A stretch of DNA of 64,000 nt from Candidatus Omnitrophota bacterium (GTDB lineage Bacteria > Omnitrophota > Omnitrophia > Omnitrophales > JACROU01), in the NCBI GenBank assembly GCA_029261035.1, contig JAJDCD010000010.1, forward strand, positions 124,001-188,000. Reading direction: 5' to 3'. The notes under the pieces are model-generated. The model searched no databases and was not told the DNA's origin. It saw nothing but the letters and a program-made list of their open reading frames with translations. How positions within the stretch are numbered: the stretch's first letter is position 1; every line of letters begins with the position of its first letter. A program made the position numbers and the translations under genes. This document shows positions 1 to 64,000 of this stretch, one piece after another.

Positions 1-3000
1 TTGGTCCACATCCAAAAAGGTACGTGTTAATTGCCTTTCTTTTAAAGACTGAATACTTGCTTTAGACGTATGAATAGATCCATCAAAATTTGTGAGAGGT
101 TCTATAACTGAAAAACCATCCACAAGAATAATATTTCCATCCACATCCAAACCAAATTCACTCACAGCATCAATTTTTCCATCCACATTAATAGTGACAC
201 TCGCGCTTGGATTTCCATCCACATCCAAATAAGTCCTGCTAGTTAAACGATCCTTTTGAGATGTAACGCTCGCAATACTTGTATGAAGCGCAGCATCAAA
301 ATCAATTAATGGCTCTACAACTGAAAAGCTATCGACAAAAATAACATTACCATTGGCATCGGTACCAAATTCGCTGATTCCAGAAATCTTTCCATCATCA
401 TTGATAGTAATACTACCCAATGGATTACCATTCAAATCTAAAATAGTTCGGTTTGTGATCTTATTTTTAAGAGATTGAACATTCGCCAAAGTGTTATGCG
501 TTGTTGCGTTATAAGCAACAGGAGGTTCTGTTGTTGAAAAAGAGTCAACATAAAGAATATTCCCTTGGCTGTCTGTCCTAAATTCGCTCACTGTAGCAAT
601 GTTACCGTCTTTGTTAATACTGATACTTCCCTCTGGATTTCCGTCTACATCAAGAAAGGTAACCGTTGTTTGTCTTTCTTTTATAGCGTCTACACTTGTC
701 AAGTCCGTATGAACCGCTGAATCAAAGTTAGGAAGAGGTTCCTTAACTGAGAAAGAATTCACAACTAAGATATTTCCTTGGGCATCAATTTCAAACTCAT
801 TCACTCCAGAGATGTTTCCATTATCATCAATAGCAAGACTGCCAATAGGGTTTCCGTCCGCATTAAAAAAAGTTCTTCCTGTCTGACTATCTTTTAAGTT
901 ATTGATTGCAGCAACAGTGCTATGTGTTACAGAATCGTAATCAGGCAATGGCTCTTGAACGGTAAAGGAATCAACGTAAAGAATACTGCCGTCTGTATCG
1001 GTTGCAATATCATTAATGGCAGAAATCTTTCCATTCTCATCAATGCTGATATTTGCAACTGGATTTCCATTTGCATTCAAAAAGGTTCTAGTCGTTTGTC
1101 TGTCTTTAAGACCATTAACAGATGCTGAATTCGTATGTATTGCAGGATCAAAAGTTTGAAGGGGTTGCGCTGTAATGAAAGCATCCACAGAAGTTACATT
1201 CCCTTGTGCATCTGTGGTGAATTCATTAATGTCCGTAATTTCACCATTGGCATTAATGGTAATACTTCCTGTTGGGTTACTGTTCGCATCCAAAAAAGTT
1301 CTCTGGGTCAGACGGTTTTTTAAAGGGGCCACATTTGCTAATTGGTTATGTACCGCAGGATCAAAATCAACTAAAGGTTCATTCACCGAATAAGCATCAA
1401 CAGCGATTGGATTTCCATTAGAATCTAATGTGAATTCACTCACTCCCGCAATCTTTCCGTCCGCATTCACATTAAGACTTCCTGCAGGATTTCCATTGCT
1501 ATCCAAAAAGGTAAAAGATTGGATCTGGTCTTTTAGAGAAGCAACATTCGCTAAACTACTATGAACAGTTCCATCAAAATCAGGGGCTGGTTGATTTACA
1601 GAAAAAGATTGGACAAAAAGCACGTTTCCTTGTGCGTCCGTGGTAAATTCACTAATCGAAGAAATTTTTCCATTTTCATCGATAGAGATGTTCCCCACTG
1701 GGTTTCCATCTGAATTTAAAAAGGTTCGAGTCGATTGTCTTTGTTTTTGTGAAGCGACACTTGCTAGGCTCACATGAACTTGAACATCAAAATCTTGAAG
1801 AGGTTCATTAAGAACAAAGGCGTCAATGGAAATAATGTCTCCATCCACATTAAGGTTAAACTCATTAATACCTGTTATTTTTCCATTTGCATCCACAGAA
1901 ATATTGCCAACAGCGTTTCCATCGGCATTTAAAAAAGTTCTGCCATTAAAACTATCTTTAAAGACAGAGACACTTGCACGATCGGTATGAACAGCTGCAT
2001 CAAAAGTAGGAAGAGGTGTTGTTACTGTAAAAGTGTCGACACTGACAATGTTCCCTTGTGCATCCGTCATAAATTCGCTGATACTTGCAATTTTTCCATC
2101 GACATCCACACTGACACTTCCCGTTGGATTTCCATCCACGTCTAAAAAAGTTCTACTCGTTAATCTGTTTTTCAAAGGATCCAAAGCAGCACTATCTTTA
2201 TGAATAGCCGCATCAAAATCAACCAAAGGCTCGTTTACCGAGTAGGAGTCCACTGCCGTAACACTCCCTTGTGCGTCGGTGGTAAACTCACTAATTCCTG
2301 TTATCTTTCCATCCGCATTCACTGTAATACTTGCACTTGCATTTCCATTACTATCCAGCAAAGTACGTGTTGTAATTTGATTTTTAAATGCACTGACACT
2401 TGCAAGGTCTGTATGAGTAGCGCTATCAAAATCAGGATTTGGTTCTATAGTGGAAAAAGACTGAACAAAAAGAATATTACCTTGTGGATCCGTAGTAAAT
2501 TCACTGACACCACTAATCTTTCCGCTCGCATCAATGGCAATACTTCCCACAGGGTTTCCATCTAAATTTAAAAATGTACGTGTTGTTTGTCTCTCTTTAA
2601 GAGAAGTTACGCTTGCAACGGTTGTGAAAAGTGCCGCATCAAAATCGGATAAGGGTTCTGTTACCGAAAAAGCATCCACATAAGTAATACTTCCTGAAGC
2701 ATCGATACCAAACTCATTAATCCCGCTCACCTTTCCATTTTCATCAATGCTCAAACTTCCCACAGGGTCTCCATCGGCGTTCAAGAAGGTTCGAGAAGTT
2801 CTTTTATCCTTAAGAGGCGTTAAGCTAGCAAGGTCTCCATGAATAGCTGCATCAAAGGCCGTTAGCGGAGTTTGTACCGAAAATGAATCCACACTGATAA
2901 TATTTCCTTGTGCATCCGTCGTGAATTCACTAATCGCAGAAATATCGCCATTCTCATCAATAGTGATGCTTGCGATTGGATCCCCATCACTATCAAGCAA

Positions 3001-5220
3001 TGTACGTGTCGTTAATCTATCTTTGAACGCCGAAACTGAAGACAAACTCTTGTGTAAGTTTGCATCAAAATCCGTTAAAGGTTCCGTTGCAGAAAAACTA
3101 TCAACAGCAGTAATATTTCCTTGAGCATCTGTTTGAAATTCGGTAATCCCAGTAATTTTTCCAGCGGTGTTAACCGTTAAGCTTCCTACAGGGTTTCCAT
3201 CAGAATCAAGAAACGTTCTTCCGGTTCGTTGATCTTTAAGAGCATCTACATTCGCAAGACTATTATGTGCCGCTGAATCAAAATCAGGTAATGGCTCTTG
3301 AACAGTAAAGCTTTCGACGAATAAAATAGTCCCGTCGGAGTCTGTTTCAAATTCAGAAATAGAAGCAAGTTTGCCGTTCTCATCAACCGTAATACTTCCC
3401 GAAGGGTTCCCTTCGCTATCCAAAAAGGTTCGAGAGGTCTGACGGTCTTTCAAGGGATTTAAACTAGCTAAACTTCCATACGTATTAGCATTAAAATCTT
3501 GAAGAGGTTCGGTAACAGAAAATGAATCTACATATAAAATATCTCCTTGAGCATCTGTAGTAAATTCACTAACCCCACTCACTTTTCCGTTCTCATCAAT
3601 GGAAGCACTGCCTGTTGGATTTCCGTTGACATCAATATAGGTTCTAGAAGTTTGACGATCTTTAAATACAGAAACACTTGCCATAGAAGTAAAAGTTAAC
3701 CCATTGAATACAGGCGATGGTTGAGTGACCGTAAAAGAATCAATAGAGGTTATATCTCCATTTGCGTCTCGATTAAATTCAGTGATATCACTTATATTTC
3801 CACTCCCATCAATAGCAAGACTGCCTAAAGGATTTCCATCTGTGTCTAAAAATGTTCGCGTGGTTAATTGCTGAGTCAAACCCAAGGCAACACCAAAATC
3901 TTGAAATGTTACTGCATCAAAATCTTGAAGAGGCTCGATCATTAAATAATTATCTACTAATATAATGTTGCCATCTGCATCTGTTTGAAATTGACTAACG
4001 CCACTCACCTTACCCGAAGCATTAATGGTAATGTTTCCAATAGGGTTTCCATTCGGATCTAAATAAGTGCGATTTGTTTGACGATCCCGCAGCGTCGTAC
4101 TGCTAGCCAATGTAGGGTAAAGAGCTCCGTCAAAAGTAGGTGCGGGTTGCGTTAATGAAAAAGCATCAATATTCACAACATTGCCATTCGCGTCTGTTGT
4201 AAATTCATTAATTCCAGAAACTAATCCATTGGTATCGATAGCCACGTTACCAATAGGGTTTCCATTGCTATCTAAATAAGTCCGAGTCGTCAGCCTATCT
4301 TTAAGAGGTGATAAACTAGCCAAATCCTTATGAACGGCTGAATCAAAATTAGGTTCAGGACTCACAATAGAATAAACATCAATCGCTGTGATATTGCCAT
4401 TGACGTCTGTTACAAACTCATTTATTCCACTCACTTTTCCATTGGCACCGACCGAAACATTAGCAATAGCTGTTCCGTTCACGTCCAATAAAGTCCGATT
4501 AAAAGAACTGTCTTTGAATCCTACTACGCTTGCAGGCGCTGTATGAATTCCAGCATCAAACAATGGGAGCTGTCTTCCCAATTGATTCACATCTTGATCT
4601 ACAATCGCAAAGTTATCTACAGCAATAACATTCCCATTCGCATCTATCACAAACTCCGTAATACCTGAAATACGATCCGTCACATCAATAGAAATACTAG
4701 AAATCGCATTCCCTTGAGCGTTGACAAAGGTACGATTACTTAAAGTTCCTTGAAAAGATCCAATGCTCGCTAACGTCGTATGAACAGCTGGATCAAAATT
4801 AGGTAATTGGACTCCCGGTTGATTTAAATCTTGATCCAAAACAGTGTAAACATCAATGGCAACCGTATTCCCATTGGCATCCGTCACAAACTGATTGATT
4901 CCAGCAATTTTTCCATTTCCATCCACAGACAAAGTGGCAACGGCATTTCCACTTCCGTCCAACAAAGTACGCGTCGTTACATTCCCTTGCACAATTCCAA
5001 AACTAGCCAAGTCAGTAAATGTTGTTGGATCATATTGAGGTAAATCTAATTGAGGCGTTGAAGGATCTTGGTCTACAATAGAAAGATTATCGACTGAAAC
5101 CACATTTCCATTGGCATCGGTTCCAAATCGAGAAGCCCCACTAATTTCTCCATTTTCATTAATGGTAAAACTAGCAGCCGCCGTTCCATCTGGATTAAAA
5201 AAAGTAAAGCCTTGAGGTTT
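1..5220 (-). repeat. 24 tandem coding repeats of about 213 bp (71 residues)
   Basis: Equivalent points recur every 213 bp (for example 871, 1084 and 1297). Consensus elements of a unit, in order: FLDxDGNPxGSI, GKISGISEF, TDAQGNI, VDSFSV, EPLxDFD, LASV, LKDRQTTRT. The first three units (nearest 5200) are more diverged and carry a short insertion (DQDxxxPxxxLP). Units nearer the window edge are more alike. Each unit has two or three Asp/Asn-Gly turn motifs (DxDGN, DxNGK, DAQGN), which suggests repeating beta-hairpins. The series continues past the left edge. Confidence 0.9.
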
Positions 5221-8004
5221 GTCATTAGACACACTGTTAGGATCGTCAACATCCCCCACCACTTCAAAAACTTGTGTCGATGTCAAAATACCATCTGCAT
5301 CATAAGCATAGTTGGTTACTTCATCAGGAATTACATCTTGAGGATCCGTACTTGTTGGATCATCTTTAAAAGTTACAATTTGTTTAATTCGATCATCCCG
5401 AAGTAAACCTTCTTCATAAATAATTTCTAATTGCTTAATCCCACTAGTATCTTCTTGAACAACTTTCTGCAAATAACCTGCAGCATCATAGGTATATCGA
5501 TTCACAGAGCCATCGTTAAATTCAATACGGTCAATCACAGGGGTTCCAAATTGAGGTAATTGGGTATAGAAAATGGTATTTTCTAAATTTCCGCTACCCT
5601 TCACCGTTGGATCTTGAACCCCTCGCACATCAAAAATGCTTAAAGATTGTAATTGGTTATTTCCATCATAGTTATATTCTGAACGATTAATAACCTCTGT
5701 ACCCGCTTCGTCATAAGCTAAAATAAAATCAATGCCAGCTGAGTTTGGTAAATAAAAGCTTTCCGAAGACAAAACTTCTGTTCCATCATCCAAGATTCGA
5801 AACTCTTGAATCTTATCAAGCGTGTCTGTATTTCCATCCGCATCATAAACATAAACATTTTTTGTTTTATTATCTCCACTGATTGAGAAGTCAATCACAG
5901 GATTTCCTAAAGCGTCTCTAACAAGAGCCCCATTTACATCTTGTTGATAGAAAATCTTTTCTATAATTCTAAAACCTGGAGTTGTATCTGTTTGACGAAA
6001 AATTGCAAACAATTCTCCTGAAGTCGCATCATATTGATAAACATCCACACGTCCTTTAAGGTCCGTGATGGTATCAATGACTTCTTCGGACGCATTCTGC
6101 GGATCTGATTTGTATCGAATCACGCGTCCATCATTAAAATAAATGACTGTTTGCCCATTAATTTGAGCTACTTGCTGAACCAAACCGTCGGTATTGGTAA
6201 ATAAAAATGGTTTTCCATCGGCATCATAATTAATAATCGTTCCAGTCCCTAACACGAGTCTCTTTTGTCCATTCACATAGATTGTTTTACTTGCTAGAGG
6301 AACAAAGCTAAGAGGATTTGGGTTAACCTCTTCGACATCGATGGTCTCTCCGGTATCTGGATCTATGATAAAATTGAATTCACGAATAACTTGCCCATTT
6401 GCATCGACAATTCTTTTTGTCAGGCCATTTTCCAAAATTGTAGTTAGACCCGATGTATTGGTAAAAGCAATTAAATCTGAGGCTTCATTGTAAACACGAA
6501 CTTCCCCATTGTTGGAACGGACTTCTGTTTGAAGGACTTCATCATTTGCATTGAGAAGCTGAATTTGAGAAGAGTTATTAACCGTATCTTCAAATGTAAT
6601 CTGAGTCTGAGCATTAACCCCTTGTCCTAAATACTCATAACTTGTTAAGGATATTTGATCTCCATTTTGGTTTAGAGATTGAATCGTTTTAATGGCGCCA
6701 TCCGCAAAATAATCATAAACAGCACTACTTCCATCCGCTTGAAGAAAAGAGAGAATTTGATTATCTGCATTTAAAACTTGTTGCGTGCCATCAAAGTTAA
6801 AAATCGTAGTGGTTAACAAATCTCCATTAGCATCAAACCCATAATCGAAATTTGTTTCTTGTCCACTGGCAGATGTAAAAGTTGAAACCAAACCTTTCCC
6901 TGGACCCTCCGTGATGTATTGACGAATGTTTCCTTCAGCATCAATCGTCAATTCCAAATCGCCGGCATCATTATATTGAATGGTTGTCGCATCTGTTGGC
7001 AAAGTGATTTCGCCCGGACGAGAAACTTCTAGTAAGTTTCCGAATTGACCAAAACGACGAATATCAAGAATAGCTCCTGTAGCTTCATTGGTTCGCGTGA
7101 TCTCAAAGGATCCATCTATAGCATAAGAGTAGTCACTTAAAACTCTTTCCCCTTGATCATTAAGTTCCCATGTTTGAAGAACACGATCATCGCGAAAATC
7201 TTCAAGTCCTGTATCCAGTTTTTGGTCTGAGCCTAAATCTATTTTTCGATAAGCCGTCGTCTGACCCTCTATTTCAATTGTGATGTTAACCTGATTATTT
7301 CCATCATCATAATTAAAGGATTGAACCACAGTTCGCCCTTGATCATCTTGGCCATAAATTCTTGTAACGATCCCTTGATTATCACGAACAAAACCCTCTT
7401 GTAACAAGGTGGTAGGTTGTTGCGTTGAATCTTTAGTATAAATTTGATAGGTGTCTACGTCACCCGCTTGAGAAGCTCGTTTAATAATAGTAACCTGGTT
7501 CGCATTGTCATCATATTGATAATCACGCGATATCAAATTCCCTTCTTCCAATGTCGTCAATTGAACAATACGATCTGAATTCGACGGATCTGTAGTAATA
7601 GCTGTTCCATTGGAGTAAGAACTAGTGACACTCCCATCGGCATTTTGAATAATCGTAGGAGTTTCTCCTTCAGGGATATCAATAACAGGCCCTTGATCCA
7701 TAAAATCTTGGCCTGCTGAAGTAGTTCCAGGAGTATCCCCTTCATCTGGAGGGGCTTCACCAGCTGGGGTTTCAGGAACAGGGGGTTGAGTCGGATCATC
7801 CGGAACATTTTGCTGAAAACGAATGTCCAATAAATCACCCTGATCCATATGAGAACTATTTAAGGATACTCCCGGGTTTAATGGTGCTACAGAAAATGAA
7901 AATGCAAGTTGGATATCTACGGATGTCAGCACGAAGACAGACACCACCACACTTGCAATCACTTTATTAATTTTTCGAATAAGGTTATTGTTTGGCGTAA
8001 ACAT
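1..8004 (-). CDS. Giant exported Rhs/YD-like repeat protein, 3' end outside window
   Basis: At least 2668 codons, open to the left edge; I split the whole stretch into codons and found no in-frame stop. The ATG at 8004 is preceded by a strong Shine-Dalgarno (GGGGGGTGA) and by the stop of the upstream gene 2 bp away, so the two are co-transcribed. Residues 10-40 form a hydrophobic, signal-peptide-like segment (VIASVVVSVFVLTSV). A Pro/Glu/Gly-rich linker follows (about 55-95). Residues about 100-930 carry irregular YD-type units (YDADGN, YQYDD, YNYDGNN) like those of Rhs/wall-associated proteins. From about residue 930 to the window edge there are 24 complete units of about 71 residues plus a partial one. 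No toxin, protease or anchoring domain is visible because the C-terminus lies outside. Likely a surface or secreted fibre-like protein; the function is inferred only from architecture. Adhesin or polymorphic-toxin scaffold are alternatives. Confidence 0.85.
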   Translation of the reverse strand, partial: MFTPNNNLIRKINKVIASVVVSVFVLTSVDIQLAFSFSVAPLNPGVSLNSSHMDQGDLLDIRFQQNVPDDPTQPPVPETPAGEAPPDEGDTPGTTSAGQDFMDQGPVIDIPEGETPTIIQNADGSVTSSYSNGTAITTDPSNSDRIVQLTTLEEGNLISRDYQYDDNANQVTIIKRASQAGDVDTYQIYTKDSTQQPTTLLQEGFVRDNQGIVTRIYGQDDQGRTVVQSFNYDDGNNQVNITIEIEGQTTAYRKIDLGSDQKLDTGLEDFRDDRVLQTWELNDQGERVLSDYSYAIDGSFEITRTNEATGAILDIRRFGQFGNLLEVSRPGEITLPTDATTIQYNDAGDLELTIDAEGNIRQYITEGPGKGLVSTFTSASGQETNFDYGFDANGDLLTTTIFNFDGTQQVLNADNQILSFLQADGSSAVYDYFADGAIKTIQSLNQNGDQISLTSYEYLGQGVNAQTQITFEDTVNNSSQIQLLNANDEVLQTEVRSNNGEVRVYNEASDLIAFTNTSGLTTILENGLTKRIVDANGQVIREFNFIIDPDTGETIDVEEVNPNPLSFVPLASKTIYVNGQKRLVLGTGTIINYDADGKPFLFTNTDGLVQQVAQINGQTVIYFNDGRVIRYKSDPQNASEEVIDTITDLKGRVDVYQYDATSGELFAIFRQTDTTPGFRIIEKIFYQQDVNGALVRDALGNPVIDFSISGDNKTKNVYVYDADGNTDTLDKIQEFRILDDGTEVLSSESFYLPNSAGIDFILAYDEAGTEVINRSEYNYDGNNQLQSLSIFDVRGVQDPTVKGSGNLENTIFYTQLPQFGTPVIDRIEFNDGSVNRYTYDAAGYLQKVVQEDTSGIKQLEIIYEEGLLRDDRIKQIVTFKDDPTSTDPQDVIPDEVTNYAYDADGILTSTQVFEVVGDVDDPNSVSNDKPQGFTFFNPDGTAAASFTINENGEISGASRFGTDANGNVVSVDNLSIVDQDPSTPQLDLPQYDPTTFTDLASFGIVQGNVTTRTLLDGSGNAVATLSVDGNGKIAGINQFVTDANGNTVAIDVYTVLDQDLNQPGVQLPNFDPAVHTTLASIGSFQGTLSNRTFVNAQGNAISSISIDVTDRISGITEFVIDANGNVIAVDNFAIVDQDVNQLGRQLPLFDAGIHTAPASVVGFKDSSFNRTLLDVNGTAIANVSVGANGKVSGINEFVTDVNGNITAIDVYSIVSPEPNFDSAVHKDLASLSPLKDRLTTRTYLDSNGNPIGNVAIDTNGLVSGINEFTTDANGNVVNIDAFSLTQPAPTFDGALYPTLASSTTLRDRQTNRTYLDPNGNPIGNITINASGKVSGVSQFQTDADGNIILVDNYLMIEPLQDFDAVTFQDFGVALGLTQQLTTRTFLDTDGNPLGSLAIDGSGNISDITEFNRDANGDITSIDSFTVTQPSPVFNGLTFTSMASVSVFKDRQTSRTYIDVNGNPTGSASIDENGKVSGVSEFTTDAQGDILYVDSFSVTEPLQDFNANTYGSLASLNPLKDRQTSRTFLDSEGNPSGSITVDENGKLASISEFETDSDGTILFVESFTVQEPLPDFDSAAHNSLANVDALKDQRTGRTFLDSDGNPVGSLTVNTAGKITGITEFQTDAQGNITAVDSFSATEPLTDFDANLHKSLSSVSAFKDRLTTRTLLDSDGDPIASITIDENGDISAISEFTTDAQGNIISVDSFSVQTPLTAFDAAIHGDLASLTPLKDKRTSRTFLNADGDPVGSLSIDENGKVSGINEFGIDASGSITYVDAFSVTEPLSDFDAALFTTVASVTSLKERQTTRTFLNLDGNPVGSIAIDASGKISGVSEFTTDPQGNILFVQSFSTIEPNPDFDSATHTDLASVSAFKNQITTRTLLDSNGNASASITVNADGKITGISEFTTDAQGSVTAVDSYSVNEPLVDFDAAIHKDSAALDPLKNRLTSRTFLDVDGNPTGSVSVDVDGKIASISEFMTDAQGNIVSVDTFTVTTPLPTFDAAVHTDRASVSVFKDSFNGRTFLNADGNAVGNISVDANGKITGINEFNLNVDGDIISIDAFVLNEPLQDFDVQVHVSLASVASQKQRQSTRTFLNSDGNPVGNISIDENGKISSISEFTTDAQGNVLFVQSFSVNQPAPDFDGTVHSSLANVASLKDQIQSFTFLDSNGNPAGSLNVNADGKIAGVSEFTLDSNGNPIAVDAYSVNEPLVDFDPAVHNQLANVAPLKNRLTQRTFLDANSNPTGSITINANGEITDINEFTTDAQGNVTSVDAFITAQPLQTFDPAIHTNSASVNGLKDRQTTRTFLNANGNPVANISIDENGKISAINDIATDTDGSILYVDSFTVQEPLPDYDSVTHSTVAAINNLKDSQTGRTFFNADGNPIGSLAIDDNGNISGVNEFEIDAQGNILVVNSFSVKEPLPNFDSAVHTDLTSVDAIKERQTTVTFLDVDGNPEGSISINKDGNIATVSEFRTDSQGNILYVDSFSTTEPPVAYNATTHNTLANVQSLKNKITNRTILDLNGNPLGSITINDDGKISGISEFGTDANGNVIFVDSFSVVEPLIDFDAALHTSIASVTSQKDRLTSRTYLDVDGNPSASVTINVDGKIDAVSEFGLDVDGNIILVDGFSVIEPLTNFDGSIHTSKASIQSLKERQLTRTFLDVDQ

Positions 8005-8006
8005 GG

Positions 8007-10052
8007 TTAAATCACCCCCCTTAAAATTACGCTAGAAATATTTTTGATAGAAAAATGAATGTCCATTTTGGGCATCTCCCAAACGGATTGAAGAGAAAAA
8101 AAGAGAAAAATTGAATGAATCATACATCTGATATAAGTATAACTGATGGAAAATAAACTGGATTGTGTCAAAAAAGAAAAAGAATGACTGGCGTCATTCC
8201 ATGAGGTAGGTCGAACAATAGAAGAAAACAAATTAGAAGTTTCAACTATTGGCCCAGCCCGAACTTCAACCTCACTTAATTGCGGCAAAGCATAAAAGGT
8301 CCGGTCTTTATCTAAAGAGAGCGATTCCTTTTCAGCCTTCAATGTTTCTAATAAAGATTTTTTCATTTCTATAAAATTGCTGGTTGCAGAAATAACGGCA
8401 AATAATAAATTTTGAACCCAACGAATCGGCTGAGGAAGTAAATAACCTATAGAACTTACAGAGTAAACCCACTGCTTAACCGTATTTCCTTCAGCATCAT
8501 ACTCAGCAGCATACTCTGGTTGAGACAAACCTTTTTCTGAAGAATAAAAAGTTGATTCATAAACAGAAGAGTCCAAACGAATTCCCTTACGTGTATCTAT
8601 CTGCATTAAGTCCCCATTAGGATTTAATGTGTAATCATCACGAAATTGCAATTCACGATGCTTGTAGCTTAAAGTATAACGAATTTGTTCTTCGTTGAAT
8701 TTTCCTTTTAAAAAAGTGCTCTTGTTATCTGAATTATTCTCGGTATCCACACGCTTCAAAATACCGTTGGAATCATAATGAAATACTTCCTGCAAAATTT
8801 GTTTTCCAGACTTCCCATCGAAGTGTTGTGAAGAAGAAGGTTTTCCATCGTTGAAAAAAGTTTTTTCTATCAAAGGTGCTTGTTGAGTATTCAGCCCATC
8901 ATAAGTCTCAGATCGCAACAAATTCCCATTCTGAGAATAATGAAATAAAGTAACTTGAGGAGACTGTTTTTGATCATAGTCTATTTGAAAAAGAGCTTTT
9001 TCACTTCCCACATTTCCTTCATAAAAAATTCTCTTAAATATAAACCCATTTTCAGAATTATCTTTTTGGTAAGCCATTTCTTCAATTGCGCCTTCTTCAC
9101 CATAAACTAGATTGATTACTGCTCTAAGAATCCCTTTATTACTGTACTTTAAGACTTTAACAGGTTGATCATTGTGATAATGCGTCAACTCCAACCTTAC
9201 CCCATCCGCGCTCTTCTTCTCAGACTGCATCAACGATTGCGTTCTAGGATTGTAGTGATTCACAAGAACAGATCCGTCTAAGTTAGAAACGTAAACCTCT
9301 GCAGAATAGTTTTCTTGGGTATCTAAGTTCTCATTAAATGTTTTTGACATTTTAGGCGACTGCGTTTGCCCTTCAGATTCCAACACCTGAAATGTAATCT
9401 TCTGATTCTTAAAGTCTTTAACAATAACCGTTGTTTGGCGAGACTCCCCTGATCCGTAATGGTTAAATGTGGCTGTCTCTAACAACTCTCCCGACATCGT
9501 ATTATAAATATGATACGAAGCAAGCTCTCCATTTTCCAAATAAGCATAACTTCTTTTAACTCCTTGAGGATTTAAAAGACTAATCAACTGCTGTTCTTGA
9601 TTGTATATTGAGGTGACACCCAAACCATCAGTAATAATGGTTGTTTCAACATTTCCATCTTTATCAAAAGTATAATTATAAAGAGTTAAATCGCCAACCC
9701 CATCTGAAGTATAACGAATGCGCCCTGCCATATCTTTCTCAGTATAAAACCCAGTGACGATGCCAAAAGAATCTACTAGCTCTGTTACATTCCCTTGAGC
9801 ATCAAATTTAATTTTTGAATCGGTTGCATTTGTAGAAATAGTTTCGGAAGAAAGTTCTACTGGATTTAAAGTTTCATTTAGAATGAGAGGTGAAGACAAA
9901 GAAATGACCGGAGCAGGTTGCAATGCCGCTGGAATAAATGCATAACCTACAGAAACTTGCCCCAAAAATAAAGTGAAAGCAACAAATGTTGCGAGACTTC
10001 TTTTTGAAAACAAACCGCAGTTGAGAAATGACTTTTTTGTTTTTATATTCAT
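8007..10052 (-). CDS. Exported YD/Rhs-like repeat protein
   Basis: 681 residues, ATG at 10052, first gene of an operon with the giant repeat protein. Residues 1-40 are a signal peptide: basic start (KTKKSFLNC), hydrophobic core (ATFVAFTLFLGQVSVGYA), then a likely cleavage after GYA. The rest contains Rhs/YD-like units (FDAQGNVTELVD, YTSDGVGDLTLYNY, YDSNGILKRVD, YDAEGNTVKQW). There is a short hydrophobic stretch near 545-560 (YLLPQPIRWVQNLLFAVIS). The last 50 residues (from about SLFSISYTYIRC) lose the repeat character and are hydrophobic, as if the original C-terminus was lost or the frame was altered. The terminal residues GVI are encoded by the Shine-Dalgarno of the next gene. It resembles the N-terminal half of its neighbour, so the pair may derive from duplication. 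Function unknown; probably cell surface. Confidence 0.8.
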   Translation of the reverse strand: MNIKTKKSFLNCGLFSKRSLATFVAFTLFLGQVSVGYAFIPAALQPAPVISLSSPLILNETLNPVELSSETISTNATDSKIKFDAQGNVTELVDSFGIVTGFYTEKDMAGRIRYTSDGVGDLTLYNYTFDKDGNVETTIITDGLGVTSIYNQEQQLISLLNPQGVKRSYAYLENGELASYHIYNTMSGELLETATFNHYGSGESRQTTVIVKDFKNQKITFQVLESEGQTQSPKMSKTFNENLDTQENYSAEVYVSNLDGSVLVNHYNPRTQSLMQSEKKSADGVRLELTHYHNDQPVKVLKYSNKGILRAVINLVYGEEGAIEEMAYQKDNSENGFIFKRIFYEGNVGSEKALFQIDYDQKQSPQVTLFHYSQNGNLLRSETYDGLNTQQAPLIEKTFFNDGKPSSSQHFDGKSGKQILQEVFHYDSNGILKRVDTENNSDNKSTFLKGKFNEEQIRYTLSYKHRELQFRDDYTLNPNGDLMQIDTRKGIRLDSSVYESTFYSSEKGLSQPEYAAEYDAEGNTVKQWVYSVSSIGYLLPQPIRWVQNLLFAVISATSNFIEMKKSLLETLKAEKESLSLDKDRTFYALPQLSEVEVRAGPIVETSNLFSSIVRPTSWNDASHSFSFLTQSSLFSISYTYIRCMIHSIFLFFSLQSVWEMPKMDIHFSIKNISSVILRGVI

Positions 10053-10110
10053 ATATTTTCAAATGAACACTTTATTAAGAGTCTATTAAAACTCTTTAAT
10101 TAATAGTAGA

Positions 10111-10139
10111 AATATACTCGTGAGACCCTTGTTTGTCAA
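10111..10139 (-). promoter_or_regulatory. Sigma70-type promoter for the repeat-protein operon
   Basis: On the minus strand TTGACA (10134-10139), a 17-bp spacer and TATATT (10111-10116). This is a near-consensus promoter about 60 bp upstream of the ATG at 10052. A small inverted repeat (AAGAGT/ACTCTT, about 10075-10095) lies in the leader. The rest of 10053-10353 is AT-rich intergenic DNA holding this promoter and the divergent one at 10283; I see no gene there. Confidence 0.75.
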
Positions 10140-10282
10140 ACACTTATTCTACGTTAAATATACCATATTTAGATGGCTTTATTTTTAATATATCTATAAA
10201 CTATTATAAATAAACGACTTACATGAATTATATCAGAATTTGAGTAAAAGAGTTCAAAAAATGGTTTTTTTTCTTCAAAAAT

Positions 10283-10312
10283 TTGTCAAATTGAACTTTG
10301 TTAAGCTATAAT
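10283..10312 (+). promoter_or_regulatory. Sigma70-type promoter for the 1369-residue protein
   Basis: TTGTCA (10283-10288), an 18-bp spacer and TATAAT (10307-10312), about 40 bp upstream of the ATG at 10354. No strong Shine-Dalgarno precedes the ATG (AAGCTTATAAAAAT), so translation initiation may be weak or depend on A/U-rich sequence. Confidence 0.65.
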
Positions 10313-10353
10313 TGAAGTGCATAAAATAAATAGATTTATAAGCTTATAAAAAT

Positions 10354-13300
10354 ATGTTTAAAAAACTAGCACAAAAAATCCATATTGGAGTTGCACTCTG
10401 CTTAGTGGTCTGCCTGAGCATCCCACCAGAGCTATATGCAATCGCCCCGGAATTAGCCTCACAAAACAGCTCTGCCCGGCAAGCAATTATCAACGAGCTT
10501 TCCCAAGGATCTCAACAAACTCCTGTAGGCTGGCTACACGAAGCGGGTATCATCCCTGACCATGACACTATTGCTGCTCACTTATTAGCTCAAGCCTTAT
10601 TAGAAACAGACACACAAAGAAGAGCTCAACAGCTTCAAAACATCGAGAGAAGTACTCTGAATAGACTGGTTACCCGACTAGGCATTGATACCACTGCAAG
10701 CTCTGCAATCATAGCAGCACTAGAACAACTCGAATTAGACCAACCCGATTCAATGGTAAACACAATGGAGATGCTATTCGATGCAAAAGAAGGAGTTTTA
10801 AATCAGCCCGAAGTCATTGCCGCCGCCTCATTAGGAGATGAAACCAACGATGTACAGCTAGAAAGAATTCTTGCTCAAAAAATAAAATTAGAAAAATATC
10901 AACACGGTCTCGAAAACTTAAAAAGAAGCCTAGAACAAATTCTTCAAGGCAAGAATCTAAAACAACGCTTTAGTCTTCGAACAACTCCTTGGAACACTTT
11001 CTTAAACCAACTCAGCAGTCTCAATTTTGACTTAAATCAAGGTAAACACGTAAGTCCTCTAGTAGAAATCACGACAACCGCTTCTCTAGCAAAAGCCATA
11101 GCAGATGTTTATATCGACACAGCTTCACAACAAAGAAGAGATGAGGAACAAATAAAAGCAGAGGCCAATCACGATAGAATAAAAGAATCACTAAAACAAA
11201 TAGATGATTTCCTCAAAAAAAGCTCTGAATCCATTAGCGCCCTAAACCTTTCTGCCTGGAAAGTAGGATTTGCTTGGCCTATGATTAAAAGCTATCTTCT
11301 CCTTCGAAGAGCCAAATCTTATTTCCAAAGAAATCCAAACGCAAGAAAAGTCCTTTTCATAGGCTCTATGTTTGGACTAGCTCTTACCGTACTAACAATA
11401 GCTGTTGTCAGTGTAAAAGACGTTCGAACAGAAATTCAAAAAAGAGAAGAAAACAAAAGCACCCTTGAATCGATTCCAAAGATTACAGACTACATCAATC
11501 AGGTTCGGACTCGCTTTGGTTTACCTCCAATAAGTCCTGAAGAATCAGATGCCCTTAAAAGCAGAATTCAATTAGAGCGTAATGGATTTGCTTTGATCGA
11601 TGCAGAAAGAAGTGCTTTACTTGAAAGCTATTTTAAGAATACCGTCTCTGACAAAACTTTTTTTGGGGAAGAATCCTTACCATTCCAAAACATTTCTTCT
11701 TTACAACTTTACAGCTCTAGAATTACTCCTGAAACTCAAAATGCTCCATACGCTCCTTTTTTACAAGGGCAAAGAAAAATAAAGTTTAAAGGCTCCAGCG
11801 GACAAGAAAGAGAATTGCTCGGTTATATTGTTCGAGGTCTTATAGAAATGCGCTACCGTTTAGGCTTGCCTCGTTTTACTCTAAGAGAATTTGAAGAAAC
11901 TTACAATCATATTGATAGAAATAAAATACCTCCTATTCGCTATCGAGATTTTCTATTCAACCTTTCTACTCAAGAAGGGCTCGATCCTAAAAAAGATCTT
12001 CTTCCACCCATTCAAGCTCGCTCTTTAGGTACGGAAGAAGAACAAAGCTTCAATGAACTAATCACTGCTTATGAACTGCTAGACAACACAACAAGATCCT
12101 TCTTCCGAATTAAAAAATTTAATTTCAATGAGATTTTAAGTTATATCAAACAGTTAAAAGCACAACCTCGAATCCCTTTCACTGGCAGAATCTTAAGCTA
12201 TGTGTATGTTCCAAAAGCAACAAGCGAAGAATTGAAAACTACCTTTTGGGGAAGACGTCTTAACTCTATTTATGAGCCCCCAAAGAAAAAACTACGCGTC
12301 TCTTTCTGGGGAGTCCATGACTCCTGGGAAAGAGCCGTTCAAAAAACAGAAAATTTTGTAGAGCCTCTTTCTCAAATCGCAATTCAGGAACCTTTAGCCA
12401 GCCTTACCACCTTTGATCCAATGATGACGGCTATCCAAGAACTATTTCGATTTCAAATCGAAGAATCTATTATTGCGGATAAGTCGCTCGTTAAATCGGC
12501 ACGTATGTTATTAGAACGTTTTGAATTTAGTCCAGAACAAAAAGAAAAATTTAATTTTCTTCTTTCAGGAATCCCTATTCCGGATGGTAGCCTCATAAAA
12601 GATATTAAATTTTCAGCAAGTCAGAATAACGCTATCAAAGAATTTTTAGAAACTGTTGGCTTAAGTAAATATAAAGGCGCAGAAGAAAAAGAGAAAGTTC
12701 TTAAACAAAGAAAAGTCTTGGCCATTGCTTTATCACAAGAAGATGACGAACCTATCATTGTAAAAAAACCTATTTTCATGTCTCAAATACAAGCAAATAC
12801 AGAGGCTTTAGAAAAAGCCGAAAAAGCTATCAAAGAATTTATAACAGAAGCAAAAGCAAAGAAAAAAGAAATTCAAGCTGCAATTTTCAAGAGCCATAAA
12901 TTAGCTAATCTTAAAAGCGCCCTGTATGGAAGAAGAAGTATTGTTTATCGATTTTTCAGCCAATTAAAAAGTGAATTTGCTCAAGGTGGAATTCTGAAAA
13001 AAGGAGGTATGATCACTCTTATTGGTGTTCCTATTTTATTTGTTGTTTTCGGGTTCACTTCTGCATTTATAGCAAAACGCAACAAAGACCAACAAGCTCT
13101 AGAGTTTCGATTAGAAAGAGAAAAAACACAAAGAGAAGTTCAAGCCTATCTCGGACAGCTTCAAACGTATTATGGTAGTAACAATATGAGCAACAAAGAT
13201 CGAGAAGCTGCCTATCAAAAATTTCTCAATGACAATAGCTCGGCTCCATTCCGCCAAGCAGAAGTAAATTCTATTTTAAATGGATATTTTTCTAATCAAA

Positions 13301-14463
13301 TACCGGACAGCAGCTTCTTTGGAAGCAGTCCCCTATCTCCTCAAGCAACACCTTCACTCAATCTTAGAGGGGAAAATGTCAATCCCTATTCAGCCCCTTT
13401 ATTACAAGCCTTAATCCAAAGAAGAGACCTTTCTTATACGGATAGTTCTGGAAGAACACATCGACTTAAAGGACACATCACCAATTTTATTTTAAGACTC
13501 TGGAACAAACATTCTCCTCAACGCAGATTAAGTTTCCCTGAGTTTCAAGACATTCATGAAAAAGTAAGAACCGGTCAGTGGAAAATGTTTGAGTTAGATC
13601 AAAGAATTCGTCAGCAAGCACAAGGGAATAGTTTAGGAGACAGCTCCTCAGCCAATTCATTAGGAAGTAGAGATTTCTTTGTTAATACGGCTTTTGCCGC
13701 TATCGGAATCGCTGCGAACCATAGAAAGCTAGGGTCTTCATTAGAAAAGCAAGAAGATCTCTATAAAAATGCAACTGGAAGATTAAACTCTGCTAGCAAA
13801 GAAGAACGCGCCGAAATTCAAGACGCTTTGGCTTGGGCACTGGCTCAAAACAGTCTCGTTCGCCCTACTCCCGACACAACGGTTCACGACATTTTACCTT
13901 TAGAAACACTCATCGAACCATCAGCACTTCAAAAAGCAAACGAAATTAAACTCACTGAAGTAGTACGAATTTTAGGAGCTCTTCCAAAAACAACGGTACT
14001 TCACATTGTTTCAGAAAAAGATTCTCTAATCAACTTACTGACACCAAACTCTCCTCTTTCAGAACAATTAAAATCAGACATAAGAGGACAACTATCGCGG
14101 GCCAACATTAGTGAAAAAACAGGGCCTTTTGCTTCAAACTCCAATCGCATTCTCCAACGCCTAAAACGCAAAGGAGCTTTGGTTGCCCATGATAAAGCAA
14201 CCTTGCAAAACCAAGTCTTTGACACCAACATCTTAGCCCTTTTCGACATCAAACAATTCGGTTACCTAGAAGGCTTAAGCACAGCCATCCTCAACATACT
14301 AGGCCGCCTAGCAACAGAAAGAGATCCTTCAGCCTACCTCTCTCAACTAGCAGAATATGGCATCCGAAAAGAAGGCCTACTCATCCTAGTAGACCTAGAA
14401 CAATTCCTAAACCAAATCGTCGCCGACTTCAAAGCAAAACGCAAAGTCGCCATAGCAGCATAA
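10354..14463 (+). CDS. Large exported/membrane protein with internal duplication
   Basis: 1369 residues, family not recognised. Residues 1-32 form a signal peptide (IGVALCLVVCLSIPPELYA). The body is mostly alpha-helical and rich in Gln, Lys and Glu. Two transmembrane segments are clear: about 332-356 (VLFIGSMFGLALTVLTIAVV) and about 884-910 (ITLIGVPILFVVFGFTSAFI). Each is preceded by a basic helical stretch and followed by a related block: about 357-530 and about 911-1085. Matching landmarks are YFKNTVSDKTFFG versus YFSNQIPDSSFFG, then APYAPFLQ versus NPYSAPLLQ, then LPRFTLREFEETYNHI versus RLSFPEFQDIHEKV. The C-terminal third (about 1100-1369) contains NSLG repeats and a helical domain rich in Leu and Ile. 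It stands alone on the plus strand between two minus-strand blocks. Function unknown; a cell-envelope scaffold or sensor is possible. Confidence 0.85.
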   Translation: MFKKLAQKIHIGVALCLVVCLSIPPELYAIAPELASQNSSARQAIINELSQGSQQTPVGWLHEAGIIPDHDTIAAHLLAQALLETDTQRRAQQLQNIERSTLNRLVTRLGIDTTASSAIIAALEQLELDQPDSMVNTMEMLFDAKEGVLNQPEVIAAASLGDETNDVQLERILAQKIKLEKYQHGLENLKRSLEQILQGKNLKQRFSLRTTPWNTFLNQLSSLNFDLNQGKHVSPLVEITTTASLAKAIADVYIDTASQQRRDEEQIKAEANHDRIKESLKQIDDFLKKSSESISALNLSAWKVGFAWPMIKSYLLLRRAKSYFQRNPNARKVLFIGSMFGLALTVLTIAVVSVKDVRTEIQKREENKSTLESIPKITDYINQVRTRFGLPPISPEESDALKSRIQLERNGFALIDAERSALLESYFKNTVSDKTFFGEESLPFQNISSLQLYSSRITPETQNAPYAPFLQGQRKIKFKGSSGQERELLGYIVRGLIEMRYRLGLPRFTLREFEETYNHIDRNKIPPIRYRDFLFNLSTQEGLDPKKDLLPPIQARSLGTEEEQSFNELITAYELLDNTTRSFFRIKKFNFNEILSYIKQLKAQPRIPFTGRILSYVYVPKATSEELKTTFWGRRLNSIYEPPKKKLRVSFWGVHDSWERAVQKTENFVEPLSQIAIQEPLASLTTFDPMMTAIQELFRFQIEESIIADKSLVKSARMLLERFEFSPEQKEKFNFLLSGIPIPDGSLIKDIKFSASQNNAIKEFLETVGLSKYKGAEEKEKVLKQRKVLAIALSQEDDEPIIVKKPIFMSQIQANTEALEKAEKAIKEFITEAKAKKKEIQAAIFKSHKLANLKSALYGRRSIVYRFFSQLKSEFAQGGILKKGGMITLIGVPILFVVFGFTSAFIAKRNKDQQALEFRLEREKTQREVQAYLGQLQTYYGSNNMSNKDREAAYQKFLNDNSSAPFRQAEVNSILNGYFSNQIPDSSFFGSSPLSPQATPSLNLRGENVNPYSAPLLQALIQRRDLSYTDSSGRTHRLKGHITNFILRLWNKHSPQRRLSFPEFQDIHEKVRTGQWKMFELDQRIRQQAQGNSLGDSSSANSLGSRDFFVNTAFAAIGIAANHRKLGSSLEKQEDLYKNATGRLNSASKEERAEIQDALAWALAQNSLVRPTPDTTVHDILPLETLIEPSALQKANEIKLTEVVRILGALPKTTVLHIVSEKDSLINLLTPNSPLSEQLKSDIRGQLSRANISEKTGPFASNSNRILQRLKRKGALVAHDKATLQNQVFDTNILALFDIKQFGYLEGLSTAILNILGRLATERDPSAYLSQLAEYGIRKEGLLILVDLEQFLNQIVADFKAKRKVAIAA

Positions 14464-14540
14464 AGTGATAATCACCACCAATCGATTCTGAGGAGTTTCT
14501 TACGAAGAATCAAAACAAATGCGCGAAGCACATCTTCCAA

Positions 14541-14575
14541 TTAACAAAAATTGGCTCGATGTCAATTTTTGTTAA
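14541..14575. terminator. Hairpin downstream of the 1369-residue protein
   Basis: TTAACAAAAATTG (14541-14553) pairs perfectly with CAATTTTTGTTAA (14563-14575) across a 9-nt loop, 78 bp after the stop codon. A weaker stem GATTCT/AGAATC lies just upstream at about 14484-14512. There is no clean U-tract after the stem, so terminator function is only probable. Confidence 0.4.
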
Positions 14576-14616
14576 GCGCCCCCACACAAAAAAGATATTG
14601 CATCAACTAAGGAGGA

Positions 14617-14730
14617 GGAGTGGTTATTTCCCGAGGCGAGTTCACAAAAGTGACAGTCACCAAGGTTTGCGGAACGCAACCTGGTGACAGTCACTTTTGT
14701 GCTGTCTGAGCAGCGGGAAATAACCACTCC
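14617..14730. repeat. Compound hairpin, copy 1 (conserved internal loop)
   Basis: Outer stem GGAGTGGTTATTTCCCG (14617-14633) pairs with CGGGAAATAACCACTCC (14714-14730). Inner stem, starting CACAAAAGTGACAGTCACC (14643), pairs with GGTGACAGTCACTTTTGTG (ending 14701). Between the stems is an asymmetric internal loop: GCGAGTT on the left, CTGTCTGAGC on the right. A second copy with a different outer stem is at 26393-26478. Both lie between convergent genes. Confidence 0.75.
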
Positions 14731-14759
14731 GACGACTGAAAAACTATCCCATATCTAAA

Positions 14760-15170
14760 CTAATCAATTTTCTTCCGACTTTTATAATTATCATTAACCG
14801 AATGCCAATACCCAATTTTCTTCTCACCCATATGCCAACAAAAACAAACCAAAAACTTATCCCGAACAGCAAAAAAATCAACATACCCCTGCTCAATATC
14901 TTTCACAATACACCCTTTTTCATTCACCTCAAGAATCTGATCCTCAAAAGAAAGGATCAACGACTCTAACTCTGCAGATTTCTCTACATACTCTTTTGAC
15001 TCTGAAGACTCATCGTCTTTCACTTTCTCCCCACTCAAAAGATCCAAAACTAAAAGCTCATCATGATGCTTTTGCATCAATTTTCTTTTTTCAATTAAAT
15101 CTAAGATAAGCGGCTCTAATTCGGGAATCAAAGCATTCGCTTCTTCTAATGTAAAAATTCTAGGATTCAT
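14760..15170 (-). CDS. DUF2203 family protein
   Basis: 136 residues. It matches the DUF2203 pattern: N-terminal FTLEEANALIPELEPLI followed by a helical hairpin, a connecting acidic stretch (VKDDESSESKEYVEK), then the conserved C-terminal part with IVKDIEQGYVDFFAVRD, VCFCWHMGEKKIGYWH and a final basic tail. The biochemical role of the family is not known to me. ATG at 15170 has AAGGGTG four bases upstream. It begins 9 bp after the stop of the ATP-grasp-like gene, so the two are probably co-transcribed and may act together. It is the last gene of the TCA-cycle cluster strand block. Confidence 0.8.
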   Translation of the reverse strand: MNPRIFTLEEANALIPELEPLILDLIEKRKLMQKHHDELLVLDLLSGEKVKDDESSESKEYVEKSAELESLILSFEDQILEVNEKGCIVKDIEQGYVDFFAVRDKFLVCFCWHMGEKKIGYWHSVNDNYKSRKKID

Positions 15171-15179
15171 ACGGCACCC

Positions 15180-16562
15180 TTATCGGTTATGAGTCTGTTC
15201 TTCTCTCAAGCAAGGGATTAGCCCCCCTCCTTTAGAAATTTTGAGTGAATTTTCATCACTCAAACGTGCTAATCCTGGAGAATACTTCCCATTAAATGTA
15301 AACGGATTTATACTCACTTTCTTGAGCACAAATTCAATTCTTTCATTCATTAAAATAGGAACACTTTGCTGAGGTGCCCGTAACATCTCCTGCATCACCC
15401 AATTATTCTTTAACGCTCGATCAATCGTTTTATTCCAAACGTCTTCTACGGCATCCGCTCCAATCACAACATCTTTTATCTCTGAGTCCTTAGACGGCTT
15501 CAAAACCAACGTCTCTCGTTCGTCTTTTAAAAAATCAATTAAATAAACATTTTTCGAACCATAAAAACGCTCTGCATCATACATTTTACGCGTCCAAGGA
15601 ATTCTTTCTAGCTTCAATTTATTTTCCTCTTCTGTAAAAAAAGAATCATATTTAGGATTCGTCAACAAAGACAAAACCCGATTATTTGCTACAAGACAAG
15701 TCCTTAAAGGGTTAACCACGCACACCGCTTGAGTTTTATACGCTTTCAAAAAATCTTTAACCTCATCCTGCCTCTCAATAAGTTCATAAGCAATACTTCT
15801 ACGATAAATTAAATCTATTTGAAAATCATCATAGAAAAGCTTCCCTTGCTTCAGCTTTAAATCTCTAGGGTCTACAACGCATGTTGGATACCCCTGTTCT
15901 TCAAAAAAAGCTTTTAACACTTCAAACTCTGATTTTGTCTTAACAGTCCTCCAATCCATAATGGCAATTCTAGGATGCTTAGATCCACCCCCTTTAAATT
16001 GGCCATAAGCTTTTAAGAGCGCCTCCAATAGTTTCTTTGCTCTTAACTCTCTTCTAAAATGAAATTCTTCAAAGTACTCTGCTAAATGAGGCGTTTTGAA
16101 TAAAATATTTTCCAACAAATCTGCATAGCCCATTCCTGCAGGCGCATCCGTATTCATTTCAATAAATTTAAGATTGGAACCTTCACAAAAACAATCATAG
16201 CGTGCTATTTGAATTTGCGTCTCATACCCAGGGTCTATAGCAATAATTTTTTCAGCATCTTTGGAGGGGCAAAGCAATTCCTTAACTTCTTTGTTTTGAA
16301 AATAAACATGAATCACTTTTTCTAAAACTTGATTCATCAATTCAATATTTTCTTTTAAAAATTTTTCTTGTTTTGCTGAAAGGAAATAAGGTTTGAAGAA
16401 GGTAGGTATGGCAAAGCGTCCGTATTTAAATGAACTCTGATGGACTTTTTCTTCAAAATTAATCAAGGCTTTAACCATATCTGTGCCTTGATTTATTAAA
16501 AAACGGTCATAGGCTGCTTCCGCGCTATGTCCTAATGCATGAATTGTTGAGGGCCGGTTCAT
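15180..16562 (-). CDS. Circularly permuted ATP-grasp-like protein
   Basis: 460 residues from the ATG at 16562, chosen because GGTGG lies 8 bases upstream; an in-frame GTG at 16574 would overlap that Shine-Dalgarno. The features fit the glutathionylspermidine-synthase-like / circularly permuted ATP-grasp group: KFIEMNTDAPAGMGYADLLE around 135-155, a Rossmann-like preATP-grasp segment with DWRTVKTKSEFEVLKAF, then LVLKPSKDSEIKDVVIG (putative ATP-binding lysine) and WVMQEMLRAPQQS. Such enzymes ligate a carboxylate to an amine with ATP; the substrate here cannot be told. It is followed directly by the DUF2203 gene and lies 45 bp after sucD. Confidence 0.65.
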   Translation of the reverse strand: MNRPSTIHALGHSAEAAYDRFLINQGTDMVKALINFEEKVHQSSFKYGRFAIPTFFKPYFLSAKQEKFLKENIELMNQVLEKVIHVYFQNKEVKELLCPSKDAEKIIAIDPGYETQIQIARYDCFCEGSNLKFIEMNTDAPAGMGYADLLENILFKTPHLAEYFEEFHFRRELRAKKLLEALLKAYGQFKGGGSKHPRIAIMDWRTVKTKSEFEVLKAFFEEQGYPTCVVDPRDLKLKQGKLFYDDFQIDLIYRRSIAYELIERQDEVKDFLKAYKTQAVCVVNPLRTCLVANNRVLSLLTNPKYDSFFTEEENKLKLERIPWTRKMYDAERFYGSKNVYLIDFLKDERETLVLKPSKDSEIKDVVIGADAVEDVWNKTIDRALKNNWVMQEMLRAPQQSVPILMNERIEFVLKKVSINPFTFNGKYSPGLARLSDENSLKISKGGGLIPCLREEQTHNR

Positions 16563-16607
16563 TATGATCACCACCCATCGGTCTAGTTGCCCTAATTCAA
16601 GTTTATA

Positions 16608-17492
16608 CTACTTACCGCTATGAACTAAAACGCTCTTTAGGGTTTCCCCTATCGTCGCAGAACTTTTGGAAACACGCACTCCTGCTTTTTCAAGACGTGC
16701 AATTTTATCTTCTGCTTTTCCACTTCCTCCAGAAATGATAGCACCCGCGTGTCCCATTCTTTTTCCAGGAGGAGCTGTAACGCCTGCAATAAAAGCGACA
16801 ACCGGTTTATTAAATTCTTTCTCAATATATTCTGCCGCTTGCTCTTCTGCGGTTCCTCCAATTTCTCCAATAACAATAACAGCATCTGTTTCCGAATCTT
16901 CTTTAAACAACTTTAAGCAATCAATAAAACTCATTCCATGAACAGGATCACCGCCAATACCAATACAAGTAGATTGTCCTAGACCCAATTCACTCACTTG
17001 CCAAACTGCTTCATAAGTCAAAGTACCACTTCGAGATATAATACCAATTCTGCCCTTTTTGTGGATGTATCCTGGCATGATTCCAATCTTACACTCCTCT
17101 GGAGTAATTATACCTGGGCAATTGGGCCCAATCAAATAGACGTCTGGATAAGCCTTTAGAAACTGCTTTACGGCAACCATATCTAGAGGAGGAATTCCCT
17201 CTGTAATCGTAACAATTAACTTAATACCAGCCTTAGTAGCTTCAATCATAGCGTCCTTACAAAATGCAGCTGGAACGTAAATCACCGTCGCATTTGCTCC
17301 TGTTTGATCTACGGCTTCTTGAACTGTATTAAAGACAGGAACCCCTTCAGCTTCTTGCCCTCCTTTTCCTGGAGTCACACCCCCTACGAGCTGAGTTCCA
17401 TACTCTAACATTTGTTTTGCATGAAATCTTCCTGCGGATCCCGTAATTCCCTGCACAATTAACTTTGTATCTTTATTCACTAAAATAGACAC
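16608..17492 (-). CDS. sucD: Succinyl-CoA synthetase alpha subunit
   Basis: 294 residues, the usual family length, starting at GTG 17492 with AGGAAG five bases upstream; the longer in-frame ATG at 17555 has no comparable site. The protein catalyses succinyl-CoA + ADP/GDP + Pi to succinate + CoA + NTP with SucC. Visible motifs: the CoA-binding Rossmann segment ([19 protein letters not shown]), [34 protein letters not shown], and [19 protein letters not shown] with the phosphorylated active-site histidine. It follows sucC, from which it is separated by a 253-bp gap filled with repeats, so coupling of the two subunits' expression may rely on read-through of the repeat region. Confidence 0.95.
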
Positions 17493-17532
17493 GAGAACTT
17501 CCTTTCGATAATCGATTTCTAAATTTGAAATT

Positions 17533-17752
17533 TTAAAGTAAAAGCTAAAAACCATAATTGAAAAGTCAAAAGCATCTCCAAAATCTTCAAACTGTCATTA
17601 CGAGGCATTTGACAATTGAGCCGCGGCAATCTCAGGAAAAGGAAATTCATTTATCTAAGATTGCCGCAACTCATTTATCGATGTCTCGCAATGATAGTCT
17701 TTCAAAATTCTTTAATTTTGATCTATGGTTTTTACTTTTTATTTTTTACTCT
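17533..17752. repeat. AT-rich inverted repeat with a GCAAT-type element nested inside
   Basis: Left arm 17533-17580 (AAAGTAAAAGCTAAAAACCA...) and right arm about 17698-17752 (...TATGGTTTTTACTTTTTA) are inverted copies of the AT-rich family seen at 23928 and 49427. Between them sits a complete palindromic element, 17593-17697, of the family TGTCATTGCGAGG...GCGGCAATCTC...GAGATTGCCGC...CCTCGCAATGA. The sucC stop codon at 17746 lies inside the right arm. Confidence 0.75.
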
Positions 17753-18909
17753 TTAATGGACGCAACGACCTTCTCCGATGCATCTTTTAAATCTTCTGCA
17801 GCAATAATAGAAATATTAGAACTCTTTAAAAGCTCTTTTCCTTTATCTACATTAGTCCCTTCCAGACGAACGACTAAAGGAACTTTCATATCCACTTCTT
17901 TCAAGGCTTCCAAGATTCCCTCTGCAATGACATCACACTTCATAATCCCACCAAAGATATTAACTAAGACTGCCTTGACTTGTGGGTCTTTTAAAATAAT
18001 TTTAAATGCAACTGCAACTTTTTCAGCAGTCGCACCTCCTCCTACATCTAAAAAGTTAGCAGGTTCTCCTCCTGCAAGCTTAATCAAATCCATCGTCGCC
18101 ATTGCTAAGCCAGCACCATTAACCATACACCCAATATTTCCGTCTAAACCCACATAAGACAAATCATATTTTTGAGCTTCTAGTTCTCTAGGATCTTCTT
18201 CGCTTTCATCTCTTAATTCTAAAATCTCTTTATGACGAAAAAGACCATTGTCATCAAAATTAATTTTCGCATCTAAAAGAAGGAGCTTATTTTCCGGATT
18301 TACAATCAAAGGGTTTACCTCGACCAAAGAACAATCTTTTTCAACAAAAAACTTTGAAAGTTTAAAGATAATATCTGTTAATTGACTCCCCAATTCTTCC
18401 GATAGCCCTTGGGAAGAGATAAGATCTGAAGCTTGTTGCTTTGTCGGACCTTCTGTTGGATCAAAATGAAGATTAATAATTTTTTCAGGTGATGTTCTAG
18501 CTAATTCTTCAATTTCCACACCGCCACTTGTTGAAAAAATAATACACGGAAGACCCTTTTCTCGATCTAATGTAATTCCGAGATACCACTCTTGTTCTAT
18601 GTCAGCAAGTTTTGCAATCAAAAGTTTTTTTACGACGGTTGCTTGTCCTGATGTTTGATAAGTGGAGAGTTCTTTTCCTAAAATGCTTTCCACAGCTGTT
18701 TTTAACTCTTCTTCAGAACTTACCAACTTTACCCCACCCCCCTTACCTCTTCCACCTGCAAGAATCTGCGCTTTTACTACCAGGCTAAAAGTGCCTAAAG
18801 TCTTTGCTGCTTCAAGAGCCTGCTCTAAAGATTCCACAGCAACTCCTTCTTGAACAGGAAGGCCTTCTTGACCCAAAATTTCCTTTGCTTGATACTCATG
18901 AATTTTCAT
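17746..18909 (-). CDS. sucC: Succinyl-CoA synthetase beta subunit
   Basis: 387 residues, normal length. N-terminal ATP-grasp domain: [39 protein letters not shown] (nucleotide-binding glycine-rich loop), and LVEVNPLIV with the metal-binding Glu/Asn. The C-terminal flavodoxin-like CoA ligase domain starts near 245 with [34 protein letters not shown] and [18 protein letters not shown]. Forms the heterotetramer with SucD in the cytosol. GGAG lies seven bases before the ATG at 18909. It begins 15 bp after the gamma-carbonic-anhydrase-like gene. The last codons (SIKE-stop) fall inside an AT-rich repeat arm, so its C-terminus borders the repeat insertion without apparent loss. Confidence 0.95.
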
Positions 18910-18924
18910 TTTATTTCTCCATAT

Positions 18925-19467
18925 CTATGAATTAAATGTTCTGAATTTTCCTTGGCGATGCGCTTCTGCAAGAGCCGCGTATTTCTCTGCCCAATAACGG
19001 TTTCGAGCTAACTCTTCCGAGGTAAGCATTCGAACCTTTCTTGCAGGCCGTCCAACATAAACAGCTCCAGGCTCCAACTCTTTACCTTCTGTAATTAAAC
19101 TTCCAGCACCAATAATCGTGCCTTTTCCAATATGAGCTCGATTCATAACGACAGTACCCATACCCACAAGAACATCATCTTCGACGGTACATGCATGCAA
19201 AATAACTCGATGCCCTACGGTAACATAATTTCCAACCACACAGGCTGTTTCGTTTTCAACATGGCAAACAGACAAATCTTGAATATTAGAATACTTTCCA
19301 ACAACAATTTTATTGATATCCGCTCTAAGAACGCTTCCGGGCCATATACTAGAATTTTCCCCAAGCTGTACTCGTCCTGAAACCACAGCGGATGGTGCTA
19401 CATATGCTAATGGATGTACTTGGGGTTCGAAAACTTGCTCTGAATTTTGTTCGGGCCAAAACGTCAT
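18925..19467 (-). CDS. Gamma-carbonic-anhydrase-like left-handed beta-helix protein
   Basis: 180 residues with hexapeptide repeats typical of a left-handed beta helix. Matches the YrdA/PaaY/gamma-class carbonic anhydrase family: VHPLAYVAPSAVVSGRVQLG, NSSIWPGSVLRADINKIVVG, NIQDLSVCHVE, VGHRVILHACTVEDDVLVGMG, GAGSLITEGKELEPGAVYVG, RPARKVR. The His of CHVE and the two of VGHRVILH align with the three zinc/iron-binding histidines. A role in CO2/bicarbonate handling is plausible beside TCA enzymes, though many members have unproven activity. The ATG at 19467 sits 3 bp after the sdhB stop, implying translational coupling; the upstream Shine-Dalgarno (GAAAGAG) is weak. Confidence 0.85.
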   Translation of the reverse strand: MTFWPEQNSEQVFEPQVHPLAYVAPSAVVSGRVQLGENSSIWPGSVLRADINKIVVGKYSNIQDLSVCHVENETACVVGNYVTVGHRVILHACTVEDDVLVGMGTVVMNRAHIGKGTIIGAGSLITEGKELEPGAVYVGRPARKVRMLTSEELARNRYWAEKYAALAEAHRQGKFRTFNS

Positions 19468-19470
19468 TAT

Positions 19471-20229
19471 TTACTCTTTCAAAAATCCGAAAAGTTCTTT
19501 TGTGATATCTCGATTCATTTCTGCGATAGATTGTGTGAGAGGAATATTTTGAGGGCATACCTGAACACAATTTTGAGCATTACCACAATCTTGAGCTCCT
19601 CCAGAAACCATCAAAGATCGGGTTCTCTCTGAAGCATTTCTTTTTCCCGTAGGATGCGCATTAAATAAAACTGCTTGGCTGATAGCTGCAGGACCAATAA
19701 ATGCAGATTGAGGGTTATATTGAGGGCATGCTTCTAAACAACATCCACAAGTCATACACTTAGATAATTCATAGCGATACTGAGCTTCTTTAGGAGACAT
19801 ACGAGGCCCTGGGCCTAAATCATAAGTCCCATCAACAGGCACCCAAGCTTTTACCTTCTTTAAGCTTTCAAACATAGAAGACCGGTTCACAACCAAATCA
19901 CGAACCAAAGGAAATTTACTCATTGGCTCAATGCGAAGGGGATGCTCTAACTTATCTACCAACGCGGTACAGCTTTGACGCACTCTTCCATTAATCACCA
20001 TCGTACAAGCGCCACACACTTCTTCCAAACAATTCTGCTCCCAACAAACTGGAGTCGTCTTCATTCCTTCTTTCGTTTGAGGTTTTTTCCTAATCTCCAT
20101 CAAACAGCTAATCACATTCATTCCTGGCCGATATTTCAAGCTAAACGTTTCCCAGCGAGCAGGACTGTTAGGCCCTTCTTGACGTTTTATTTTAATTTCA
20201 ATATCTTCACGCTTAATCGTCTGGTTCAC
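19471..20229 (-). CDS. sdhB: Succinate dehydrogenase/fumarate reductase iron-sulfur subunit
   Basis: 252 residues from GTG 20229, preceded by AAAGGA; longer in-frame starts would run into a repeat. Carries the three cluster motifs: a [2Fe-2S] site (CCWEQNCLEEVCGACTM with a downstream Cys in RQSCTALVD), a [4Fe-4S] site (CMTCGCCLEACPQYN) and the second ferredoxin site (NAQNCVQVCPQNIP). Passes electrons from the SdhA flavin to the quinone site in SdhC. The order C-A-B and the sequence style fit the Bacillus/Wolinella class with a single diheme membrane subunit. The direction (succinate oxidation or fumarate reduction) cannot be read from the sequence; the surrounding oxidative TCA genes favour succinate oxidation. 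Confidence 0.93.
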   Translation of the reverse strand: MNQTIKREDIEIKIKRQEGPNSPARWETFSLKYRPGMNVISCLMEIRKKPQTKEGMKTTPVCWEQNCLEEVCGACTMVINGRVRQSCTALVDKLEHPLRIEPMSKFPLVRDLVVNRSSMFESLKKVKAWVPVDGTYDLGPGPRMSPKEAQYRYELSKCMTCGCCLEACPQYNPQSAFIGPAAISQAVLFNAHPTGKRNASERTRSLMVSGGAQDCGNAQNCVQVCPQNIPLTQSIAEMNRDITKELFGFLKE

Positions 20230-20235
20230 TTTATT

Positions 20236-20277
20236 CCTTTGTCTATTAGCGTTTAGCGTAGAGCGTAGAGCGGATAG
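20236..20277. repeat. Short repeat upstream of sdhB
   Basis: On the minus strand CTATCCGCTCTACGCTCTACGC...CTAAACGCTAATAGACAAAGG. The same sequence with slightly different 7-bp internal repetition lies at 22763-22805, immediately upstream of sdhC. In both cases its end supplies the Shine-Dalgarno AAAGGA for the next start codon. A fragment of another common repeat style (CTCACCTTACCTTCTCCC...GGGGAGAG) follows at 20287-20317. Confidence 0.7.
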
Positions 20278-20339
20278 AATCACCCACTCACCTTACCTTC
20301 TCCCGATCGGGGAGAGAAAAAAACAAAGGCTCACTCTTC

Positions 20340-20364
20340 ACTAAATACGCGTAGCGTATTTAGT
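20340..20364. terminator. Palindrome over the sdhA stop codon
   Basis: ACTAAATACGC (20340-20350) and GCGTATTTAGT (20354-20364) are perfect inverted arms with a 3-nt loop; the sdhA TAA is 20360-20362. There is no U-tract, so it may stabilise the upstream message or attenuate and need not terminate it. Confidence 0.5.
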
Positions 20365-22105
20365 ACTTTCTCTCTTTAGGTTTAACCAAAGAGGTGTCTA
20401 CTTCTTCATAAGTAATCACAGGCCCTTCAGGCGTATAAGAAGCAAGGGTCGTTTTTAAAAAATTCTTATCATCTCTTTTTGGAAACTCGGGTTTATAATG
20501 AGACCCTCTGCTTTCATTTCTTAACAAAGCTCCTTTGACAATAGCCTGCGCTATCGAGATCATATTTCCCAGTTGACGCGTAAATTGAAGAGGCTGATTC
20601 ATCCACTCCGAAACATCGCTGACATTAACTTGTTTATAACGCTCTTGTAGCTCTTTTAATTTTTGTTCTGTTTTTTCTAAATCTTTATTATTCCTAACAA
20701 CCGTAACATTCTTAGTCATCCAATCTGCCATTTCTTCCCAAATCACATATGGATTTTCTTTACCTCTTAATGTAAGTAGTCTTTCATTCGCATCCTGCTC
20801 TTTCTTAACTTGTTGTCCTGCCAACTTAGAAACCTCAGCATCCACATCGCCCTCAAGGCCACTCAAGTATTCTCCAGCTGTCTTAGCAGAAACTTCACCT
20901 CCATAAAAACAAGATAAAAGAGAATTCGCTCCCAATCGATTCGCTCCATGATATTGATAATCACATTCCCCAGCAGCTAAAAGCCCTTGCACATTCGTCA
21001 TGTGATTCTGGTCAATATAAATCCCCCCCATCGAATAATGAACCGAAGGGAAAATTTTCATCGGAACTTTTGTTGGATCTTCCCCAACAAATTTTTCATA
21101 AATATGCAAGATTCCACCTAAACGCTCCATGAGAAAATCGTGCGGTAAATGAGAGACATCTAAATAAACCTGATCCTCTCCATCAATCCCCAAATTCATT
21201 TCTCGGCAAACTTTAAAAATAGCTCGTGTCGCAATATCTCGAGGAACCAAATTTCCATAATCGGGATACATCTCTTCTAAAAAGTACCAGCGCTCTCCAT
21301 TTTTATAGGTCCAAACACGTCCCCCATCCCCTCTTGCAGATTCGGACATCAACCTATTTTTATCTTTACCAGGAATGGCTGTTGGATGCACCTGAATAAA
21401 CTCTCCGTTAGCATAATGAACACCTTGTTGATATACAGCCCCTGCAGCACTACCCGTACAAGCAACAGAGTTCGTGCTACGACCATAAATAAGTCCACAA
21501 CCCCCCGTAGCAAGAATCACTGCCCCTGATTTGAATGCCTGGACTTCCATATTATTCAAGTTCATTGCTACTATGCCGCGACACACTTGTTTGTCATCCA
21601 TGATTGTGGATAAAAATTCCCAACCTTCAAATTTTCGAACCTTTCCTTCAACTTCAAATCGACGAACTTGTTCGTCCAATGCATAAAGTAACTGCTGTCC
21701 TGTTGTCGCTCCAGAAAAAGCGGTTCGATGAAATTTAGTTCCTCCAAAACGACGAAAATCTAAAAGCCCTTCTGGAGTTCTGTTAAATGGAACGCCCATC
21801 CGATCCAGCATATCAATATAATGAGGTGCTTTCTCACACATTCCTTTAACCAAAGCCTGGTTGGCTAAATAATCTCCACCATAAAGTGTTTCTTCAAAAT
21901 GAATTTGAGGAGAATCCCCTTCACCCTTTGTATTGACCGCTGCATTCATTCCACCTTGAGCACAAGCAGAATGAGAACGCTTTACCGGTACAATAGAAAA
22001 TAAATCTACGTGATAACCGGCCTCCGCCAGCTTGATCACAGCCATTAAACCTGCAAGGCCTCCGCCAACAACAATTACTTTTTTCTTCAAACTAACTTCT
22101 GCCAT
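20360..22105 (-). CDS. sdhA: Succinate dehydrogenase/fumarate reductase flavoprotein subunit
   Basis: 581 residues. FAD-binding N-terminus (KVIVVGGGLAGLMAVIKLAE), the covalent-FAD histidine region (RSHSACAQGGMNAA), substrate-site segments (HRTAFSGATTGQQLLYAL, FIQVHPTAIPG, SESARGDGGRVW) with the catalytic Arg region (PRDIATRAI), and the capping and C-terminal helical domain (YSMGGIYIDQNHMTN, GECDYQYHGANRLGANSLLS). Oxidises succinate to fumarate at the cytoplasmic membrane face. It starts 17 bp after sdhC. Full length, no missing key residue seen. Confidence 0.96.
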   Translation of the reverse strand: MAEVSLKKKVIVVGGGLAGLMAVIKLAEAGYHVDLFSIVPVKRSHSACAQGGMNAAVNTKGEGDSPQIHFEETLYGGDYLANQALVKGMCEKAPHYIDMLDRMGVPFNRTPEGLLDFRRFGGTKFHRTAFSGATTGQQLLYALDEQVRRFEVEGKVRKFEGWEFLSTIMDDKQVCRGIVAMNLNNMEVQAFKSGAVILATGGCGLIYGRSTNSVACTGSAAGAVYQQGVHYANGEFIQVHPTAIPGKDKNRLMSESARGDGGRVWTYKNGERWYFLEEMYPDYGNLVPRDIATRAIFKVCREMNLGIDGEDQVYLDVSHLPHDFLMERLGGILHIYEKFVGEDPTKVPMKIFPSVHYSMGGIYIDQNHMTNVQGLLAAGECDYQYHGANRLGANSLLSCFYGGEVSAKTAGEYLSGLEGDVDAEVSKLAGQQVKKEQDANERLLTLRGKENPYVIWEEMADWMTKNVTVVRNNKDLEKTEQKLKELQERYKQVNVSDVSEWMNQPLQFTRQLGNMISIAQAIVKGALLRNESRGSHYKPEFPKRDDKNFLKTTLASYTPEGPVITYEEVDTSLVKPKERKY

Positions 22106-22122
22106 TTTCTCTAATTCCTTTT

Positions 22123-22758
22123 TTAACCTCTAACAACAATAATTGATTGTAACGCCATAGCAAACAAAGCAAAACCAATCACACTAAAAATAATTCCTGA
22201 AATTCGCTGTGATTTTTTCCCAATTGTAATTCCCCATGTAATACAGAATAACCAAAGCCCATTCGCAAAATGAAACATGGTTGCAACGAGACCCACAACA
22301 TAAAACGAAAAAATCCATGGAACTCTCATAGACCTTCTCACCGCTTCGTAATTAACTTCAAAATGAAATACTTCACTCGCAATTCGGAAATCCCAAATAT
22401 GATATGCGATAAAAGCAAGAGCAATAAGCCCAGAAACACGCTGAAGAAAATAAAACCAGTTTTTAGCATAACCATAGCTCTTCAAATTTAAAGAGCTGGT
22501 ATAGCAAATATAAATCCCATAGACTGCGTGCAAAAAGATAGGTAGTCCAATAAAGGTAATCTCGATAGGAATTAAGTAAGGAAGACTGCGAAGCAGATTA
22601 ATAACACCATTGTAAGCTTCAGGACCTTTAAGGATAAATGCGTTAGCAATCATATGCTCTACAAGAAAAATAGAGACTGGAAACACCCCTAAAAGAGAGT
22701 GTATGCGTCGTAAGTAAAAATGTTTAACATCTATTTTTTCTGCAACAGATTCAGACAT
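22123..22758 (-). CDS. sdhC: Succinate dehydrogenase cytochrome b subunit
   Basis: 211 residues with five predicted transmembrane helices (first around LLGVFPVSIFLVEHMIANAF, last around IIFSVIGFALFAMALQSIIV). Type B subunit of the Bacillus/Wolinella class, which ligands two b hemes with histidines on helices I-IV (RIHSLLG, VEHMI, LHAVYG, AYHIWD, MFHFANG are the candidate residues). Anchors SdhAB and reduces menaquinone. First gene of sdhCAB, with AAAGGA before the ATG at 22758 supplied by the upstream repeat at 22763-22805. Confidence 0.92.
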   Translation of the reverse strand: MSESVAEKIDVKHFYLRRIHSLLGVFPVSIFLVEHMIANAFILKGPEAYNGVINLLRSLPYLIPIEITFIGLPIFLHAVYGIYICYTSSLNLKSYGYAKNWFYFLQRVSGLIALAFIAYHIWDFRIASEVFHFEVNYEAVRRSMRVPWIFSFYVVGLVATMFHFANGLWLFCITWGITIGKKSQRISGIIFSVIGFALFAMALQSIIVVRG

Positions 22759-22762
22759 GAGG

Positions 22763-22805
22763 TCCTTTGTCTATTAGCGGATAGCGTTTAGCGTAGAGCG
22801 GATAG
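22763..22805. repeat. Short repeat upstream of sdhC
   Basis: On the minus strand CTATCCGCTCTACGCTAAACG...CTATCCGCTAATAGACAAAGG; second copy of the element at 20236-20277, again ending at the Shine-Dalgarno. Confidence 0.7.
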
Positions 22806-22842
22806 GAAAACACTATTCCTTTGTCATAAAAATACAAGAAAA

Positions 22843-22949
22843 TGTCATTGCGAGGTGTCATTCAAGGAGCCGTGGCAATCTCGGATGATGATTGTCACCA
22901 TTACCCCTGAGATTGCCGCAGCTCTTTTGTCACACACTTCGCAATGACA
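22843..22949. repeat. GCAAT-type palindromic element
   Basis: Starts TGTCATTGCGAGG, holds GGAGCCGTGGCAATCTC and its inverted partner GAGATTGCCGCAGCTC, and ends CGCAATGACA, 8 bp before the mdh stop. Same family as 17593-17697 and 62929-63032. Such TCATTGCGAG elements are widespread non-autonomous bacterial repeats; no transposase is nearby. Confidence 0.75.
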
Positions 22950-22957
22950 AGCACTTC

Positions 22958-23911
22958 TTAAGCGAGAACAGCTATGAGTTCTTTTACATGCGATGCTGAA
23001 GTTTGAAGAGCTTCTAATGAGTTCGGCTCCAACTTCAACTCAATCACTTCTTTCACGCCTGAACGATCCAACCGTACAGGAACACCACAATACAAATCTT
23101 TAATACCATAAGCATCTTTGACCAAAGCACAACAAGGAAGAATTCGACCGGAGTCATTTAAAATAGCTTCGACCATGGCAACAGCAGAAGCGGAAGGAGC
23201 ATAATAAGCACTTCCTGTTTTTAAATAATTAACAATCTCAATACCACCGTTACGAGTACGATCATTTATTTCTTCTATTTTTTCTGCTGGTAATAATTGA
23301 GTAATTGGAATTCCATTCACAGTAGAGTATTCTGGCACAGGCACCATTGAATCCCCATGCCCACCGAGCACCATAGCACAAACATCTTTAGGAGATACCC
23401 CAAGTTCCATCGCAATAAAAGAAGCATAACGTGAGGAATCCAAAACACCCGCCATTCCCACGACACGAGAAGCCTCAAAACCAGAACGTTGCCATGCAAT
23501 ATACGTCATCACATCCAGTGGATTACTAACCACAACAAGAATGCTCTTCGGAGAAGTCTTTACTACTTCAGAAACAACTCCACCCACAATATCCGCATTC
23601 TTCTTTAATAAATCGTCACGACTCATTCCTGGCTTTCTCGCTAAACCTGCTGTAATCACCACAATATCGGAATCTTTAGTAAGCGCATAATCATTCGACC
23701 CTACGATCTTAGCATCAAAACCTTCAATGGGAGCAGACTCCATCATATCCAAAGCTTTTCCTTGAGGAACTCCATCAACAATATCCACTAGAACAACATC
23801 TGCTAAATCTTTTTCGACAATACGTTGAGCTGCTGTAGCGCCTACAAAGCCAGCGCCCACAACTGTAACTTTAGGTCTTTTACCTGTAATTTCTGGAAAT
23901 GTTTTAATCAC
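22958..23911 (-). CDS. mdh: Malate dehydrogenase (LDH-like type)
   Basis: 317 residues. NAD-binding [12 protein letters not shown], followed by [12 protein letters not shown] with the Asp that selects NAD over NADP. Active-site segments: [17 protein letters not shown] (substrate loop with Arg residues), [17 protein letters not shown] (Asn, substrate Arg further on) and [15 protein letters not shown] with the catalytic His. The MSRDD loop with two arginines is the malate-specific form of the LDH/MDH superfamily. GTG start at 23911 with AAAGGAT seven bases upstream. Converts malate to oxaloacetate. Lies between icd and sdhC, each separated by a repeat-filled gap. Confidence 0.95.
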
Positions 23912-23927
23912 AATATATCCTTTACCT

Positions 23928-24048
23928 AATTAAAAGCTAAAAAGTCAAAAGTAAAAAACATAATTCAAAGCTCAAATCCAAATACTTATTTGGTCTTTAA
24001 ATTTTTTAATTTTAAACTATAGCTTTTACTTTTTACTTTTAAATCTTT
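23928..24048. repeat. AT-rich long inverted repeat (between icd and mdh)
   Basis: Left arm TAAAAGCTAAAAAGTCAAAA... and right arm ...ATAGCTTTTACTTTTTACTT, with a central perfect hairpin CCAAATA-CT-TATTTGG. Same family as the arms at 17533 and 17698 and the element at 49427. Confidence 0.7.
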
Positions 24049-24054
24049 ACTTCT

Positions 24055-25152
24055 TCAACCTTCTTGAACTTTTCTGGCAATGGCTTCTGCCATTTCTTGT
24101 GTTCCTACAATTGTTGGGTCATTACGATCCTCTTTAAGATCGTAAGTCACTTCTTTTCCTTCACGAATAATATCTGCAACTGCTTTTTCTAAACGCGCCG
24201 CAGCTTCTGCTTCACCCATATATTCCAACATCAATTTTCCTGAAAGAATCAAAGCCGTTGGATTTACTTTATTTAAACCTTTATATTTTGGAGCAGAACC
24301 ATGAGTTGCTTCAAAAATAGCGCCAAACTCTCCAATATTACCTCCAGGAGCAACTCCCAAACCACCCACCAAACCAGCGCAAAGATCCGAAAGGATATCT
24401 CCATAAAGATTAGGAAGTACAAGAACATCATATTCTTCAGGTTTCTGAACGAGTTGCATACACATGTTGTCTACAATACGTTCTTCAAATTCGATATCGT
24501 TATAATCTTTAGCAACTTGCTCTGCAACTTCCAAGAAAAGACCATCTGAAAATTTCATAATGTTTGCTTTATGAACCGCAGTCACCTTCTTACGCTTCAT
24601 TTTTCGAGCTGTTTCAAAAGCAAATCGAACAATTCGTTCTGATCCGGAAACTGTAATGGGTTTAATACTAATGCCCGCGTCAGCTCCAATCTTTTTCCCA
24701 TCATAGAGTGCTGCTATTTCATCAATCAGCTTAAGAGCTTCTTTGGTTCCCTTTTGGAACTCAATCCCTGCATATAAATCCTCGGTATTTTCACGCACAA
24801 TCACTAAATCAATATCATCATACCGACTGCTAACACCCTCATACGTTTTACAAGGACGAAGACAAGCGTATAAATCAAACTCTTTTCTCAACGCAACATT
24901 CACAGAGCGAAAACCTTTTCCTACAGGAGTTGTAATAGGTGCTTTAATCGCTAGCTTATTTTTCCTAATAGACGCTAATGTTTTCTCAGGAAGTGGCGTT
25001 CCCTCTGTTTCCATCACATCCACACCTGCTTCTTGTATATCCCAATTAATTTTAACGCCTGTTGCATCTAAACACTTTTTAGTGGCTTCTGCCAATTCTG
25101 GCCCTGTACCATCCCCAGTAATCAATGTAATATCATATGTTTTGTCCGACAT
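24055..25152 (-). CDS. icd: Isocitrate dehydrogenase (isocitrate/isopropylmalate family)
   Basis: 365 residues. [13 protein letters not shown] at the start, [20 protein letters not shown] with the serine and arginines that bind isocitrate, [14 protein letters not shown], then [13 protein letters not shown] with metal-binding aspartates, and [12 protein letters not shown] near the end. The KY pair after HGSAP sits where E. coli IDH has Lys344-Tyr345, residues that favour NADP; NAD enzymes usually have Asp there, so NADP use is a reasonable inference despite a length closer to NAD-type homologues. Produces 2-oxoglutarate. AGGAG before the ATG. First gene of the TCA-cycle cluster. Confidence 0.9.
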
Positions 25153-25164
25153 CTTAAGTCTCCT

Positions 25165-25232
25165 AATTCTATAAATTTAAAAGTTTAAAGTGAAAATTCA
25201 AAAGCATAATTCAAAATTTAAATACTCTTGTT
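25165..25232. repeat. Partial AT-rich repeat upstream of icd
   Basis: TTTAAAAGTTTAAAGTGAAAA... CAAAAGCATAATTCAAAATT matches one arm of the AT-rich family; the second arm is not recognisable. It occupies the icd leader side of the divergent gap with the suhB-like gene. Confidence 0.5.
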
Positions 25233-25259
25233 GAAAAACCTATTTCTTTACTCTATAGA
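25231..25259 (+). promoter_or_regulatory. Putative promoter of the inositol monophosphatase-family gene
   Basis: TTGAAA (25231-25236), a 17-bp spacer and TATAGA (25254-25259). A small hairpin (AGATCAAG/TTTGATCT, about 25317-25335) ends just before AAAAGGAG, so it could mask the ribosome site. Confidence 0.5.
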
Positions 25260-25358
25260 TTCATCTAAAATAGTGAATTCAATCTTAAGTAAGCAGTCTA
25301 TAAAGCTATTCACACAGATCAAGACCTTTGATCTTATCAAAAGGAGAGTCCCCTTTCA

Positions 25359-26162
25359 ATGGTTTCTTCACAAAAAACCCTTTTAAATCAATGCAAAAAA
25401 ACCATGGTGCAAGCCCTAAAATCCTCCGGGAAAATACTAAAGAAGAACCTAACCGTAAAAAAGCACATTAAGGACAAGGGAAACGCTGGAATCGATATCG
25501 TGACTCAAGTGGATCTTAAGTCAGAGAAGAACATTATCGGACTCATTTCAAAGGCATTTCCTAACCACGCCATTCTAGCAGAGGAATCCAAAGCACAAGA
25601 CGGAGATGATTATAAATGGATCATAGATCCCCTGGACGGCACTCTTAATTATTCCCATGGATTCCCTAACACAACCGTATCTATTGCTCTAGAGCATAAA
25701 GGAAAGATCCTTATGGGAGGCGTTTACGACCCATTCAGAGACGAGCTATTCTTTGCCCAAAAAGGAAATGGCTCTTTTCTAAATGGCAAAAAAATTCACG
25801 TATCTTCCACCCCCAAACTCAACCGCTCTCTTCTCTGCACAGGATTTCCCTACGACTTAAGGGTAGGCAACAACGCAAACAAATATCTGAAAATATTTAA
25901 GAAATTCCTACTCTCATCTCAAGCAGTCCGAAGATGCGGATCCGCAGCAATGGATCTAAGTTACCTCGCCTGCGGACGCTTCGATGGTTTCTGGGAGCTC
26001 AAACTAAAACCGTGGGACACCGCAGCAGCAGTCCTCATCGTCCAAGAAGCCGGCGGAAAAGTCACAACCTACAGCGGCAAACCTTTTTCCATTTACCAAA
26101 ACGAACTCCTAGCCTCAAACGGAAAAATCCACACAGAAATGAAAAAACACGTCCGCCCTTAA
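25359..26162 (+). CDS. suhB: Inositol monophosphatase family phosphatase
   Basis: 267 residues, standard length. All three signature regions are present: ILAEES (metal-binding Glu), WIIDPLDGTLNYSHGFP (Asp-Pro-Leu-Asp-Gly-Thr, two metal aspartates) and ELKLKPWDTAAAVLIVQEAGG (C-terminal metal Asp in WD). It is a Mg-dependent phosphomonoesterase acting on myo-inositol 1-phosphate or related sugar phosphates, or nucleotide substrates such as PAP or FBP. The substrate cannot be chosen from sequence alone, and the SuhB name is by similarity. Monocistronic on the plus strand, AAGGAG 12 bases before the ATG. Confidence 0.85.
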   Translation: MVSSQKTLLNQCKKTMVQALKSSGKILKKNLTVKKHIKDKGNAGIDIVTQVDLKSEKNIIGLISKAFPNHAILAEESKAQDGDDYKWIIDPLDGTLNYSHGFPNTTVSIALEHKGKILMGGVYDPFRDELFFAQKGNGSFLNGKKIHVSSTPKLNRSLLCTGFPYDLRVGNNANKYLKIFKKFLLSSQAVRRCGSAAMDLSYLACGRFDGFWELKLKPWDTAAAVLIVQEAGGKVTTYSGKPFSIYQNELLASNGKIHTEMKKHVRP

Positions 26163-26322
26163 CCTCGACGCCCGATGCGAATCCTCCAAACTTTTTGGAG
26201 GATCCTAAATCCACTTTCACCCTTCATTTTGCAAATAACGCTTTTATCCCAATCAAACGTAAAATCGCCAACAACAAACAAGCGTTTCGTTATGAATAAC
26301 ATAATGAAACACCCTAAACCAA

Positions 26323-26357
26323 GAAAGCCAGAGCTGCTCGATGCAGCTCTGGCTTTC
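26323..26357. terminator. Perfect 15-bp hairpin between convergent genes
   Basis: GAAAGCCAGAGCTGC (26323-26337), loop TCGAT, GCAGCTCTGGCTTTC (26343-26357). Very stable, without a long U-tract on either side; may stop or pause transcription from both sides. The gap 26163-26498 holds this hairpin, the compound hairpin at 26393 and no recognisable gene. Confidence 0.6.
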
Positions 26358-26392
26358 AACCCTCTAACACCCACCACCGTGGTTAACTTAAA

Positions 26393-26478
26393 GGAAAATG
26401 GAAAGGTCCCGCCGCGAGTTCACAAAAATCGCTTCACAATTTTTGTGCTGTCTGAGCGCCGGGACCTTTTCATTTTCC
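26393..26478. repeat. Compound hairpin, copy 2 (conserved internal loop)
   Basis: Outer stem GGAAAATGGAAAGGTCCCG (from 26393) pairs with CGGGACCTTTTCATTTTCC (to 26478). Inner stem CACAAAAAT (26421-26429) pairs with ATTTTTGTG (26439-26447). The internal loop GCGAGTT / CTGTCTGAGC is identical to that at 14617-14730, though outer stems differ completely in sequence. Confidence 0.75.
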
Positions 26479-26498
26479 AACAACCAAAAAATATATTC

Positions 26499-29400
26499 CT
26501 ACTCCACTTCCACCTTAACCACCTTCCGAAAAACCCCCTCAACCCCCAGCCGAATATCATCCAAAACCGTATAAATACAAGGAATAATAACCAACGTCAA
26601 CCCCGTAGCAAAAAACAATCCCCACCCAATCGCAAGCGCCATAGGCTTAATAAAAGGATCCGACCCCCCAATACCGTAAGCCACAGGAGTCAAACCCAAC
26701 ACCGTTGTAACCGAAGTCAAAATCACAGGCCGTATTCTCAAACGCCCTGCCTCAAAAATCGCACTGGCTCGCGACCAATTCGCTTTCCGACGTTTATTAA
26801 TAAAATCCACAAGCACAATCGAATCATTCACCACCACACCACTCAAACCAATCAATCCCAAAAGGGCCATGAAACTTAAAGGCTGTCCATGAAGATAAAA
26901 AGCAAAAATAACCCCCAAAATCCCAAAAGGAATAGCAACCATAACGACAAGCGGTTGAATAACCGAATTAAACATACATGCCAAAATAATATAAATAAGA
27001 AATAAAGCCATCAACATCGCTTTAAAAAAGTTACCCAAGGCTTCTGACGTTTCTTCTTGCTCTCCTCCAAAACTAACAGCCACGTCTTGGTGTTGCAGCT
27101 CTATTTCTTTTTCATAAAATCGATCCATAATCGTTTTAATTTGAAGCGGAGTGATAACTTCTTCATCCACATTAGCTGTTACCTGAATCATCCGTTTACG
27201 ATCAAAACGTTTAATTGCATGAATCCCAGGAACCTCCTCCATCCTAGCCACTTTCTTCAGTGCAATCAGCTTACCATTTTCATTAGGAACAAAAAATCGA
27301 TCAAAACTATCTTTGGAACGTCGTTGTTTTTCAGGGTAACGCACAATCACATCAATCTCTTCATCTGTTTTTTGAATGGTTGTAGCCACACCTCCATCAA
27401 TTGCATTACGAATAGTAAAAGCAATGTCACGCACAGACAAAAAGTTCTTTTTTGCTTCCTCCGCGTTCACAATCACTCTAATTTCATTTTTCCCAACATC
27501 AAAGTCATCTCGAATGTCATAAACGCCTTTCATGGTAGAAAGTTGTGCTTTAAATTTTTCAGCAACTTCCTCCAAAACGTCAAACTGGTCTCCTCTCAAA
27601 CGAATATTAACAGGCTTGCCCACAGGAGGTCCGGCTCTCACTTTTTCGAAAGTAATTTCTTCAAAAATCCCTTTGGACGCTTCTTCTCGCCCCTCTTTCT
27701 TTATGATGAGCGGCTCAAATTTTTCACGGAACTCCTCAATAATCATATCCGCAGTACGTGTACGATCTTTCTCAGGAGTTAAATAAATCCATATCTGGCC
27801 AATATGAGTTCCTCGGTTGGCATAGGGGTCTGAAGGTTCATCCTGTGTCAATCCAACCTGGGTAATAAAATTGTCTAGCTCTCCCTTAGGTAGCTGGGAT
27901 ACAATTTTTTCAAGAGAAGCAAAGCGCCTTTCGTTCTCCTCCAAAGAAGTCCCAATAGGTGCTTTAACTCGAATAAAAAATTGTTCAATCAATCCTTGAG
28001 GAAACAAAATAAATCTCATTTGAGTTTGAAATAGAATAATTCCTGCAATAAAAATCATCACAACAAGACTCAGAGCTTTATATCGATGATGCACAACCCA
28101 ACGTAGTAACATTAGATAAAATATTCTAAAATTTTGAAAACCCTTTTCAAACCAACCTTTTGACTTCGCTTTTCGATCATGAGTTTTAGATTTACGCGCG
28201 AAATCGGCTAAATGGCTGGGTAATACAAATATCGCTTCTAACAAAGAGGAGGATAGAGCGGCTATCACGACTAAGGGGATTTCAAAACAAAATTTTCCCA
28301 TCATTCCTGTCATAAAAAAAATCGGCGTAAAAGCAGCAATCGTCGTTAGCACCGTACACAAAACAGGAGTCGCGACCTCACTCGCTCCACGAATAGCCGC
28401 TTCCTTTGGAGAGTAACCTTGCTGAACATACCGATACACATTCTCTGCAATGACAATAGAATCATCCACGATAATCCCCATCACCATAATAAGGGTAAAC
28501 ATGGTAATCAAATTAATACTCAAACCCAAACCACTCATCGCCAAAAAAGTAAATCCAACAGCAAGAGGAATACCCACTGCCGTAACACCCGCTACAGATC
28601 TGCTTAAGAAAAATAAAAGAGAAATAAGAACCAATACGATACCAATAGCTCCATTATTCACAAGCACATTCAAACGACGCTTTACGTAATAAGAAAGATC
28701 ATCAAAATAAGAAATCTCAATACCTTCAGGCGCAACCTTTTGAAACTCTTCCGATTGTATTTTTACTTTATTCACAACATCGATAATATCAGCTGATTCT
28801 TTTTTAATCACCGTAAGCGTAATTGTTTTTTTACCTCGGGTCTTTTCTATCAAATTATCATCTTCAAAGGTGTCTCGAATTTCAGCAACATCCTCCACTC
28901 GAATCCAATTACCAACATCATTCGCACGAATAATCACTTTATTAATTTCTTCAGGAGTTTCAAACTCACCCACAGTCCGAACCAGAAACTCTCCTTCTGT
29001 ACTTGTGTCTAGATTACCTCCTGGCAAATTTAAATTTCGTGTTTTTAAAGCAGAAATAACCTCCTCTAAAGACAGACGATATTCATCCACAAGCTGAGGA
29101 TTCACCTCCACCCAGATCTCACGATCTCTCCATCCAATTCGAGACACCTTTGCAACGTCCGGAATATCGAGTAAGCGTGTTTCAAGCCCCTTCGCTATTT
29201 TTTGTAATTCCTTCTCTTCAAAATCTCCTGAAACAGAAACATTAATCACTGGGAAATTTTTAGATTCCAGTTCTGTGACAATGGGGTCATCCTCTAAATC
29301 ATCCGGCAGATCTTTAACACGGTCCACCGCTCTTTGAATATCATTTACTACTTTCCACTTATCTTTTTTGTCTGGATCTAATTTAATAACAAGAAGAGAA

Positions 29401-29669
29401 ATGTTTTCGGTCGAAACAGAGGTAAGTTCATCAATTCCATCAATCTCTTTAACTTCATCCTCGATTTTAATGGAAATCAATTTTTCAATTTCTTGAGCAG
29501 GCGCTCCAAAGTAATCCGTACGGACCGTTACTAAATCATAGGATATATTAGGAAATGCTTCACGAGACATATTCGCTAAGGCAAACAAACCGGCCACAAT
29601 CAAAAACACAGACAGCAAGTTCACAAACAAAGAGTTGTTTACTGAGAATGTAATCAGGCGTTTCATCAT
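26499..29669 (-). CDS. RND-family efflux transporter
   Basis: 1056 residues, the length of AcrB-type pumps. A first transmembrane helix (NLLSVFLIVAGLFALA), a large periplasmic loop (about 35-330), helices 2-6 with GIPLAVGFTFLAMSGLGLSI and the conserved VDDSIVIAENVYRY (proton-relay Asp region), a second periplasmic loop after helix 7, and a final helix set with GLIGLSGVVVNDSIVLVDFI. It belongs to the HAE1/AcrB-like branch of multidrug or lipid-type exporters; the substrate is unknown. Operon with the TolC-like gene and MarR regulator upstream. No membrane-fusion (HlyD-type) gene is between them, which is unusual. AAAGGA precedes the double ATG. Confidence 0.92.
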   Translation of the reverse strand: MMKRLITFSVNNSLFVNLLSVFLIVAGLFALANMSREAFPNISYDLVTVRTDYFGAPAQEIEKLISIKIEDEVKEIDGIDELTSVSTENISLLVIKLDPDKKDKWKVVNDIQRAVDRVKDLPDDLEDDPIVTELESKNFPVINVSVSGDFEEKELQKIAKGLETRLLDIPDVAKVSRIGWRDREIWVEVNPQLVDEYRLSLEEVISALKTRNLNLPGGNLDTSTEGEFLVRTVGEFETPEEINKVIIRANDVGNWIRVEDVAEIRDTFEDDNLIEKTRGKKTITLTVIKKESADIIDVVNKVKIQSEEFQKVAPEGIEISYFDDLSYYVKRRLNVLVNNGAIGIVLVLISLLFFLSRSVAGVTAVGIPLAVGFTFLAMSGLGLSINLITMFTLIMVMGIIVDDSIVIAENVYRYVQQGYSPKEAAIRGASEVATPVLCTVLTTIAAFTPIFFMTGMMGKFCFEIPLVVIAALSSSLLEAIFVLPSHLADFARKSKTHDRKAKSKGWFEKGFQNFRIFYLMLLRWVVHHRYKALSLVVMIFIAGIILFQTQMRFILFPQGLIEQFFIRVKAPIGTSLEENERRFASLEKIVSQLPKGELDNFITQVGLTQDEPSDPYANRGTHIGQIWIYLTPEKDRTRTADMIIEEFREKFEPLIIKKEGREEASKGIFEEITFEKVRAGPPVGKPVNIRLRGDQFDVLEEVAEKFKAQLSTMKGVYDIRDDFDVGKNEIRVIVNAEEAKKNFLSVRDIAFTIRNAIDGGVATTIQKTDEEIDVIVRYPEKQRRSKDSFDRFFVPNENGKLIALKKVARMEEVPGIHAIKRFDRKRMIQVTANVDEEVITPLQIKTIMDRFYEKEIELQHQDVAVSFGGEQEETSEALGNFFKAMLMALFLIYIILACMFNSVIQPLVVMVAIPFGILGVIFAFYLHGQPLSFMALLGLIGLSGVVVNDSIVLVDFINKRRKANWSRASAIFEAGRLRIRPVILTSVTTVLGLTPVAYGIGGSDPFIKPMALAIGWGLFFATGLTLVIIPCIYTVLDDIRLGVEGVFRKVVKVEVE

Positions 29670-29711
29670 AACTTTTTCCTTTGTCGGCCAAAATTTAATA
29701 ACGGGTCAAAT

Positions 29712-29801
29712 TGTCATCCTTGAGCGTAGCGAAGGATCTATGAGAAAGGAGTTTTCTTTAAAAACCAGAGATTCTTCGTCGTTACACTCCTCAGAATGAC
29801 A
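29712..29801. repeat. TCATCCTTGAGCG palindromic repeat
   Basis: TGTCATCCTTGAGCGTAGCG... AAGGATCT and the inverted half AGATTCTTCGTCGTTACACT ... CTCAGAATGACA. A common style of bacterial non-autonomous repeat. It fills most of the 200-bp gap between the TolC-like and RND genes, where an adaptor gene would be expected. Confidence 0.7.
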
Positions 29802-29869
29802 CCCCAACTGGCTTCCCGACCAAGTAGGGAATGACAAATTATCTGACCTCGGCATTCTGTTCCTTATGA

Positions 29870-31369
29870 CTATATCTCCACTACCAAATCAAGTTGTTCT
29901 AGTAATTTATTTTGTGTCCGAAGCACTTTGTCTTTAGCTTTTTCATATTCAATAAAAGCTTCTATCTTATCTGTTTTAGCATCTAATAAGTCGTCTTGAT
30001 AATCAATCATCACTTTACTTGAAGAGCGGCCAACTTTAAATTGTTTCGATTCTTCCTTTAATTTTTCTCTCTGTAATTCTTCAATTTTTATAGCCTGTTT
30101 AAATTTTTGCTGTGATACTTGCAGTTCTTTATAAACATTTTCTATTTCTAATATAATTTCCTGAATCAAACGCTCCAATTCTAACTTAGCCTGCTTCAGC
30201 TCAAACTTCGCTTTTTCAGTACCAGCTCTTGCTTCTCTATTTTCCAACGGATAATCAAGGTCAAAGCCAATGAAATAACGAGGGTGATTAAATCCAAAAA
30301 TTTCCCCTTCCGTTGGCTTTAAGTTCTCATCAAATGCATTTGTTTGAACTGTGGCAAAAACATCCAGTTGAGGCAGTTTTCTCATCTTATTTACTTTTAC
30401 ATTCAAACCCTTGCTTTCAATTTCAATGAGCTTCTGCTTATAATCTCTTCTAGATTCAATGATGTTCTTCATAACTTCCGCCAAAGACACGTTCACTTCA
30501 CGAAACTTAAGATCTTCACTTGGAATCACATCTTCTTCATAGGAAAGTAACAATTTCAAATCATTCATCGAAACTTGAGATGCCAGCTGCGCATCAAGTA
30601 TATTCTGAATACGATCTCTTAAATTAGCTTCCGAAGCATAAAAATCCGGAAGTTCTGACAAGCCTGTATCTAATTGTTTTTTGACAATATCATAAAATTT
30701 TTCAGCAATCGTATAAGCTTCTTTCCTAGCAGCCAATAGACGTAATTCCTTAACATAAGTCCAATAAGCTTCTCTAGTTTCAAAAACAATTTGTTCTATA
30801 TTGTCTATCACCTCTTCTTTGAATCCTCTCACATCCAAGCGCACTTGCTGAATCTCTGATCGATCGATAATTCCAAAAGCATTTCTAAGAAGAGGCTGCC
30901 TCACTTCAACTCCAGCATGCGCTTCATAATTAGGGTTTAATGCCGCAAAAGCAGAGTCCGTAGAATTTCTCTGACTTTCATGAAACACATCTACCTCCAA
31001 ACCGACAGCCGTCTTTTTTGATAAACGCGCACTCACACGACTTGTTATTGTTTTTTCTCCCAAAATAATTGTAGGTTGCTGTTCTTTTTCCCAGTCATAG
31101 GTAGCTTCTGCAGTCAGTTGAGTATCGTAACGAGCCTTCTCTTTCATAATATCCGTTTTTCGCGCAGAATAATCTAGTTTCGTTACTTGAATATCAAGGC
31201 TTTTAAGCAACGCCATTCGAGCCACATCATTAGCTGTAACCTTGTCCGCTTCTAAAGGAGGAAACTGCTCATTAAGCATTGCAGGCTTCTCAATCCCTTC
31301 CGCAAAAAGAAAACATGTCTGACTCGCAAACAATACTAAAAGAAAAATAGTGAAAAATGGATTTCTCAT
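29870..31369 (-). CDS. TolC-family outer-membrane efflux protein
   Basis: 499 residues. Signal peptide (FFTIFLLVLFASQTCFLFA). Two OEP repeats of long helices with amphipathic strands between: first repeat about 45-270 (ARMALLKSLDIQVTKLDYSA, VEVRQPLLRNAFGIIDRSEI), second about 300-490 (YFIGFDLDYPLENREARAG, ELKQAKLELERLIQEIILEI). Forms a trimeric channel from periplasm to outside. The promoter-proximal MarR gene ends 4 bp before its start region, and the RND pump follows, so this is the export duct for that pump. The periplasmic adaptor is not in this window. Confidence 0.88.
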   Translation of the reverse strand: MRNPFFTIFLLVLFASQTCFLFAEGIEKPAMLNEQFPPLEADKVTANDVARMALLKSLDIQVTKLDYSARKTDIMKEKARYDTQLTAEATYDWEKEQQPTIILGEKTITSRVSARLSKKTAVGLEVDVFHESQRNSTDSAFAALNPNYEAHAGVEVRQPLLRNAFGIIDRSEIQQVRLDVRGFKEEVIDNIEQIVFETREAYWTYVKELRLLAARKEAYTIAEKFYDIVKKQLDTGLSELPDFYASEANLRDRIQNILDAQLASQVSMNDLKLLLSYEEDVIPSEDLKFREVNVSLAEVMKNIIESRRDYKQKLIEIESKGLNVKVNKMRKLPQLDVFATVQTNAFDENLKPTEGEIFGFNHPRYFIGFDLDYPLENREARAGTEKAKFELKQAKLELERLIQEIILEIENVYKELQVSQQKFKQAIKIEELQREKLKEESKQFKVGRSSSKVMIDYQDDLLDAKTDKIEAFIEYEKAKDKVLRTQNKLLEQLDLVVEI

Positions 31370-31373
31370 TGTC

Positions 31374-31826
31374 TTATCCTTTATTACTAAAAAATTGATT
31401 CAAATAAGTGTCTAAAGATACATTGATAGCTTCATAAAATTTCTTTATGGTTTTAACTTCACCACCAGAAAAGGCTCCCAATTGCTTGGCAATACGACCC
31501 ACGGTCATCTTGCGAATGTAACTGACAACAGACTTCCCCGACTCTGTTACCTGAATAAAGTAAACGCGACGATCTTTAGAGTCTTTAACACGTTTTATTA
31601 ATTTTTGCTTTTCTAAACGGTCTACAAGGTTCGTAATTGAGGAGGATGCTAAATAAAGCTTCTCTGCAATCTCATTCATTCTCAGAGAGCCTTCATCAAC
31701 AATAAGAATCAACAGCGAAAACTGAGGAATAGTTAGATTTTTTTCTGTTAAAATTTTTGAGTAGAAACGAGAAAATTTACCCTGAATACTTCTTAAAATA
31801 CTTTCCAACTCTTTTCGATCGGCCAT
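31374..31826 (-). CDS. MarR-family transcriptional regulator
   Basis: 150 residues from ATG 31826, with AGGGG nine bases upstream; the longer in-frame start at 31928 would run through the promoter. Winged helix-turn-helix: LTIPQFSLLILIVDEGSLRM, NEIAEKLYLASSSITNLVDRL (recognition helix) and KRVKDSKDRRVYFIQVTESG (wing), flanked by dimerisation helices. First gene of the efflux operon; the palindrome over its own promoter suggests autorepression relieved by a ligand, probably a pump substrate. Confidence 0.9.
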   Translation of the reverse strand: MADRKELESILRSIQGKFSRFYSKILTEKNLTIPQFSLLILIVDEGSLRMNEIAEKLYLASSSITNLVDRLEKQKLIKRVKDSKDRRVYFIQVTESGKSVVSYIRKMTVGRIAKQLGAFSGGEVKTIKKFYEAINVSLDTYLNQFFSNKG

Positions 31827-31837
31827 TGAACAACCCC

Positions 31838-31907
31838 TATAATTACTTTGAATATCAAATAGTTTGAACTTCGAAGTAATTATAATACTTTTCCCCATTT
31901 TTGTCAA
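31838..31907 (-). promoter_or_regulatory. Consensus promoter and MarR-type operator
   Basis: Minus strand TTGACA (31902-31907), a 17-bp spacer and TATAAT (31879-31884): a full-consensus promoter. A perfect 11-bp inverted repeat, TATAATTACTT (31838-31848) and AAGTAATTATA (31874-31884), flanks the start region, its right arm covering the -10 box. A repeated TTTGAA/CAAA motif lies between the arms. Confidence 0.75.
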
Positions 31908-31925
31908 AATGACAGCGTCTCTGGA

Positions 31926-31960
31926 CAAAAAAAAGGCCCGAATCGAATAGATTCGGGCCT
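31926..31960 (-). terminator. Intrinsic terminator of the bc-complex operon
   Basis: AGGCCCGAATC (31934-31944) pairs with GATTCGGGCCT (31950-31960), and on the minus strand the stem is followed by eight T residues (31926-31933). It lies 25 bp beyond the octaheme cytochrome stop codon. Confidence 0.9.
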
Positions 31961-31984
31961 AAGAATAAATTATTATAAAAAAGT

Positions 31985-34828
31985 TTACTTCTTTTTCTTC
32001 TTATCGTTCTCTTCAGGTAATTGAACCACATAATCACGAAGCGCAATAATTTGCTTCATAGCATCCCCTTCTAAAATATCCGGTAGCGGAGACTGAAGAT
32101 CTGGAAAATAACCCGGCATACCTGTTCCTGGCATTAATGCGTCTGGATTCTTCAACCAATCAACAATCCACTCATGTCGGAGTCGATCACGAGATAACAA
32201 TAAGTTTGGTGCTAATTCACTGGCGGATACTTCTCCACTACTTCCTACCATTCCCTCTGTGACTGCGTGACATTGGATACAACGCAATTGATCAAACAAT
32301 AAAGCTCCTGCAGCCAAAGACTCTTCTGTTGGTTGCGCTTTAGTTTCAGAGAATGTCTCTTCAACACCATCTTCAGCTCTAAAATGTTTGATAATCACAT
32401 CAATCTCTTCATCTGTAAATCCAAAGGTAGGCATACGTGTTTTAAGCCATGGACGTATCTCAGAAGGCGCTTTTAAGAACTCATGGAACCAATCCCCTTG
32501 GACACGAGCTCCTTGACCTACAATACTTGGAGGTGCCATTACTGAATCATCTACATATTTTCCAATATCTCCACCAACCCCTGTATCTACTTCATGACAG
32601 CCCGCACAGTTCATATCGCGAATCAGTCGTTTTCCATCTTCAACGAGCCTCTCTTGTTCATCTAATAATTTTAAACGATTCATTGGCACATGATTCACTT
32701 TAAGCCCTGATAAGTATGTTACAAGCGAATTTCTTTGATCCTCTGTTAAATTAAATTGAGGCATCCTCAGCTTTTCTTTTCTTGTCTTCTCTTTGCCTTG
32801 ATCAAAAATACGAGGCTGTTTGATTTTAGTTTGATAAAACGATTGATGCGTATGCGGCACGTCCACAAAACCAAAGTCAAATTGCTCCATAGGCTTACTC
32901 GACTCATGCGTCAACTCAACACCAATTCGAGTCGCATCTTCAAAACCTGAAATATCATGACAAGCATAACAACCATAGAAATTAGTCAGCTTCTCTCCCA
33001 AATAAACCACCTTTTCATCTTGAGACATGGAAGCTAACTTTTCATTCACTTGTTTATCTGTCAAACCTTCTCTTAGGTCTTCTCTAACCATTTCTTCCAG
33101 AGCATCTTGGTTTAGTTCAGGCTCTGCAAGTTCTTCAAAGGGTTCATTTTTAAGTGTTACTAAGAAAGCCGCTACATCCAAAGCCTCTTGATCTGTGAGT
33201 CGGAGGCTAGGCATGCTGGTCTCTGGATTATAATGCTTTGGATTCTTTAACCAATCTACCAACCAAGGAACATTTACCTTACTACCAATCTGAGAAAGGT
33301 TCGGAGCAAAATCACTGACCTTATCTTCACCGACAGAGTGACAACCCAAACAACCTATTTCTTTAACAAGCTTTTGTCCTTGTTCTGCATCTCCCTCACC
33401 TGTAATTTCTTCTGGAACAAACTCTTCAGATTGATCAAACAAATAAGTCACAATAGCATGCACTTGTGTATCTTCAACTTCTTCTGAGGCTGCATTCGAT
33501 AACCCAAAGAAACTTGGCATTTTAGTATCTGGTCTAAAACTTTTTGGATCTTTCAACCATTTCGCAGTCCAACCCGGATCCACCTTTCCTCTAATTCTCT
33601 TCAAGGAAGGTCCTGCTTTTCGAATTTCTTCTTCAGGTAAACCTTTTACTTCATGACAACCAACACAACCCATCTCTTCAAACAATTGACGTCCTTCATT
33701 CAACTCAACAGCTTCTGGAATCACTAGTTGTTGATCATGGCATTGCAAACAAGAGGATTCTACATACTTTAAAGGCAACATTGGCTCTGCCCAATGCTTT
33801 AAAGGATGCCAATCGTATTTCTCTTCCCATTCATGAGCTTGCTCATTTGAGTTTGCAGCATGACCCGCGTGATAAAAATCAATCGCTTGCCCATTTCCAC
33901 TATGACAAGAGGTGCAACCGAATGTTTCCATTGCATGAGGTGAGCTCGAAGAAACGTAAAGATCTAAGTTTGGATGTGTTGTAAACGGTTGAGGAGCATC
34001 TTCAAAACCTTTAAGATCAATTCCTAAATGACAAGTGGTACAACGATCAATTTTAGGAACCTGAACAAAACTTAAGTCATCATAAAGGTCTTCCATCACT
34101 AATTGACGGATTCTTAATGTTGGGGCAATAAAGTCAAACATAGGACTATTTCTAAAAGCATTAAAAAGGCTGGGCTTTAAATTCTTAATCTTATCCTTAA
34201 CACGCTTCTCTTCACTTCTCATCAAGGCTAGACTTTCCACTAACTCCGATTTATTTTCTAGAATGGAGTTAATTTCATTCTCAAGAGTTGTCCTCTGAAA
34301 AATAAGTTCGCCCTTAATACTCTTATTTTCGCCAACAAGAATTTTCCAGCGATTTAGCTCTTCTTTAAGAAGAGCTAATTTACTTTCTTGAGAGACTTCA
34401 ACCTGAACAAGATGTTCATCAGAATGGGCTCTCTGTTCTTCAAATTGATATTTAATCGCCTCCAGCTCCGCTTGTTGACTCTTAAGGTCCGTATCTAATA
34501 ACAAAATCTCTTTATCTAACTGCTTCAGCTGTTTTTCTTTTTCTTTCAAAACTGTTTTTTGTTCTTTCAGAGATTCTTCTTCTTCTTTTAATTTTTTTTC
34601 TATACGAGCCATTTTTTTCTGGCGCGTTTTTTTCGTTAACTCCTCTAACTCCCCTTTTGTTTGCTCAACCTGCATTTTGTTAAAAGAACGCTGATACTTT
34701 TTCCACTCACGAGAGTAGTCATCCACAATAACACACAGAACCACTAAGAATAGAATCACACTAGCGATTCCAAAGATCACTGAAAGCTTTGCTGTATTGT
34801 ATAAAAATTCGTTTTTTTTATCGGCCAT
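31985..34828 (-). CDS. Membrane-anchored octaheme cytochrome c of a bc-type complex
   Basis: 947 residues. N-terminal transmembrane helix at 13-35 (LSVIFGIASVILFLVVLCVI), then a charged coiled coil to about 220. Eight CxxCH heme sites follow near residues 262 (CTTCH), 304 (CTSCH), 360 (CLQCH), 387 (CVGCH), 491 (CLGCH), 619 (CYACH), 740 (CAGCH) and 849 (CIQCH). Several modules end in class-I style methionine segments (DTKMPSFFG, ETSMPSLRL, KTRMPTFGF, GTGMPGYFP). It takes the place of cytochrome c1 or f: it would carry electrons from the Rieske protein along a heme wire in the periplasm to an oxidase or an external acceptor. Last gene of the operon, 17 bp after subunit IV-like cytochrome b. Confidence 0.9.
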   Translation of the reverse strand: MADKKNEFLYNTAKLSVIFGIASVILFLVVLCVIVDDYSREWKKYQRSFNKMQVEQTKGELEELTKKTRQKKMARIEKKLKEEEESLKEQKTVLKEKEKQLKQLDKEILLLDTDLKSQQAELEAIKYQFEEQRAHSDEHLVQVEVSQESKLALLKEELNRWKILVGENKSIKGELIFQRTTLENEINSILENKSELVESLALMRSEEKRVKDKIKNLKPSLFNAFRNSPMFDFIAPTLRIRQLVMEDLYDDLSFVQVPKIDRCTTCHLGIDLKGFEDAPQPFTTHPNLDLYVSSSSPHAMETFGCTSCHSGNGQAIDFYHAGHAANSNEQAHEWEEKYDWHPLKHWAEPMLPLKYVESSCLQCHDQQLVIPEAVELNEGRQLFEEMGCVGCHEVKGLPEEEIRKAGPSLKRIRGKVDPGWTAKWLKDPKSFRPDTKMPSFFGLSNAASEEVEDTQVHAIVTYLFDQSEEFVPEEITGEGDAEQGQKLVKEIGCLGCHSVGEDKVSDFAPNLSQIGSKVNVPWLVDWLKNPKHYNPETSMPSLRLTDQEALDVAAFLVTLKNEPFEELAEPELNQDALEEMVREDLREGLTDKQVNEKLASMSQDEKVVYLGEKLTNFYGCYACHDISGFEDATRIGVELTHESSKPMEQFDFGFVDVPHTHQSFYQTKIKQPRIFDQGKEKTRKEKLRMPQFNLTEDQRNSLVTYLSGLKVNHVPMNRLKLLDEQERLVEDGKRLIRDMNCAGCHEVDTGVGGDIGKYVDDSVMAPPSIVGQGARVQGDWFHEFLKAPSEIRPWLKTRMPTFGFTDEEIDVIIKHFRAEDGVEETFSETKAQPTEESLAAGALLFDQLRCIQCHAVTEGMVGSSGEVSASELAPNLLLSRDRLRHEWIVDWLKNPDALMPGTGMPGYFPDLQSPLPDILEGDAMKQIIALRDYVVQLPEENDKKKKK

Positions 34829-34844
34829 TTTAATTCACTAACTA

Positions 34845-35924
34845 TTAGATGTTGAAAAAATATTCTGGAATAGCAACGATGTATTTAATGTTAAACAACC
34901 ATCTTAAATACATTTTGATGGGAAGCGCTACCGTAGTTAACAATAACATCATCAAGAAACCATAACGAATGGCTCCCATTTCCATAAAAAACTTTTTAAA
35001 TAACGTTTTGGCTAAAACAATTGGAATCAAACCAAAATAAACAAAAACCAAAATAATTCCAAAAATTTCACGTGTAAACCAAAACCGAGGCATGGCTGTT
35101 TGGAACCATTTAATAAAAATAATTTCAGATAAGTTAATATTCACCGAAGGAACCACTTTATGAACATCCCAAACCTCATAGGGTCCAAAGAAGTTCCAGT
35201 TAGGCCCTCTCAGAAAGGTGCCTATCACAATCAAAAAAATCCAAAGCACCAAAAATCCAAAAAGAAATGAAACAATCGCGAACTTTCTTTCTTTAAAAGT
35301 GTAATATCCATTTCCTTTTTTGTTCTTATCTAAATAAGGAATCGCCATCAAACCCACAATAATTAAAACAGGCAATACAACACCCGCAATCCAAGGGTCA
35401 AAGTAAACAAGCATCTCTTGAAGTCCTAAGAAATACCAAGGGGCCTTTGAAGGATTAGGTGAAATTGTAGGATTCGCAGGTTCTTCTAGAGGAGCCTGAA
35501 GCGCTAAAGCCCAAATCAAAAGAACAATCGTCGCCAAAATCATACATAAAAATTCAGTGTAAACAAGGTTGGGCCAAACAAAAAGTTTTTCGTTGGCTTC
35601 CGACTTTTCGAACGTAGGCTCTCCTTTTTCGGTACGGATATCATTATCCACACCTTTACGCAAAGAAAACCATGTAAAGAAAATAATTAAAAACAACATC
35701 CCAACAATCGGAACATTATCGGGTAGGGTTACAATTTTTCTGAAATGATCATCTGTAAGACTCACTAGAAAGAATGTCGTAAACAATCCTAGAAAAGTTA
35801 AAAATACAGGGGTCTTAGTAAAAAAACGCACATAGTGCATTACTACAAAAAAACCGATGATCGTAGCTGTAATAAACAGCTGAGGTGAAGAAATTGTATC
35901 TATAAAATTTTTTAATGCGTCCAT
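34845..35924 (-). CDS. Cytochrome b C-terminal (subunit IV-like) subunit
   Basis: 359 residues with about nine hydrophobic helices, longer than plant-type subunit IV (about 160). The Qo-site region is visible as PNPSKAPWYFLGLQEMLVYF; the usual PEWY is PxxKAPWY here, as in several bacterial bc complexes that use menaquinol. Extra N-terminal helices (LFITATIIGFFVVMHYV, FLTFLGLFTTFFLVSL, VGMLFLIIFFTWFSL) precede the core, and two helices follow it. Pairs with the b6-type subunit encoded just upstream to form a split cytochrome b. The N-terminal extension may interact with the octaheme cytochrome. 26 bp after cytochrome b6. Confidence 0.85.
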   Translation of the reverse strand: MDALKNFIDTISSPQLFITATIIGFFVVMHYVRFFTKTPVFLTFLGLFTTFFLVSLTDDHFRKIVTLPDNVPIVGMLFLIIFFTWFSLRKGVDNDIRTEKGEPTFEKSEANEKLFVWPNLVYTEFLCMILATIVLLIWALALQAPLEEPANPTISPNPSKAPWYFLGLQEMLVYFDPWIAGVVLPVLIIVGLMAIPYLDKNKKGNGYYTFKERKFAIVSFLFGFLVLWIFLIVIGTFLRGPNWNFFGPYEVWDVHKVVPSVNINLSEIIFIKWFQTAMPRFWFTREIFGIILVFVYFGLIPIVLAKTLFKKFFMEMGAIRYGFLMMLLLTTVALPIKMYLRWLFNIKYIVAIPEYFFNI

Positions 35925-35950
35925 CTGCTTCCTTTGTCTTTCGCGAAGGT

Positions 35951-36742
35951 TTATACGGGAGTTGAAATCCCACCGTCTTTACGAATTCTCCAAAAGTGAA
36001 CAGCCATTAAAACTGCTGCAGCCAATGGAATAGCGACACAATGTAATATATAAAATCGAAGTAAAGTAGCAGCGCCCACAAATCGACCGCCTAATAATGC
36101 AAAACGCACATCGTCTCCAGAGTGAACCAAGCTCACTCCAGCAATATTTAAGAAAGAGGCTCCAGGTCCTTCATGCCCCAAGAATGGCGTTGCTCTCGCC
36201 ATATTAGATCCAACAGTAATAGCCCAAATAGCCAATTGGTCCCAAGGCAATAAGTACCCCGTAAAACTTAAAAGAAGGGTCAGAACTAATAAAATAACAC
36301 CAATATTCCAATTAAACTCGCGTGGCGGTTTATAAGAACCTGTCATAAAAACACGAAACATATGAAGCCAAACAGCAATAACCATCGCATGAGCACCCCA
36401 ACGATGAATTTCTCTCATAATACCTAAAGGAACATGATCCCTTAAAGCCATAATATCGCTAAACGCATACTCTGCTGTTGGACGATAATAAAACATCAAC
36501 AAAACACCTGTAATCACTTCCACAAGAAAAATAAAAAAAGCCAAGCCACCCATACACCAGGTATAGCTGATTCGGATTCCCGACTTACGTGCGGTAACGG
36601 GATGAAGATGGAGGAAAACATTCGACAAAATTACAAGCGAACGATTTCTCTTATCCGTAGGCTTTCCATGACGAAAAATAGATTTCCAAATTTGAGATTG
36701 TCTAAAATTTTCCCACAAAGATTTTTTCGGTGCTGTTGCCAT
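35951..36742 (-). CDS. petB: Cytochrome b6-type N-terminal subunit
   Basis: 263 residues with four core helices. The four b-heme histidines are visible: HRWGAHAMVIAVWLHMFRV (helix B) and RFYILHCVAIPLAAAVLMAVH (helix D). The GYLLPWDQLAIWA segment and the GxxHEGPG loop belong to the quinol site region. Carries two b hemes and transfers electrons across the membrane in the Q cycle. It begins 1 bp after the Rieske stop codon (36744), so translation is coupled. The petB name is by analogy with b6f complexes and does not imply photosynthesis. Confidence 0.9.
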   Translation of the reverse strand: MATAPKKSLWENFRQSQIWKSIFRHGKPTDKRNRSLVILSNVFLHLHPVTARKSGIRISYTWCMGGLAFFIFLVEVITGVLLMFYYRPTAEYAFSDIMALRDHVPLGIMREIHRWGAHAMVIAVWLHMFRVFMTGSYKPPREFNWNIGVILLVLTLLLSFTGYLLPWDQLAIWAITVGSNMARATPFLGHEGPGASFLNIAGVSLVHSGDDVRFALLGGRFVGAATLLRFYILHCVAIPLAAAVLMAVHFWRIRKDGGISTPV

Positions 36743-36743
36743 A

Positions 36744-37391
36744 TTAAACCTTCAGAATGGATTGAGGATCTTTCCATTCCCCTTTCTCTTGTTGATATAT
36801 TTTTCCTTTATCTACTAGAACTTGTCCATCATCAGCCAAACTAATACGGTACCGTTCTAACGGTCTTGGGGCTGGACCTTCAAAGTTAATACCCGTTTTA
36901 TAAAAACCACTCCCATGACAAGGACACTTAAACTTTTCTTCTCCTGGCAACCAAGTAGGAGTACACCCTAAATGAGTGCATACCGTAGACAATGCATAAA
37001 TACCTTCTGGTGAACGAACCATCCACACACCAAATTTATTTTTGAAACGCTCATCAACTTGTCCGATTTGAAACTCAGATGGAATACCTGCTTTAAAGGT
37101 CATTGGCGGTTCAAATAAAACATTGGGAAAGAAAAAACGTAAAACTGAAGTTAAAAAACCGGCCATTGCTGCAGAAAAACCAATCCAACCAATTGCAAAC
37201 CATGAAATAAATTTTCTTCTAGATACTCCAGGTTGTTGGGGTGGAGATGTTTTTTGAGCAGCCGAACTCACGGCAGGCTTAGCTGCAGGAGCTGGAGTTA
37301 CAGGCTTGGTTTCCTCAGACGGTTTAGGTTGAGATTCGGAAGCAGGTTGTTTTTGCTCCTCTGGTTTTTCTGGTTGTTTTTCGTCAGTCAT
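36744..37391 (-). CDS. petC: Rieske iron-sulfur protein
   Basis: 215 residues. Unusual N-terminal 65-residue cytoplasmic extension rich in Pro, Lys, Ala and Gln (KQPEKPEEQKQPASESQPKP region). A single transmembrane anchor follows (FAIGWIGFSAAMAGFLTSVL), preceded by a SRRKF sequence resembling a Tat signal core. The Rieske domain has both cluster motifs: CTHLGCTPTW and CPCHGSGF, each supplying one Cys and one His. The head accepts electrons from quinol and passes them to the cytochrome c. Its cytosolic tail is much longer than usual. Upstream promoter at 37457-37484. Confidence 0.93.
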   Translation of the reverse strand: MTDEKQPEKPEEQKQPASESQPKPSEETKPVTPAPAAKPAVSSAAQKTSPPQQPGVSRRKFISWFAIGWIGFSAAMAGFLTSVLRFFFPNVLFEPPMTFKAGIPSEFQIGQVDERFKNKFGVWMVRSPEGIYALSTVCTHLGCTPTWLPGEEKFKCPCHGSGFYKTGINFEGPAPRPLERYRISLADDGQVLVDKGKIYQQEKGEWKDPQSILKV

Positions 37392-37456
37392 AAACTCGAT
37401 CCAAGGTTAAGTACGGAACTCAATATAAGGGTCAAATGCCCATTAAAAAAACGTCT

Positions 37457-37484
37457 ATTTTATTCGAACTGCTTGATTTCTCAA
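37457..37484 (-). promoter_or_regulatory. Putative promoter ahead of the Rieske gene
   Basis: Minus strand TTGAGA (37479-37484), a 16-bp spacer and TAAAAT (37457-37462), about 65 bp before the ATG at 37391. The 143-bp gap here is the largest inside the bc operon, so an internal promoter is plausible. Confidence 0.4.
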
Positions 37485-37534
37485 GAGAAAAATTACAGTA
37501 GGGGCTACAAACCCTATTATATCGTTAAACTTTA

Positions 37535-38401
37535 TTAAAATTCATGGGTTAATACCAGAATTGCGGCCTGCCTTACCTTCAAACTAGGGTCTTTTTCGGA
37601 TAAGGTTTCAATCTGAGTTTGAAGCTCTGTCACTCTAAGATTCGCTACTCCCTGAAGAGCACTCAGAATAATAACCTCTTTTTCATTGTCATTTAACTTT
37701 GGGAAAGTATCTAAATAAGCTCGATCTAACAATCTTTCTAAAATAAAAACACCGCTACCATCCTTTAATTGCGATAATGAAAGAGCTGCATTCCAAGCAA
37801 CATCAGGTTCTGTATCTCCCAACAAAGGTTTCAAATCTGAGACAACCGAAGTGTCCCTAAAAGTCCCCATAGCAAATGCCGCAATTTTTCTTACGGGAGC
37901 GCGAGAATCTTTCAACAAGGGAAGAACTGAATCTTTAGCCCGAGGGTCTTCCAAAACAGATAAGGCCCAGACACTATAAATCACCGTATCTTCTTCAGCA
38001 TCACTCAAACTCTCAATCAACACGGGCACCGACTCCGACTGCTTTAAATAACCTAATGCCAGCGCTAAATAATTTCTTACTCGAAGATCGTATCGAGCAC
38101 GATTTTTAAACATCGGAATAATTTCTCGGGTGAGTTCTTTTTGTAACTGAGGGTCTGCTTTATCTTCAGTTACTAAAAGCCCTGCCATACTATAAGCCGC
38201 TTGCCATTTCTTATTATCACTTCCCGTTTTAATTTCGACTAAATAGTCTTGAACTGTTTTCGTTTTGAATGTAATAAACCCAAAAGCGTAAAACATCCCT
38301 ACAGAAATGGTGACAATTAACAATGGAATTAAAAAAAGACGCATTACCGAGTTATAAGGTGAGTCTTGTTGTTCATCAACTTGATTTTGTTCTTCGCTCA
38401 T
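37535..38401 (-). CDS. Membrane-anchored HEAT-repeat protein of the bc operon
   Basis: 288 residues. N-terminal transmembrane helix (LFLIPLLIVTISVGMFYAFG), then alpha-helical HEAT/armadillo-type repeats (PQLQKELTREIIPMFKNRA, VPVLIESLSDAEEDTVIYSV, SVLPLLKDSRAPVRKIAAFA, DLKPLLGDTEPDVAWNAALS). Proteins of this kind are seen next to bc-complex genes in other bacteria and may help assemble or stabilise the complex. It lies directly upstream of the Rieske gene and 11 bp after the half-size TauE gene. No catalytic motif visible. Confidence 0.8.
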   Translation of the reverse strand: MSEEQNQVDEQQDSPYNSVMRLFLIPLLIVTISVGMFYAFGFITFKTKTVQDYLVEIKTGSDNKKWQAAYSMAGLLVTEDKADPQLQKELTREIIPMFKNRARYDLRVRNYLALALGYLKQSESVPVLIESLSDAEEDTVIYSVWALSVLEDPRAKDSVLPLLKDSRAPVRKIAAFAMGTFRDTSVVSDLKPLLGDTEPDVAWNAALSLSQLKDGSGVFILERLLDRAYLDTFPKLNDNEKEVIILSALQGVANLRVTELQTQIETLSEKDPSLKVRQAAILVLTHEF

Positions 38402-38412
38402 ACTTCTTTCCT

Positions 38413-38766
38413 TTATTTAAAAAATAACTGGATTGAAATAACTAATAAAAATACGGAAAATACTTTCTGTAAAACATAAGAGGGCAAAGCGACATTCATC
38501 CGAACCCCAATAAAACTACCCAAAACACAAAAAACAGCAACAACGGCTGCGATTTTCCAGTTCACCTGTCCTGAATTCGCGTGGTTGAGCGCTCCAAATA
38601 AAGCCGTAGGGATAATCACTGCCAAAGAAGTTCCTGTAGCCACATGAATATCCATCTTCAACAAATATAAAAACAAAGGAACTAAAACAGTTCCTCCCCC
38701 AACTCCAAACAAACCACTTAAAATCCCTGCCAACAAACCTATCCCTAAGATCAAGCCCCAATTCAT
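38413..38766 (-). CDS. Half-size TauE/SafE (DUF81) membrane protein
   Basis: 117 residues, about half of a typical TauE/SafE exporter (about 250). Contains a single repeat with the signature GLLAGILSGLFGVGGGTVLV, a following ATGTSLAVIIPTALFGALNH, and two further helices ending LQKVFSVFLLVISIQLFF. Half-length members are known and are expected to dimerise to make the eight-helix pore. ATG 38766 with GGAG five bases upstream was preferred over the GTG at 38772. Family substrates are sulfite, sulfonates or other organic anions; the substrate is not known here. Its position in the bc operon is unexplained. Confidence 0.85.
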   Translation of the reverse strand: MNWGLILGIGLLAGILSGLFGVGGGTVLVPLFLYLLKMDIHVATGTSLAVIIPTALFGALNHANSGQVNWKIAAVVAVFCVLGSFIGVRMNVALPSYVLQKVFSVFLLVISIQLFFK

Positions 38767-38783
38767 AAACACTCCATTGGTTT

Positions 38784-39194
38784 TTAAGTTCGTTCGTCTA
38801 ACTCCTGATTTACAAGCAGATCAACAATCTGAATTTTAGGATGTGTACGAGGGACATGATTATAGCTTACTTTTTCTAACTGTTGTTCCACCTGCTTCAC
38901 TTTTAGATACATTTGCTTCATCTTGGGATCTTTAACTCGATATTGACCTAAAAGTTGTTTGATCACTAATTCACTATCGCAAAAAGCATCCACTTCTTTC
39001 GCTTCTGCCTGCACCGCAAGTTCTAACGCCTTAAGCACGCCATTATACTCAGCAACGTTATTCGTCGTCTCCCCTAAGTATGCACGGTACTCCGTAAGAA
39101 TCGCTCCTTTAGCATCGACTAAGATAACACCATAGGCCGCCGGCCCTGGATTACCACGAGCCCCACCATCGGAATAAACAGAAATCGCACTCAT
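38784..39194 (-). CDS. Ribonuclease HI-like protein
   Basis: 136 residues from ATG 39194; the upstream in-frame extension to 39272 lacks homology to the family. RNase H fold with SVYSDGGARGNPGPAAYGVI (first catalytic Asp), NNVAEYNGVLKALE (Glu), VDAFCDSELVIKQL (second Asp) and a C-terminal IVDLLVNQEL with the last Asp. Resembles the short RNase HI family without a hybrid-binding N-terminal domain. Degrades RNA of RNA/DNA hybrids. First gene of the bc-complex strand block; the link to it is probably only co-transcription. Confidence 0.85.
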   Translation of the reverse strand: MSAISVYSDGGARGNPGPAAYGVILVDAKGAILTEYRAYLGETTNNVAEYNGVLKALELAVQAEAKEVDAFCDSELVIKQLLGQYRVKDPKMKQMYLKVKQVEQQLEKVSYNHVPRTHPKIQIVDLLVNQELDERT

Positions 39195-39286
39195 TCCATA
39201 CTCTCTTATCGTTTTAAGTCTATTAATTGATCTTGAAGTCAATAATAATAAAGGAAGCCCTTGAAAGGTCAAGGGATAAGTTCATA

Positions 39287-39330
39287 AATAAAAAAAGAGG
39301 CACACCTTACAACATAAAAGGTATGCCTCT
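39287..39330 (-). terminator. Terminator of the small membrane protein operon
   Basis: AGAGGCACACCTT (39296-39308) pairs with AAGGTATGCCTCT (39318-39330) with one mismatch; on the minus strand the stem is followed by T6 then ATTTAT. Lies 84 bp after the second small gene. Confidence 0.8.
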
Positions 39331-39413
39331 TGTCTTGATAGGGCTTTTCAGTTAAAAACGATTAAACGCTCCCTCTCGGGTCATTATGCGTTTTTGCCCT
39401 TTTAAATGACTCT

Positions 39414-39557
39414 CTATTTTGCATGGATATATCGGATTACGAATACAATAGTTGCCAATACAAACAAAGGCAAATAAACAGAAAGCTTATCCATGTACCA
39501 TAATCCAATAGTAATCCCCAAAAAGAGTCCTGTCAGAAGATGATAATCATACTTCAT
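39414..39557 (-). CDS. Small 47-residue membrane protein, copy B
   Basis: 47 residues, read by hand codon by codon: ATG 39557 to TAG 39414. GGGGGGTGAG stands about 6 bases before the ATG, a very strong Shine-Dalgarno. Two hydrophobic segments are separated by a short polar turn: LLTGLFLGITIGLWYMD, then SVYLPLFVLATIVFVIRYIH, ending in AK. It is a clear paralogue of the gene at 39608-39751, of identical length and with the shared pattern GxFLGxxxxLWY, YLPLF, IRYIxAK. No known family recognised; not a toxin family I can name. Part of a two-gene operon with its own promoter and terminator, divergent from an XRE regulator. Confidence 0.8.
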   Translation of the reverse strand: MKYDYHLLTGLFLGITIGLWYMDKLSVYLPLFVLATIVFVIRYIHAK

Positions 39558-39607
39558 GTTCTCACCCCCCCATCCAAAATTTAGTAGAGCTGATCCTTCA
39601 GCCCCTC

Positions 39608-39751
39608 TTATTTAGCTGTTATATATCTAATCAATAGGACAACAGCTCCTATAATAAACAAGGGTAAATAAGGTGTTAACTGAGCTCCATACCACAGAGC
39701 TACCACCACCCCTAGGAACATGCCCATAATTAGGCTGTGGTCTAAATGCAT
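39608..39751 (-). CDS. Small 47-residue membrane protein, copy A
   Basis: 47 residues, ATG 39751 to TAA 39608, preceded by AGGGGGTGAG. Pattern: HSLIMGMFLGVVVALWYGAQ, then TPYLPLFIIGAVVLLIRYIT, AK. First gene of the small operon; its paralogue follows 50 bp downstream. Basic Arg and Lys near the end would lie on the cytoplasmic side, giving a helical hairpin with both termini inside. An in-frame GTG four codons upstream is possible but overlaps the ribosome site. Similarity with copy B plus two good ribosome sites make chance ORFs unlikely. Confidence 0.8.
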   Translation of the reverse strand: MHLDHSLIMGMFLGVVVALWYGAQLTPYLPLFIIGAVVLLIRYITAK

Positions 39752-39793
39752 ATCGCTCACCCCCTATTCTTTACTTTTCTTTCCTACACAAAA

Positions 39794-39888
39794 AGATTAG
39801 CACTATATTGACACATTGTCAAAATAGCATAACTTTATAGGATTATATTCGTTTAAAATTGACATATAGTCATGTTTCTAGTTATACT
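39794..39888. promoter_or_regulatory. Divergent promoters with palindromic operators
   Basis: Minus promoter for the small genes: TTGACA (39817-39822), 17 bp, TAATCT (39794-39799). Plus promoter for the XRE gene: TTGACA (39859-39864), 18 bp, TATACT (39883-39888). The palindromes TTGACACATTGTCAA (39808-39822) and TGACATATAGTCA (39860-39872) each cover a -35 box and share TGAC/GTCA half-sites, so one regulator, most likely the XRE protein, could control both directions. Confidence 0.65.
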
Positions 39889-39972
39889 TAGTTTAGAAGT
39901 GAAAAAACAGTGAAGTATCTGTAAGCCATTTATTTAAAAAGAGTTATATCTTATTTAGAAGAGAGAGAAATA

Positions 39973-40281
39973 ATGAATATTGGAAAACAAATCAGAGCAA
40001 TTCGGCAGAAGAAGAGAATGACTCAAAAAAAACTAGCAGAACTCATTGGAAGAGAAGGCAGTTTTGTGAGTCATATTGAAAGAAACTCCCGGAATGTCTC
40101 TGTCAGACTCCTCAGCCAAATTGCACAAGCTCTAGAAACGGCCCCTATGGAATTTTTCATTACTGGAAAAGATGATTATGAGAAAAGTATAGAAAAGATG
40201 AGCACGCTCAATGAAGAAAGCCTACATAAACTAAATGATTATATCGACTTTCTTCATCTCACTCAAAATAAAGAGAATTAA
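39973..40281 (+). CDS. XRE-family helix-turn-helix regulator
   Basis: 102 residues. N-terminal HTH_3 domain: MNIGKQIRAIRQKKRMTQKK, LAELIGREGSFVSHIERNSR (recognition helix), VSVRLLSQIAQALETAPMEFF. A 35-residue C-terminal helical tail (SIEKMSTLNEESLHKLNDYI) could mediate oligomerisation, as in SinR-like regulators. AGAGAGA lies 4 bases before the ATG. Divergent from the two small membrane protein genes, with palindromes in the shared control region, which suggests it represses itself and them. Followed by a GTGACAGTCAC repeat that forms its terminator. Confidence 0.9.
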   Translation: MNIGKQIRAIRQKKRMTQKKLAELIGREGSFVSHIERNSRNVSVRLLSQIAQALETAPMEFFITGKDDYEKSIEKMSTLNEESLHKLNDYIDFLHLTQNKEN

Positions 40282-40287
40282 TTTGAA

Positions 40288-40396
40288 GCTGAGTGACAGT
40301 CACATTGCTCTGCGTTTCACGCAGGCATTTGACAGTCACTTTAAAGTTGAGTGAAAAAAGGGTGACTGTCACTTTACGTGACTGTCACCCTTTTTT
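40288..40396. terminator. GTGACAGTCAC repeat cluster forming a bidirectional terminator
   Basis: Four copies of GTGACWGTCAC or TTGACAGTCAC in about 110 bp. The last two build a 19-bp near-perfect hairpin, AAAAAAGGGTGACTGTCAC (40354-40372) with GTGACTGTCACCCTTTTTT (40378-40396), with T6 on the plus strand and on the minus strand. It ends the XRE gene and overlaps the end of cysE. Confidence 0.8.
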
Positions 40397-41040
40397 ACCT
40401 TCTTCTTAGCCAACGCTTGCTCAATCACGTCAATTTCTTTTTGAAGAAAAACGATGCGTTCTCTCAGCTCTTCAACAGGATCTGGTAAATCACAATGATC
40501 TAGAGGCTCTACTTTATTTCCATCACGACGCACAACTTCACCAGGCACTCCAACGACGGTGCAACTTTCTGGCACGGGATGAATCACAACAGAACCAGCA
40601 CCTACTTTAGAGTGACTCCCAACAGTAATATTTCCCAAAACTTTAGCCCCAGCACCCACAACAACATTATCTCCTAATGTAGGATGCCGTTTCCCGCGAT
40701 CTTTTCCAGTTCCACCTAAAGTAACTCCTTGATACAAGGTCACATCATTTCCAATCTCAGCCGTTTCCCCGATCACAACACCCATTCCATGATCGATAAA
40801 AAACCCGCTGCCAATCTTTGCTCCAGGATGAATCTCAACACCCGTTAAGAAACGAGCCATCTGAGAAATTAAACGTGGAATCACAGGAATCTTAATCACG
40901 TGAAGTAAGTGTGCCAATCGGTAATAAAGAATCGCGTGAAAACCCGAATTAGACAAAATTGCTTCAAGCCATCCGAACAGAGTCTTAGCCGCAGGGTCAC
41001 GATCAAATATTGCTTTGTAATCTCTAAAAATTGCTTTCAT
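40369..41040 (-). CDS. cysE: Serine O-acetyltransferase
   Basis: 223 residues. N-terminal helical part (DRDPAAKTLFGWLEAILSNS, FHAILYYRLAHLL) and a left-handed beta-helix acyltransferase domain with IDHGMGVVIGETAEIGNDVT (catalytic His and Asp), LYQGVTLGGTGKDRGKRHPT (acetyl-CoA loop) and VVIHPVPESCTVVGVPGEVV. Makes O-acetylserine for cysteine synthesis; shorter N-terminus than the E. coli enzyme, like other bacterial short CysE. The final residues (KKGDSHVK) are encoded inside the palindromic repeat at 40354-40396, so the natural C-terminus seems to have been extended or replaced by the repeat. Monocistronic. Confidence 0.93.
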   Translation of the reverse strand: MKAIFRDYKAIFDRDPAAKTLFGWLEAILSNSGFHAILYYRLAHLLHVIKIPVIPRLISQMARFLTGVEIHPGAKIGSGFFIDHGMGVVIGETAEIGNDVTLYQGVTLGGTGKDRGKRHPTLGDNVVVGAGAKVLGNITVGSHSKVGAGSVVIHPVPESCTVVGVPGEVVRRDGNKVEPLDHCDLPDPVEELRERIVFLQKEIDVIEQALAKKKVKKGDSHVK

Positions 41041-41116
41041 AAATAAACACCTAAACCTCTATTTAAAATTTAATAAAAAAGGGAATCTATTATGGCTCTA
41101 GCACGAGAAATGTCAA

Positions 41117-41152
41117 GAAATAGAAAAGGCCTGAGCTCTAGAGCTCAGGCCT
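41117..41152 (-). terminator. Terminator of the 2291-residue fusion gene
   Basis: AGGCCTGAGCTC (41127-41138), TA, GAGCTCAGGCCT (41141-41152): a perfect 12-bp stem, followed on the minus strand by TTTTCTATTTC. It lies 28 bp after the stop codon at 41181. Confidence 0.85.
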
Positions 41153-41180
41153 GAAACCATCTAATCTTCCGTACTGTATC

Positions 41181-44100
41181 TTACGCCGAAATAAGAATGC
41201 GAAGCTGTGCATGTATCTCAGTAACCCATCGAGCCACCATATCATTCAAGAAACTATCCCGCATATGGAATATAGAATCAATTTGATCGAGCTTGTCTGG
41301 ATGCGGATTCGTAATCGGTGTTGCTAAGAAATCAAGCCCAATATCAATAGCGGCAATTCTAGCAACCAAACGATTCTCATCTCGAACAGAGTCGAGACTG
41401 TTCCCTCGGATTACTTGATCTGAAGAAATCTTTCGAACCCCTTTAACAAAAACACCTTCTAAGTCAACCGATGGCGCAACAACAACAACTTGTCCTTTAG
41501 GAAAACGTGCTGTTTGCATCGTAACAAAAAACTCAAGAGCTTCCGCAACTGTTTTACGACCCACTTTTTGAAAAGTGATAAATTTATTTTTTACTTCTGG
41601 ATCCACTTTTAAGTTCTTAAGAACACTAAGAACTCTATCTTTTGTGCTATTATTTGGCACCAAGAAAGCAATATTCTTTTTGTTTGGGCCTCTTAATGCG
41701 AGCGCAACAGGAATTAAAGTTTCTTCTAACACCTTCTCTGAAACATCTCCCAAAGGAAGTACAAGTTGTCCAGGTAAGCTACTGGTACTTTTATTAAAAA
41801 TTCGAAGAGCTGCTGCTTTTGCATCTAATGTAACTGGCGAAATTTCAATACTTGTTGGATCTAACAAAGCAGTTCCTGAAATAGTAACAGACGTTGTGAT
41901 CGAATCGCCCAAGCTACTTGCGACAGCTAAATTTGTTTTCTTAGCAAACAAACTAACCAAACCCTGAATTTGTCTTTTAGCACTAGAATCCTCTATCTCA
42001 ACCTCTTGTATGGCATCTAAATGATATTGCGTAAATTTTGTAGGCGCTTTTGCCAACAAACTTCTAAGAGAAGTTAATAGATGTCGTAAATGTCCCACAC
42101 TTCTAAAATTTTGCAATTCTGTAACAAGTCCATCTACTTTTGCTACTGTAATCTCTTCCGGAGCTAAAGTCTGCCTTGCAGAAGACCCTCTCTCTTTTTT
42201 ATGACGATGATCTCTAAGATGATCATTTCTCCGTCCTAAGCTATCGGCAGTAACCTCTTCTAAAATTTTTGCTACAGCTGATTTAGCTTGAGGAGTTACA
42301 AAAACTTGATTTACACCTAGGCTAGAAGCAGATAAAGGTTTCGCTGAAATAGGTGTAATATCTTCCTCTCCCACAAACATGGTAAAAAATCCGGAGTTTC
42401 TTAAACTTTCTTTTGCACCTGCCAACAACCTGTTTTCTCCACTTTCAATAAGTGGAATTCCTGCCTCTAACATTTGCTTTTTATTACGAGCAAGCAACAT
42501 ATTTCTTGCATCCATAATCACAGGAACTTCAACTCTACGACCACCAATCACAACACTTTTAATAGGTTCCATTATTTGATGCGCTTCCACTAAATCTAAA
42601 TTTTTTATTTCGTCCCAGTCCGTCATGAGCGCTATCAAGTTGCTTCCCTTAATTGCTTGTTTCATCGTTTTCGCAACTTCCACCTTATCGTCAAACTTAA
42701 CAGTAATTAAACGTTTCCATCCCTTTTTAACAATTCCTTCAATTTCTCTTTGGGTTAAATTTAAACTTACTGTATCAACATCCGCATCATATTTATCTTC
42801 ACCCCTACTACCAGACAAAACTTGATTCCGTACTTGTCGCAACAACCCTGATATATCTTTATCTAAAATACTCATATCTTCTTTTAAAATCTGGTACGTA
42901 AAATCAAATACAAAGTTTTGTTGTGCTTCTTCTAAAGGATCATGAAAAGAAACCGTTGCTCCCAAATCCAATAACTCTCGGATCACAACCATCGAACGCG
43001 TTTCACGAACATCGTCTGTATTCGCTTTAAATGCAAGTCCTAAAACACCAATACGAACACCCTCTAATGGGAGATCTGTATTTTCTGCTACATCTCCTAT
43101 CGAAGCTAATGTGCTTTTGATTTTACCCACAACAACCATAGGTGCTCGTCCGTTTGTTGAAATCGCTTTCTCAGCAATTTTAAAATCAACTCCACTTTCT
43201 TTAGCACGATAAAGAGCTTCAGCGGTATCTTTAGGAAAACAAGAGCCTCCATACCCTGCTCCAGCAGCCAAAAATGCTGCATTAGGGTTACGAACATCAT
43301 TTTTCATGATACGAACTACTTCTTGATAAGAAGCTCCAACTTCTTCACTCAGCCAAGCAAGTGCATTTGCAAAAGAGATACTGATAGCCAACCAAACATT
43401 GGCCGAATATTTAATCATAGGCGAACTTTTACGGTCTGTCACAACTACAGGATGCTTGTGCCGTGCCTGCAAAGGAGCCCATAACTCTTGTAATTTTTTT
43501 GATGCGAATTCTGATTCCACACCAAATACATTTCTGTCTGGATTTAAAACATCGTGAACCGCACTCCCTTCTCTTAAGAACTCGGGATTACTTGCGATAT
43601 CAAAATGGCTCCCTTCTTTAAGATCCATTTCAACTAGAACTTCTTTCATTTTATCGAACGCAATTGGAGGTACTGTTGACTTCACAACAATAACTTTCCT
43701 TCTAGGAGTTCTTCTGTCACTACTCCTTAGATTACTTTTAATACCCCAACCAGCAGTTCTTGTTGCTGAAAGTAAATAAGCTAAATTAGCTTCCCCTTTA
43801 TTAGGTCCTTCTTTAATTTCTGGAGTTCCAACTGCAATATAAATAATATTAGCATCATGAATCGCTGCTTCAGCACCACTGCTATAGAACTCCGACTCTT
43901 CCAATGGAGAATGTTGAAAGTGAAGTCGCCCATCATCACGATTCTTTTTTACCAATTCTTCTAATCCAGGCTCCCAAATAGGCAGCCTTACTTCGGGTTG
44001 ATTAAGCCCTTCAATCTTATTTCTATCGATATCCAGAGTCGTAACATCATGACCCAAATCAGACAAAACAGTTCCTGTAATTAATCCCACATAACCCGTT

Positions 44101-47100
44101 CCGACCATAACCACTTTTTTTCTATCTACAGCTGCAGGATCGTCAAATTTTATAACCTTGTCCATATTGGCTCTATCTTTAACCTTTTTAAAACTAGGAC
44201 CAACAGAAGGACGGCCTAAGCTAAGGTAGTTAATCCCTACATCTGCTACTTCCGTAAGAGAAACTTCCTGAGTTCCATCAGATTGGCGACCAAAAATATT
44301 ACGCCCATCAAAAAGAGGCTTTAGTTTCAAAACTCTCTTCATCTTTTGTAACCCAATATTGCGAATCACATCATGATCCGCTGCAATCACCACTGCATTA
44401 CTTTTTCGGATAGCCTCTTCTGGAGAGTCTACAAACTCAAAAAAGTTTACGTTTAATCGACTTCTAATAATTTTATCCAACGATGTATCTTCTCTAGCTT
44501 CCGTAACCCATTTCATAAACTCTTCTTGAACGTCAGGGTCATAGATATAAATTTTCTTAATTCCTTTAGCCGCTAACCACAACACTAAATCTTTAGCAGG
44601 GGAAGCTAGCAAACGCGCTCCATTTCCTTTAAAAGCAACTCCTAATAACGCCATCTTAATATCTGAAACTCTTTTTCCACTTATGGTCGACATATTTTGA
44701 TCGATCATAGATTTAAACCAATCAATTTGCGCATTATTAGAATCGCGCACCTCTGTAACACCATGAAATGCGAGTTGAGGTGGTAAAACATCATTTTCCC
44801 CAGCCCTTTCATTTCGCTTAAATAACTCATCAAATTCCGAGGCCGCTCTTTCTAGAAAAGCTCTTAACTTTCCCCCAAAAGCAAAAGAAGGACTAATATT
44901 ATGCAACCCCACACGCCTATCCAAACCAGCACCAAACGCAACCATTCCCATATCTCCTTTTAACTTACGTACAACTTGTGCAATCGTATTAAAAGAAGCA
45001 AGCTTGGTACCCAAATAAGAGAGAATTCCCAAGTAGCCCAACTCCGCACTCGCAGAGTCCGTCACAACAAACATTTTTTCATCTAAGCCTTTCGGAAAAA
45101 GAAGCGCTTTCAAACTTTCCTTTGTGTTTTCTTGAGCTTGTTTCAAATTTCTAAATTTATCTGCATCATCTTCATCTACAATCGATTCCACCTTAGGAAA
45201 TCCTAAAATCAACTGCTGACTATTCATATCCTCGATTTGAGATCCTTTACGCAACAACTCTGGAGCGTACACAACCGTAAAATTATCATCCTCTCCACTA
45301 ACATCATAAATCGTCTGCATAATATTTTCTGTTCGTCCTGTAGGCATATGGCTTCGAACAATAAATGTTTTATGACTTCGATCTCCCAAAGCTCTGAGCC
45401 TCTTTAACGCTTCACCAAATCCTCTACTACGCTGATTGACAACTTTCTCAAATCGATCCGCATCTTTGTCTAAGAAAAGACCCGCATCAATCATAATGAC
45501 ATTATGTTCCTCTAAAACCATAATCTGTGCAATTTGATATTTCAACTCTTTAAGCTTTGCACCCGATCCTTGTAAAACAGATGAATAAAAAAGATCCTCT
45601 TTTATACTAATTAATGTTGGAGTCACTTCTCCACTATGTCCAAAGAGCACTTTTTCTTGAATAAAATCTTTTATCCAAGTCAAATGCTTCTCAATCTGGA
45701 TCATTCTTTGCGTAAGAACCTCGTCTACAGTCTGTTCTCCTAAGTCCAATTGCTGCAAACCTACTTTGTCATCTAATTTCTGTAGTTCTTTAACTTTTAT
45801 TTTTTCTACATTCAATTTCAACCTTAACCAATCCGAAACATCATCAATATTTATTTCTGTAATATCCGCATCTTTCTTTCCTTGTAAAATAACCTCAGAT
45901 CTTCCTGGTTCATGGTTCTTTGAATTTGCAGAATCCAAATTTCTCTGCGTATCATACCAATCAATCGAGATCTGACGCCCTGCATCTGTTGCTCTTTTAA
46001 GCAACACAGCACTCGTCGTTACACCCACATCACCAACACCCCAAAAAGCAATTTTTTCTATTGGGGTTATTTCAGTAACCACCTGATCAGCACCCAAAGA
46101 TGCCGCCGTAGAAACGGAAACATCCACCCAAAGACTAGACTGATTTGGGCCTAAAAATTGAACACGCAACTTATCGCCCTCTTGAGCCGTAACTTTTGCT
46201 GACGTTAAAGACGATAAAGCTGTGCCATCAAAAGCTCGTCTTCGAAGAAGAGAGTTTGCTCGTCTTTCTAAGCCGCGTTGATAAGCTTTAGAATCTAATT
46301 GATAAGCAGAAGATACAGGTTCTGTAACCAAAGATCGAATTAACATGTGCCCTAAAGTTTCCGGAGCATCCAAAGAGTTCCTTGTTAATCGTGCTGCGAT
46401 TGAAATTTTATTTAATTCTGATTTAATAAATGCATCTGAATTAATTTGATCTTTTCCTAAAATTAAATTTAAATATTCATGCGCTTGCTCAGACAACTCT
46501 GCTTTTGGACGAATAGATAAGAAGGAAACATCTTCTTCTGTAAGTTTTTGCTGAATTCCACCACCATGAAAACCACCAGTAATAAGAACCGCCTTTGATT
46601 TACGTTCTTGCTTCAAGAAAGAAAGAGACTTTTGAATCATCGCACCTTCTCGCTCGCGAGCCACTTCATAAAAACGAAGCGCACGATCGAAAAACGAATC
46701 CTCCAATTGAGACAAGAGAGAAACTCTATTTTCCATCTCTCTTTGAATCGTTTGGATCTTTTCCGTTAGTAAAGAAGGCTTCCAGTCAGAAGCTAAAGAT
46801 TGAATTTTTTGAGCTTCATCACGACTTAATTCGAGCTTAAATAATTTTTCATAAAGATTAATAGTTTCATCTGCTTTGAAAATTTGTTTTTCCAACCGTG
46901 TTTCAAGAAGAGCTTCAGCAATGCTATTTTCCAAAGCACTTTTCTCCTGAAACAAATCAGACCCTACTAATTCTTTTTGATAAATAAGTTGACGAACCAA
47001 GGAGGGTAATACCTTACTGCGATCTAATGAAAACTCATATTCTTCTGCAGCACTCCAAAGAAGCTCAAAATAACCTCTTGGATCTTGAAACAAAAGTAAA

Positions 47101-48056
47101 TCACTTTGAGAGCTTGCATTCAATGAAGGAACTCCCTGTCTTAAGGAACTCCAATTTTCTGACAAAATCTTTTTAAACGGATTACTTTCTGGGATTTTAG
47201 TTAAAAGAAGATGTTGAATGTATAACCATTCTTGAGCCCAAACCTTAAGATCAATATCCTTACTTTCTCTTTCAAGGGTAAATAGCTTACGAATATTCTT
47301 TAAATCAAGAGGCGAGGCTACATATTTCTGTTCCAGTTCATTTAAATGTCTTAAATAATTTAATAAGTGCAGTTTTCCATTTTCAAACTCGCTCTTTTTC
47401 TGATCCCATACCCGTAAATCACCTAAATAAACTTTATCTTTTGCTTTTTGAATCTGGGTTTTCCACTGACCCACTGCCTTGAGCGCCTGTGGAGAGAATT
47501 TGTAAATTTCACGAAAAAGCTTTAAATTTTCTTTGTATAACTCAGGGTTCTCCACCCCTAACACTTTAACTTTTGATTGTTTCTCAATAGCAAAAACTTC
47601 AGCCGCTGAAAATTGTCCTTTTTTCATCCAACGATGAGCAGCACTTACATTCATTTTCGCATCAGGGAATAAGTTAAAAAGACTAGAATCAATAGAACTA
47701 TCGGCCCCTTCAACAAAAACAACGTCAACACCTTCTGTTCGATAAAGGTAATCTAAAATTTGTTTAATTCTATTTTGCGTTCCTAAATGAGCATGCGCAT
47801 CTTCCAAATGATAAATTTTCATTCTTTCTTGCTTTGTTTGATAAGCATCAACAACAAAGCCTAATTCATTTGGGAAACCAAAAGAAGAAGACATGGACTG
47901 TTGTGTAACTGAAGGGGTGCTTACAAACACCTCGGCCCAAGCAGGATTAACTCCTGAAAAAATCATAAAAAATGCCAATGCTAAGGAAAGCATTTTCATA
48001 ATCATCTTCTTTTTTAAAGTTTTTAATCTTCTTCGCATAAGTTTTTCTTCTTTCAT
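41181..48056 (-). CDS. Exported fusion: ChaN/TraB-like domain, two UDP-glucose dehydrogenase-like modules, unknown C-terminus
   Basis: 2291 residues from ATG 48056. Signal peptide near 20-45 (MLSLALAFFMIFSGVNPAWA). Residues about 50-560 resemble the ChaN/TraB/erythromycin-esterase-like fold: IYHLEDAHAHLGTQNRIKQI, DVVFVEGADSS and AVLITGGFHGGGIQQKL. Module 1 (about 665-1250) has a nucleotide-binding GVGDVG and a late KMALLGVAFKGNGARL, but where the catalytic cysteine should be it reads SPSFAFGGKLRAF (about 1050), so it is probably inactive. Module 2 (about 1310-1780) is complete: VVMVGTGYVGLITGTVLSDL, STVPPIAFDKM, NPEFLREGSAVHDVLNPDR, GAGYGGSCFPKD (about 1600) and VRIGVLGLAFKANTDDVRET. Residues 1900-2291 contain SSLG motifs and an unknown domain. 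UGDH makes UDP-glucuronate in the cytosol, so export is puzzling. Single gene with its own promoter. Confidence 0.85.
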   Translation of the reverse strand: MKEEKLMRRRLKTLKKKMIMKMLSLALAFFMIFSGVNPAWAEVFVSTPSVTQQSMSSSFGFPNELGFVVDAYQTKQERMKIYHLEDAHAHLGTQNRIKQILDYLYRTEGVDVVFVEGADSSIDSSLFNLFPDAKMNVSAAHRWMKKGQFSAAEVFAIEKQSKVKVLGVENPELYKENLKLFREIYKFSPQALKAVGQWKTQIQKAKDKVYLGDLRVWDQKKSEFENGKLHLLNYLRHLNELEQKYVASPLDLKNIRKLFTLERESKDIDLKVWAQEWLYIQHLLLTKIPESNPFKKILSENWSSLRQGVPSLNASSQSDLLLFQDPRGYFELLWSAAEEYEFSLDRSKVLPSLVRQLIYQKELVGSDLFQEKSALENSIAEALLETRLEKQIFKADETINLYEKLFKLELSRDEAQKIQSLASDWKPSLLTEKIQTIQREMENRVSLLSQLEDSFFDRALRFYEVAREREGAMIQKSLSFLKQERKSKAVLITGGFHGGGIQQKLTEEDVSFLSIRPKAELSEQAHEYLNLILGKDQINSDAFIKSELNKISIAARLTRNSLDAPETLGHMLIRSLVTEPVSSAYQLDSKAYQRGLERRANSLLRRRAFDGTALSSLTSAKVTAQEGDKLRVQFLGPNQSSLWVDVSVSTAASLGADQVVTEITPIEKIAFWGVGDVGVTTSAVLLKRATDAGRQISIDWYDTQRNLDSANSKNHEPGRSEVILQGKKDADITEINIDDVSDWLRLKLNVEKIKVKELQKLDDKVGLQQLDLGEQTVDEVLTQRMIQIEKHLTWIKDFIQEKVLFGHSGEVTPTLISIKEDLFYSSVLQGSGAKLKELKYQIAQIMVLEEHNVIMIDAGLFLDKDADRFEKVVNQRSRGFGEALKRLRALGDRSHKTFIVRSHMPTGRTENIMQTIYDVSGEDDNFTVVYAPELLRKGSQIEDMNSQQLILGFPKVESIVDEDDADKFRNLKQAQENTKESLKALLFPKGLDEKMFVVTDSASAELGYLGILSYLGTKLASFNTIAQVVRKLKGDMGMVAFGAGLDRRVGLHNISPSFAFGGKLRAFLERAASEFDELFKRNERAGENDVLPPQLAFHGVTEVRDSNNAQIDWFKSMIDQNMSTISGKRVSDIKMALLGVAFKGNGARLLASPAKDLVLWLAAKGIKKIYIYDPDVQEEFMKWVTEAREDTSLDKIIRSRLNVNFFEFVDSPEEAIRKSNAVVIAADHDVIRNIGLQKMKRVLKLKPLFDGRNIFGRQSDGTQEVSLTEVADVGINYLSLGRPSVGPSFKKVKDRANMDKVIKFDDPAAVDRKKVVMVGTGYVGLITGTVLSDLGHDVTTLDIDRNKIEGLNQPEVRLPIWEPGLEELVKKNRDDGRLHFQHSPLEESEFYSSGAEAAIHDANIIYIAVGTPEIKEGPNKGEANLAYLLSATRTAGWGIKSNLRSSDRRTPRRKVIVVKSTVPPIAFDKMKEVLVEMDLKEGSHFDIASNPEFLREGSAVHDVLNPDRNVFGVESEFASKKLQELWAPLQARHKHPVVVTDRKSSPMIKYSANVWLAISISFANALAWLSEEVGASYQEVVRIMKNDVRNPNAAFLAAGAGYGGSCFPKDTAEALYRAKESGVDFKIAEKAISTNGRAPMVVVGKIKSTLASIGDVAENTDLPLEGVRIGVLGLAFKANTDDVRETRSMVVIRELLDLGATVSFHDPLEEAQQNFVFDFTYQILKEDMSILDKDISGLLRQVRNQVLSGSRGEDKYDADVDTVSLNLTQREIEGIVKKGWKRLITVKFDDKVEVAKTMKQAIKGSNLIALMTDWDEIKNLDLVEAHQIMEPIKSVVIGGRRVEVPVIMDARNMLLARNKKQMLEAGIPLIESGENRLLAGAKESLRNSGFFTMFVGEEDITPISAKPLSASSLGVNQVFVTPQAKSAVAKILEEVTADSLGRRNDHLRDHRHKKERGSSARQTLAPEEITVAKVDGLVTELQNFRSVGHLRHLLTSLRSLLAKAPTKFTQYHLDAIQEVEIEDSSAKRQIQGLVSLFAKKTNLAVASSLGDSITTSVTISGTALLDPTSIEISPVTLDAKAAALRIFNKSTSSLPGQLVLPLGDVSEKVLEETLIPVALALRGPNKKNIAFLVPNNSTKDRVLSVLKNLKVDPEVKNKFITFQKVGRKTVAEALEFFVTMQTARFPKGQVVVVAPSVDLEGVFVKGVRKISSDQVIRGNSLDSVRDENRLVARIAAIDIGLDFLATPITNPHPDKLDQIDSIFHMRDSFLNDMVARWVTEIHAQLRILISA

Positions 48057-48075
48057 CAAAATTTTTTGTCCCGTA

Positions 48076-48104
48076 AATATTCCACAGCATTCTCAGTTTG
48101 TCAA
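48076..48104 (-). promoter_or_regulatory. Promoter of the 2291-residue fusion gene
   Basis: Minus strand TTGACA (48099-48104), a 17-bp spacer and AATATT (48076-48081). Predicted transcription start is only about 12-15 bases before the ATG, giving a very short leader with a weak GGGAC ribosome site. The remaining gap to 48308 is AT-rich with an imperfect AAACCCTT/AAGGGTTT repeat and no gene. Confidence 0.55.
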
Positions 48105-48308
48105 ACTAAGGAAGATAAGTTTCTAATATTTCTATCTGAACGATAAAAATAAGGCATAGATTCTTATCAAAAGGAACGAAAATAGTACCATATGTTTATA
48201 TAGAGTACAAGTAAAGACCCGTAAAACAGAGGCGAAATCAACTTAAACCCTTATTTTTAAGGAATTAACGTCAATTTTAAGGGTTTTTTAACAGAATTTA
48301 AAAAAACA

Positions 48309-49403
48309 TTAAACACTAAAGCGAAAAAACATGATATCACCATCTTTTACTTGGTATTCTTTGCCTTCCAGACGCATAAGCCCCTTCTCTTTAATGCCTT
48401 TTTCAGAGCCTAGTTCGTTTAATGCGGTGTAGTCAAATACCTCAGCCCGAATGAAACCTCTCTCGAAGTCCGTGTGAATTTCTCCAGCGGCCTGAGGCGC
48501 TGTCACAAGGTTTTGTACGGTCCAAGCTCGAACCTCTTGCTTTCCTGCAGTAAAAAAGGTGATTAACCCTAAAAGACTGTAACCCGTGCGAATAAGCTGG
48601 TTCAGACCGGACTCTTCAAGGCCCATATCTTTCAAAAACTCCACCTTCTCATCTTCTTCCAACTCAGCAAGCTCAGCTTCCACTTTTCCAGACACCACAA
48701 CCACCTGGGAATTCTCTTTTTCCGCCAACTCTCTTACTTGCTGAACCAAAGGCCCACCTTCCGGTAAATCATTTTCATTAACGTTACAGCAGTACAAAAC
48801 AGGCTTGGATGTTAAGAGCTGAAGGTCTAATAACACTTTTTTTTCATCCTCAGACAAACCTTGTTTTCTAACAGGAGTTCCATCTTCAAGACTTTCTTTC
48901 ACTTTAACGCAAACTTCTTGCTGCGCTTTAGCATCCTTGTCTCCAGTCCGTACTAGTTTTTCATTTCTTTCTACACGCTTAGTCACCGTATCTATGTCTT
49001 TAAGACATAGTTCTGTATCAATAACCTCGATATCCCCGACAGGATCCACCTTGCCTGCAACATGCACAATATCATCATCTTCAAAGCAACGCACCACATG
49101 AAGAACAGCATCTACCTCTTTAATGTTTCCTAAAAACTGATTTCCTAAACCTTCTCCTCTACTCGCTCCTGCAACTAAGCCTGCAATATCAACAAACTGC
49201 ATCGAAGTAGGCGTTATTTTATCGGGTTGGTATATTTCAACTAAACGATCCAATCGCTTATCCGGGACAGAAACAATTCCTACGTTCGGTTCTATGGTAC
49301 AAAAAGGATAATTCGAAGCGCCTGCTCCTGCTTTAGTCAACGAGTTAAAAACAGTCGATTTTCCTACGTTCGGTAATCCTACAATTCCACATTTAAATCC
49401 CAC
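48309..49403 (-). CDS. ychF: YchF-family GTPase/ATPase
   Basis: 364 residues from GTG 49403, with AAGGAG six bases upstream; the longer in-frame start at 49466 lacks a ribosome site and runs into the AT-rich repeat. TRAFAC class Obg-like P-loop protein: GLPNVGKSTVFNSLT (G1), PFCTIEPNVG (G2 region), FVDIAGLVAGASRGEGLGNQ (G3), and CCNVNEND (G4 with Asn-x-x-Glu, the YchF form linked to ATP preference over GTP). A coiled coil lies in the middle, and a C-terminal TGS domain (REVRAWTVQNLVTAPQAAGE, DFERGFIRAEVFDY). Involved in ribosome-related and redox stress functions. Downstream of a second paralogue. Confidence 0.93.
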   Translation of the reverse strand: MGFKCGIVGLPNVGKSTVFNSLTKAGAGASNYPFCTIEPNVGIVSVPDKRLDRLVEIYQPDKITPTSMQFVDIAGLVAGASRGEGLGNQFLGNIKEVDAVLHVVRCFEDDDIVHVAGKVDPVGDIEVIDTELCLKDIDTVTKRVERNEKLVRTGDKDAKAQQEVCVKVKESLEDGTPVRKQGLSEDEKKVLLDLQLLTSKPVLYCCNVNENDLPEGGPLVQQVRELAEKENSQVVVVSGKVEAELAELEEDEKVEFLKDMGLEESGLNQLIRTGYSLLGLITFFTAGKQEVRAWTVQNLVTAPQAAGEIHTDFERGFIRAEVFDYTALNELGSEKGIKEKGLMRLEGKEYQVKDGDIMFFRFSV

Positions 49404-49426
49404 AGAAATCTCCTTATCAAAATTTA

Positions 49427-49534
49427 AAAATAAAAAGTATAAAGTAAAAACTATGGACACATCCAAATATTTGGATGTGTTTATTTTTAAATTTTAAATT
49501 ATGGTTTTTAATTTTTACTTTAAAATTTTGAATC
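49427..49534. repeat. AT-rich long inverted repeat between the two ychF genes
   Basis: Arms AAAATTTAAAAATAAAAAGT... and ...AATTTTTACTTTAAAATTTT, with a perfect central hairpin ACACATCCAAATA-T-TTGGATGTGT. Same family as those at 17533 and 23928. Confidence 0.75.
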
Positions 49535-49536
49535 TC

Positions 49537-50631
49537 TCACACATTAAATCTAAAGTGAACAACATCCCCATCTTGAATTTCGTAATCTTTTCCTTCTACT
49601 TTAAAACAACCGTTTTCCCTAGCTTTTTGAAGAGATCCCGAATCAATTAAATCCTGACACTTTACAACCTCTACCCGAATGAAGCCTCTTTCCATATCGG
49701 AGTGCACATGCCCCGCAGCCTGAGGAGCCTTCGTTTCTTTAGGAACGGTCCAAGCCCGAACTTCACCATGGTCATGGGTAAAGAAAGTAACCTTATCCAA
49801 AAGTTCATAACCCATATGCACCACTTTAGCAGGCCCTGATTTTTCAAGTAAAAACTCTTCTATAATTTCTTCCTTTTTCTCCGCATCTTCCATTCGGGAC
49901 ATCTCTTCTTCAAGAATGCCACATAGATATACAATTCGAGACATATCCTCCTCAGAAAAAGCATTTAACTCTTTTTCCCACTTCCCTCCGCCCGGCAAAT
50001 CATCTTGGCTTACATTAACGCAATATAAATAAGGTTTGATTGTAAATAACTGAATATCTTTTAAGGAGTGTACTTGTTCATGCGTAAGATCCAAATGTCG
50101 AATCGGATGACCACTTTCCAAAGCATCTTTTAATCCATGCAACAAATCAAAAAGATCTTCATCAAATTTTCCTGAAGCTTTCTTTGCTTCGAGCTTGGCA
50201 ATGCGTCGCCCAACGGTTTCACTGTCTTTATGAATCAGTTCATTATTTACGATCCGAATATCGCGCATGGGATCAATGGAACCTAAAAAGTGAACGGCAT
50301 CTTCACTGTCAAAAATTCGAACTACATGAAGTAATACATCTACATCTCTAAGGTGAGAAAGAAATTGGTTCCCCATTCCCTCTCCTTTAGAAGCTCCTTC
50401 TACCAAACCCGCCACATCCAAAAATTCCAAATGGGCCCGAACTACGTGTTTCGGATCAATAATCTTAACGATTTTTTCCAGCCGCTCATCCGGGACAGGA
50501 ACAACCCCTTTTTTAGGTTGAATCGTAGAAAAAGGAGCAATTGAGATTTCCTCTTTTCCATTAGCTAAAGTATTAAAAATCGTGGTCTTACCTACATTAG
50601 GCAACCCCACAATTCCACAACGAAAACCCAT
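49537..50631 (-). CDS. Second YchF-family paralogue with altered G4 motif
   Basis: 364 residues, same length as its neighbour. Contains GLPNVGKTTIFNTLANG (G1), APFSTIQPKKGVVPVPDERL, FLDVAGLVEGASKGEGMGNQ (G3) and the TGS domain (GEVRAWTVPKETKAPQAAGH). The G4 motif reads CVNVSQDD where YchF has NxxE and classical GTPases have NKxD; a Gln at this position would change base recognition. The body is clearly homologous to the downstream gene but diverged (for example NGKEEISIA where the neighbour has KAGAGASNY). Having two complete YchF genes side by side is unusual, since most bacteria have one. Upstream gene of the pair, ATG at 50631, probably co-transcribed. Confidence 0.88.
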   Translation of the reverse strand: MGFRCGIVGLPNVGKTTIFNTLANGKEEISIAPFSTIQPKKGVVPVPDERLEKIVKIIDPKHVVRAHLEFLDVAGLVEGASKGEGMGNQFLSHLRDVDVLLHVVRIFDSEDAVHFLGSIDPMRDIRIVNNELIHKDSETVGRRIAKLEAKKASGKFDEDLFDLLHGLKDALESGHPIRHLDLTHEQVHSLKDIQLFTIKPYLYCVNVSQDDLPGGGKWEKELNAFSEEDMSRIVYLCGILEEEMSRMEDAEKKEEIIEEFLLEKSGPAKVVHMGYELLDKVTFFTHDHGEVRAWTVPKETKAPQAAGHVHSDMERGFIRVEVVKCQDLIDSGSLQKARENGCFKVEGKDYEIQDGDVVHFRFNV

Positions 50632-50761
50632 CGAATCTCCTCGTTAAATTCTATATAAATCGAATACGGAACATAAACAGCCACACAGTTTATCAAGAAC
50701 GCTGATATTTCTCAATAGGTCATCCTTTGGATATAAAATATTCATTTTATATATATTTTTA

Positions 50762-50789
50762 TTGACATTAATAAAATTTAAATTACACT
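50762..50789 (+). promoter_or_regulatory. Putative promoter of the propeller protein gene
   Basis: TTGACA (50762-50767), a 16-bp spacer and TACACT (50784-50789), 30 bp before the ATG at 50820. Confidence 0.55.
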
Positions 50790-50819
50790 ATCTAAAAATC
50801 ACCCTTTAAGGAGAAAACA

Positions 50820-52439
50820 ATGAAAACCTGTTCGATTTTATTCTTTATACTTATTTTACTACTTACAATCGTGAGCGCTCCAACAGAAGCTCTTTCGCAA
50901 ACACGTTCATGGAAAAGCATTTCGAGCTCTATTCCTGAAAATCAATTCCGTTCCATTTATCTTGTAAATACTCATCCGGAAATCATTTTTCTTATTTCCT
51001 CACAGCATATTTACAAAACAGAAAGTCATGGAAAAGAATGGAAGCATATTTTTGACTTACCTCTTTCTCCAGATATAAAAATCAACCAACTCCTCTCTTC
51101 TCCCTATGACTCAAATAGGATTTACATTACAACATCAGAAGGACTTTATATTAGCAAAGACTTAGGAACTCGATTTAAACTCAGCTTCACTTCTCTAAAC
51201 GAAAAAGAAAAAAATTGTTTCGCAATCGCTTTTGATCCAAACAAAAAAAATACGATTTATCTAGGCACTGAAGCCGGACTCTTTACATCTGAAAATCTTG
51301 GTGAAGATTGGAAAAAAAATAATCTCTCCTTAACAAATGAATTGATAAAAAAAATAATCCCTTTAAATAATGGGATCGCCTCATTCATAATCATGACCGA
51401 CAAGGGGCTCTATCATTACAATCAACAAAATGAAAGTTTTAAAACTCTATTTAAATCAAATAGCTTTTCAAGAGAAGAAGCCGTTGACGAAGAAATTTTT
51501 CTCTCTAACCTTATAGAAGATGTCGCACTGATTGATAAGAATATCCTGCTAGCAACACGACAAGGCTTACTGATCAGCAATGATGAAGGATTAACATGGT
51601 CGTCCTTTCCTTCTTTTGGACTACAATCTCAAGAAATAAAAGCGATTGTTTCCGTTACCCCGGATCTCATCTTTGCTTCTACCTCATCGGGTGTTTATCA
51701 ATACACTAATCAAAAAAAACGTTGGGAGCTTTTAAATTTAGGACTTCACGAAAACGAAACTACAGACCTTGTTTATCACCCGCTAGACAATGGATCTTTA
51801 TTTACAGTGACTCCAACAGGTGCTTTTACCTTGTCTCATATGAACCCTGTTTACAGTCCTGAAATTCGAATCCAATCGCCCTTTAACATGCAGCAAAATA
51901 AACTTAACGAATACTTACAAAAAGAACCCAGCATTCAAAACATTCAAGAAGCTTCTGTCCTCTATAGTGATCTAAGTGATCAAAAAATAAAACGCTGGCA
52001 TCAACAGTCCCGTTTGAAACACTTACTTCCAACGCTATCCGGAGGAATTGATCAAAATGCCTCTAAGAATGTAAATCTAGATCGAGGGAGCACAAATCAA
52101 CCAGATGTCTTTATTTTGGGGCCAGATGAAAAATCTTGGGGGTGGGACATTAATGTGAGTTGGGACTTATCTGATTTCATATGGAGCTCGAGCCAGACCT
52201 CGATTGATTCCCGTAGTAAACTTATGGTCGATCTTAGAAATGAAATTTTAACAAACTTAACTCGAATTTATTTTGAGCGCAGAAGATTAATTGCAGATTT
52301 CTTTCTAAAAGAAACACAAAACCCTATTGAATTATCCCTTAAATTAGAAGAACTCACAGCACTTATCGATGCTTACACAGGGGGCTACTTAAGCAACCAT
52401 CTCGCAGAAAAAAAGATTACCCCTCCGTGGAAAGAGTAA
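50820..52439 (+). CDS. Exported BNR/Asp-box beta-propeller-like protein
   Basis: 539 residues. Signal peptide (ILFFILILLLTIVSAPTEAL). Residues 30-350 contain repeated units of Asp-box type: YKTESHGKEWKHIF, YISKDLGTRFKLSF, FTSENLGEDWKKNN, LISNDEGLTWSSFP, fitting BNR/sortilin-like or Ycf48-like propellers, with strands such as TIYLGTEAGLF between. The C-terminal 190 residues are different: a helical region with RIYFERRRLIADFFLKETQ. Ycf48-like propellers often assist assembly of membrane complexes, others bind glycans; the role here is unknown. AAGGAG with ideal spacing before the ATG. Single gene, convergent with rlmN. Confidence 0.8.
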   Translation: MKTCSILFFILILLLTIVSAPTEALSQTRSWKSISSSIPENQFRSIYLVNTHPEIIFLISSQHIYKTESHGKEWKHIFDLPLSPDIKINQLLSSPYDSNRIYITTSEGLYISKDLGTRFKLSFTSLNEKEKNCFAIAFDPNKKNTIYLGTEAGLFTSENLGEDWKKNNLSLTNELIKKIIPLNNGIASFIIMTDKGLYHYNQQNESFKTLFKSNSFSREEAVDEEIFLSNLIEDVALIDKNILLATRQGLLISNDEGLTWSSFPSFGLQSQEIKAIVSVTPDLIFASTSSGVYQYTNQKKRWELLNLGLHENETTDLVYHPLDNGSLFTVTPTGAFTLSHMNPVYSPEIRIQSPFNMQQNKLNEYLQKEPSIQNIQEASVLYSDLSDQKIKRWHQQSRLKHLLPTLSGGIDQNASKNVNLDRGSTNQPDVFILGPDEKSWGWDINVSWDLSDFIWSSSQTSIDSRSKLMVDLRNEILTNLTRIYFERRRLIADFFLKETQNPIELSLKLEELTALIDAYTGGYLSNHLAEKKITPPWKE

Positions 52440-52471
52440 AAAAGGCTCCTAATCGTATTCATCTTGAGGCT

Positions 52472-53536
52472 TTATCCTTTTTGTTCTCTGTGTCTTTGTA
52501 GGCGAAGTTGACCACAGGCGGCATCAATATCAGCTCCGGAACTGATGCGTAATGTATTTCTAATTTTTTTCTTATCTAAAATCTCTCTAAATCTTCGCAT
52601 AACTGCTAAGGAAGACCTTTCGAATGAAGCATCTGGAATTGGATTATAAGCAATTAGATTTACTTTTGCGCCTACATCATTAGCCATTTTAGAAAGCTCG
52701 ACGGCATCTTCAGGCCGATCATTAATTCCTTTCAATAAAGTGTATTCAAACGTGTATTCTCTTCCATAGCGTCCTTTTTCATTACGAAGCACGTCCATCA
52801 ACTCCGTTAAATCATACTTTCTATTAATAGGAACAATTTCCCGTCTCACATCATCAAAAGGAGAATGAACAGAAATAGATAACCGTATTTGGCGTAATTT
52901 TTCTTGAGAAAATTTTTTAATTGCAGGAACCAAGCCAACTGTTGAAACAGTTATCTTTCTAGCTCCAATATGAAAACCCCAATCCGAATTAAAAATTTCA
53001 ATCGACTTCATTACTGCATCAAAGTTTTCCAAAGGCTCACCCATCCCCATATAGACAATGTTATCAACTCTTTCTCCCGTAATTTGTTTCAATAAAAATA
53101 GCTGGCTAACAATCTCAGTAGCTTTTAAGTTACGAATAAACCCCTCTTTCGAACTCGCACAAAAAGAACAGTTCATTTTACAGCCCAACTGAGACGAGAC
53201 ACAAATCGTATGTCTTCCGTTTTTTCGAATAAGCACTGTTTCTAAAAAATAACCATCTTTAGATCGGAATAAACATTTGATTGAATCATCCGAAGAAAAC
53301 TTCGATTCCACAAATTCGATATTCGATATCGTAGTTCCCTCTTCTAATTTTTGTTTGAATGATTTTGGGAAGTTCTTAACTTCATCCCAAGAAGAGATGT
53401 TTTGATGATAAAGCCAGTTAGCAAGTTGCTTACCTCGATAAGCTGGCTCATCAAAAGATAAGGCTAACTCTTGTAGCTCTTTCTGAGTTAGCCCTAAAAG
53501 ACATTTTTTTGTATTTTGAAGATTGGCTTCGATCAT
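52472..53536 (-). CDS. rlmN: 23S rRNA/tRNA adenine-C2 methyltransferase RlmN
   Basis: 354 residues, normal length. Radical SAM cluster motif CKMNCSFCASSKEGF, GMGEPLENFDAVMKSIEIF, QIRLSISVHSPFDDVRREIV and a second conserved cysteine in ISSGADIDAACGQLRLQ, needed for the methyl-transfer mechanism. An N-terminal helical domain (LTQKELQELALSFDEPAYR, QLANWLYHQNISSWDEVKNF). Modifies A2503 of 23S rRNA and position 37 of some tRNAs. It heads the block with the small exported protein and YqaA on the same strand. Confidence 0.95.
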   Translation of the reverse strand: MIEANLQNTKKCLLGLTQKELQELALSFDEPAYRGKQLANWLYHQNISSWDEVKNFPKSFKQKLEEGTTISNIEFVESKFSSDDSIKCLFRSKDGYFLETVLIRKNGRHTICVSSQLGCKMNCSFCASSKEGFIRNLKATEIVSQLFLLKQITGERVDNIVYMGMGEPLENFDAVMKSIEIFNSDWGFHIGARKITVSTVGLVPAIKKFSQEKLRQIRLSISVHSPFDDVRREIVPINRKYDLTELMDVLRNEKGRYGREYTFEYTLLKGINDRPEDAVELSKMANDVGAKVNLIAYNPIPDASFERSSLAVMRRFREILDKKKIRNTLRISSGADIDAACGQLRLQRHREQKG

Positions 53537-53566
53537 TTTAAATACTAATTTAAAAAACCTTTCTTA

Positions 53567-53956
53567 CTAAAATTTTCTTTCATGCTCCGTAACAGGCAGA
53601 GGATCTACTTCCCCCTTCAAACTCCCTTTAATGGGTTTGTCTCCGGTCCCCAACTGATCAAACCAACTACCCATACGATCAAAAGTAGAATAAAAGAACT
53701 CTGAAACACTTTTTGTAATTCCAAGAAACTTATTCTCTTCCTTCTGCTCTACTTTGATAGCATCCTTTGCAGCTTCAGGAACCACTTTAAGACCAGAAAC
53801 AACTGATTTACTTAAATTACTAGGAACATCTTTAATCATTTTTTCTGTATTGTCTGTTCTCGGCTCATATTGAGTATCCGCAAAACCAATTTGCGGAACA
53901 GCCATTATGATGAGTATCAAAACAAGTTTTGCAATCAACGGTCTATTAAACTTCAT
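53567..53956 (-). CDS. Small exported hypothetical protein
   Basis: 129 residues, no known family. Signal peptide (LIAKLVLILIIMAVPQIGFA). The mature part is hydrophilic with an amphipathic central helix (NLSKSVVSGLKVVPEAAKDA) and a segment VSEFFYSTFDRMGSWFDQLG, ending with a charged tail PVTEHERKF. GGGGGAG before the ATG gives strong translation. Lies 31 bp upstream-side of rlmN and 15 bp after the YqaA gene, so likely part of the same transcript. Function unknown; periplasmic. Confidence 0.75.
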   Translation of the reverse strand: MKFNRPLIAKLVLILIIMAVPQIGFADTQYEPRTDNTEKMIKDVPSNLSKSVVSGLKVVPEAAKDAIKVEQKEENKFLGITKSVSEFFYSTFDRMGSWFDQLGTGDKPIKGSLKGEVDPLPVTEHERKF

Positions 53957-53971
53957 AACTCCCCCTTAACA

Positions 53972-54559
53972 TTAATGTTTTAAAACAACTTTCAATAAAA
54001 CAAATCCACCAATCAGTAGTAAAACAAACAAGATGGTAAAAAGACCAAAATACTTCTGTATCCATACTTTCACGGTAGGCCCAAACAAACGCAACAACAA
54101 AGCTACAATAAAAAATCGAGCCCCACGACTTGTAATCGAGGCTAATAAAAAAACTGAAAAATCAACTGTACACACACCCGCAGCTATCGTGAAAATTTTA
54201 TACGGTATCGGAGTAAAGCCAGCTGTAAAAATAGCCCAAAAGTTATACTCTCTAAACAAATCACGAACTCTTTCAAATACATCTTGATGAAAAACATAGG
54301 CAAAGAAGAAATCGTCCACCAGCACCCACATTTGCCATCCAATCAAATAACCAAGCATACCCCCTAAAACAGACCCTGCTAAACAAATTAAGGCGTCCGT
54401 CCACCATTGTTTAGGGCAGATTAAAATAAGAGCCATAAGTAAAATGTCCGGAGGGACAGGAAAAACAGAGGCTTCAATAAAAGCCACAAAGAAAAGTGCC
54501 CAGCGAGAGTAAGGAGATTCTGAAAAATGCAGAACCCACCCTTTTAATTGTTGAAACAA
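53972..54559 (-). CDS. YqaA/DedA-family (VTT domain) membrane protein
   Basis: 195 residues with about five hydrophobic segments. The VTT/SNARE-associated motif is visible as ALFFVAFIEASVFPVPPDIL, then GSVLGGMLGYLIGW and the FTPIPYKIFTIAAGV segment typical of YqaA-type proteins. DedA-family proteins transport or flip lipid carriers such as undecaprenyl phosphate or phospholipids and affect envelope stability. Family assignment is good; the exact substrate is unknown. Confidence 0.85.
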   Translation of the reverse strand: MFQQLKGWVLHFSESPYSRWALFFVAFIEASVFPVPPDILLMALILICPKQWWTDALICLAGSVLGGMLGYLIGWQMWVLVDDFFFAYVFHQDVFERVRDLFREYNFWAIFTAGFTPIPYKIFTIAAGVCTVDFSVFLLASITSRGARFFIVALLLRLFGPTVKVWIQKYFGLFTILFVLLLIGGFVLLKVVLKH

Positions 54560-54616
54560 AAACGCCTCCTTTTTTAAAGATTATATCAGAAACCCGAGAA
54601 GAGAGTTGGTAGAATC

Positions 54617-55000
54617 TTATGAAGATATATTTAAACACTCTCGAATAGAATCAATAAGCTCCGATGTATCGAAAGGCTTATAAAACACTTTTTGAACGCC
54701 TAACTCTTGGCATTGCTCTGCCACATTCGTTGTATACTTACTTAAAGCCGTAATAATAAAAATAGGCAGCGCTTTGGTTTTATCATTATCCCTTAGTTTT
54801 TTTGTCACTTTATACCCATTTAATCTTGGCATTTTAATATCCATCAACACCAGATCCGGAGTTTCCCGCTCCACTTGCTCCAAAGCTTCTATTCCATCTA
54901 AAGCTGTAACCACAATAAAATTATTAATCTCCAACCTTAGCTTAAGCAACTCCACAATATCAATTTCGTCATCTACAATTAATATTTTAACATTCTCCAT
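54617..55000 (-). CDS. Single-domain response regulator
   Basis: 127 residues, a receiver domain only. Acidic pair at the start (ILIVDDEIDIVELL), phosphoacceptor Asp in LVLMDIKMPRLNGYKV, conserved Thr/Ser in FIITALS and the Lys in VFYKPFDTSEL. With no output domain it must act by protein contact, like CheY or Spo0F. GAAGGTGG before the ATG; it starts 17 bp after the histidine kinase, whose phosphate it likely receives. Confidence 0.9.
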   Translation of the reverse strand: MENVKILIVDDEIDIVELLKLRLEINNFIVVTALDGIEALEQVERETPDLVLMDIKMPRLNGYKVTKKLRDNDKTKALPIFIITALSKYTTNVAEQCQELGVQKVFYKPFDTSELIDSIRECLNISS

Positions 55001-55017
55001 GATGCCACCTTCTTCTC

Positions 55018-57081
55018 TTAGGGTTGAAACTGAGACAAAGCTTCTTGCTCAATTCCTAAAAACTGTAATAACTTTTCTTTTGTCTCACCTTGCTTCAAAT
55101 AGACTGCCTTAACAATATGATACCTTAAATCAAACTCTTTGTGACCAAGAAAGAAACTAGAGTTTTTAAGGGTTGTGTCCACCTTCTTAACTTCTTCGTC
55201 GATATTTTTCTGATATGCATTCTTTAATATGAGTACAAAACCTTTTTCCGAATCCGCTACAACATGAGAATCTTTTTGAGTAGCCCCTACCACAAGCTCC
55301 ATAAATTGGTCAAATAATTCTTTCACCTGTTTATGCTTTGCATCCATTTTCAAAAAGCCAAAACCTAATATTTTATAAAGAATAAAAGAAACATCCTTGT
55401 CCTGAATTTCGGCGTTTTCAACCATTGTCTGAAACACATCTTCAATATATTTTTCTGTCGAAAAAATAGGCAAAGTAAAAGTAAACTTGCTACCTCTCCC
55501 CAATTCACTTTCAGCCCAAACCTTACCTCCATGATGCTGAACAATTTCCTGACAAATAGGCAGACCCAAACCCGTTCCGTGATACCCCGGACCAACCTCT
55601 CTTCCAATCTGATGAAACTTATTAAAGATATCTCCAATTTCTTCTTTGGCCATACCTTTTCCTGTGTCCACAACAGAAACATGAACACTATCTTCATTAG
55701 GAACTTGAAAAGCTCCTACAGCAATCATTCCATCTTCCGCAGTAAATTTGATTGCATTCCCAATCAGATTAAACAAAACTTGCGAAACCCGGTATTCATC
55801 TGCATACACGCGAGGCAAGTTCTTTCCAAAAGATGTTTCAATACGTATTTTTCTTTTTAACGCCATCGTCTGCATCGAATCTACGGTTTCTTTGATAATC
55901 TGAGACAAATCCACAGCTTTCCTTTGCAACTCAAGCTTCCCCACTTCAAGCTGAGATAAATCTAGAATGTCATGAATCAAACCGCTCAATCTATTTACAT
56001 TTTTTTGAACAATCTCCATAAATTTATCTTGTTTTTTGTTAAGAGATCCCAAAGCCTTCTCCTGAACCAAAGAAACCCCTTCGCGAATTGAAGTCAAAGG
56101 GGTTCTGATTTCATGACTCACAGTTGAAATAAATTCTGATTTCATTTGATCCAATTGCTGTAGGTTAATATTTGCTTTTTCAAGCTCCGCAGCTGTTTTA
56201 AGTAACTCTTCTTGTTTTCTTAATAATTTTTTATTCAGAGTCTCTAACTCATCTTTTCTGTGCTCAAGTTCTTTTCCCTGAAGCCTTAAACGTTTATTCA
56301 CTTCTTCTATATTATGCATCAAACGAAACAAAGATTCTTTCGTTTGTTCTAATTCATCATTTTTTGATTGTAGTTCTTTGCGCCTATCTTCAGATAGCTC
56401 TAATAACCGCCTCATCTCTTTTGATTGTTTTTCCATCATTTGGTTCGAGGATTGTAAGTCTTTCCTCTTTTGATTAAGTCTAAAAATAATCAAACTTAAA
56501 AACAGAGCCCCAATAGCGTAAAGAGTTAGCATGCTAACCATATGAGCTATAAGGTGAGGAAGTTGATCATTTGGAGTTAGACTACTAAAAAAAGATTCTT
56601 TCATAGAAAACTTTCCGCTCACCTCCAACAAAACCAACGAGAGAAAAATAAGAACATCCATGATGGCAACAATCACGCCACGAACGGGCGAAAGAAAGAT
56701 AATAAGTTCTGATATGGTTAAAAAATAAAGCCAATGAGCAGGACTAACAATACCTCCAGAAAAATAAATCACTAGAGATTCTGCGAGTGTTACAAAACAA
56801 ACATAAAACCAGAGCAAGGGTTTAATGGCTTGCTTGTCTTTCCAAAGATAAGCAAGAAACAAAATGGCAAGAGTAATCCCAACAGAGAAACCACCTAAAG
56901 ATGAGAACTGGAAAACAGGAAAATAAAATCCAAGCTCCCATAAACCCCATCCCCCTAGCAGACAAACAGGAACCAACGCCAAAGTGGTATAGCATAGTAT
57001 ACGGGTTGCATGAAAGTAGTCATACAAACTCACTTTTTCCTTAGCATCCATAATTTTAGTCAACTTAAGCCTTACTTTCAT
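55018..57081 (-). CDS. Membrane sensor histidine kinase with extra C-terminal domain
   Basis: 687 residues from ATG 57081 (GAGGA five bases upstream; an ATG at 57096 is less likely). Residues about 25-210 form six membrane segments without a large periplasmic loop (ILCYTTLALVPVCLLGGWGL, PVRGVIVAIMDVLIFLSLVL). A long coiled coil follows (220-320), then HisKA with SEFISTVSHEIRTPLTS (phospho-His) and HATPase_c with NLIGNAIKFTAEDG, DTGKGM, and GTGLGLPICQEIV. The 130-residue C-terminal part (from FSTEKYIEDVFQTM) is not a standard kinase domain; GFVLILKN ... LRYHIVKAVYLKQGETKEKLLQFL has the shape of a degenerate GGDEF domain. The signal sensed is unknown. Confidence 0.88.
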   Translation of the reverse strand: MKVRLKLTKIMDAKEKVSLYDYFHATRILCYTTLALVPVCLLGGWGLWELGFYFPVFQFSSLGGFSVGITLAILFLAYLWKDKQAIKPLLWFYVCFVTLAESLVIYFSGGIVSPAHWLYFLTISELIIFLSPVRGVIVAIMDVLIFLSLVLLEVSGKFSMKESFFSSLTPNDQLPHLIAHMVSMLTLYAIGALFLSLIIFRLNQKRKDLQSSNQMMEKQSKEMRRLLELSEDRRKELQSKNDELEQTKESLFRLMHNIEEVNKRLRLQGKELEHRKDELETLNKKLLRKQEELLKTAAELEKANINLQQLDQMKSEFISTVSHEIRTPLTSIREGVSLVQEKALGSLNKKQDKFMEIVQKNVNRLSGLIHDILDLSQLEVGKLELQRKAVDLSQIIKETVDSMQTMALKRKIRIETSFGKNLPRVYADEYRVSQVLFNLIGNAIKFTAEDGMIAVGAFQVPNEDSVHVSVVDTGKGMAKEEIGDIFNKFHQIGREVGPGYHGTGLGLPICQEIVQHHGGKVWAESELGRGSKFTFTLPIFSTEKYIEDVFQTMVENAEIQDKDVSFILYKILGFGFLKMDAKHKQVKELFDQFMELVVGATQKDSHVVADSEKGFVLILKNAYQKNIDEEVKKVDTTLKNSSFFLGHKEFDLRYHIVKAVYLKQGETKEKLLQFLGIEQEALSQFQP

Positions 57082-57330
57082 TGCTCTTCCTCGCATTTAA
57101 TACCCCACTGTATTAAAAACAATTCGAGCTCCCCTTCAAATAACACCTAACTGGTTCTTATTATTAAGTTTACCTCCTAAATGCCAATAGCACAAATCGC
57201 TGCAAATAAGGATAGATTGATTGTAAGTCTATATTTTGTAGTAAGTTATAACTAGATTTAAAAGAAGAAAATCAGAAAAAAACATTCAAACAAGATCCGT
57301 TTCTTTGAAAATGCCCAGAGGAAATCTATT

Positions 57331-59133
57331 TTAGATTCGTTTGAAATGTTTCTCAAAATCATGCAGGGTGAGCTTAAGCAACACAGGACGACCATGAGGA
57401 CAAGTAAATGGAGACTGAGTCTTATTTAGAAGTTCAACTAACGATTCCATTTCCTCAATAACCATTCGATCCTTAGCTTTGACGGAGCGGCTTTTACAGG
57501 CAATCAATGCAGAAACCTCTTCTTGCTTCTCTTTAAGAGGGTCTGAGTGACTTAACATTTGAGAACGCTCAAGGTAACCTCGCAAAACATCCTCAACAGC
57601 TGCCTCCTTGATAAAAGCAGGTATCGACTGAATCGCATAAGTCCGATCGCCAAAAGGTTCAATAGAAAATCCAACTTGATTTAAAAAAGGTAATACATGT
57701 TTAAAATGCGCTTCTTCATTAACCTTTAAATTAAACGTAATGGGCATAAGCAAACCTTGAGTTTCAACCTTACTCTTTTCTAATGAAGAAAGAACGCTCT
57801 CATACTGAACGCGCTCGTGTGCGGCATGCTGATCAATCACAACAAGCCCACCTTCGTATTCGCCCACAATAAAACTAGAATGAATATGCCCCAACACACG
57901 AACTCCTCCTAGCTGCAACTGATCTTGATTGCTATTCGCGTCTCTAAAATCTGTTTGTTTTTCAAAGGACTGTTCTTGAAGATCTAGGCCCTGAATTGTT
58001 TCCTTGCCCAAAAGATTGGTTAGACCTTCTCGCACCTCATAAGAAGAAGCGTTATCCTTCATAAATTCTTGTTCATATTTATTAGTAGAAACAATTCTTT
58101 TATCTTCTGTTACTCTCATCTGCGGATACAAATCCTCTCCCAACAATTGTTCTCGAATAATCTGTATCATTAAATTTTGAATCGCTTTTTCATTCGAGAG
58201 CTTCACTTCCCGTTTGGTTGGATGGACATTCACATCTACTTGCTTAGGATCAACATCAATAAAAATAATGCCCACAGGAAATTTCCCATCCATTACAAGC
58301 CCATGAAAAGCACGGCTTAAAGCAAAGCTTAGAGAAACACTTTTTATTGGTCTCTTATTAATAAAGAAGATTTGATCCCGTCTATGCACCTGCGCCAATT
58401 CTGGTTTTCCGACAAGCCCTTCCATCGTAACCCCTGATAGTTCCCCTGAAAAATCAATTAAGCGTTCTTCGTAACCCGCATCATAAAGAGTTTTCACTCG
58501 ATCTCGAAGCGATTGAGATTTTTTAACATCAATAATCGTTTTCTTTTCATCTGAAAATAAAAATTTAATCTCTGGGTATGCCAAAGCTAACAAGGTTAAA
58601 GCCTCTGTAATCCGAGACAGCTCTGTTCGCTCTGTTTTAACAAATTTTCTTCGTGCAGGAGTATTAAAAAATAAATCTTTAACTTCAATAATAGTTCCTT
58701 CTCGAATCCCCTTTTCTGATTCTTGAACAATTTTCCCACCTTCAATCGAAAGTTCAAATCCTACAGACTCTCCTTGCACTCTTGTGGCTAAACGAAATTT
58801 AGAAACAGCAGAAATACTAGGAAGAGCTTCTCCTCTAAACCCAAATGTATCAATACTAAAAATATCTTCAACAGATTCTATCTTGCTCGTCGCATGCCGA
58901 ATCAAACTGAGCTTAGCATCTTCTGGGCTCATTCCACATCCATTGTCTGCGACCCGAATAAAAGTTAAACCTCCATGTTTTACAGAAACCTCAATCTCTG
59001 TCGCTCCAGCATCAATCGAATTCTCAACCAACTCTTTAACAACGGAGGCAGGCCGTTCAACAACCTCACCCGCCGCAATTTTATTAGCCACATCCTCTGG
59101 AAGCACCCGAATAATTCTCGATAATGTTTTCAA
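57331..59133 (-). CDS. mutL: DNA mismatch repair protein MutL
   Basis: 600 residues from TTG 59133, with AAAGGAG seven bases upstream; the upstream in-frame stretch to 59181 runs through a palindromic repeat. N-terminal GHKL ATPase: IRVLPEDVANKIAAGEVVER, VKELVENSIDAGATEIEV, DNGCGMSPEDA, TFGFRGEALPSISAVS and the linker VDVNVHPTKREVKL. The C-terminal dimerisation domain has DQHAAHERVQYESVL and CKSRSVKAKDRM, with CPHGRPVLLKLTLHDFEKHF; the DQHAAHERxxYE motif indicates intrinsic endonuclease activity, as expected in a bacterium without MutH. Downstream of mutS on the same strand. Confidence 0.95.
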   Translation of the reverse strand: MKTLSRIIRVLPEDVANKIAAGEVVERPASVVKELVENSIDAGATEIEVSVKHGGLTFIRVADNGCGMSPEDAKLSLIRHATSKIESVEDIFSIDTFGFRGEALPSISAVSKFRLATRVQGESVGFELSIEGGKIVQESEKGIREGTIIEVKDLFFNTPARRKFVKTERTELSRITEALTLLALAYPEIKFLFSDEKKTIIDVKKSQSLRDRVKTLYDAGYEERLIDFSGELSGVTMEGLVGKPELAQVHRRDQIFFINKRPIKSVSLSFALSRAFHGLVMDGKFPVGIIFIDVDPKQVDVNVHPTKREVKLSNEKAIQNLMIQIIREQLLGEDLYPQMRVTEDKRIVSTNKYEQEFMKDNASSYEVREGLTNLLGKETIQGLDLQEQSFEKQTDFRDANSNQDQLQLGGVRVLGHIHSSFIVGEYEGGLVVIDQHAAHERVQYESVLSSLEKSKVETQGLLMPITFNLKVNEEAHFKHVLPFLNQVGFSIEPFGDRTYAIQSIPAFIKEAAVEDVLRGYLERSQMLSHSDPLKEKQEEVSALIACKSRSVKAKDRMVIEEMESLVELLNKTQSPFTCPHGRPVLLKLTLHDFEKHFKRI

Positions 59134-59173
59134 TGTAAATCTCCTTTGTAAAATTAAAATAGAAGTAGAAGAT

Positions 59174-59230
59174 GGGGACATAGACTTTTGTAACCATTGC
59201 GCAGCAATTGTGACAAAAGTGTGTGTCCCC
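59174..59230. repeat. Palindrome in the mutS-mutL gap
   Basis: GGGGACA, ACTTTTGT and CATTGC on the left pair with GCAATTG, ACAAAAGT and TGTCCCC on the right, ending at 59230. Another GTGACAGTCAC copy is at 59311-59321, touching the mutS stop codon. The two copies belong to the same style of repeat as at 14643 and 40288. Confidence 0.7.
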
Positions 59231-59320
59231 TAGGCAAAAGGTAGGCTGTACCCATTAAAACACTCTACCTAAAGTAATATACTTGCAAAACTTCCTTATA
59301 TAGCATGATAGTGACAGTCA

Positions 59321-61834
59321 CTACTCAGCAAAAAGAGGCAACTCTTCCCCTTGCTCTTTCTTCATCTTTCGAACCTTGGGTCTCTGTTTCGCACCCTTTG
59401 ATGAATCATCGTCCTTTTCTAACTCTTCTAATATTTCATGCGCTCTAGAAATCACTTCTTCCGGCAAGCCGGCAAGTTTTGCTACATGAATCCCATAACT
59501 CTTATCGGTTCCGCCCCGTACAATTTTTCTCAAGAAAGAAATTCCATTTTCTCCTTCATGAACAGTTACATTATAATTTTTAACTCCAGGAAACAAATCC
59601 TCGAGTTGAGTTAATTCATGATAATGCGTAGCAAATAAAGCTCTAGGTCGTGGCCCACCTTCCTTAGCTAGGTATTCACAAACACTCCAAGCGATACTAA
59701 CACCATCATAGGTTGAGGTGCCTCTCCCAATTTCATCCATCACAATAAGACTTCGAGAAGTTGCGTTATTCAATATGTTTGCCGTCTCAATCATCTCAAC
59801 CATAAACGTACTTTCTCCTCGAGTCAAAAAGTCGGAAGCTCCAATTCGTGTAAAAATACGATCGCAAATTCCAAGCTGTGCTTTTTTAGCTGGAACAAAA
59901 CAGCCTACCTGTGCCAATAGTGAAATAAGAGCTACTTGACGAATATAAGTCGACTTACCCGCCATATTAGGCCCGGTAATTAAAATCAGTTGAAAATCTT
60001 CTCCGTTAAGTAAAATGTCATTTTCCACAAACTCTCCACTGGGAAGAACCATTTCCACCACAGGATGACGCCCCGCATCTACTTGAATCGATGTTTCTTC
60101 TGACATCTCAGGGCGAACATAATCTCTTCTGACAGCAACTTCCGAAAAAGCACTGACCACATCTACAAAAGCAATAGCTTCAGCCGATTGCTGCAATGCA
60201 TCAATTTGCTCTCGGACCTGATTGCGAAAAGTTTCAAAAATTTCATATTCTTTCGCATTCGCCTTATCGGTTGCATTAAGAACTTTTTCTTCATACTCTT
60301 TCAATTCAGGAACGATAAAACGCTCTGCATTAACTAATGTTTGCTTACGGATATACTCTGGCGGCACAGCATCTAAATTAGTTTTTCTTATTTCTATATA
60401 ATAACCAAACACCCTGTTGTACCTGATTTTTAACGATTTAATCCCCGTTCTCTCAATCTCTCTTTTTTGAAGTTCTGCAATATAGTCTTTTCCATGTTCT
60501 GAAATATTTCTTAGTTCATCCAGCTCGGAGTTATATCCAACCTGAATCAAGCCGCCTTCTTTAATCGTAATTGGAGGTTGTTCTACAAATGCTTTTTCTA
60601 GAGAATCTACTAAGCTTAGAAAATCATTTAACGAGCCGTTCACTTTTTGAAAAACAGAAAATTCCGTTTTCTTCAGCATCTCCTTCAAAGCAGGAATTTT
60701 AGATAACGATACTTTTAACGCAACCAAATCTCTCGCATTGCCTAGATCACAGTTCAAACGTGCCACAATACGCTCGATGTCTCTAATTTCAGACAAACCT
60801 TCTCTCAATTGGTCTCGAACAGCCGTTGAATCAACCAATTCTTGAACACAACCCAAACGTTGATTAATTTTTTCTAAATTCAATAGAGGCCGTTTCAACC
60901 ATAAACGAAGCATACGTCCTCCCATAGGAGTTAAAGTCTCATCCACGGAGCTCAATAGCGTAGGCGCCTTTTTATCCCCTGTCATCGACTTGACGATCTC
61001 TAAGTTTCTTTGAGTCATTGAATCTAGAACCATATACTCTTCAGAAGAATATGCAGAAGGTTTCTTAACATGTTCTAAACTTTTATGAAGGTGGTCTTGT
61101 AAGTAATAAAGAATTCCCCCAACAGCAATCGTTGCTAAAGAAAAGTCTTTAAGCCCCATCCCTTCAATCGAAGCCACTTGAAATACGCTCTGAATTCGAT
61201 CTTTAGAGCGATCTAAATCAAAAATTCGATCTTCATAATGATTGTTCGAACAATTAAATTCTGTTTGTAAAAATTGAAATAATTCAGACTCAAACGAAAT
61301 GCTTTCTGGCAAAATACTTTCGACGGGCTGTATACGCATCAATTCGCTTTTTAAATTAGATAAGCTATCTACCTCGGTAACTTTAAACTCCCCTGTCCCT
61401 AAATCTAAAAAAGCAACTCCATAAGAACCCTCTTTGTCGGGGAAACATGAAACTAAATATTTGTTAGAGACAACTTCTCCTTCAGACTCTTCAACGTAAG
61501 TCCCTTGACTAATAATTCGAGTCACTTCTCGCTTAACCAACCCCTTCGACGCTCGAGGGTCTCCGACTTGCTCACAAATAGCCACCTTCAGTCCTGCTTC
61601 AATTAATTTGGCGATATAGCCTTTTCCAGCATGAAAAGGAACTCCGCACATAGGAATTCTTCCTTGCTCCCCTCCCTCACGCCCTGTTAAGGTAATATTT
61701 AAAATTCGAGAAGCAAGCGCTGCATCTTCAAAAAACATTTCATAGAAATCCCCTAGTCGAAAAAATAGAATCGTATTGGAAGGTAAAGCCTTTTTAATAT
61801 CCAAATACTGCTGCATCATGGGGGTGAGTTTCAC
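59321..61834 (-). CDS. mutS: DNA mismatch repair protein MutS
   Basis: 837 residues, full length. Mismatch-binding domain I with LTPMMQQYLDIKKALPSNTI and FFRLGDFYEMFFEDA (Phe-x-Glu motif), core domain, and C-terminal ABC ATPase: ITGPNMAGKSTYIRQVALIS (Walker A), RGESTFMVEMIETANILNNA (signature), VMDEIGRGTSTYDG (Walker B) and ATHYHELTQLEDLFPG. Recognises mismatches and recruits MutL. GTG start at 61834 with AAGGAGA six bases upstream. mutS precedes mutL, separated by a 187-bp repeat-containing gap. Confidence 0.96.
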   Translation of the reverse strand: MKLTPMMQQYLDIKKALPSNTILFFRLGDFYEMFFEDAALASRILNITLTGREGGEQGRIPMCGVPFHAGKGYIAKLIEAGLKVAICEQVGDPRASKGLVKREVTRIISQGTYVEESEGEVVSNKYLVSCFPDKEGSYGVAFLDLGTGEFKVTEVDSLSNLKSELMRIQPVESILPESISFESELFQFLQTEFNCSNNHYEDRIFDLDRSKDRIQSVFQVASIEGMGLKDFSLATIAVGGILYYLQDHLHKSLEHVKKPSAYSSEEYMVLDSMTQRNLEIVKSMTGDKKAPTLLSSVDETLTPMGGRMLRLWLKRPLLNLEKINQRLGCVQELVDSTAVRDQLREGLSEIRDIERIVARLNCDLGNARDLVALKVSLSKIPALKEMLKKTEFSVFQKVNGSLNDFLSLVDSLEKAFVEQPPITIKEGGLIQVGYNSELDELRNISEHGKDYIAELQKREIERTGIKSLKIRYNRVFGYYIEIRKTNLDAVPPEYIRKQTLVNAERFIVPELKEYEEKVLNATDKANAKEYEIFETFRNQVREQIDALQQSAEAIAFVDVVSAFSEVAVRRDYVRPEMSEETSIQVDAGRHPVVEMVLPSGEFVENDILLNGEDFQLILITGPNMAGKSTYIRQVALISLLAQVGCFVPAKKAQLGICDRIFTRIGASDFLTRGESTFMVEMIETANILNNATSRSLIVMDEIGRGTSTYDGVSIAWSVCEYLAKEGGPRPRALFATHYHELTQLEDLFPGVKNYNVTVHEGENGISFLRKIVRGGTDKSYGIHVAKLAGLPEEVISRAHEILEELEKDDDSSKGAKQRPKVRKMKKEQGEELPLFAE

Positions 61835-61921
61835 GAATAATCTCCTTCTTTGGTAGGTACAGACCGGTTATTATGCTGACACCCTAAAAGAGTGTCAAGG
61901 GTTAATGCGTATAGAGAGATA

Positions 61922-61959
61922 ACCCTCACCCCAACCCTCACCCTATCAGGGAGAGGGAG
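61922..61959. repeat. CCCTCACCC-type repeat upstream of lpxA
   Basis: AACCCTCACCCCAACCCTCA CCCTATCAGGGAGAGGGA: a common bacterial repeat with a short terminal palindrome. A related fragment (CTCCCGATCGGGGAGAG) is at 20301-20317. Confidence 0.6.
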
Positions 61960-61993
61960 CTCCGCTGCCTTCTGGCTTCTGACTTCCGTTATA

Positions 61994-62002
61994 TGCTATA
62001 AT
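61994..62002 (+). promoter_or_regulatory. Extended -10 promoter of lpxA
   Basis: TGCTATAAT, the TGn extension plus a perfect -10 hexamer (61997-62002), 36 bp before the ATG; no good -35 box at normal spacing. AAGGGA-type ribosome site (CAAGGGAAAAGCTC) before the start. Confidence 0.55.
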
Positions 62003-62038
62003 TCTGCTCATTACTGAGTAAACACAAGGGAAAAGCTC

Positions 62039-62857
62039 ATGTCTGATAATAAAATTCATTCTTCAGCAATCGTCAATTCAAAGGCTATTTTGGGGAAAAA
62101 CAATGAAATTGGCCCCAATGTAACGATAGAAGAAGGCGTTAAAATGGGTGATAATAATAAGGTTCTACAAGGAGCCTTTATTGCTCAAGGGACAACTCTT
62201 GGGGATGAAAATCAAATTCATATGAATGCCGTAGTTGGACATGAACCTCAAGATCTAGCTTTTTCTGGAACTCCAAGTTTTACCCAAATCGGAAACCATA
62301 ATGTTATTCGTGAATTTGTAACCATTCACAGAGGGACCAAAGAAGGTTCTGCTACGGTTATCGGAAATCACAACTTTTTTATGGCCTATTCCCACATCGC
62401 TCACAACTGCCGCGTTCATAATCACGTCGTTCTTGTAAACAATGCTTCCTTAACAGGCCATTGTGAAATAGAAGATTATGCTTTCCTTTCAGGCTTTGTA
62501 GGCCTTCATCAGTTTACTAAAATAGGCGCTTATGTCATTGTCTCAGCTCTTTCAGCTGTAAACAAAGATGTTCCTCCATTTATGTTGTCCGGAGGAAGAC
62601 CTGCTGTCATCCAAGGAATTAATGTCATTGGACTTAGACGTGGAGGATTTGATGCTACAGTCCGAAGTGAAATTAAAAAAGCATACAAAGTTCTCTACCG
62701 TTCAGAAAACAATGTTTCACAAGCCTTAGAAATTTTGGAAAAAGATTTTGAAACTGAGGAAGTAAAACGAATTGTAGAATTTATAAAGTCTTCAGACCGA
62801 GGAATCTGTTCGGGGCAAGGAGACGAAAAAGAAACTCTCCTAAGCAAAAAGGGCTAG
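62039..62857 (+). CDS. lpxA: UDP-N-acetylglucosamine acyltransferase
   Basis: 272 residues. Hexapeptide left-handed beta-helix from IHSSAIVNSKAILGKNNEIG onward, with the LpxA signature GHEPQDLAFSG, NVIREFVTIHRGTKEG, and AYSHIAHNCRVHNH (catalytic His in HxxH), then QFTKIGAYVIVSALSAVNKD, PFMLSGGRPAVIQGINVIGL and a helical C-terminus (IKKAYKVLYRSENNVSQAL). First step of lipid A synthesis, so the cell has an LPS-type outer membrane. Slightly longer tail than E. coli LpxA. Single gene on the plus strand, convergent with fabF. Confidence 0.95.
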   Translation: MSDNKIHSSAIVNSKAILGKNNEIGPNVTIEEGVKMGDNNKVLQGAFIAQGTTLGDENQIHMNAVVGHEPQDLAFSGTPSFTQIGNHNVIREFVTIHRGTKEGSATVIGNHNFFMAYSHIAHNCRVHNHVVLVNNASLTGHCEIEDYAFLSGFVGLHQFTKIGAYVIVSALSAVNKDVPPFMLSGGRPAVIQGINVIGLRRGGFDATVRSEIKKAYKVLYRSENNVSQALEILEKDFETEEVKRIVEFIKSSDRGICSGQGDEKETLLSKKG

Positions 62858-62928
62858 GTCTTTTTGCTCGTGAGGCATGAAGCGTATTTCGTGGAAATTC
62901 TACCCGAAAAAAACATCCTTCAAACACC

Positions 62929-63032
62929 TGTCATTGCGAGGTGTAAACAAAAAGAGCCGTGGCAATCTCAGGTTTAAAGAATTATCTCTGTCTGAGATTG
63001 CCACGGCTCTTTTGCTCTTGCCTCGCAATGAC
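62929..63032. repeat. GCAAT-type palindromic element between lpxA and fabF
   Basis: TGTCATTGCGAGG at the left, AAAAGAGCCGTGGCAATCTC pairing with GAGATTGCCACGGCTCTTTT, and CCTCGCAATGACA at the right: a long perfect hairpin. Both strands carry T-runs after the inner stem (CTCTTTTGCTC), so it can serve as a bidirectional terminator. Confidence 0.8.
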
Positions 63033-63036
63033 AATT

Positions 63037-64000
63037 TTATCTCTTTCCTACAATCAAAATAGAATTTTTTCCGCCGAAACCAAAAGAATTTTTCATAATC
63101 GTTTTAATCTCTGCAGGACGAGATTTATTAGGCACGTAATCCAGATCACAGTCAGGGTCCGGAACTTCATAATTAATCGTTGGCGGCAAAATTTGTTTTT
63201 CCATCGCTAGCAACGTTGCTGCCAATTCCACACTTCCAGCTGCTCCAATCAAATGACCCACCATAGATTTCGTAGAACTCACTGGGGTGTGATAAGCTTC
63301 TTCTCCAAACACTTTTCGAATGACAGCTGTTTCTGTTTTATCATTCAAAGGGGTCGATGTTCCATGCGCATTAATATAGTCAATATCCTTTGGAGTCACT
63401 TCCGCTTCTTCTAACGCCATCTCCATCGCACGAGCCGCTTGCTCTAATGAAGGGTCTGGCGCTGTCATATGATGCGCGTCACAAGTCATCCCATGACCTA
63501 ACACTTCCGCATAAATATGTGCCCCTCTAGCTTTTGCATGTTCATATTCTTCTAAGACAAACATAGCGGATCCTTCTCCTAAAACAAATCCATCTCGGTC
63601 CATATTAAAAGGACGCGATGCTTTAGTCGGATCATCATTGCGGGTGGACATAGCGCGAGCAACACAAAAAGAAGCAAAAATAGGCGAGTACATTGTTGCC
63701 TCACTTCCCCCTGTCAAAATAACATCTTGGTGATTCAACTCAATAGCCTCAACCGCAGCGCCTAAAGCATCCGAAGCAGAAGAACAAGCTGTAGACAAAG
63801 CGTAACTCGGACCTTTGAGCCCCAAGAACATAGAAACTTGGCTTGCACAAGCATCTGGAAAAGAAGCTAAAGCAGTAAAAGGACTAATTCTCATAGGACC
63901 TGAATCGATAAAAACATCATGTTGTTCTAGTATATAACCAATGCCACACATCGAAGTCCCAATAACAACTCCAGCCCTCTCAGGGGGCACTTGGGATAAA
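63037..64000 (-). CDS. fabF: Beta-ketoacyl-ACP synthase II, 5' end outside window
   Basis: About 320 residues of the C-terminal side; the start lies beyond 64000. Catalytic triad visible: nucleophile Cys in SYALSTACSSASDAL, His in YINAHGTSTPLNDKTE and His in KSMVGHLIGAAGSVEL. Further conserved parts: FNMDRDGFVLGEGSAMFVLE and KNSFGFGGKNSILIV. Condenses malonyl-ACP with acyl-ACP in fatty acid elongation. A neighbouring lpxA suggests shared lipid supply but the genes are convergent. Confidence 0.93.
   Translation of the reverse strand, partial: LSQVPPERAGVVIGTSMCGIGYILEQHDVFIDSGPMRISPFTALASFPDACASQVSMFLGLKGPSYALSTACSSASDALGAAVEAIELNHQDVILTGGSEATMYSPIFASFCVARAMSTRNDDPTKASRPFNMDRDGFVLGEGSAMFVLEEYEHAKARGAHIYAEVLGHGMTCDAHHMTAPDPSLEQAARAMEMALEEAEVTPKDIDYINAHGTSTPLNDKTETAVIRKVFGEEAYHTPVSSTKSMVGHLIGAAGSVELAATLLAMEKQILPPTINYEVPDPDCDLDYVPNKSRPAEIKTIMKNSFGFGGKNSILIVGKR

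Follow-up and report, generated by a model that had tools for sequence, protein, structure and literature searches.

An open reading frame (ORF) on the reverse strand of the window, by which we mean the whole stretch of 64,000 nucleotides analyzed here, places a UDP-glucose dehydrogenase (UGDH), by type a cytosolic enzyme that depends on NAD, behind a predicted signal peptide. The initial annotation described the product as an exported fusion of an inactive and an intact UGDH module with a ChaN/TraB-like domain and an additional C-terminal domain, and left three readings side by side: a pseudo-enzyme scaffold, nucleotide-sugar chemistry at the membrane or in the periplasm, or a membrane anchor that leaves the body of the protein inside the cell. 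Why should such an enzyme be carried on a chain of this kind, and is the arrangement peculiar to this locus?

Results

Layout of the window ORF and state of its UGDH modules

The ORF is real, and its features are collected in Table 1. Module 2 matches the N-terminal, central and C-terminal UDPG_MGDP_dh domains of Pfam as well as TIGR03026 (E 8e-123), and retains the catalytic Cys at residue 1607 (in GAGYGGSCFPKD), Lys 1550 (IKYSAN), the Thr of VGTP and the Glu of SNPEFLREG, in line with the earlier description of an intact enzyme. Module 1 has indeed lost the catalytic Cys, as had been noted, and its Lys and Thr are gone as well. In two orthologues from one and the same family (L105 and L130), the Cys is likewise kept in module 2 and absent from module 1, which indicates that the pair of pseudo-enzyme and enzyme is maintained and is not decaying. 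Elsewhere, the genome encodes three ordinary stand-alone NDP-sugar dehydrogenases.

The hairpin 3′ of the stop codon (Table 1) suggests that transcription of the UGDH ORF ends there. An adjacent pair of genes (48309-49466 and 49537-50631, both on the reverse strand) is predicted to encode two YchF-type GTPase-like proteins. Toward the other end of the window lie two exported-looking proteins on the reverse strand, both without linker motif, one running off the window (1-8004) and one with a YD-repeat-like sequence (8007-10052).

Table 1. Positions of the UGDH ORF, its domains and linker motifs, and a second motif-bearing protein in the window.
Feature	Position	Strand	Details	Basis
Whole ORF	41181..48059	-	2292 aa; TTG start at 48059, next start ATG at 48056, stop 41181-41183	
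Signal peptide	47934..48056	-	residues 2-42, likely cut between AWA and EVF	sequence and common layout in 45 paralogues
N-domain	46458..47912	-	residues 50-534, TIKI/EreA/ChaN fold	alignment, AlphaFold2 model
Linker motif 1	46092..46106	-	AASLG, residues 652-656	sequence
UGDH module 1	44175..46064	-	residues 666-1295, inactive (Cys, Lys, Thr lost)	Pfam, alignment
UGDH module 2	42378..44132	-	residues 1310-1894, intact; Cys1607 at 43239-43241	Pfam, catalytic residues
Linker motif 2	42315..42329	-	ASSLG, residues 1911-1915	sequence
Linker motif 3	42234..42248	-	ADSLG, residues 1938-1942	sequence
Linker motif 4	41907..41921	-	ASSLG, residues 2047-2051, in low-confidence linker ahead of the C-domain	sequence and model
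C-domain	41184..41783	-	residues 2093-2292, Rossmann-like alpha/beta, C-terminus ILISA	alignment, model
Terminator-like hairpin	41127..41152	-	11 bp stem, 3′ of the stop codon	sequence
Second protein of the class	10354..14463	+	1369 aa; signal peptide, 4 AxSLG, C-domain ending KVAIAA, no N-domain	sequence

The N-terminal head defines a large family

A whole-protein search of the same genome revealed that residues 20-540 of the window protein recur in dozens of ORFs ranging from 500 to 16,199 aa. We retrieved 45 of these ORFs, the window ORF included, which total 139,919 aa and occupy about 420 kb of the 2.70-Mb genome (about 15.5%). The N-domain occurs once per ORF and is always N-terminal (45/45). 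A hydrophobic stretch lies at the matching position in all 45 paralogues, 43 of them above an arbitrary hydropathy threshold and two borderline, and the predicted signals are built of n-, h- and c-regions, with small residues at the putative cut site. A start near residue 50, the condition under which export had been expected to fail, would remove this family-wide signal.

The homologue search proposed by the initial annotation found the N-domain family in all 39 genomes of the same order that were searched, some with more than 40 copies and with ORFs of up to 35,113 aa, and in 85 of 145 genomes of the phylum. The best 80 matches of a 12-row alignment profile in the named genome collection all belong to Omnitrophota. 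Outside the order, stand-alone N-domain proteins of 518-550 aa also occur and are likely the ancestral form. Members of the family are often found near one another on a single contig and strand (for example G000:C21:31000-155000 and C16:6000-153000), which suggests local expansion.

A short linker motif is enriched in the cargo

Among the tripeptides of all cargo, SLG stood out, with 268 occurrences against 89 expected. In its longer form, [AG]xSLG, the motif has 208 copies in 117,325 aa of cargo and a single one in 22,594 aa of N-domain, while permuted versions occur 5-11 times each. Its density is 1.8 per 1000 aa in cargo versus 0.1 in a control set of 375 other ORFs taken from 20 genome stretches and the window (about 460 kb of genome), which hold 23 copies in 138,208 aa, or 15 in 129,571 aa once three ORFs with at least two copies are set aside; two of these three encode exported proteins that also end in the (A)A tail. 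Within the family, 44 of the 45 ORFs carry at least one motif and 41 at least two; the median distance is 93 aa from the N-domain to the first motif, 415 aa between consecutive motifs and 261 aa from the last motif to the C-terminus.

The codons used for SLG are mixed (56 different 9-mers), and selection therefore keeps the motif as protein. Ser codons at the motif are AGY-biased (75% versus 33%), so that motif copies probably share ancestry.

The motif also occurs in proteins that lack the N-domain, such as the second protein of Table 1, and its use is thus independent of an N-domain in cis. A protein of 602 aa (L274 3633-5442, reverse strand), which appears exported and carries one SLG just past the signal peptide, another at 425 and the tail IARAA, represents a minimal version of this layout. 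An ORF of more than 6,666 aa, extending beyond the retrieved stretch (L269, G000:C18:1-20000), has two motifs and looks like a different, repeat-rich giant.

Motifs lie at module borders and change between families

None of 87 motifs falls inside a Pfam domain against 11.3 expected, a result not equalled in 20,000 random placements (P<5e-5), in a test that covers the 14 proteins with Pfam-recognized cargo and 4,475 aa of domains, many cargo segments having no Pfam match. In L081, GDSLG ends two residues ahead of an alignment that begins at residue 2 of carbamate kinase; in L082, the point at which GASLG ends corresponds to residues 2-4 of short homologues that consist of the macro domain alone; and in L093, phosphoglucomutase and UDP-glucose-pyrophosphorylase-like modules occupy neighboring motif-bounded segments.

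In four sister families, R[SA]E[LVA]R replaces AxSLG (94 versus 6 copies in f5, 27 versus 2 in f8, 17 versus 0 in f3 and 5 versus 1 in f7), and the two motifs are almost mutually exclusive: family f4 has 12 AxSLG and 0 RSExR, and the genome of the window 208 and 0. Some RSExR copies are identical in DNA. Sampling was uneven, f2, f6 and f7 being represented by 2,000-4,000 aa each, and f2 has neither motif. Neither motif is enriched in the sampled N-domain giants outside the order (f10, f14, f16, f20, f23, f28, f30 and f41); among these, L240-L250 (f10, f20 and f41) come from genomes whose N-domain matches, about 29-35 each, fall on giant ORFs that have neither motif. The L243 ORF carries a QQSEIYPIL-like repeat.

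The tandem UGDH unit illustrates the exchange. Its modules are flanked by SLG on both sides in the window and in G001, by RSEAR on both sides in G033 (f5), and by HSELR and RSELR, followed by the tail, in G008 (f7); in G031 (f5), at a contig end, the order is N-domain, RSELR, module 1. No linker motif lies between the two modules in any of these cases, and both therefore look like one product. The pseudo-enzyme idea of the initial annotation is partly borne out, since in three families the inactive module is conserved beside its active partner and is never separated from it by a motif; what that idea missed is the wider exported family. One giant ORF (L133, G035:C21) is an exception, in that it has the tandem UGDH, the tail ARSA and neither linker motif; it also carries an alpha-amylase and a phosphorylase/glycosyltransferase-like stretch, and may use a third linker motif.

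Cargo and C-terminal domain

Pfam scans of the cargo recovered enzymes (carbamate/amino acid kinase, exonuclease, phosphoglucomutase (PGM), UDPGP, parts of PPDK/PEP-synthase, five Ser/Thr kinase stretches, NUDIX and metallophosphoesterase), other modules (WD40, PAS-HisKA-HATPase-receiver, LRR and sigma-like helices) and one set composed of macro, histidine phosphatase and RrnaAD-like domains. Amylase, deaminase, transaldolase and HAD phosphatase were found in other families. Several modules keep catalytic motifs (HRD/DFG, TASHNP, GG..SH), and many segments have no Pfam match.

A C-domain of about 200 residues is related across most family members according to leave-one-out scores, which are mildly biased because each row under test was also part of the alignment; a few members do not outscore shuffled sequences, and the C-domain of the window itself scores low (8.0 versus 1.6). 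The extra C-terminal domain noticed earlier has a confident model with a Rossmann-like alpha/beta fold. Foldseek gave no significant match for it in the PDB, and structure alignment returned many Rossmann-like folds with Z about 7-8, none outstanding. All 41 complete family ORFs end in Ala and 33 of them in Ala-Ala, compared to 4 of 306 controls ending in Ala-Ala; as a guess, this tail could be a sorting or maturation signal.

The N-domain resembles the TIKI/EreA/ChaN clan

An alignment of 67 N-domains with a mean identity of 25% contains ten invariant residues (His89, Glu117, Gly168, Tyr175, Tyr464, Arg470, Gly495, Gly496, His498 and Pro518), and position 170 is Glu or Asp. The AlphaFold2 model (pLDDT 92.3) was aligned best by VIA-align to EreC (Z 9.2), ChaN (9.1), HopBA1 (9.1) and BcR135 (8.4), all of the TIKI/EreA/ChaN clan, a Z near 9 being only modestly over the background stated by the tool. 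Foldseek alone found a weak match without significance in the PDB (E 0.33), and a profile of the domain yielded only chance matches among PDB sequences. PF04187 (ChaN, Tiki superfamily) is matched weakly by 13 of the 67 members (best E 0.0011). The ChaN/TraB-like assignment of the initial annotation was thus correct.

The spacing of 28 between His89 and Glu117, constant in 67/67 sequences, equals that of BcR135 (His85-Glu113) and RRSP (His3902-Glu3930), the pairs being equated by spacing and motif and not by superposition. RRSP is a proven site-specific endopeptidase of the TIKI family (PMC6254334). The invariant His498, in GGFH, is a natural candidate for the second His of the 2His/2Glu set, by position in the motif and not by superposition on RRSP His4030. 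The first Glu of this set, which in RRSP stands two residues before the His, is not conserved in the 67 N-domains, where position 87 is Asp in 51 and otherwise Glu, Thr, Asn or Ser. Because the structural matches to the clan, the weak Pfam matches and the His-Glu spacing agree, the N-domain is likely a hydrolase; that it is a protease is plausible. The fold and the His-Glu pair are common to the superfamily, from which the N-domain differs by its length of about 490 aa, which includes a long helical insertion, its place ahead of giant cargo, its expansion to about 45 copies and its weak Pfam matches.

Discussion

These ORFs share an architecture of head, cargo and tail with a recurrent, lineage-specific border motif, and they take up about 15% of the genome. 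Our preferred explanation, to which the sequence evidence leads us to give roughly even credence, is that they encode Sec-exported polyproteins that are processed at or beside the lineage-specific linkers and release cytosol-type cargo outside the cytoplasm. The signal peptide would take out of the cytoplasm a chain composed, in order, of a hydrolase domain of the TIKI/EreA/ChaN fold, one to many cytosol-type modules and a C-domain ending in (A)A. A site-specific endopeptidase would then cut at or beside [AG]xSLG and leave cargo with near-native N-termini; the N-domain is a candidate for this protease, perhaps acting in trans. For the window, the predicted products would be the N-domain, a tandem pseudo-UGDH/UGDH enzyme, in which module 1 is probably a structural or regulatory partner of module 2, short linker peptides and the C-domain, and the enzymes would presumably work outside the cytoplasm. 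The giants of f10, f20 and f41 without motif, together with two motif proteins without N-domain, imply that the protease could be something other than the N-domain.

An ordinary periplasm would lack substrates for cargo that depends on NAD, ATP or UDP-sugars. We conjecture that exported enzymes that use ATP or NAD could be accounted for if they were delivered to a partner cell or into some enclosed compartment. Omnitrophota have been suggested to live as symbionts or predators. A polyprotein delivery system, in which Sec-exported chains with a TIKI-fold endopeptidase are cut at [AG]xSLG or RSExR and one signal exports sets of enzymes (UGDH, PPDK, kinases, PGM, macro) to an extracytoplasmic compartment or to a partner or prey cell, is possible in our judgment but somewhat doubtful.

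One objection to the cleavage reading is that the motif might serve for binding, or as a hinge that is left uncut. The exported giants might accordingly stay whole, with SLG and RSExR serving as flexible hinges or docking sites of a surface or periplasmic scaffold whose enzymes act, or display in an adhesin-like manner, while joined. Adhesins or coats have been suggested as roles of giant Omnitrophota ORFs (PMC10066038), and a motif that sits at borders and never inside domains is equally expected of an uncut linker or docking site. However, ordinary linkers keep no fixed short sequence, and a motif that ends at the native enzyme N-terminus and is swapped lineage-wide fits a specific partner, possibly a binder and not a protease; we regard uncut giants as rather unlikely, though as the main rival of the cleavage reading. 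The view closest to the initial annotation, a lone exported UGDH fusion devoted to nucleotide-sugar chemistry at the membrane or in the periplasm, with module 1 as a pseudo-enzyme scaffold and no wider system, is consistent with the intact module 2 and with the conservation of the tandem unit in orthologues, but its head, motif and tail are common to 44 other ORFs with unrelated cargo. It is improbable, and a stand-alone UGDH oddity was rejected on the recurrence of the head in 45 ORFs.

We attach equally little probability to an uncleaved N-terminal anchor, or to proteins mostly retained inside, with cargo working in the cytoplasm. The cytosolic type of the cargo (kinases, PPDK, PGM, UGDH, macro, NUDIX) would suit this reading, against which stand the three-part signals with small-residue cut sites, conserved ahead of the N-domain, and the existence of stand-alone N-domain proteins in other families. 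The plain anchor with a cytosolic body offered by the initial annotation is likewise disfavored by the 45 paralogues with a cleavable-looking signal in this position. A derivation of the motifs from DNA repeats, or from mobile elements that inserted in frame, is hardly credible: the AGY-biased Ser codons and the identical RSExR copies speak for it, but codons are otherwise randomized and N-domain regions are almost free of motifs, and a DNA-repeat origin was rejected on the codon evidence.

We know of no bacterial system with this combined anatomy of head, tail and linker motif, a judgment based on anatomy and on a limited literature search, which found no paper pairing polyprotein with Omnitrophota. 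Module 2 shares family and catalytic residues with UDP-glucose 6-dehydrogenase (TuaD) and NDP-sugar dehydrogenases; unlike TuaD, it sits behind an export signal, in tandem with an inactive copy and inside a larger chain. The polyproteins that Euglena and dinoflagellates target to their plastids, whose linkers are of the decapeptide or SPLR type (PMC3480386), also combine one targeting signal, several products and a short conserved linker, which there is the cut site; the mark of the SPLR type, a recurrent short motif at product borders, is found here at the borders of the putative products. Those polyproteins are eukaryotic repeats of one protein type, whereas the present chains are bacterial and join unrelated enzymes, with a motif that differs between families. 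MARTX toxins with RRSP (PMC6254334) are likewise very large secreted multi-module chains with a TIKI-fold site-specific endopeptidase, and they autoprocess; there, however, RRSP is an effector and not the processing protease, and the context is that of a toxin with an atypical type 1 system. Neither RTX repeats nor a cysteine protease domain, the hallmarks of MARTX, appeared in Pfam scans covering part of the segments.

Giant ORFs of Omnitrophota have been described as very long, common in class Omnitrophia, poor in annotated domains and poorly conserved in Velamenicoccia (Seymour et al. 2023, PMC10066038). Phylum and great length agree with our family, and the passages of that article cited here make no mention of the N-domain, linker motifs, C-domain or enzyme cargo. 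The shared head, tail and linker code provides a common anatomy for many of these giant ORFs, so far described as poorly conserved and functionally obscure. Each motif predicts the N-terminus of a product, testable by mass spectrometry. If true, the polyprotein reading would represent, to our knowledge, the first bacterial system in which numerous unrelated enzymes are exported on polyproteins cut at linkers; the two linker sequences in sister families would then allow one to ask whether motif and protease, or motif and binding partner, have co-evolved. It would also explain the presence of kinases, dehydrogenases and PEP enzymes behind export signals in Omnitrophota. Seen as a family, these proteins raise the question of a possible delivery system, where before there was that of a single odd enzyme.
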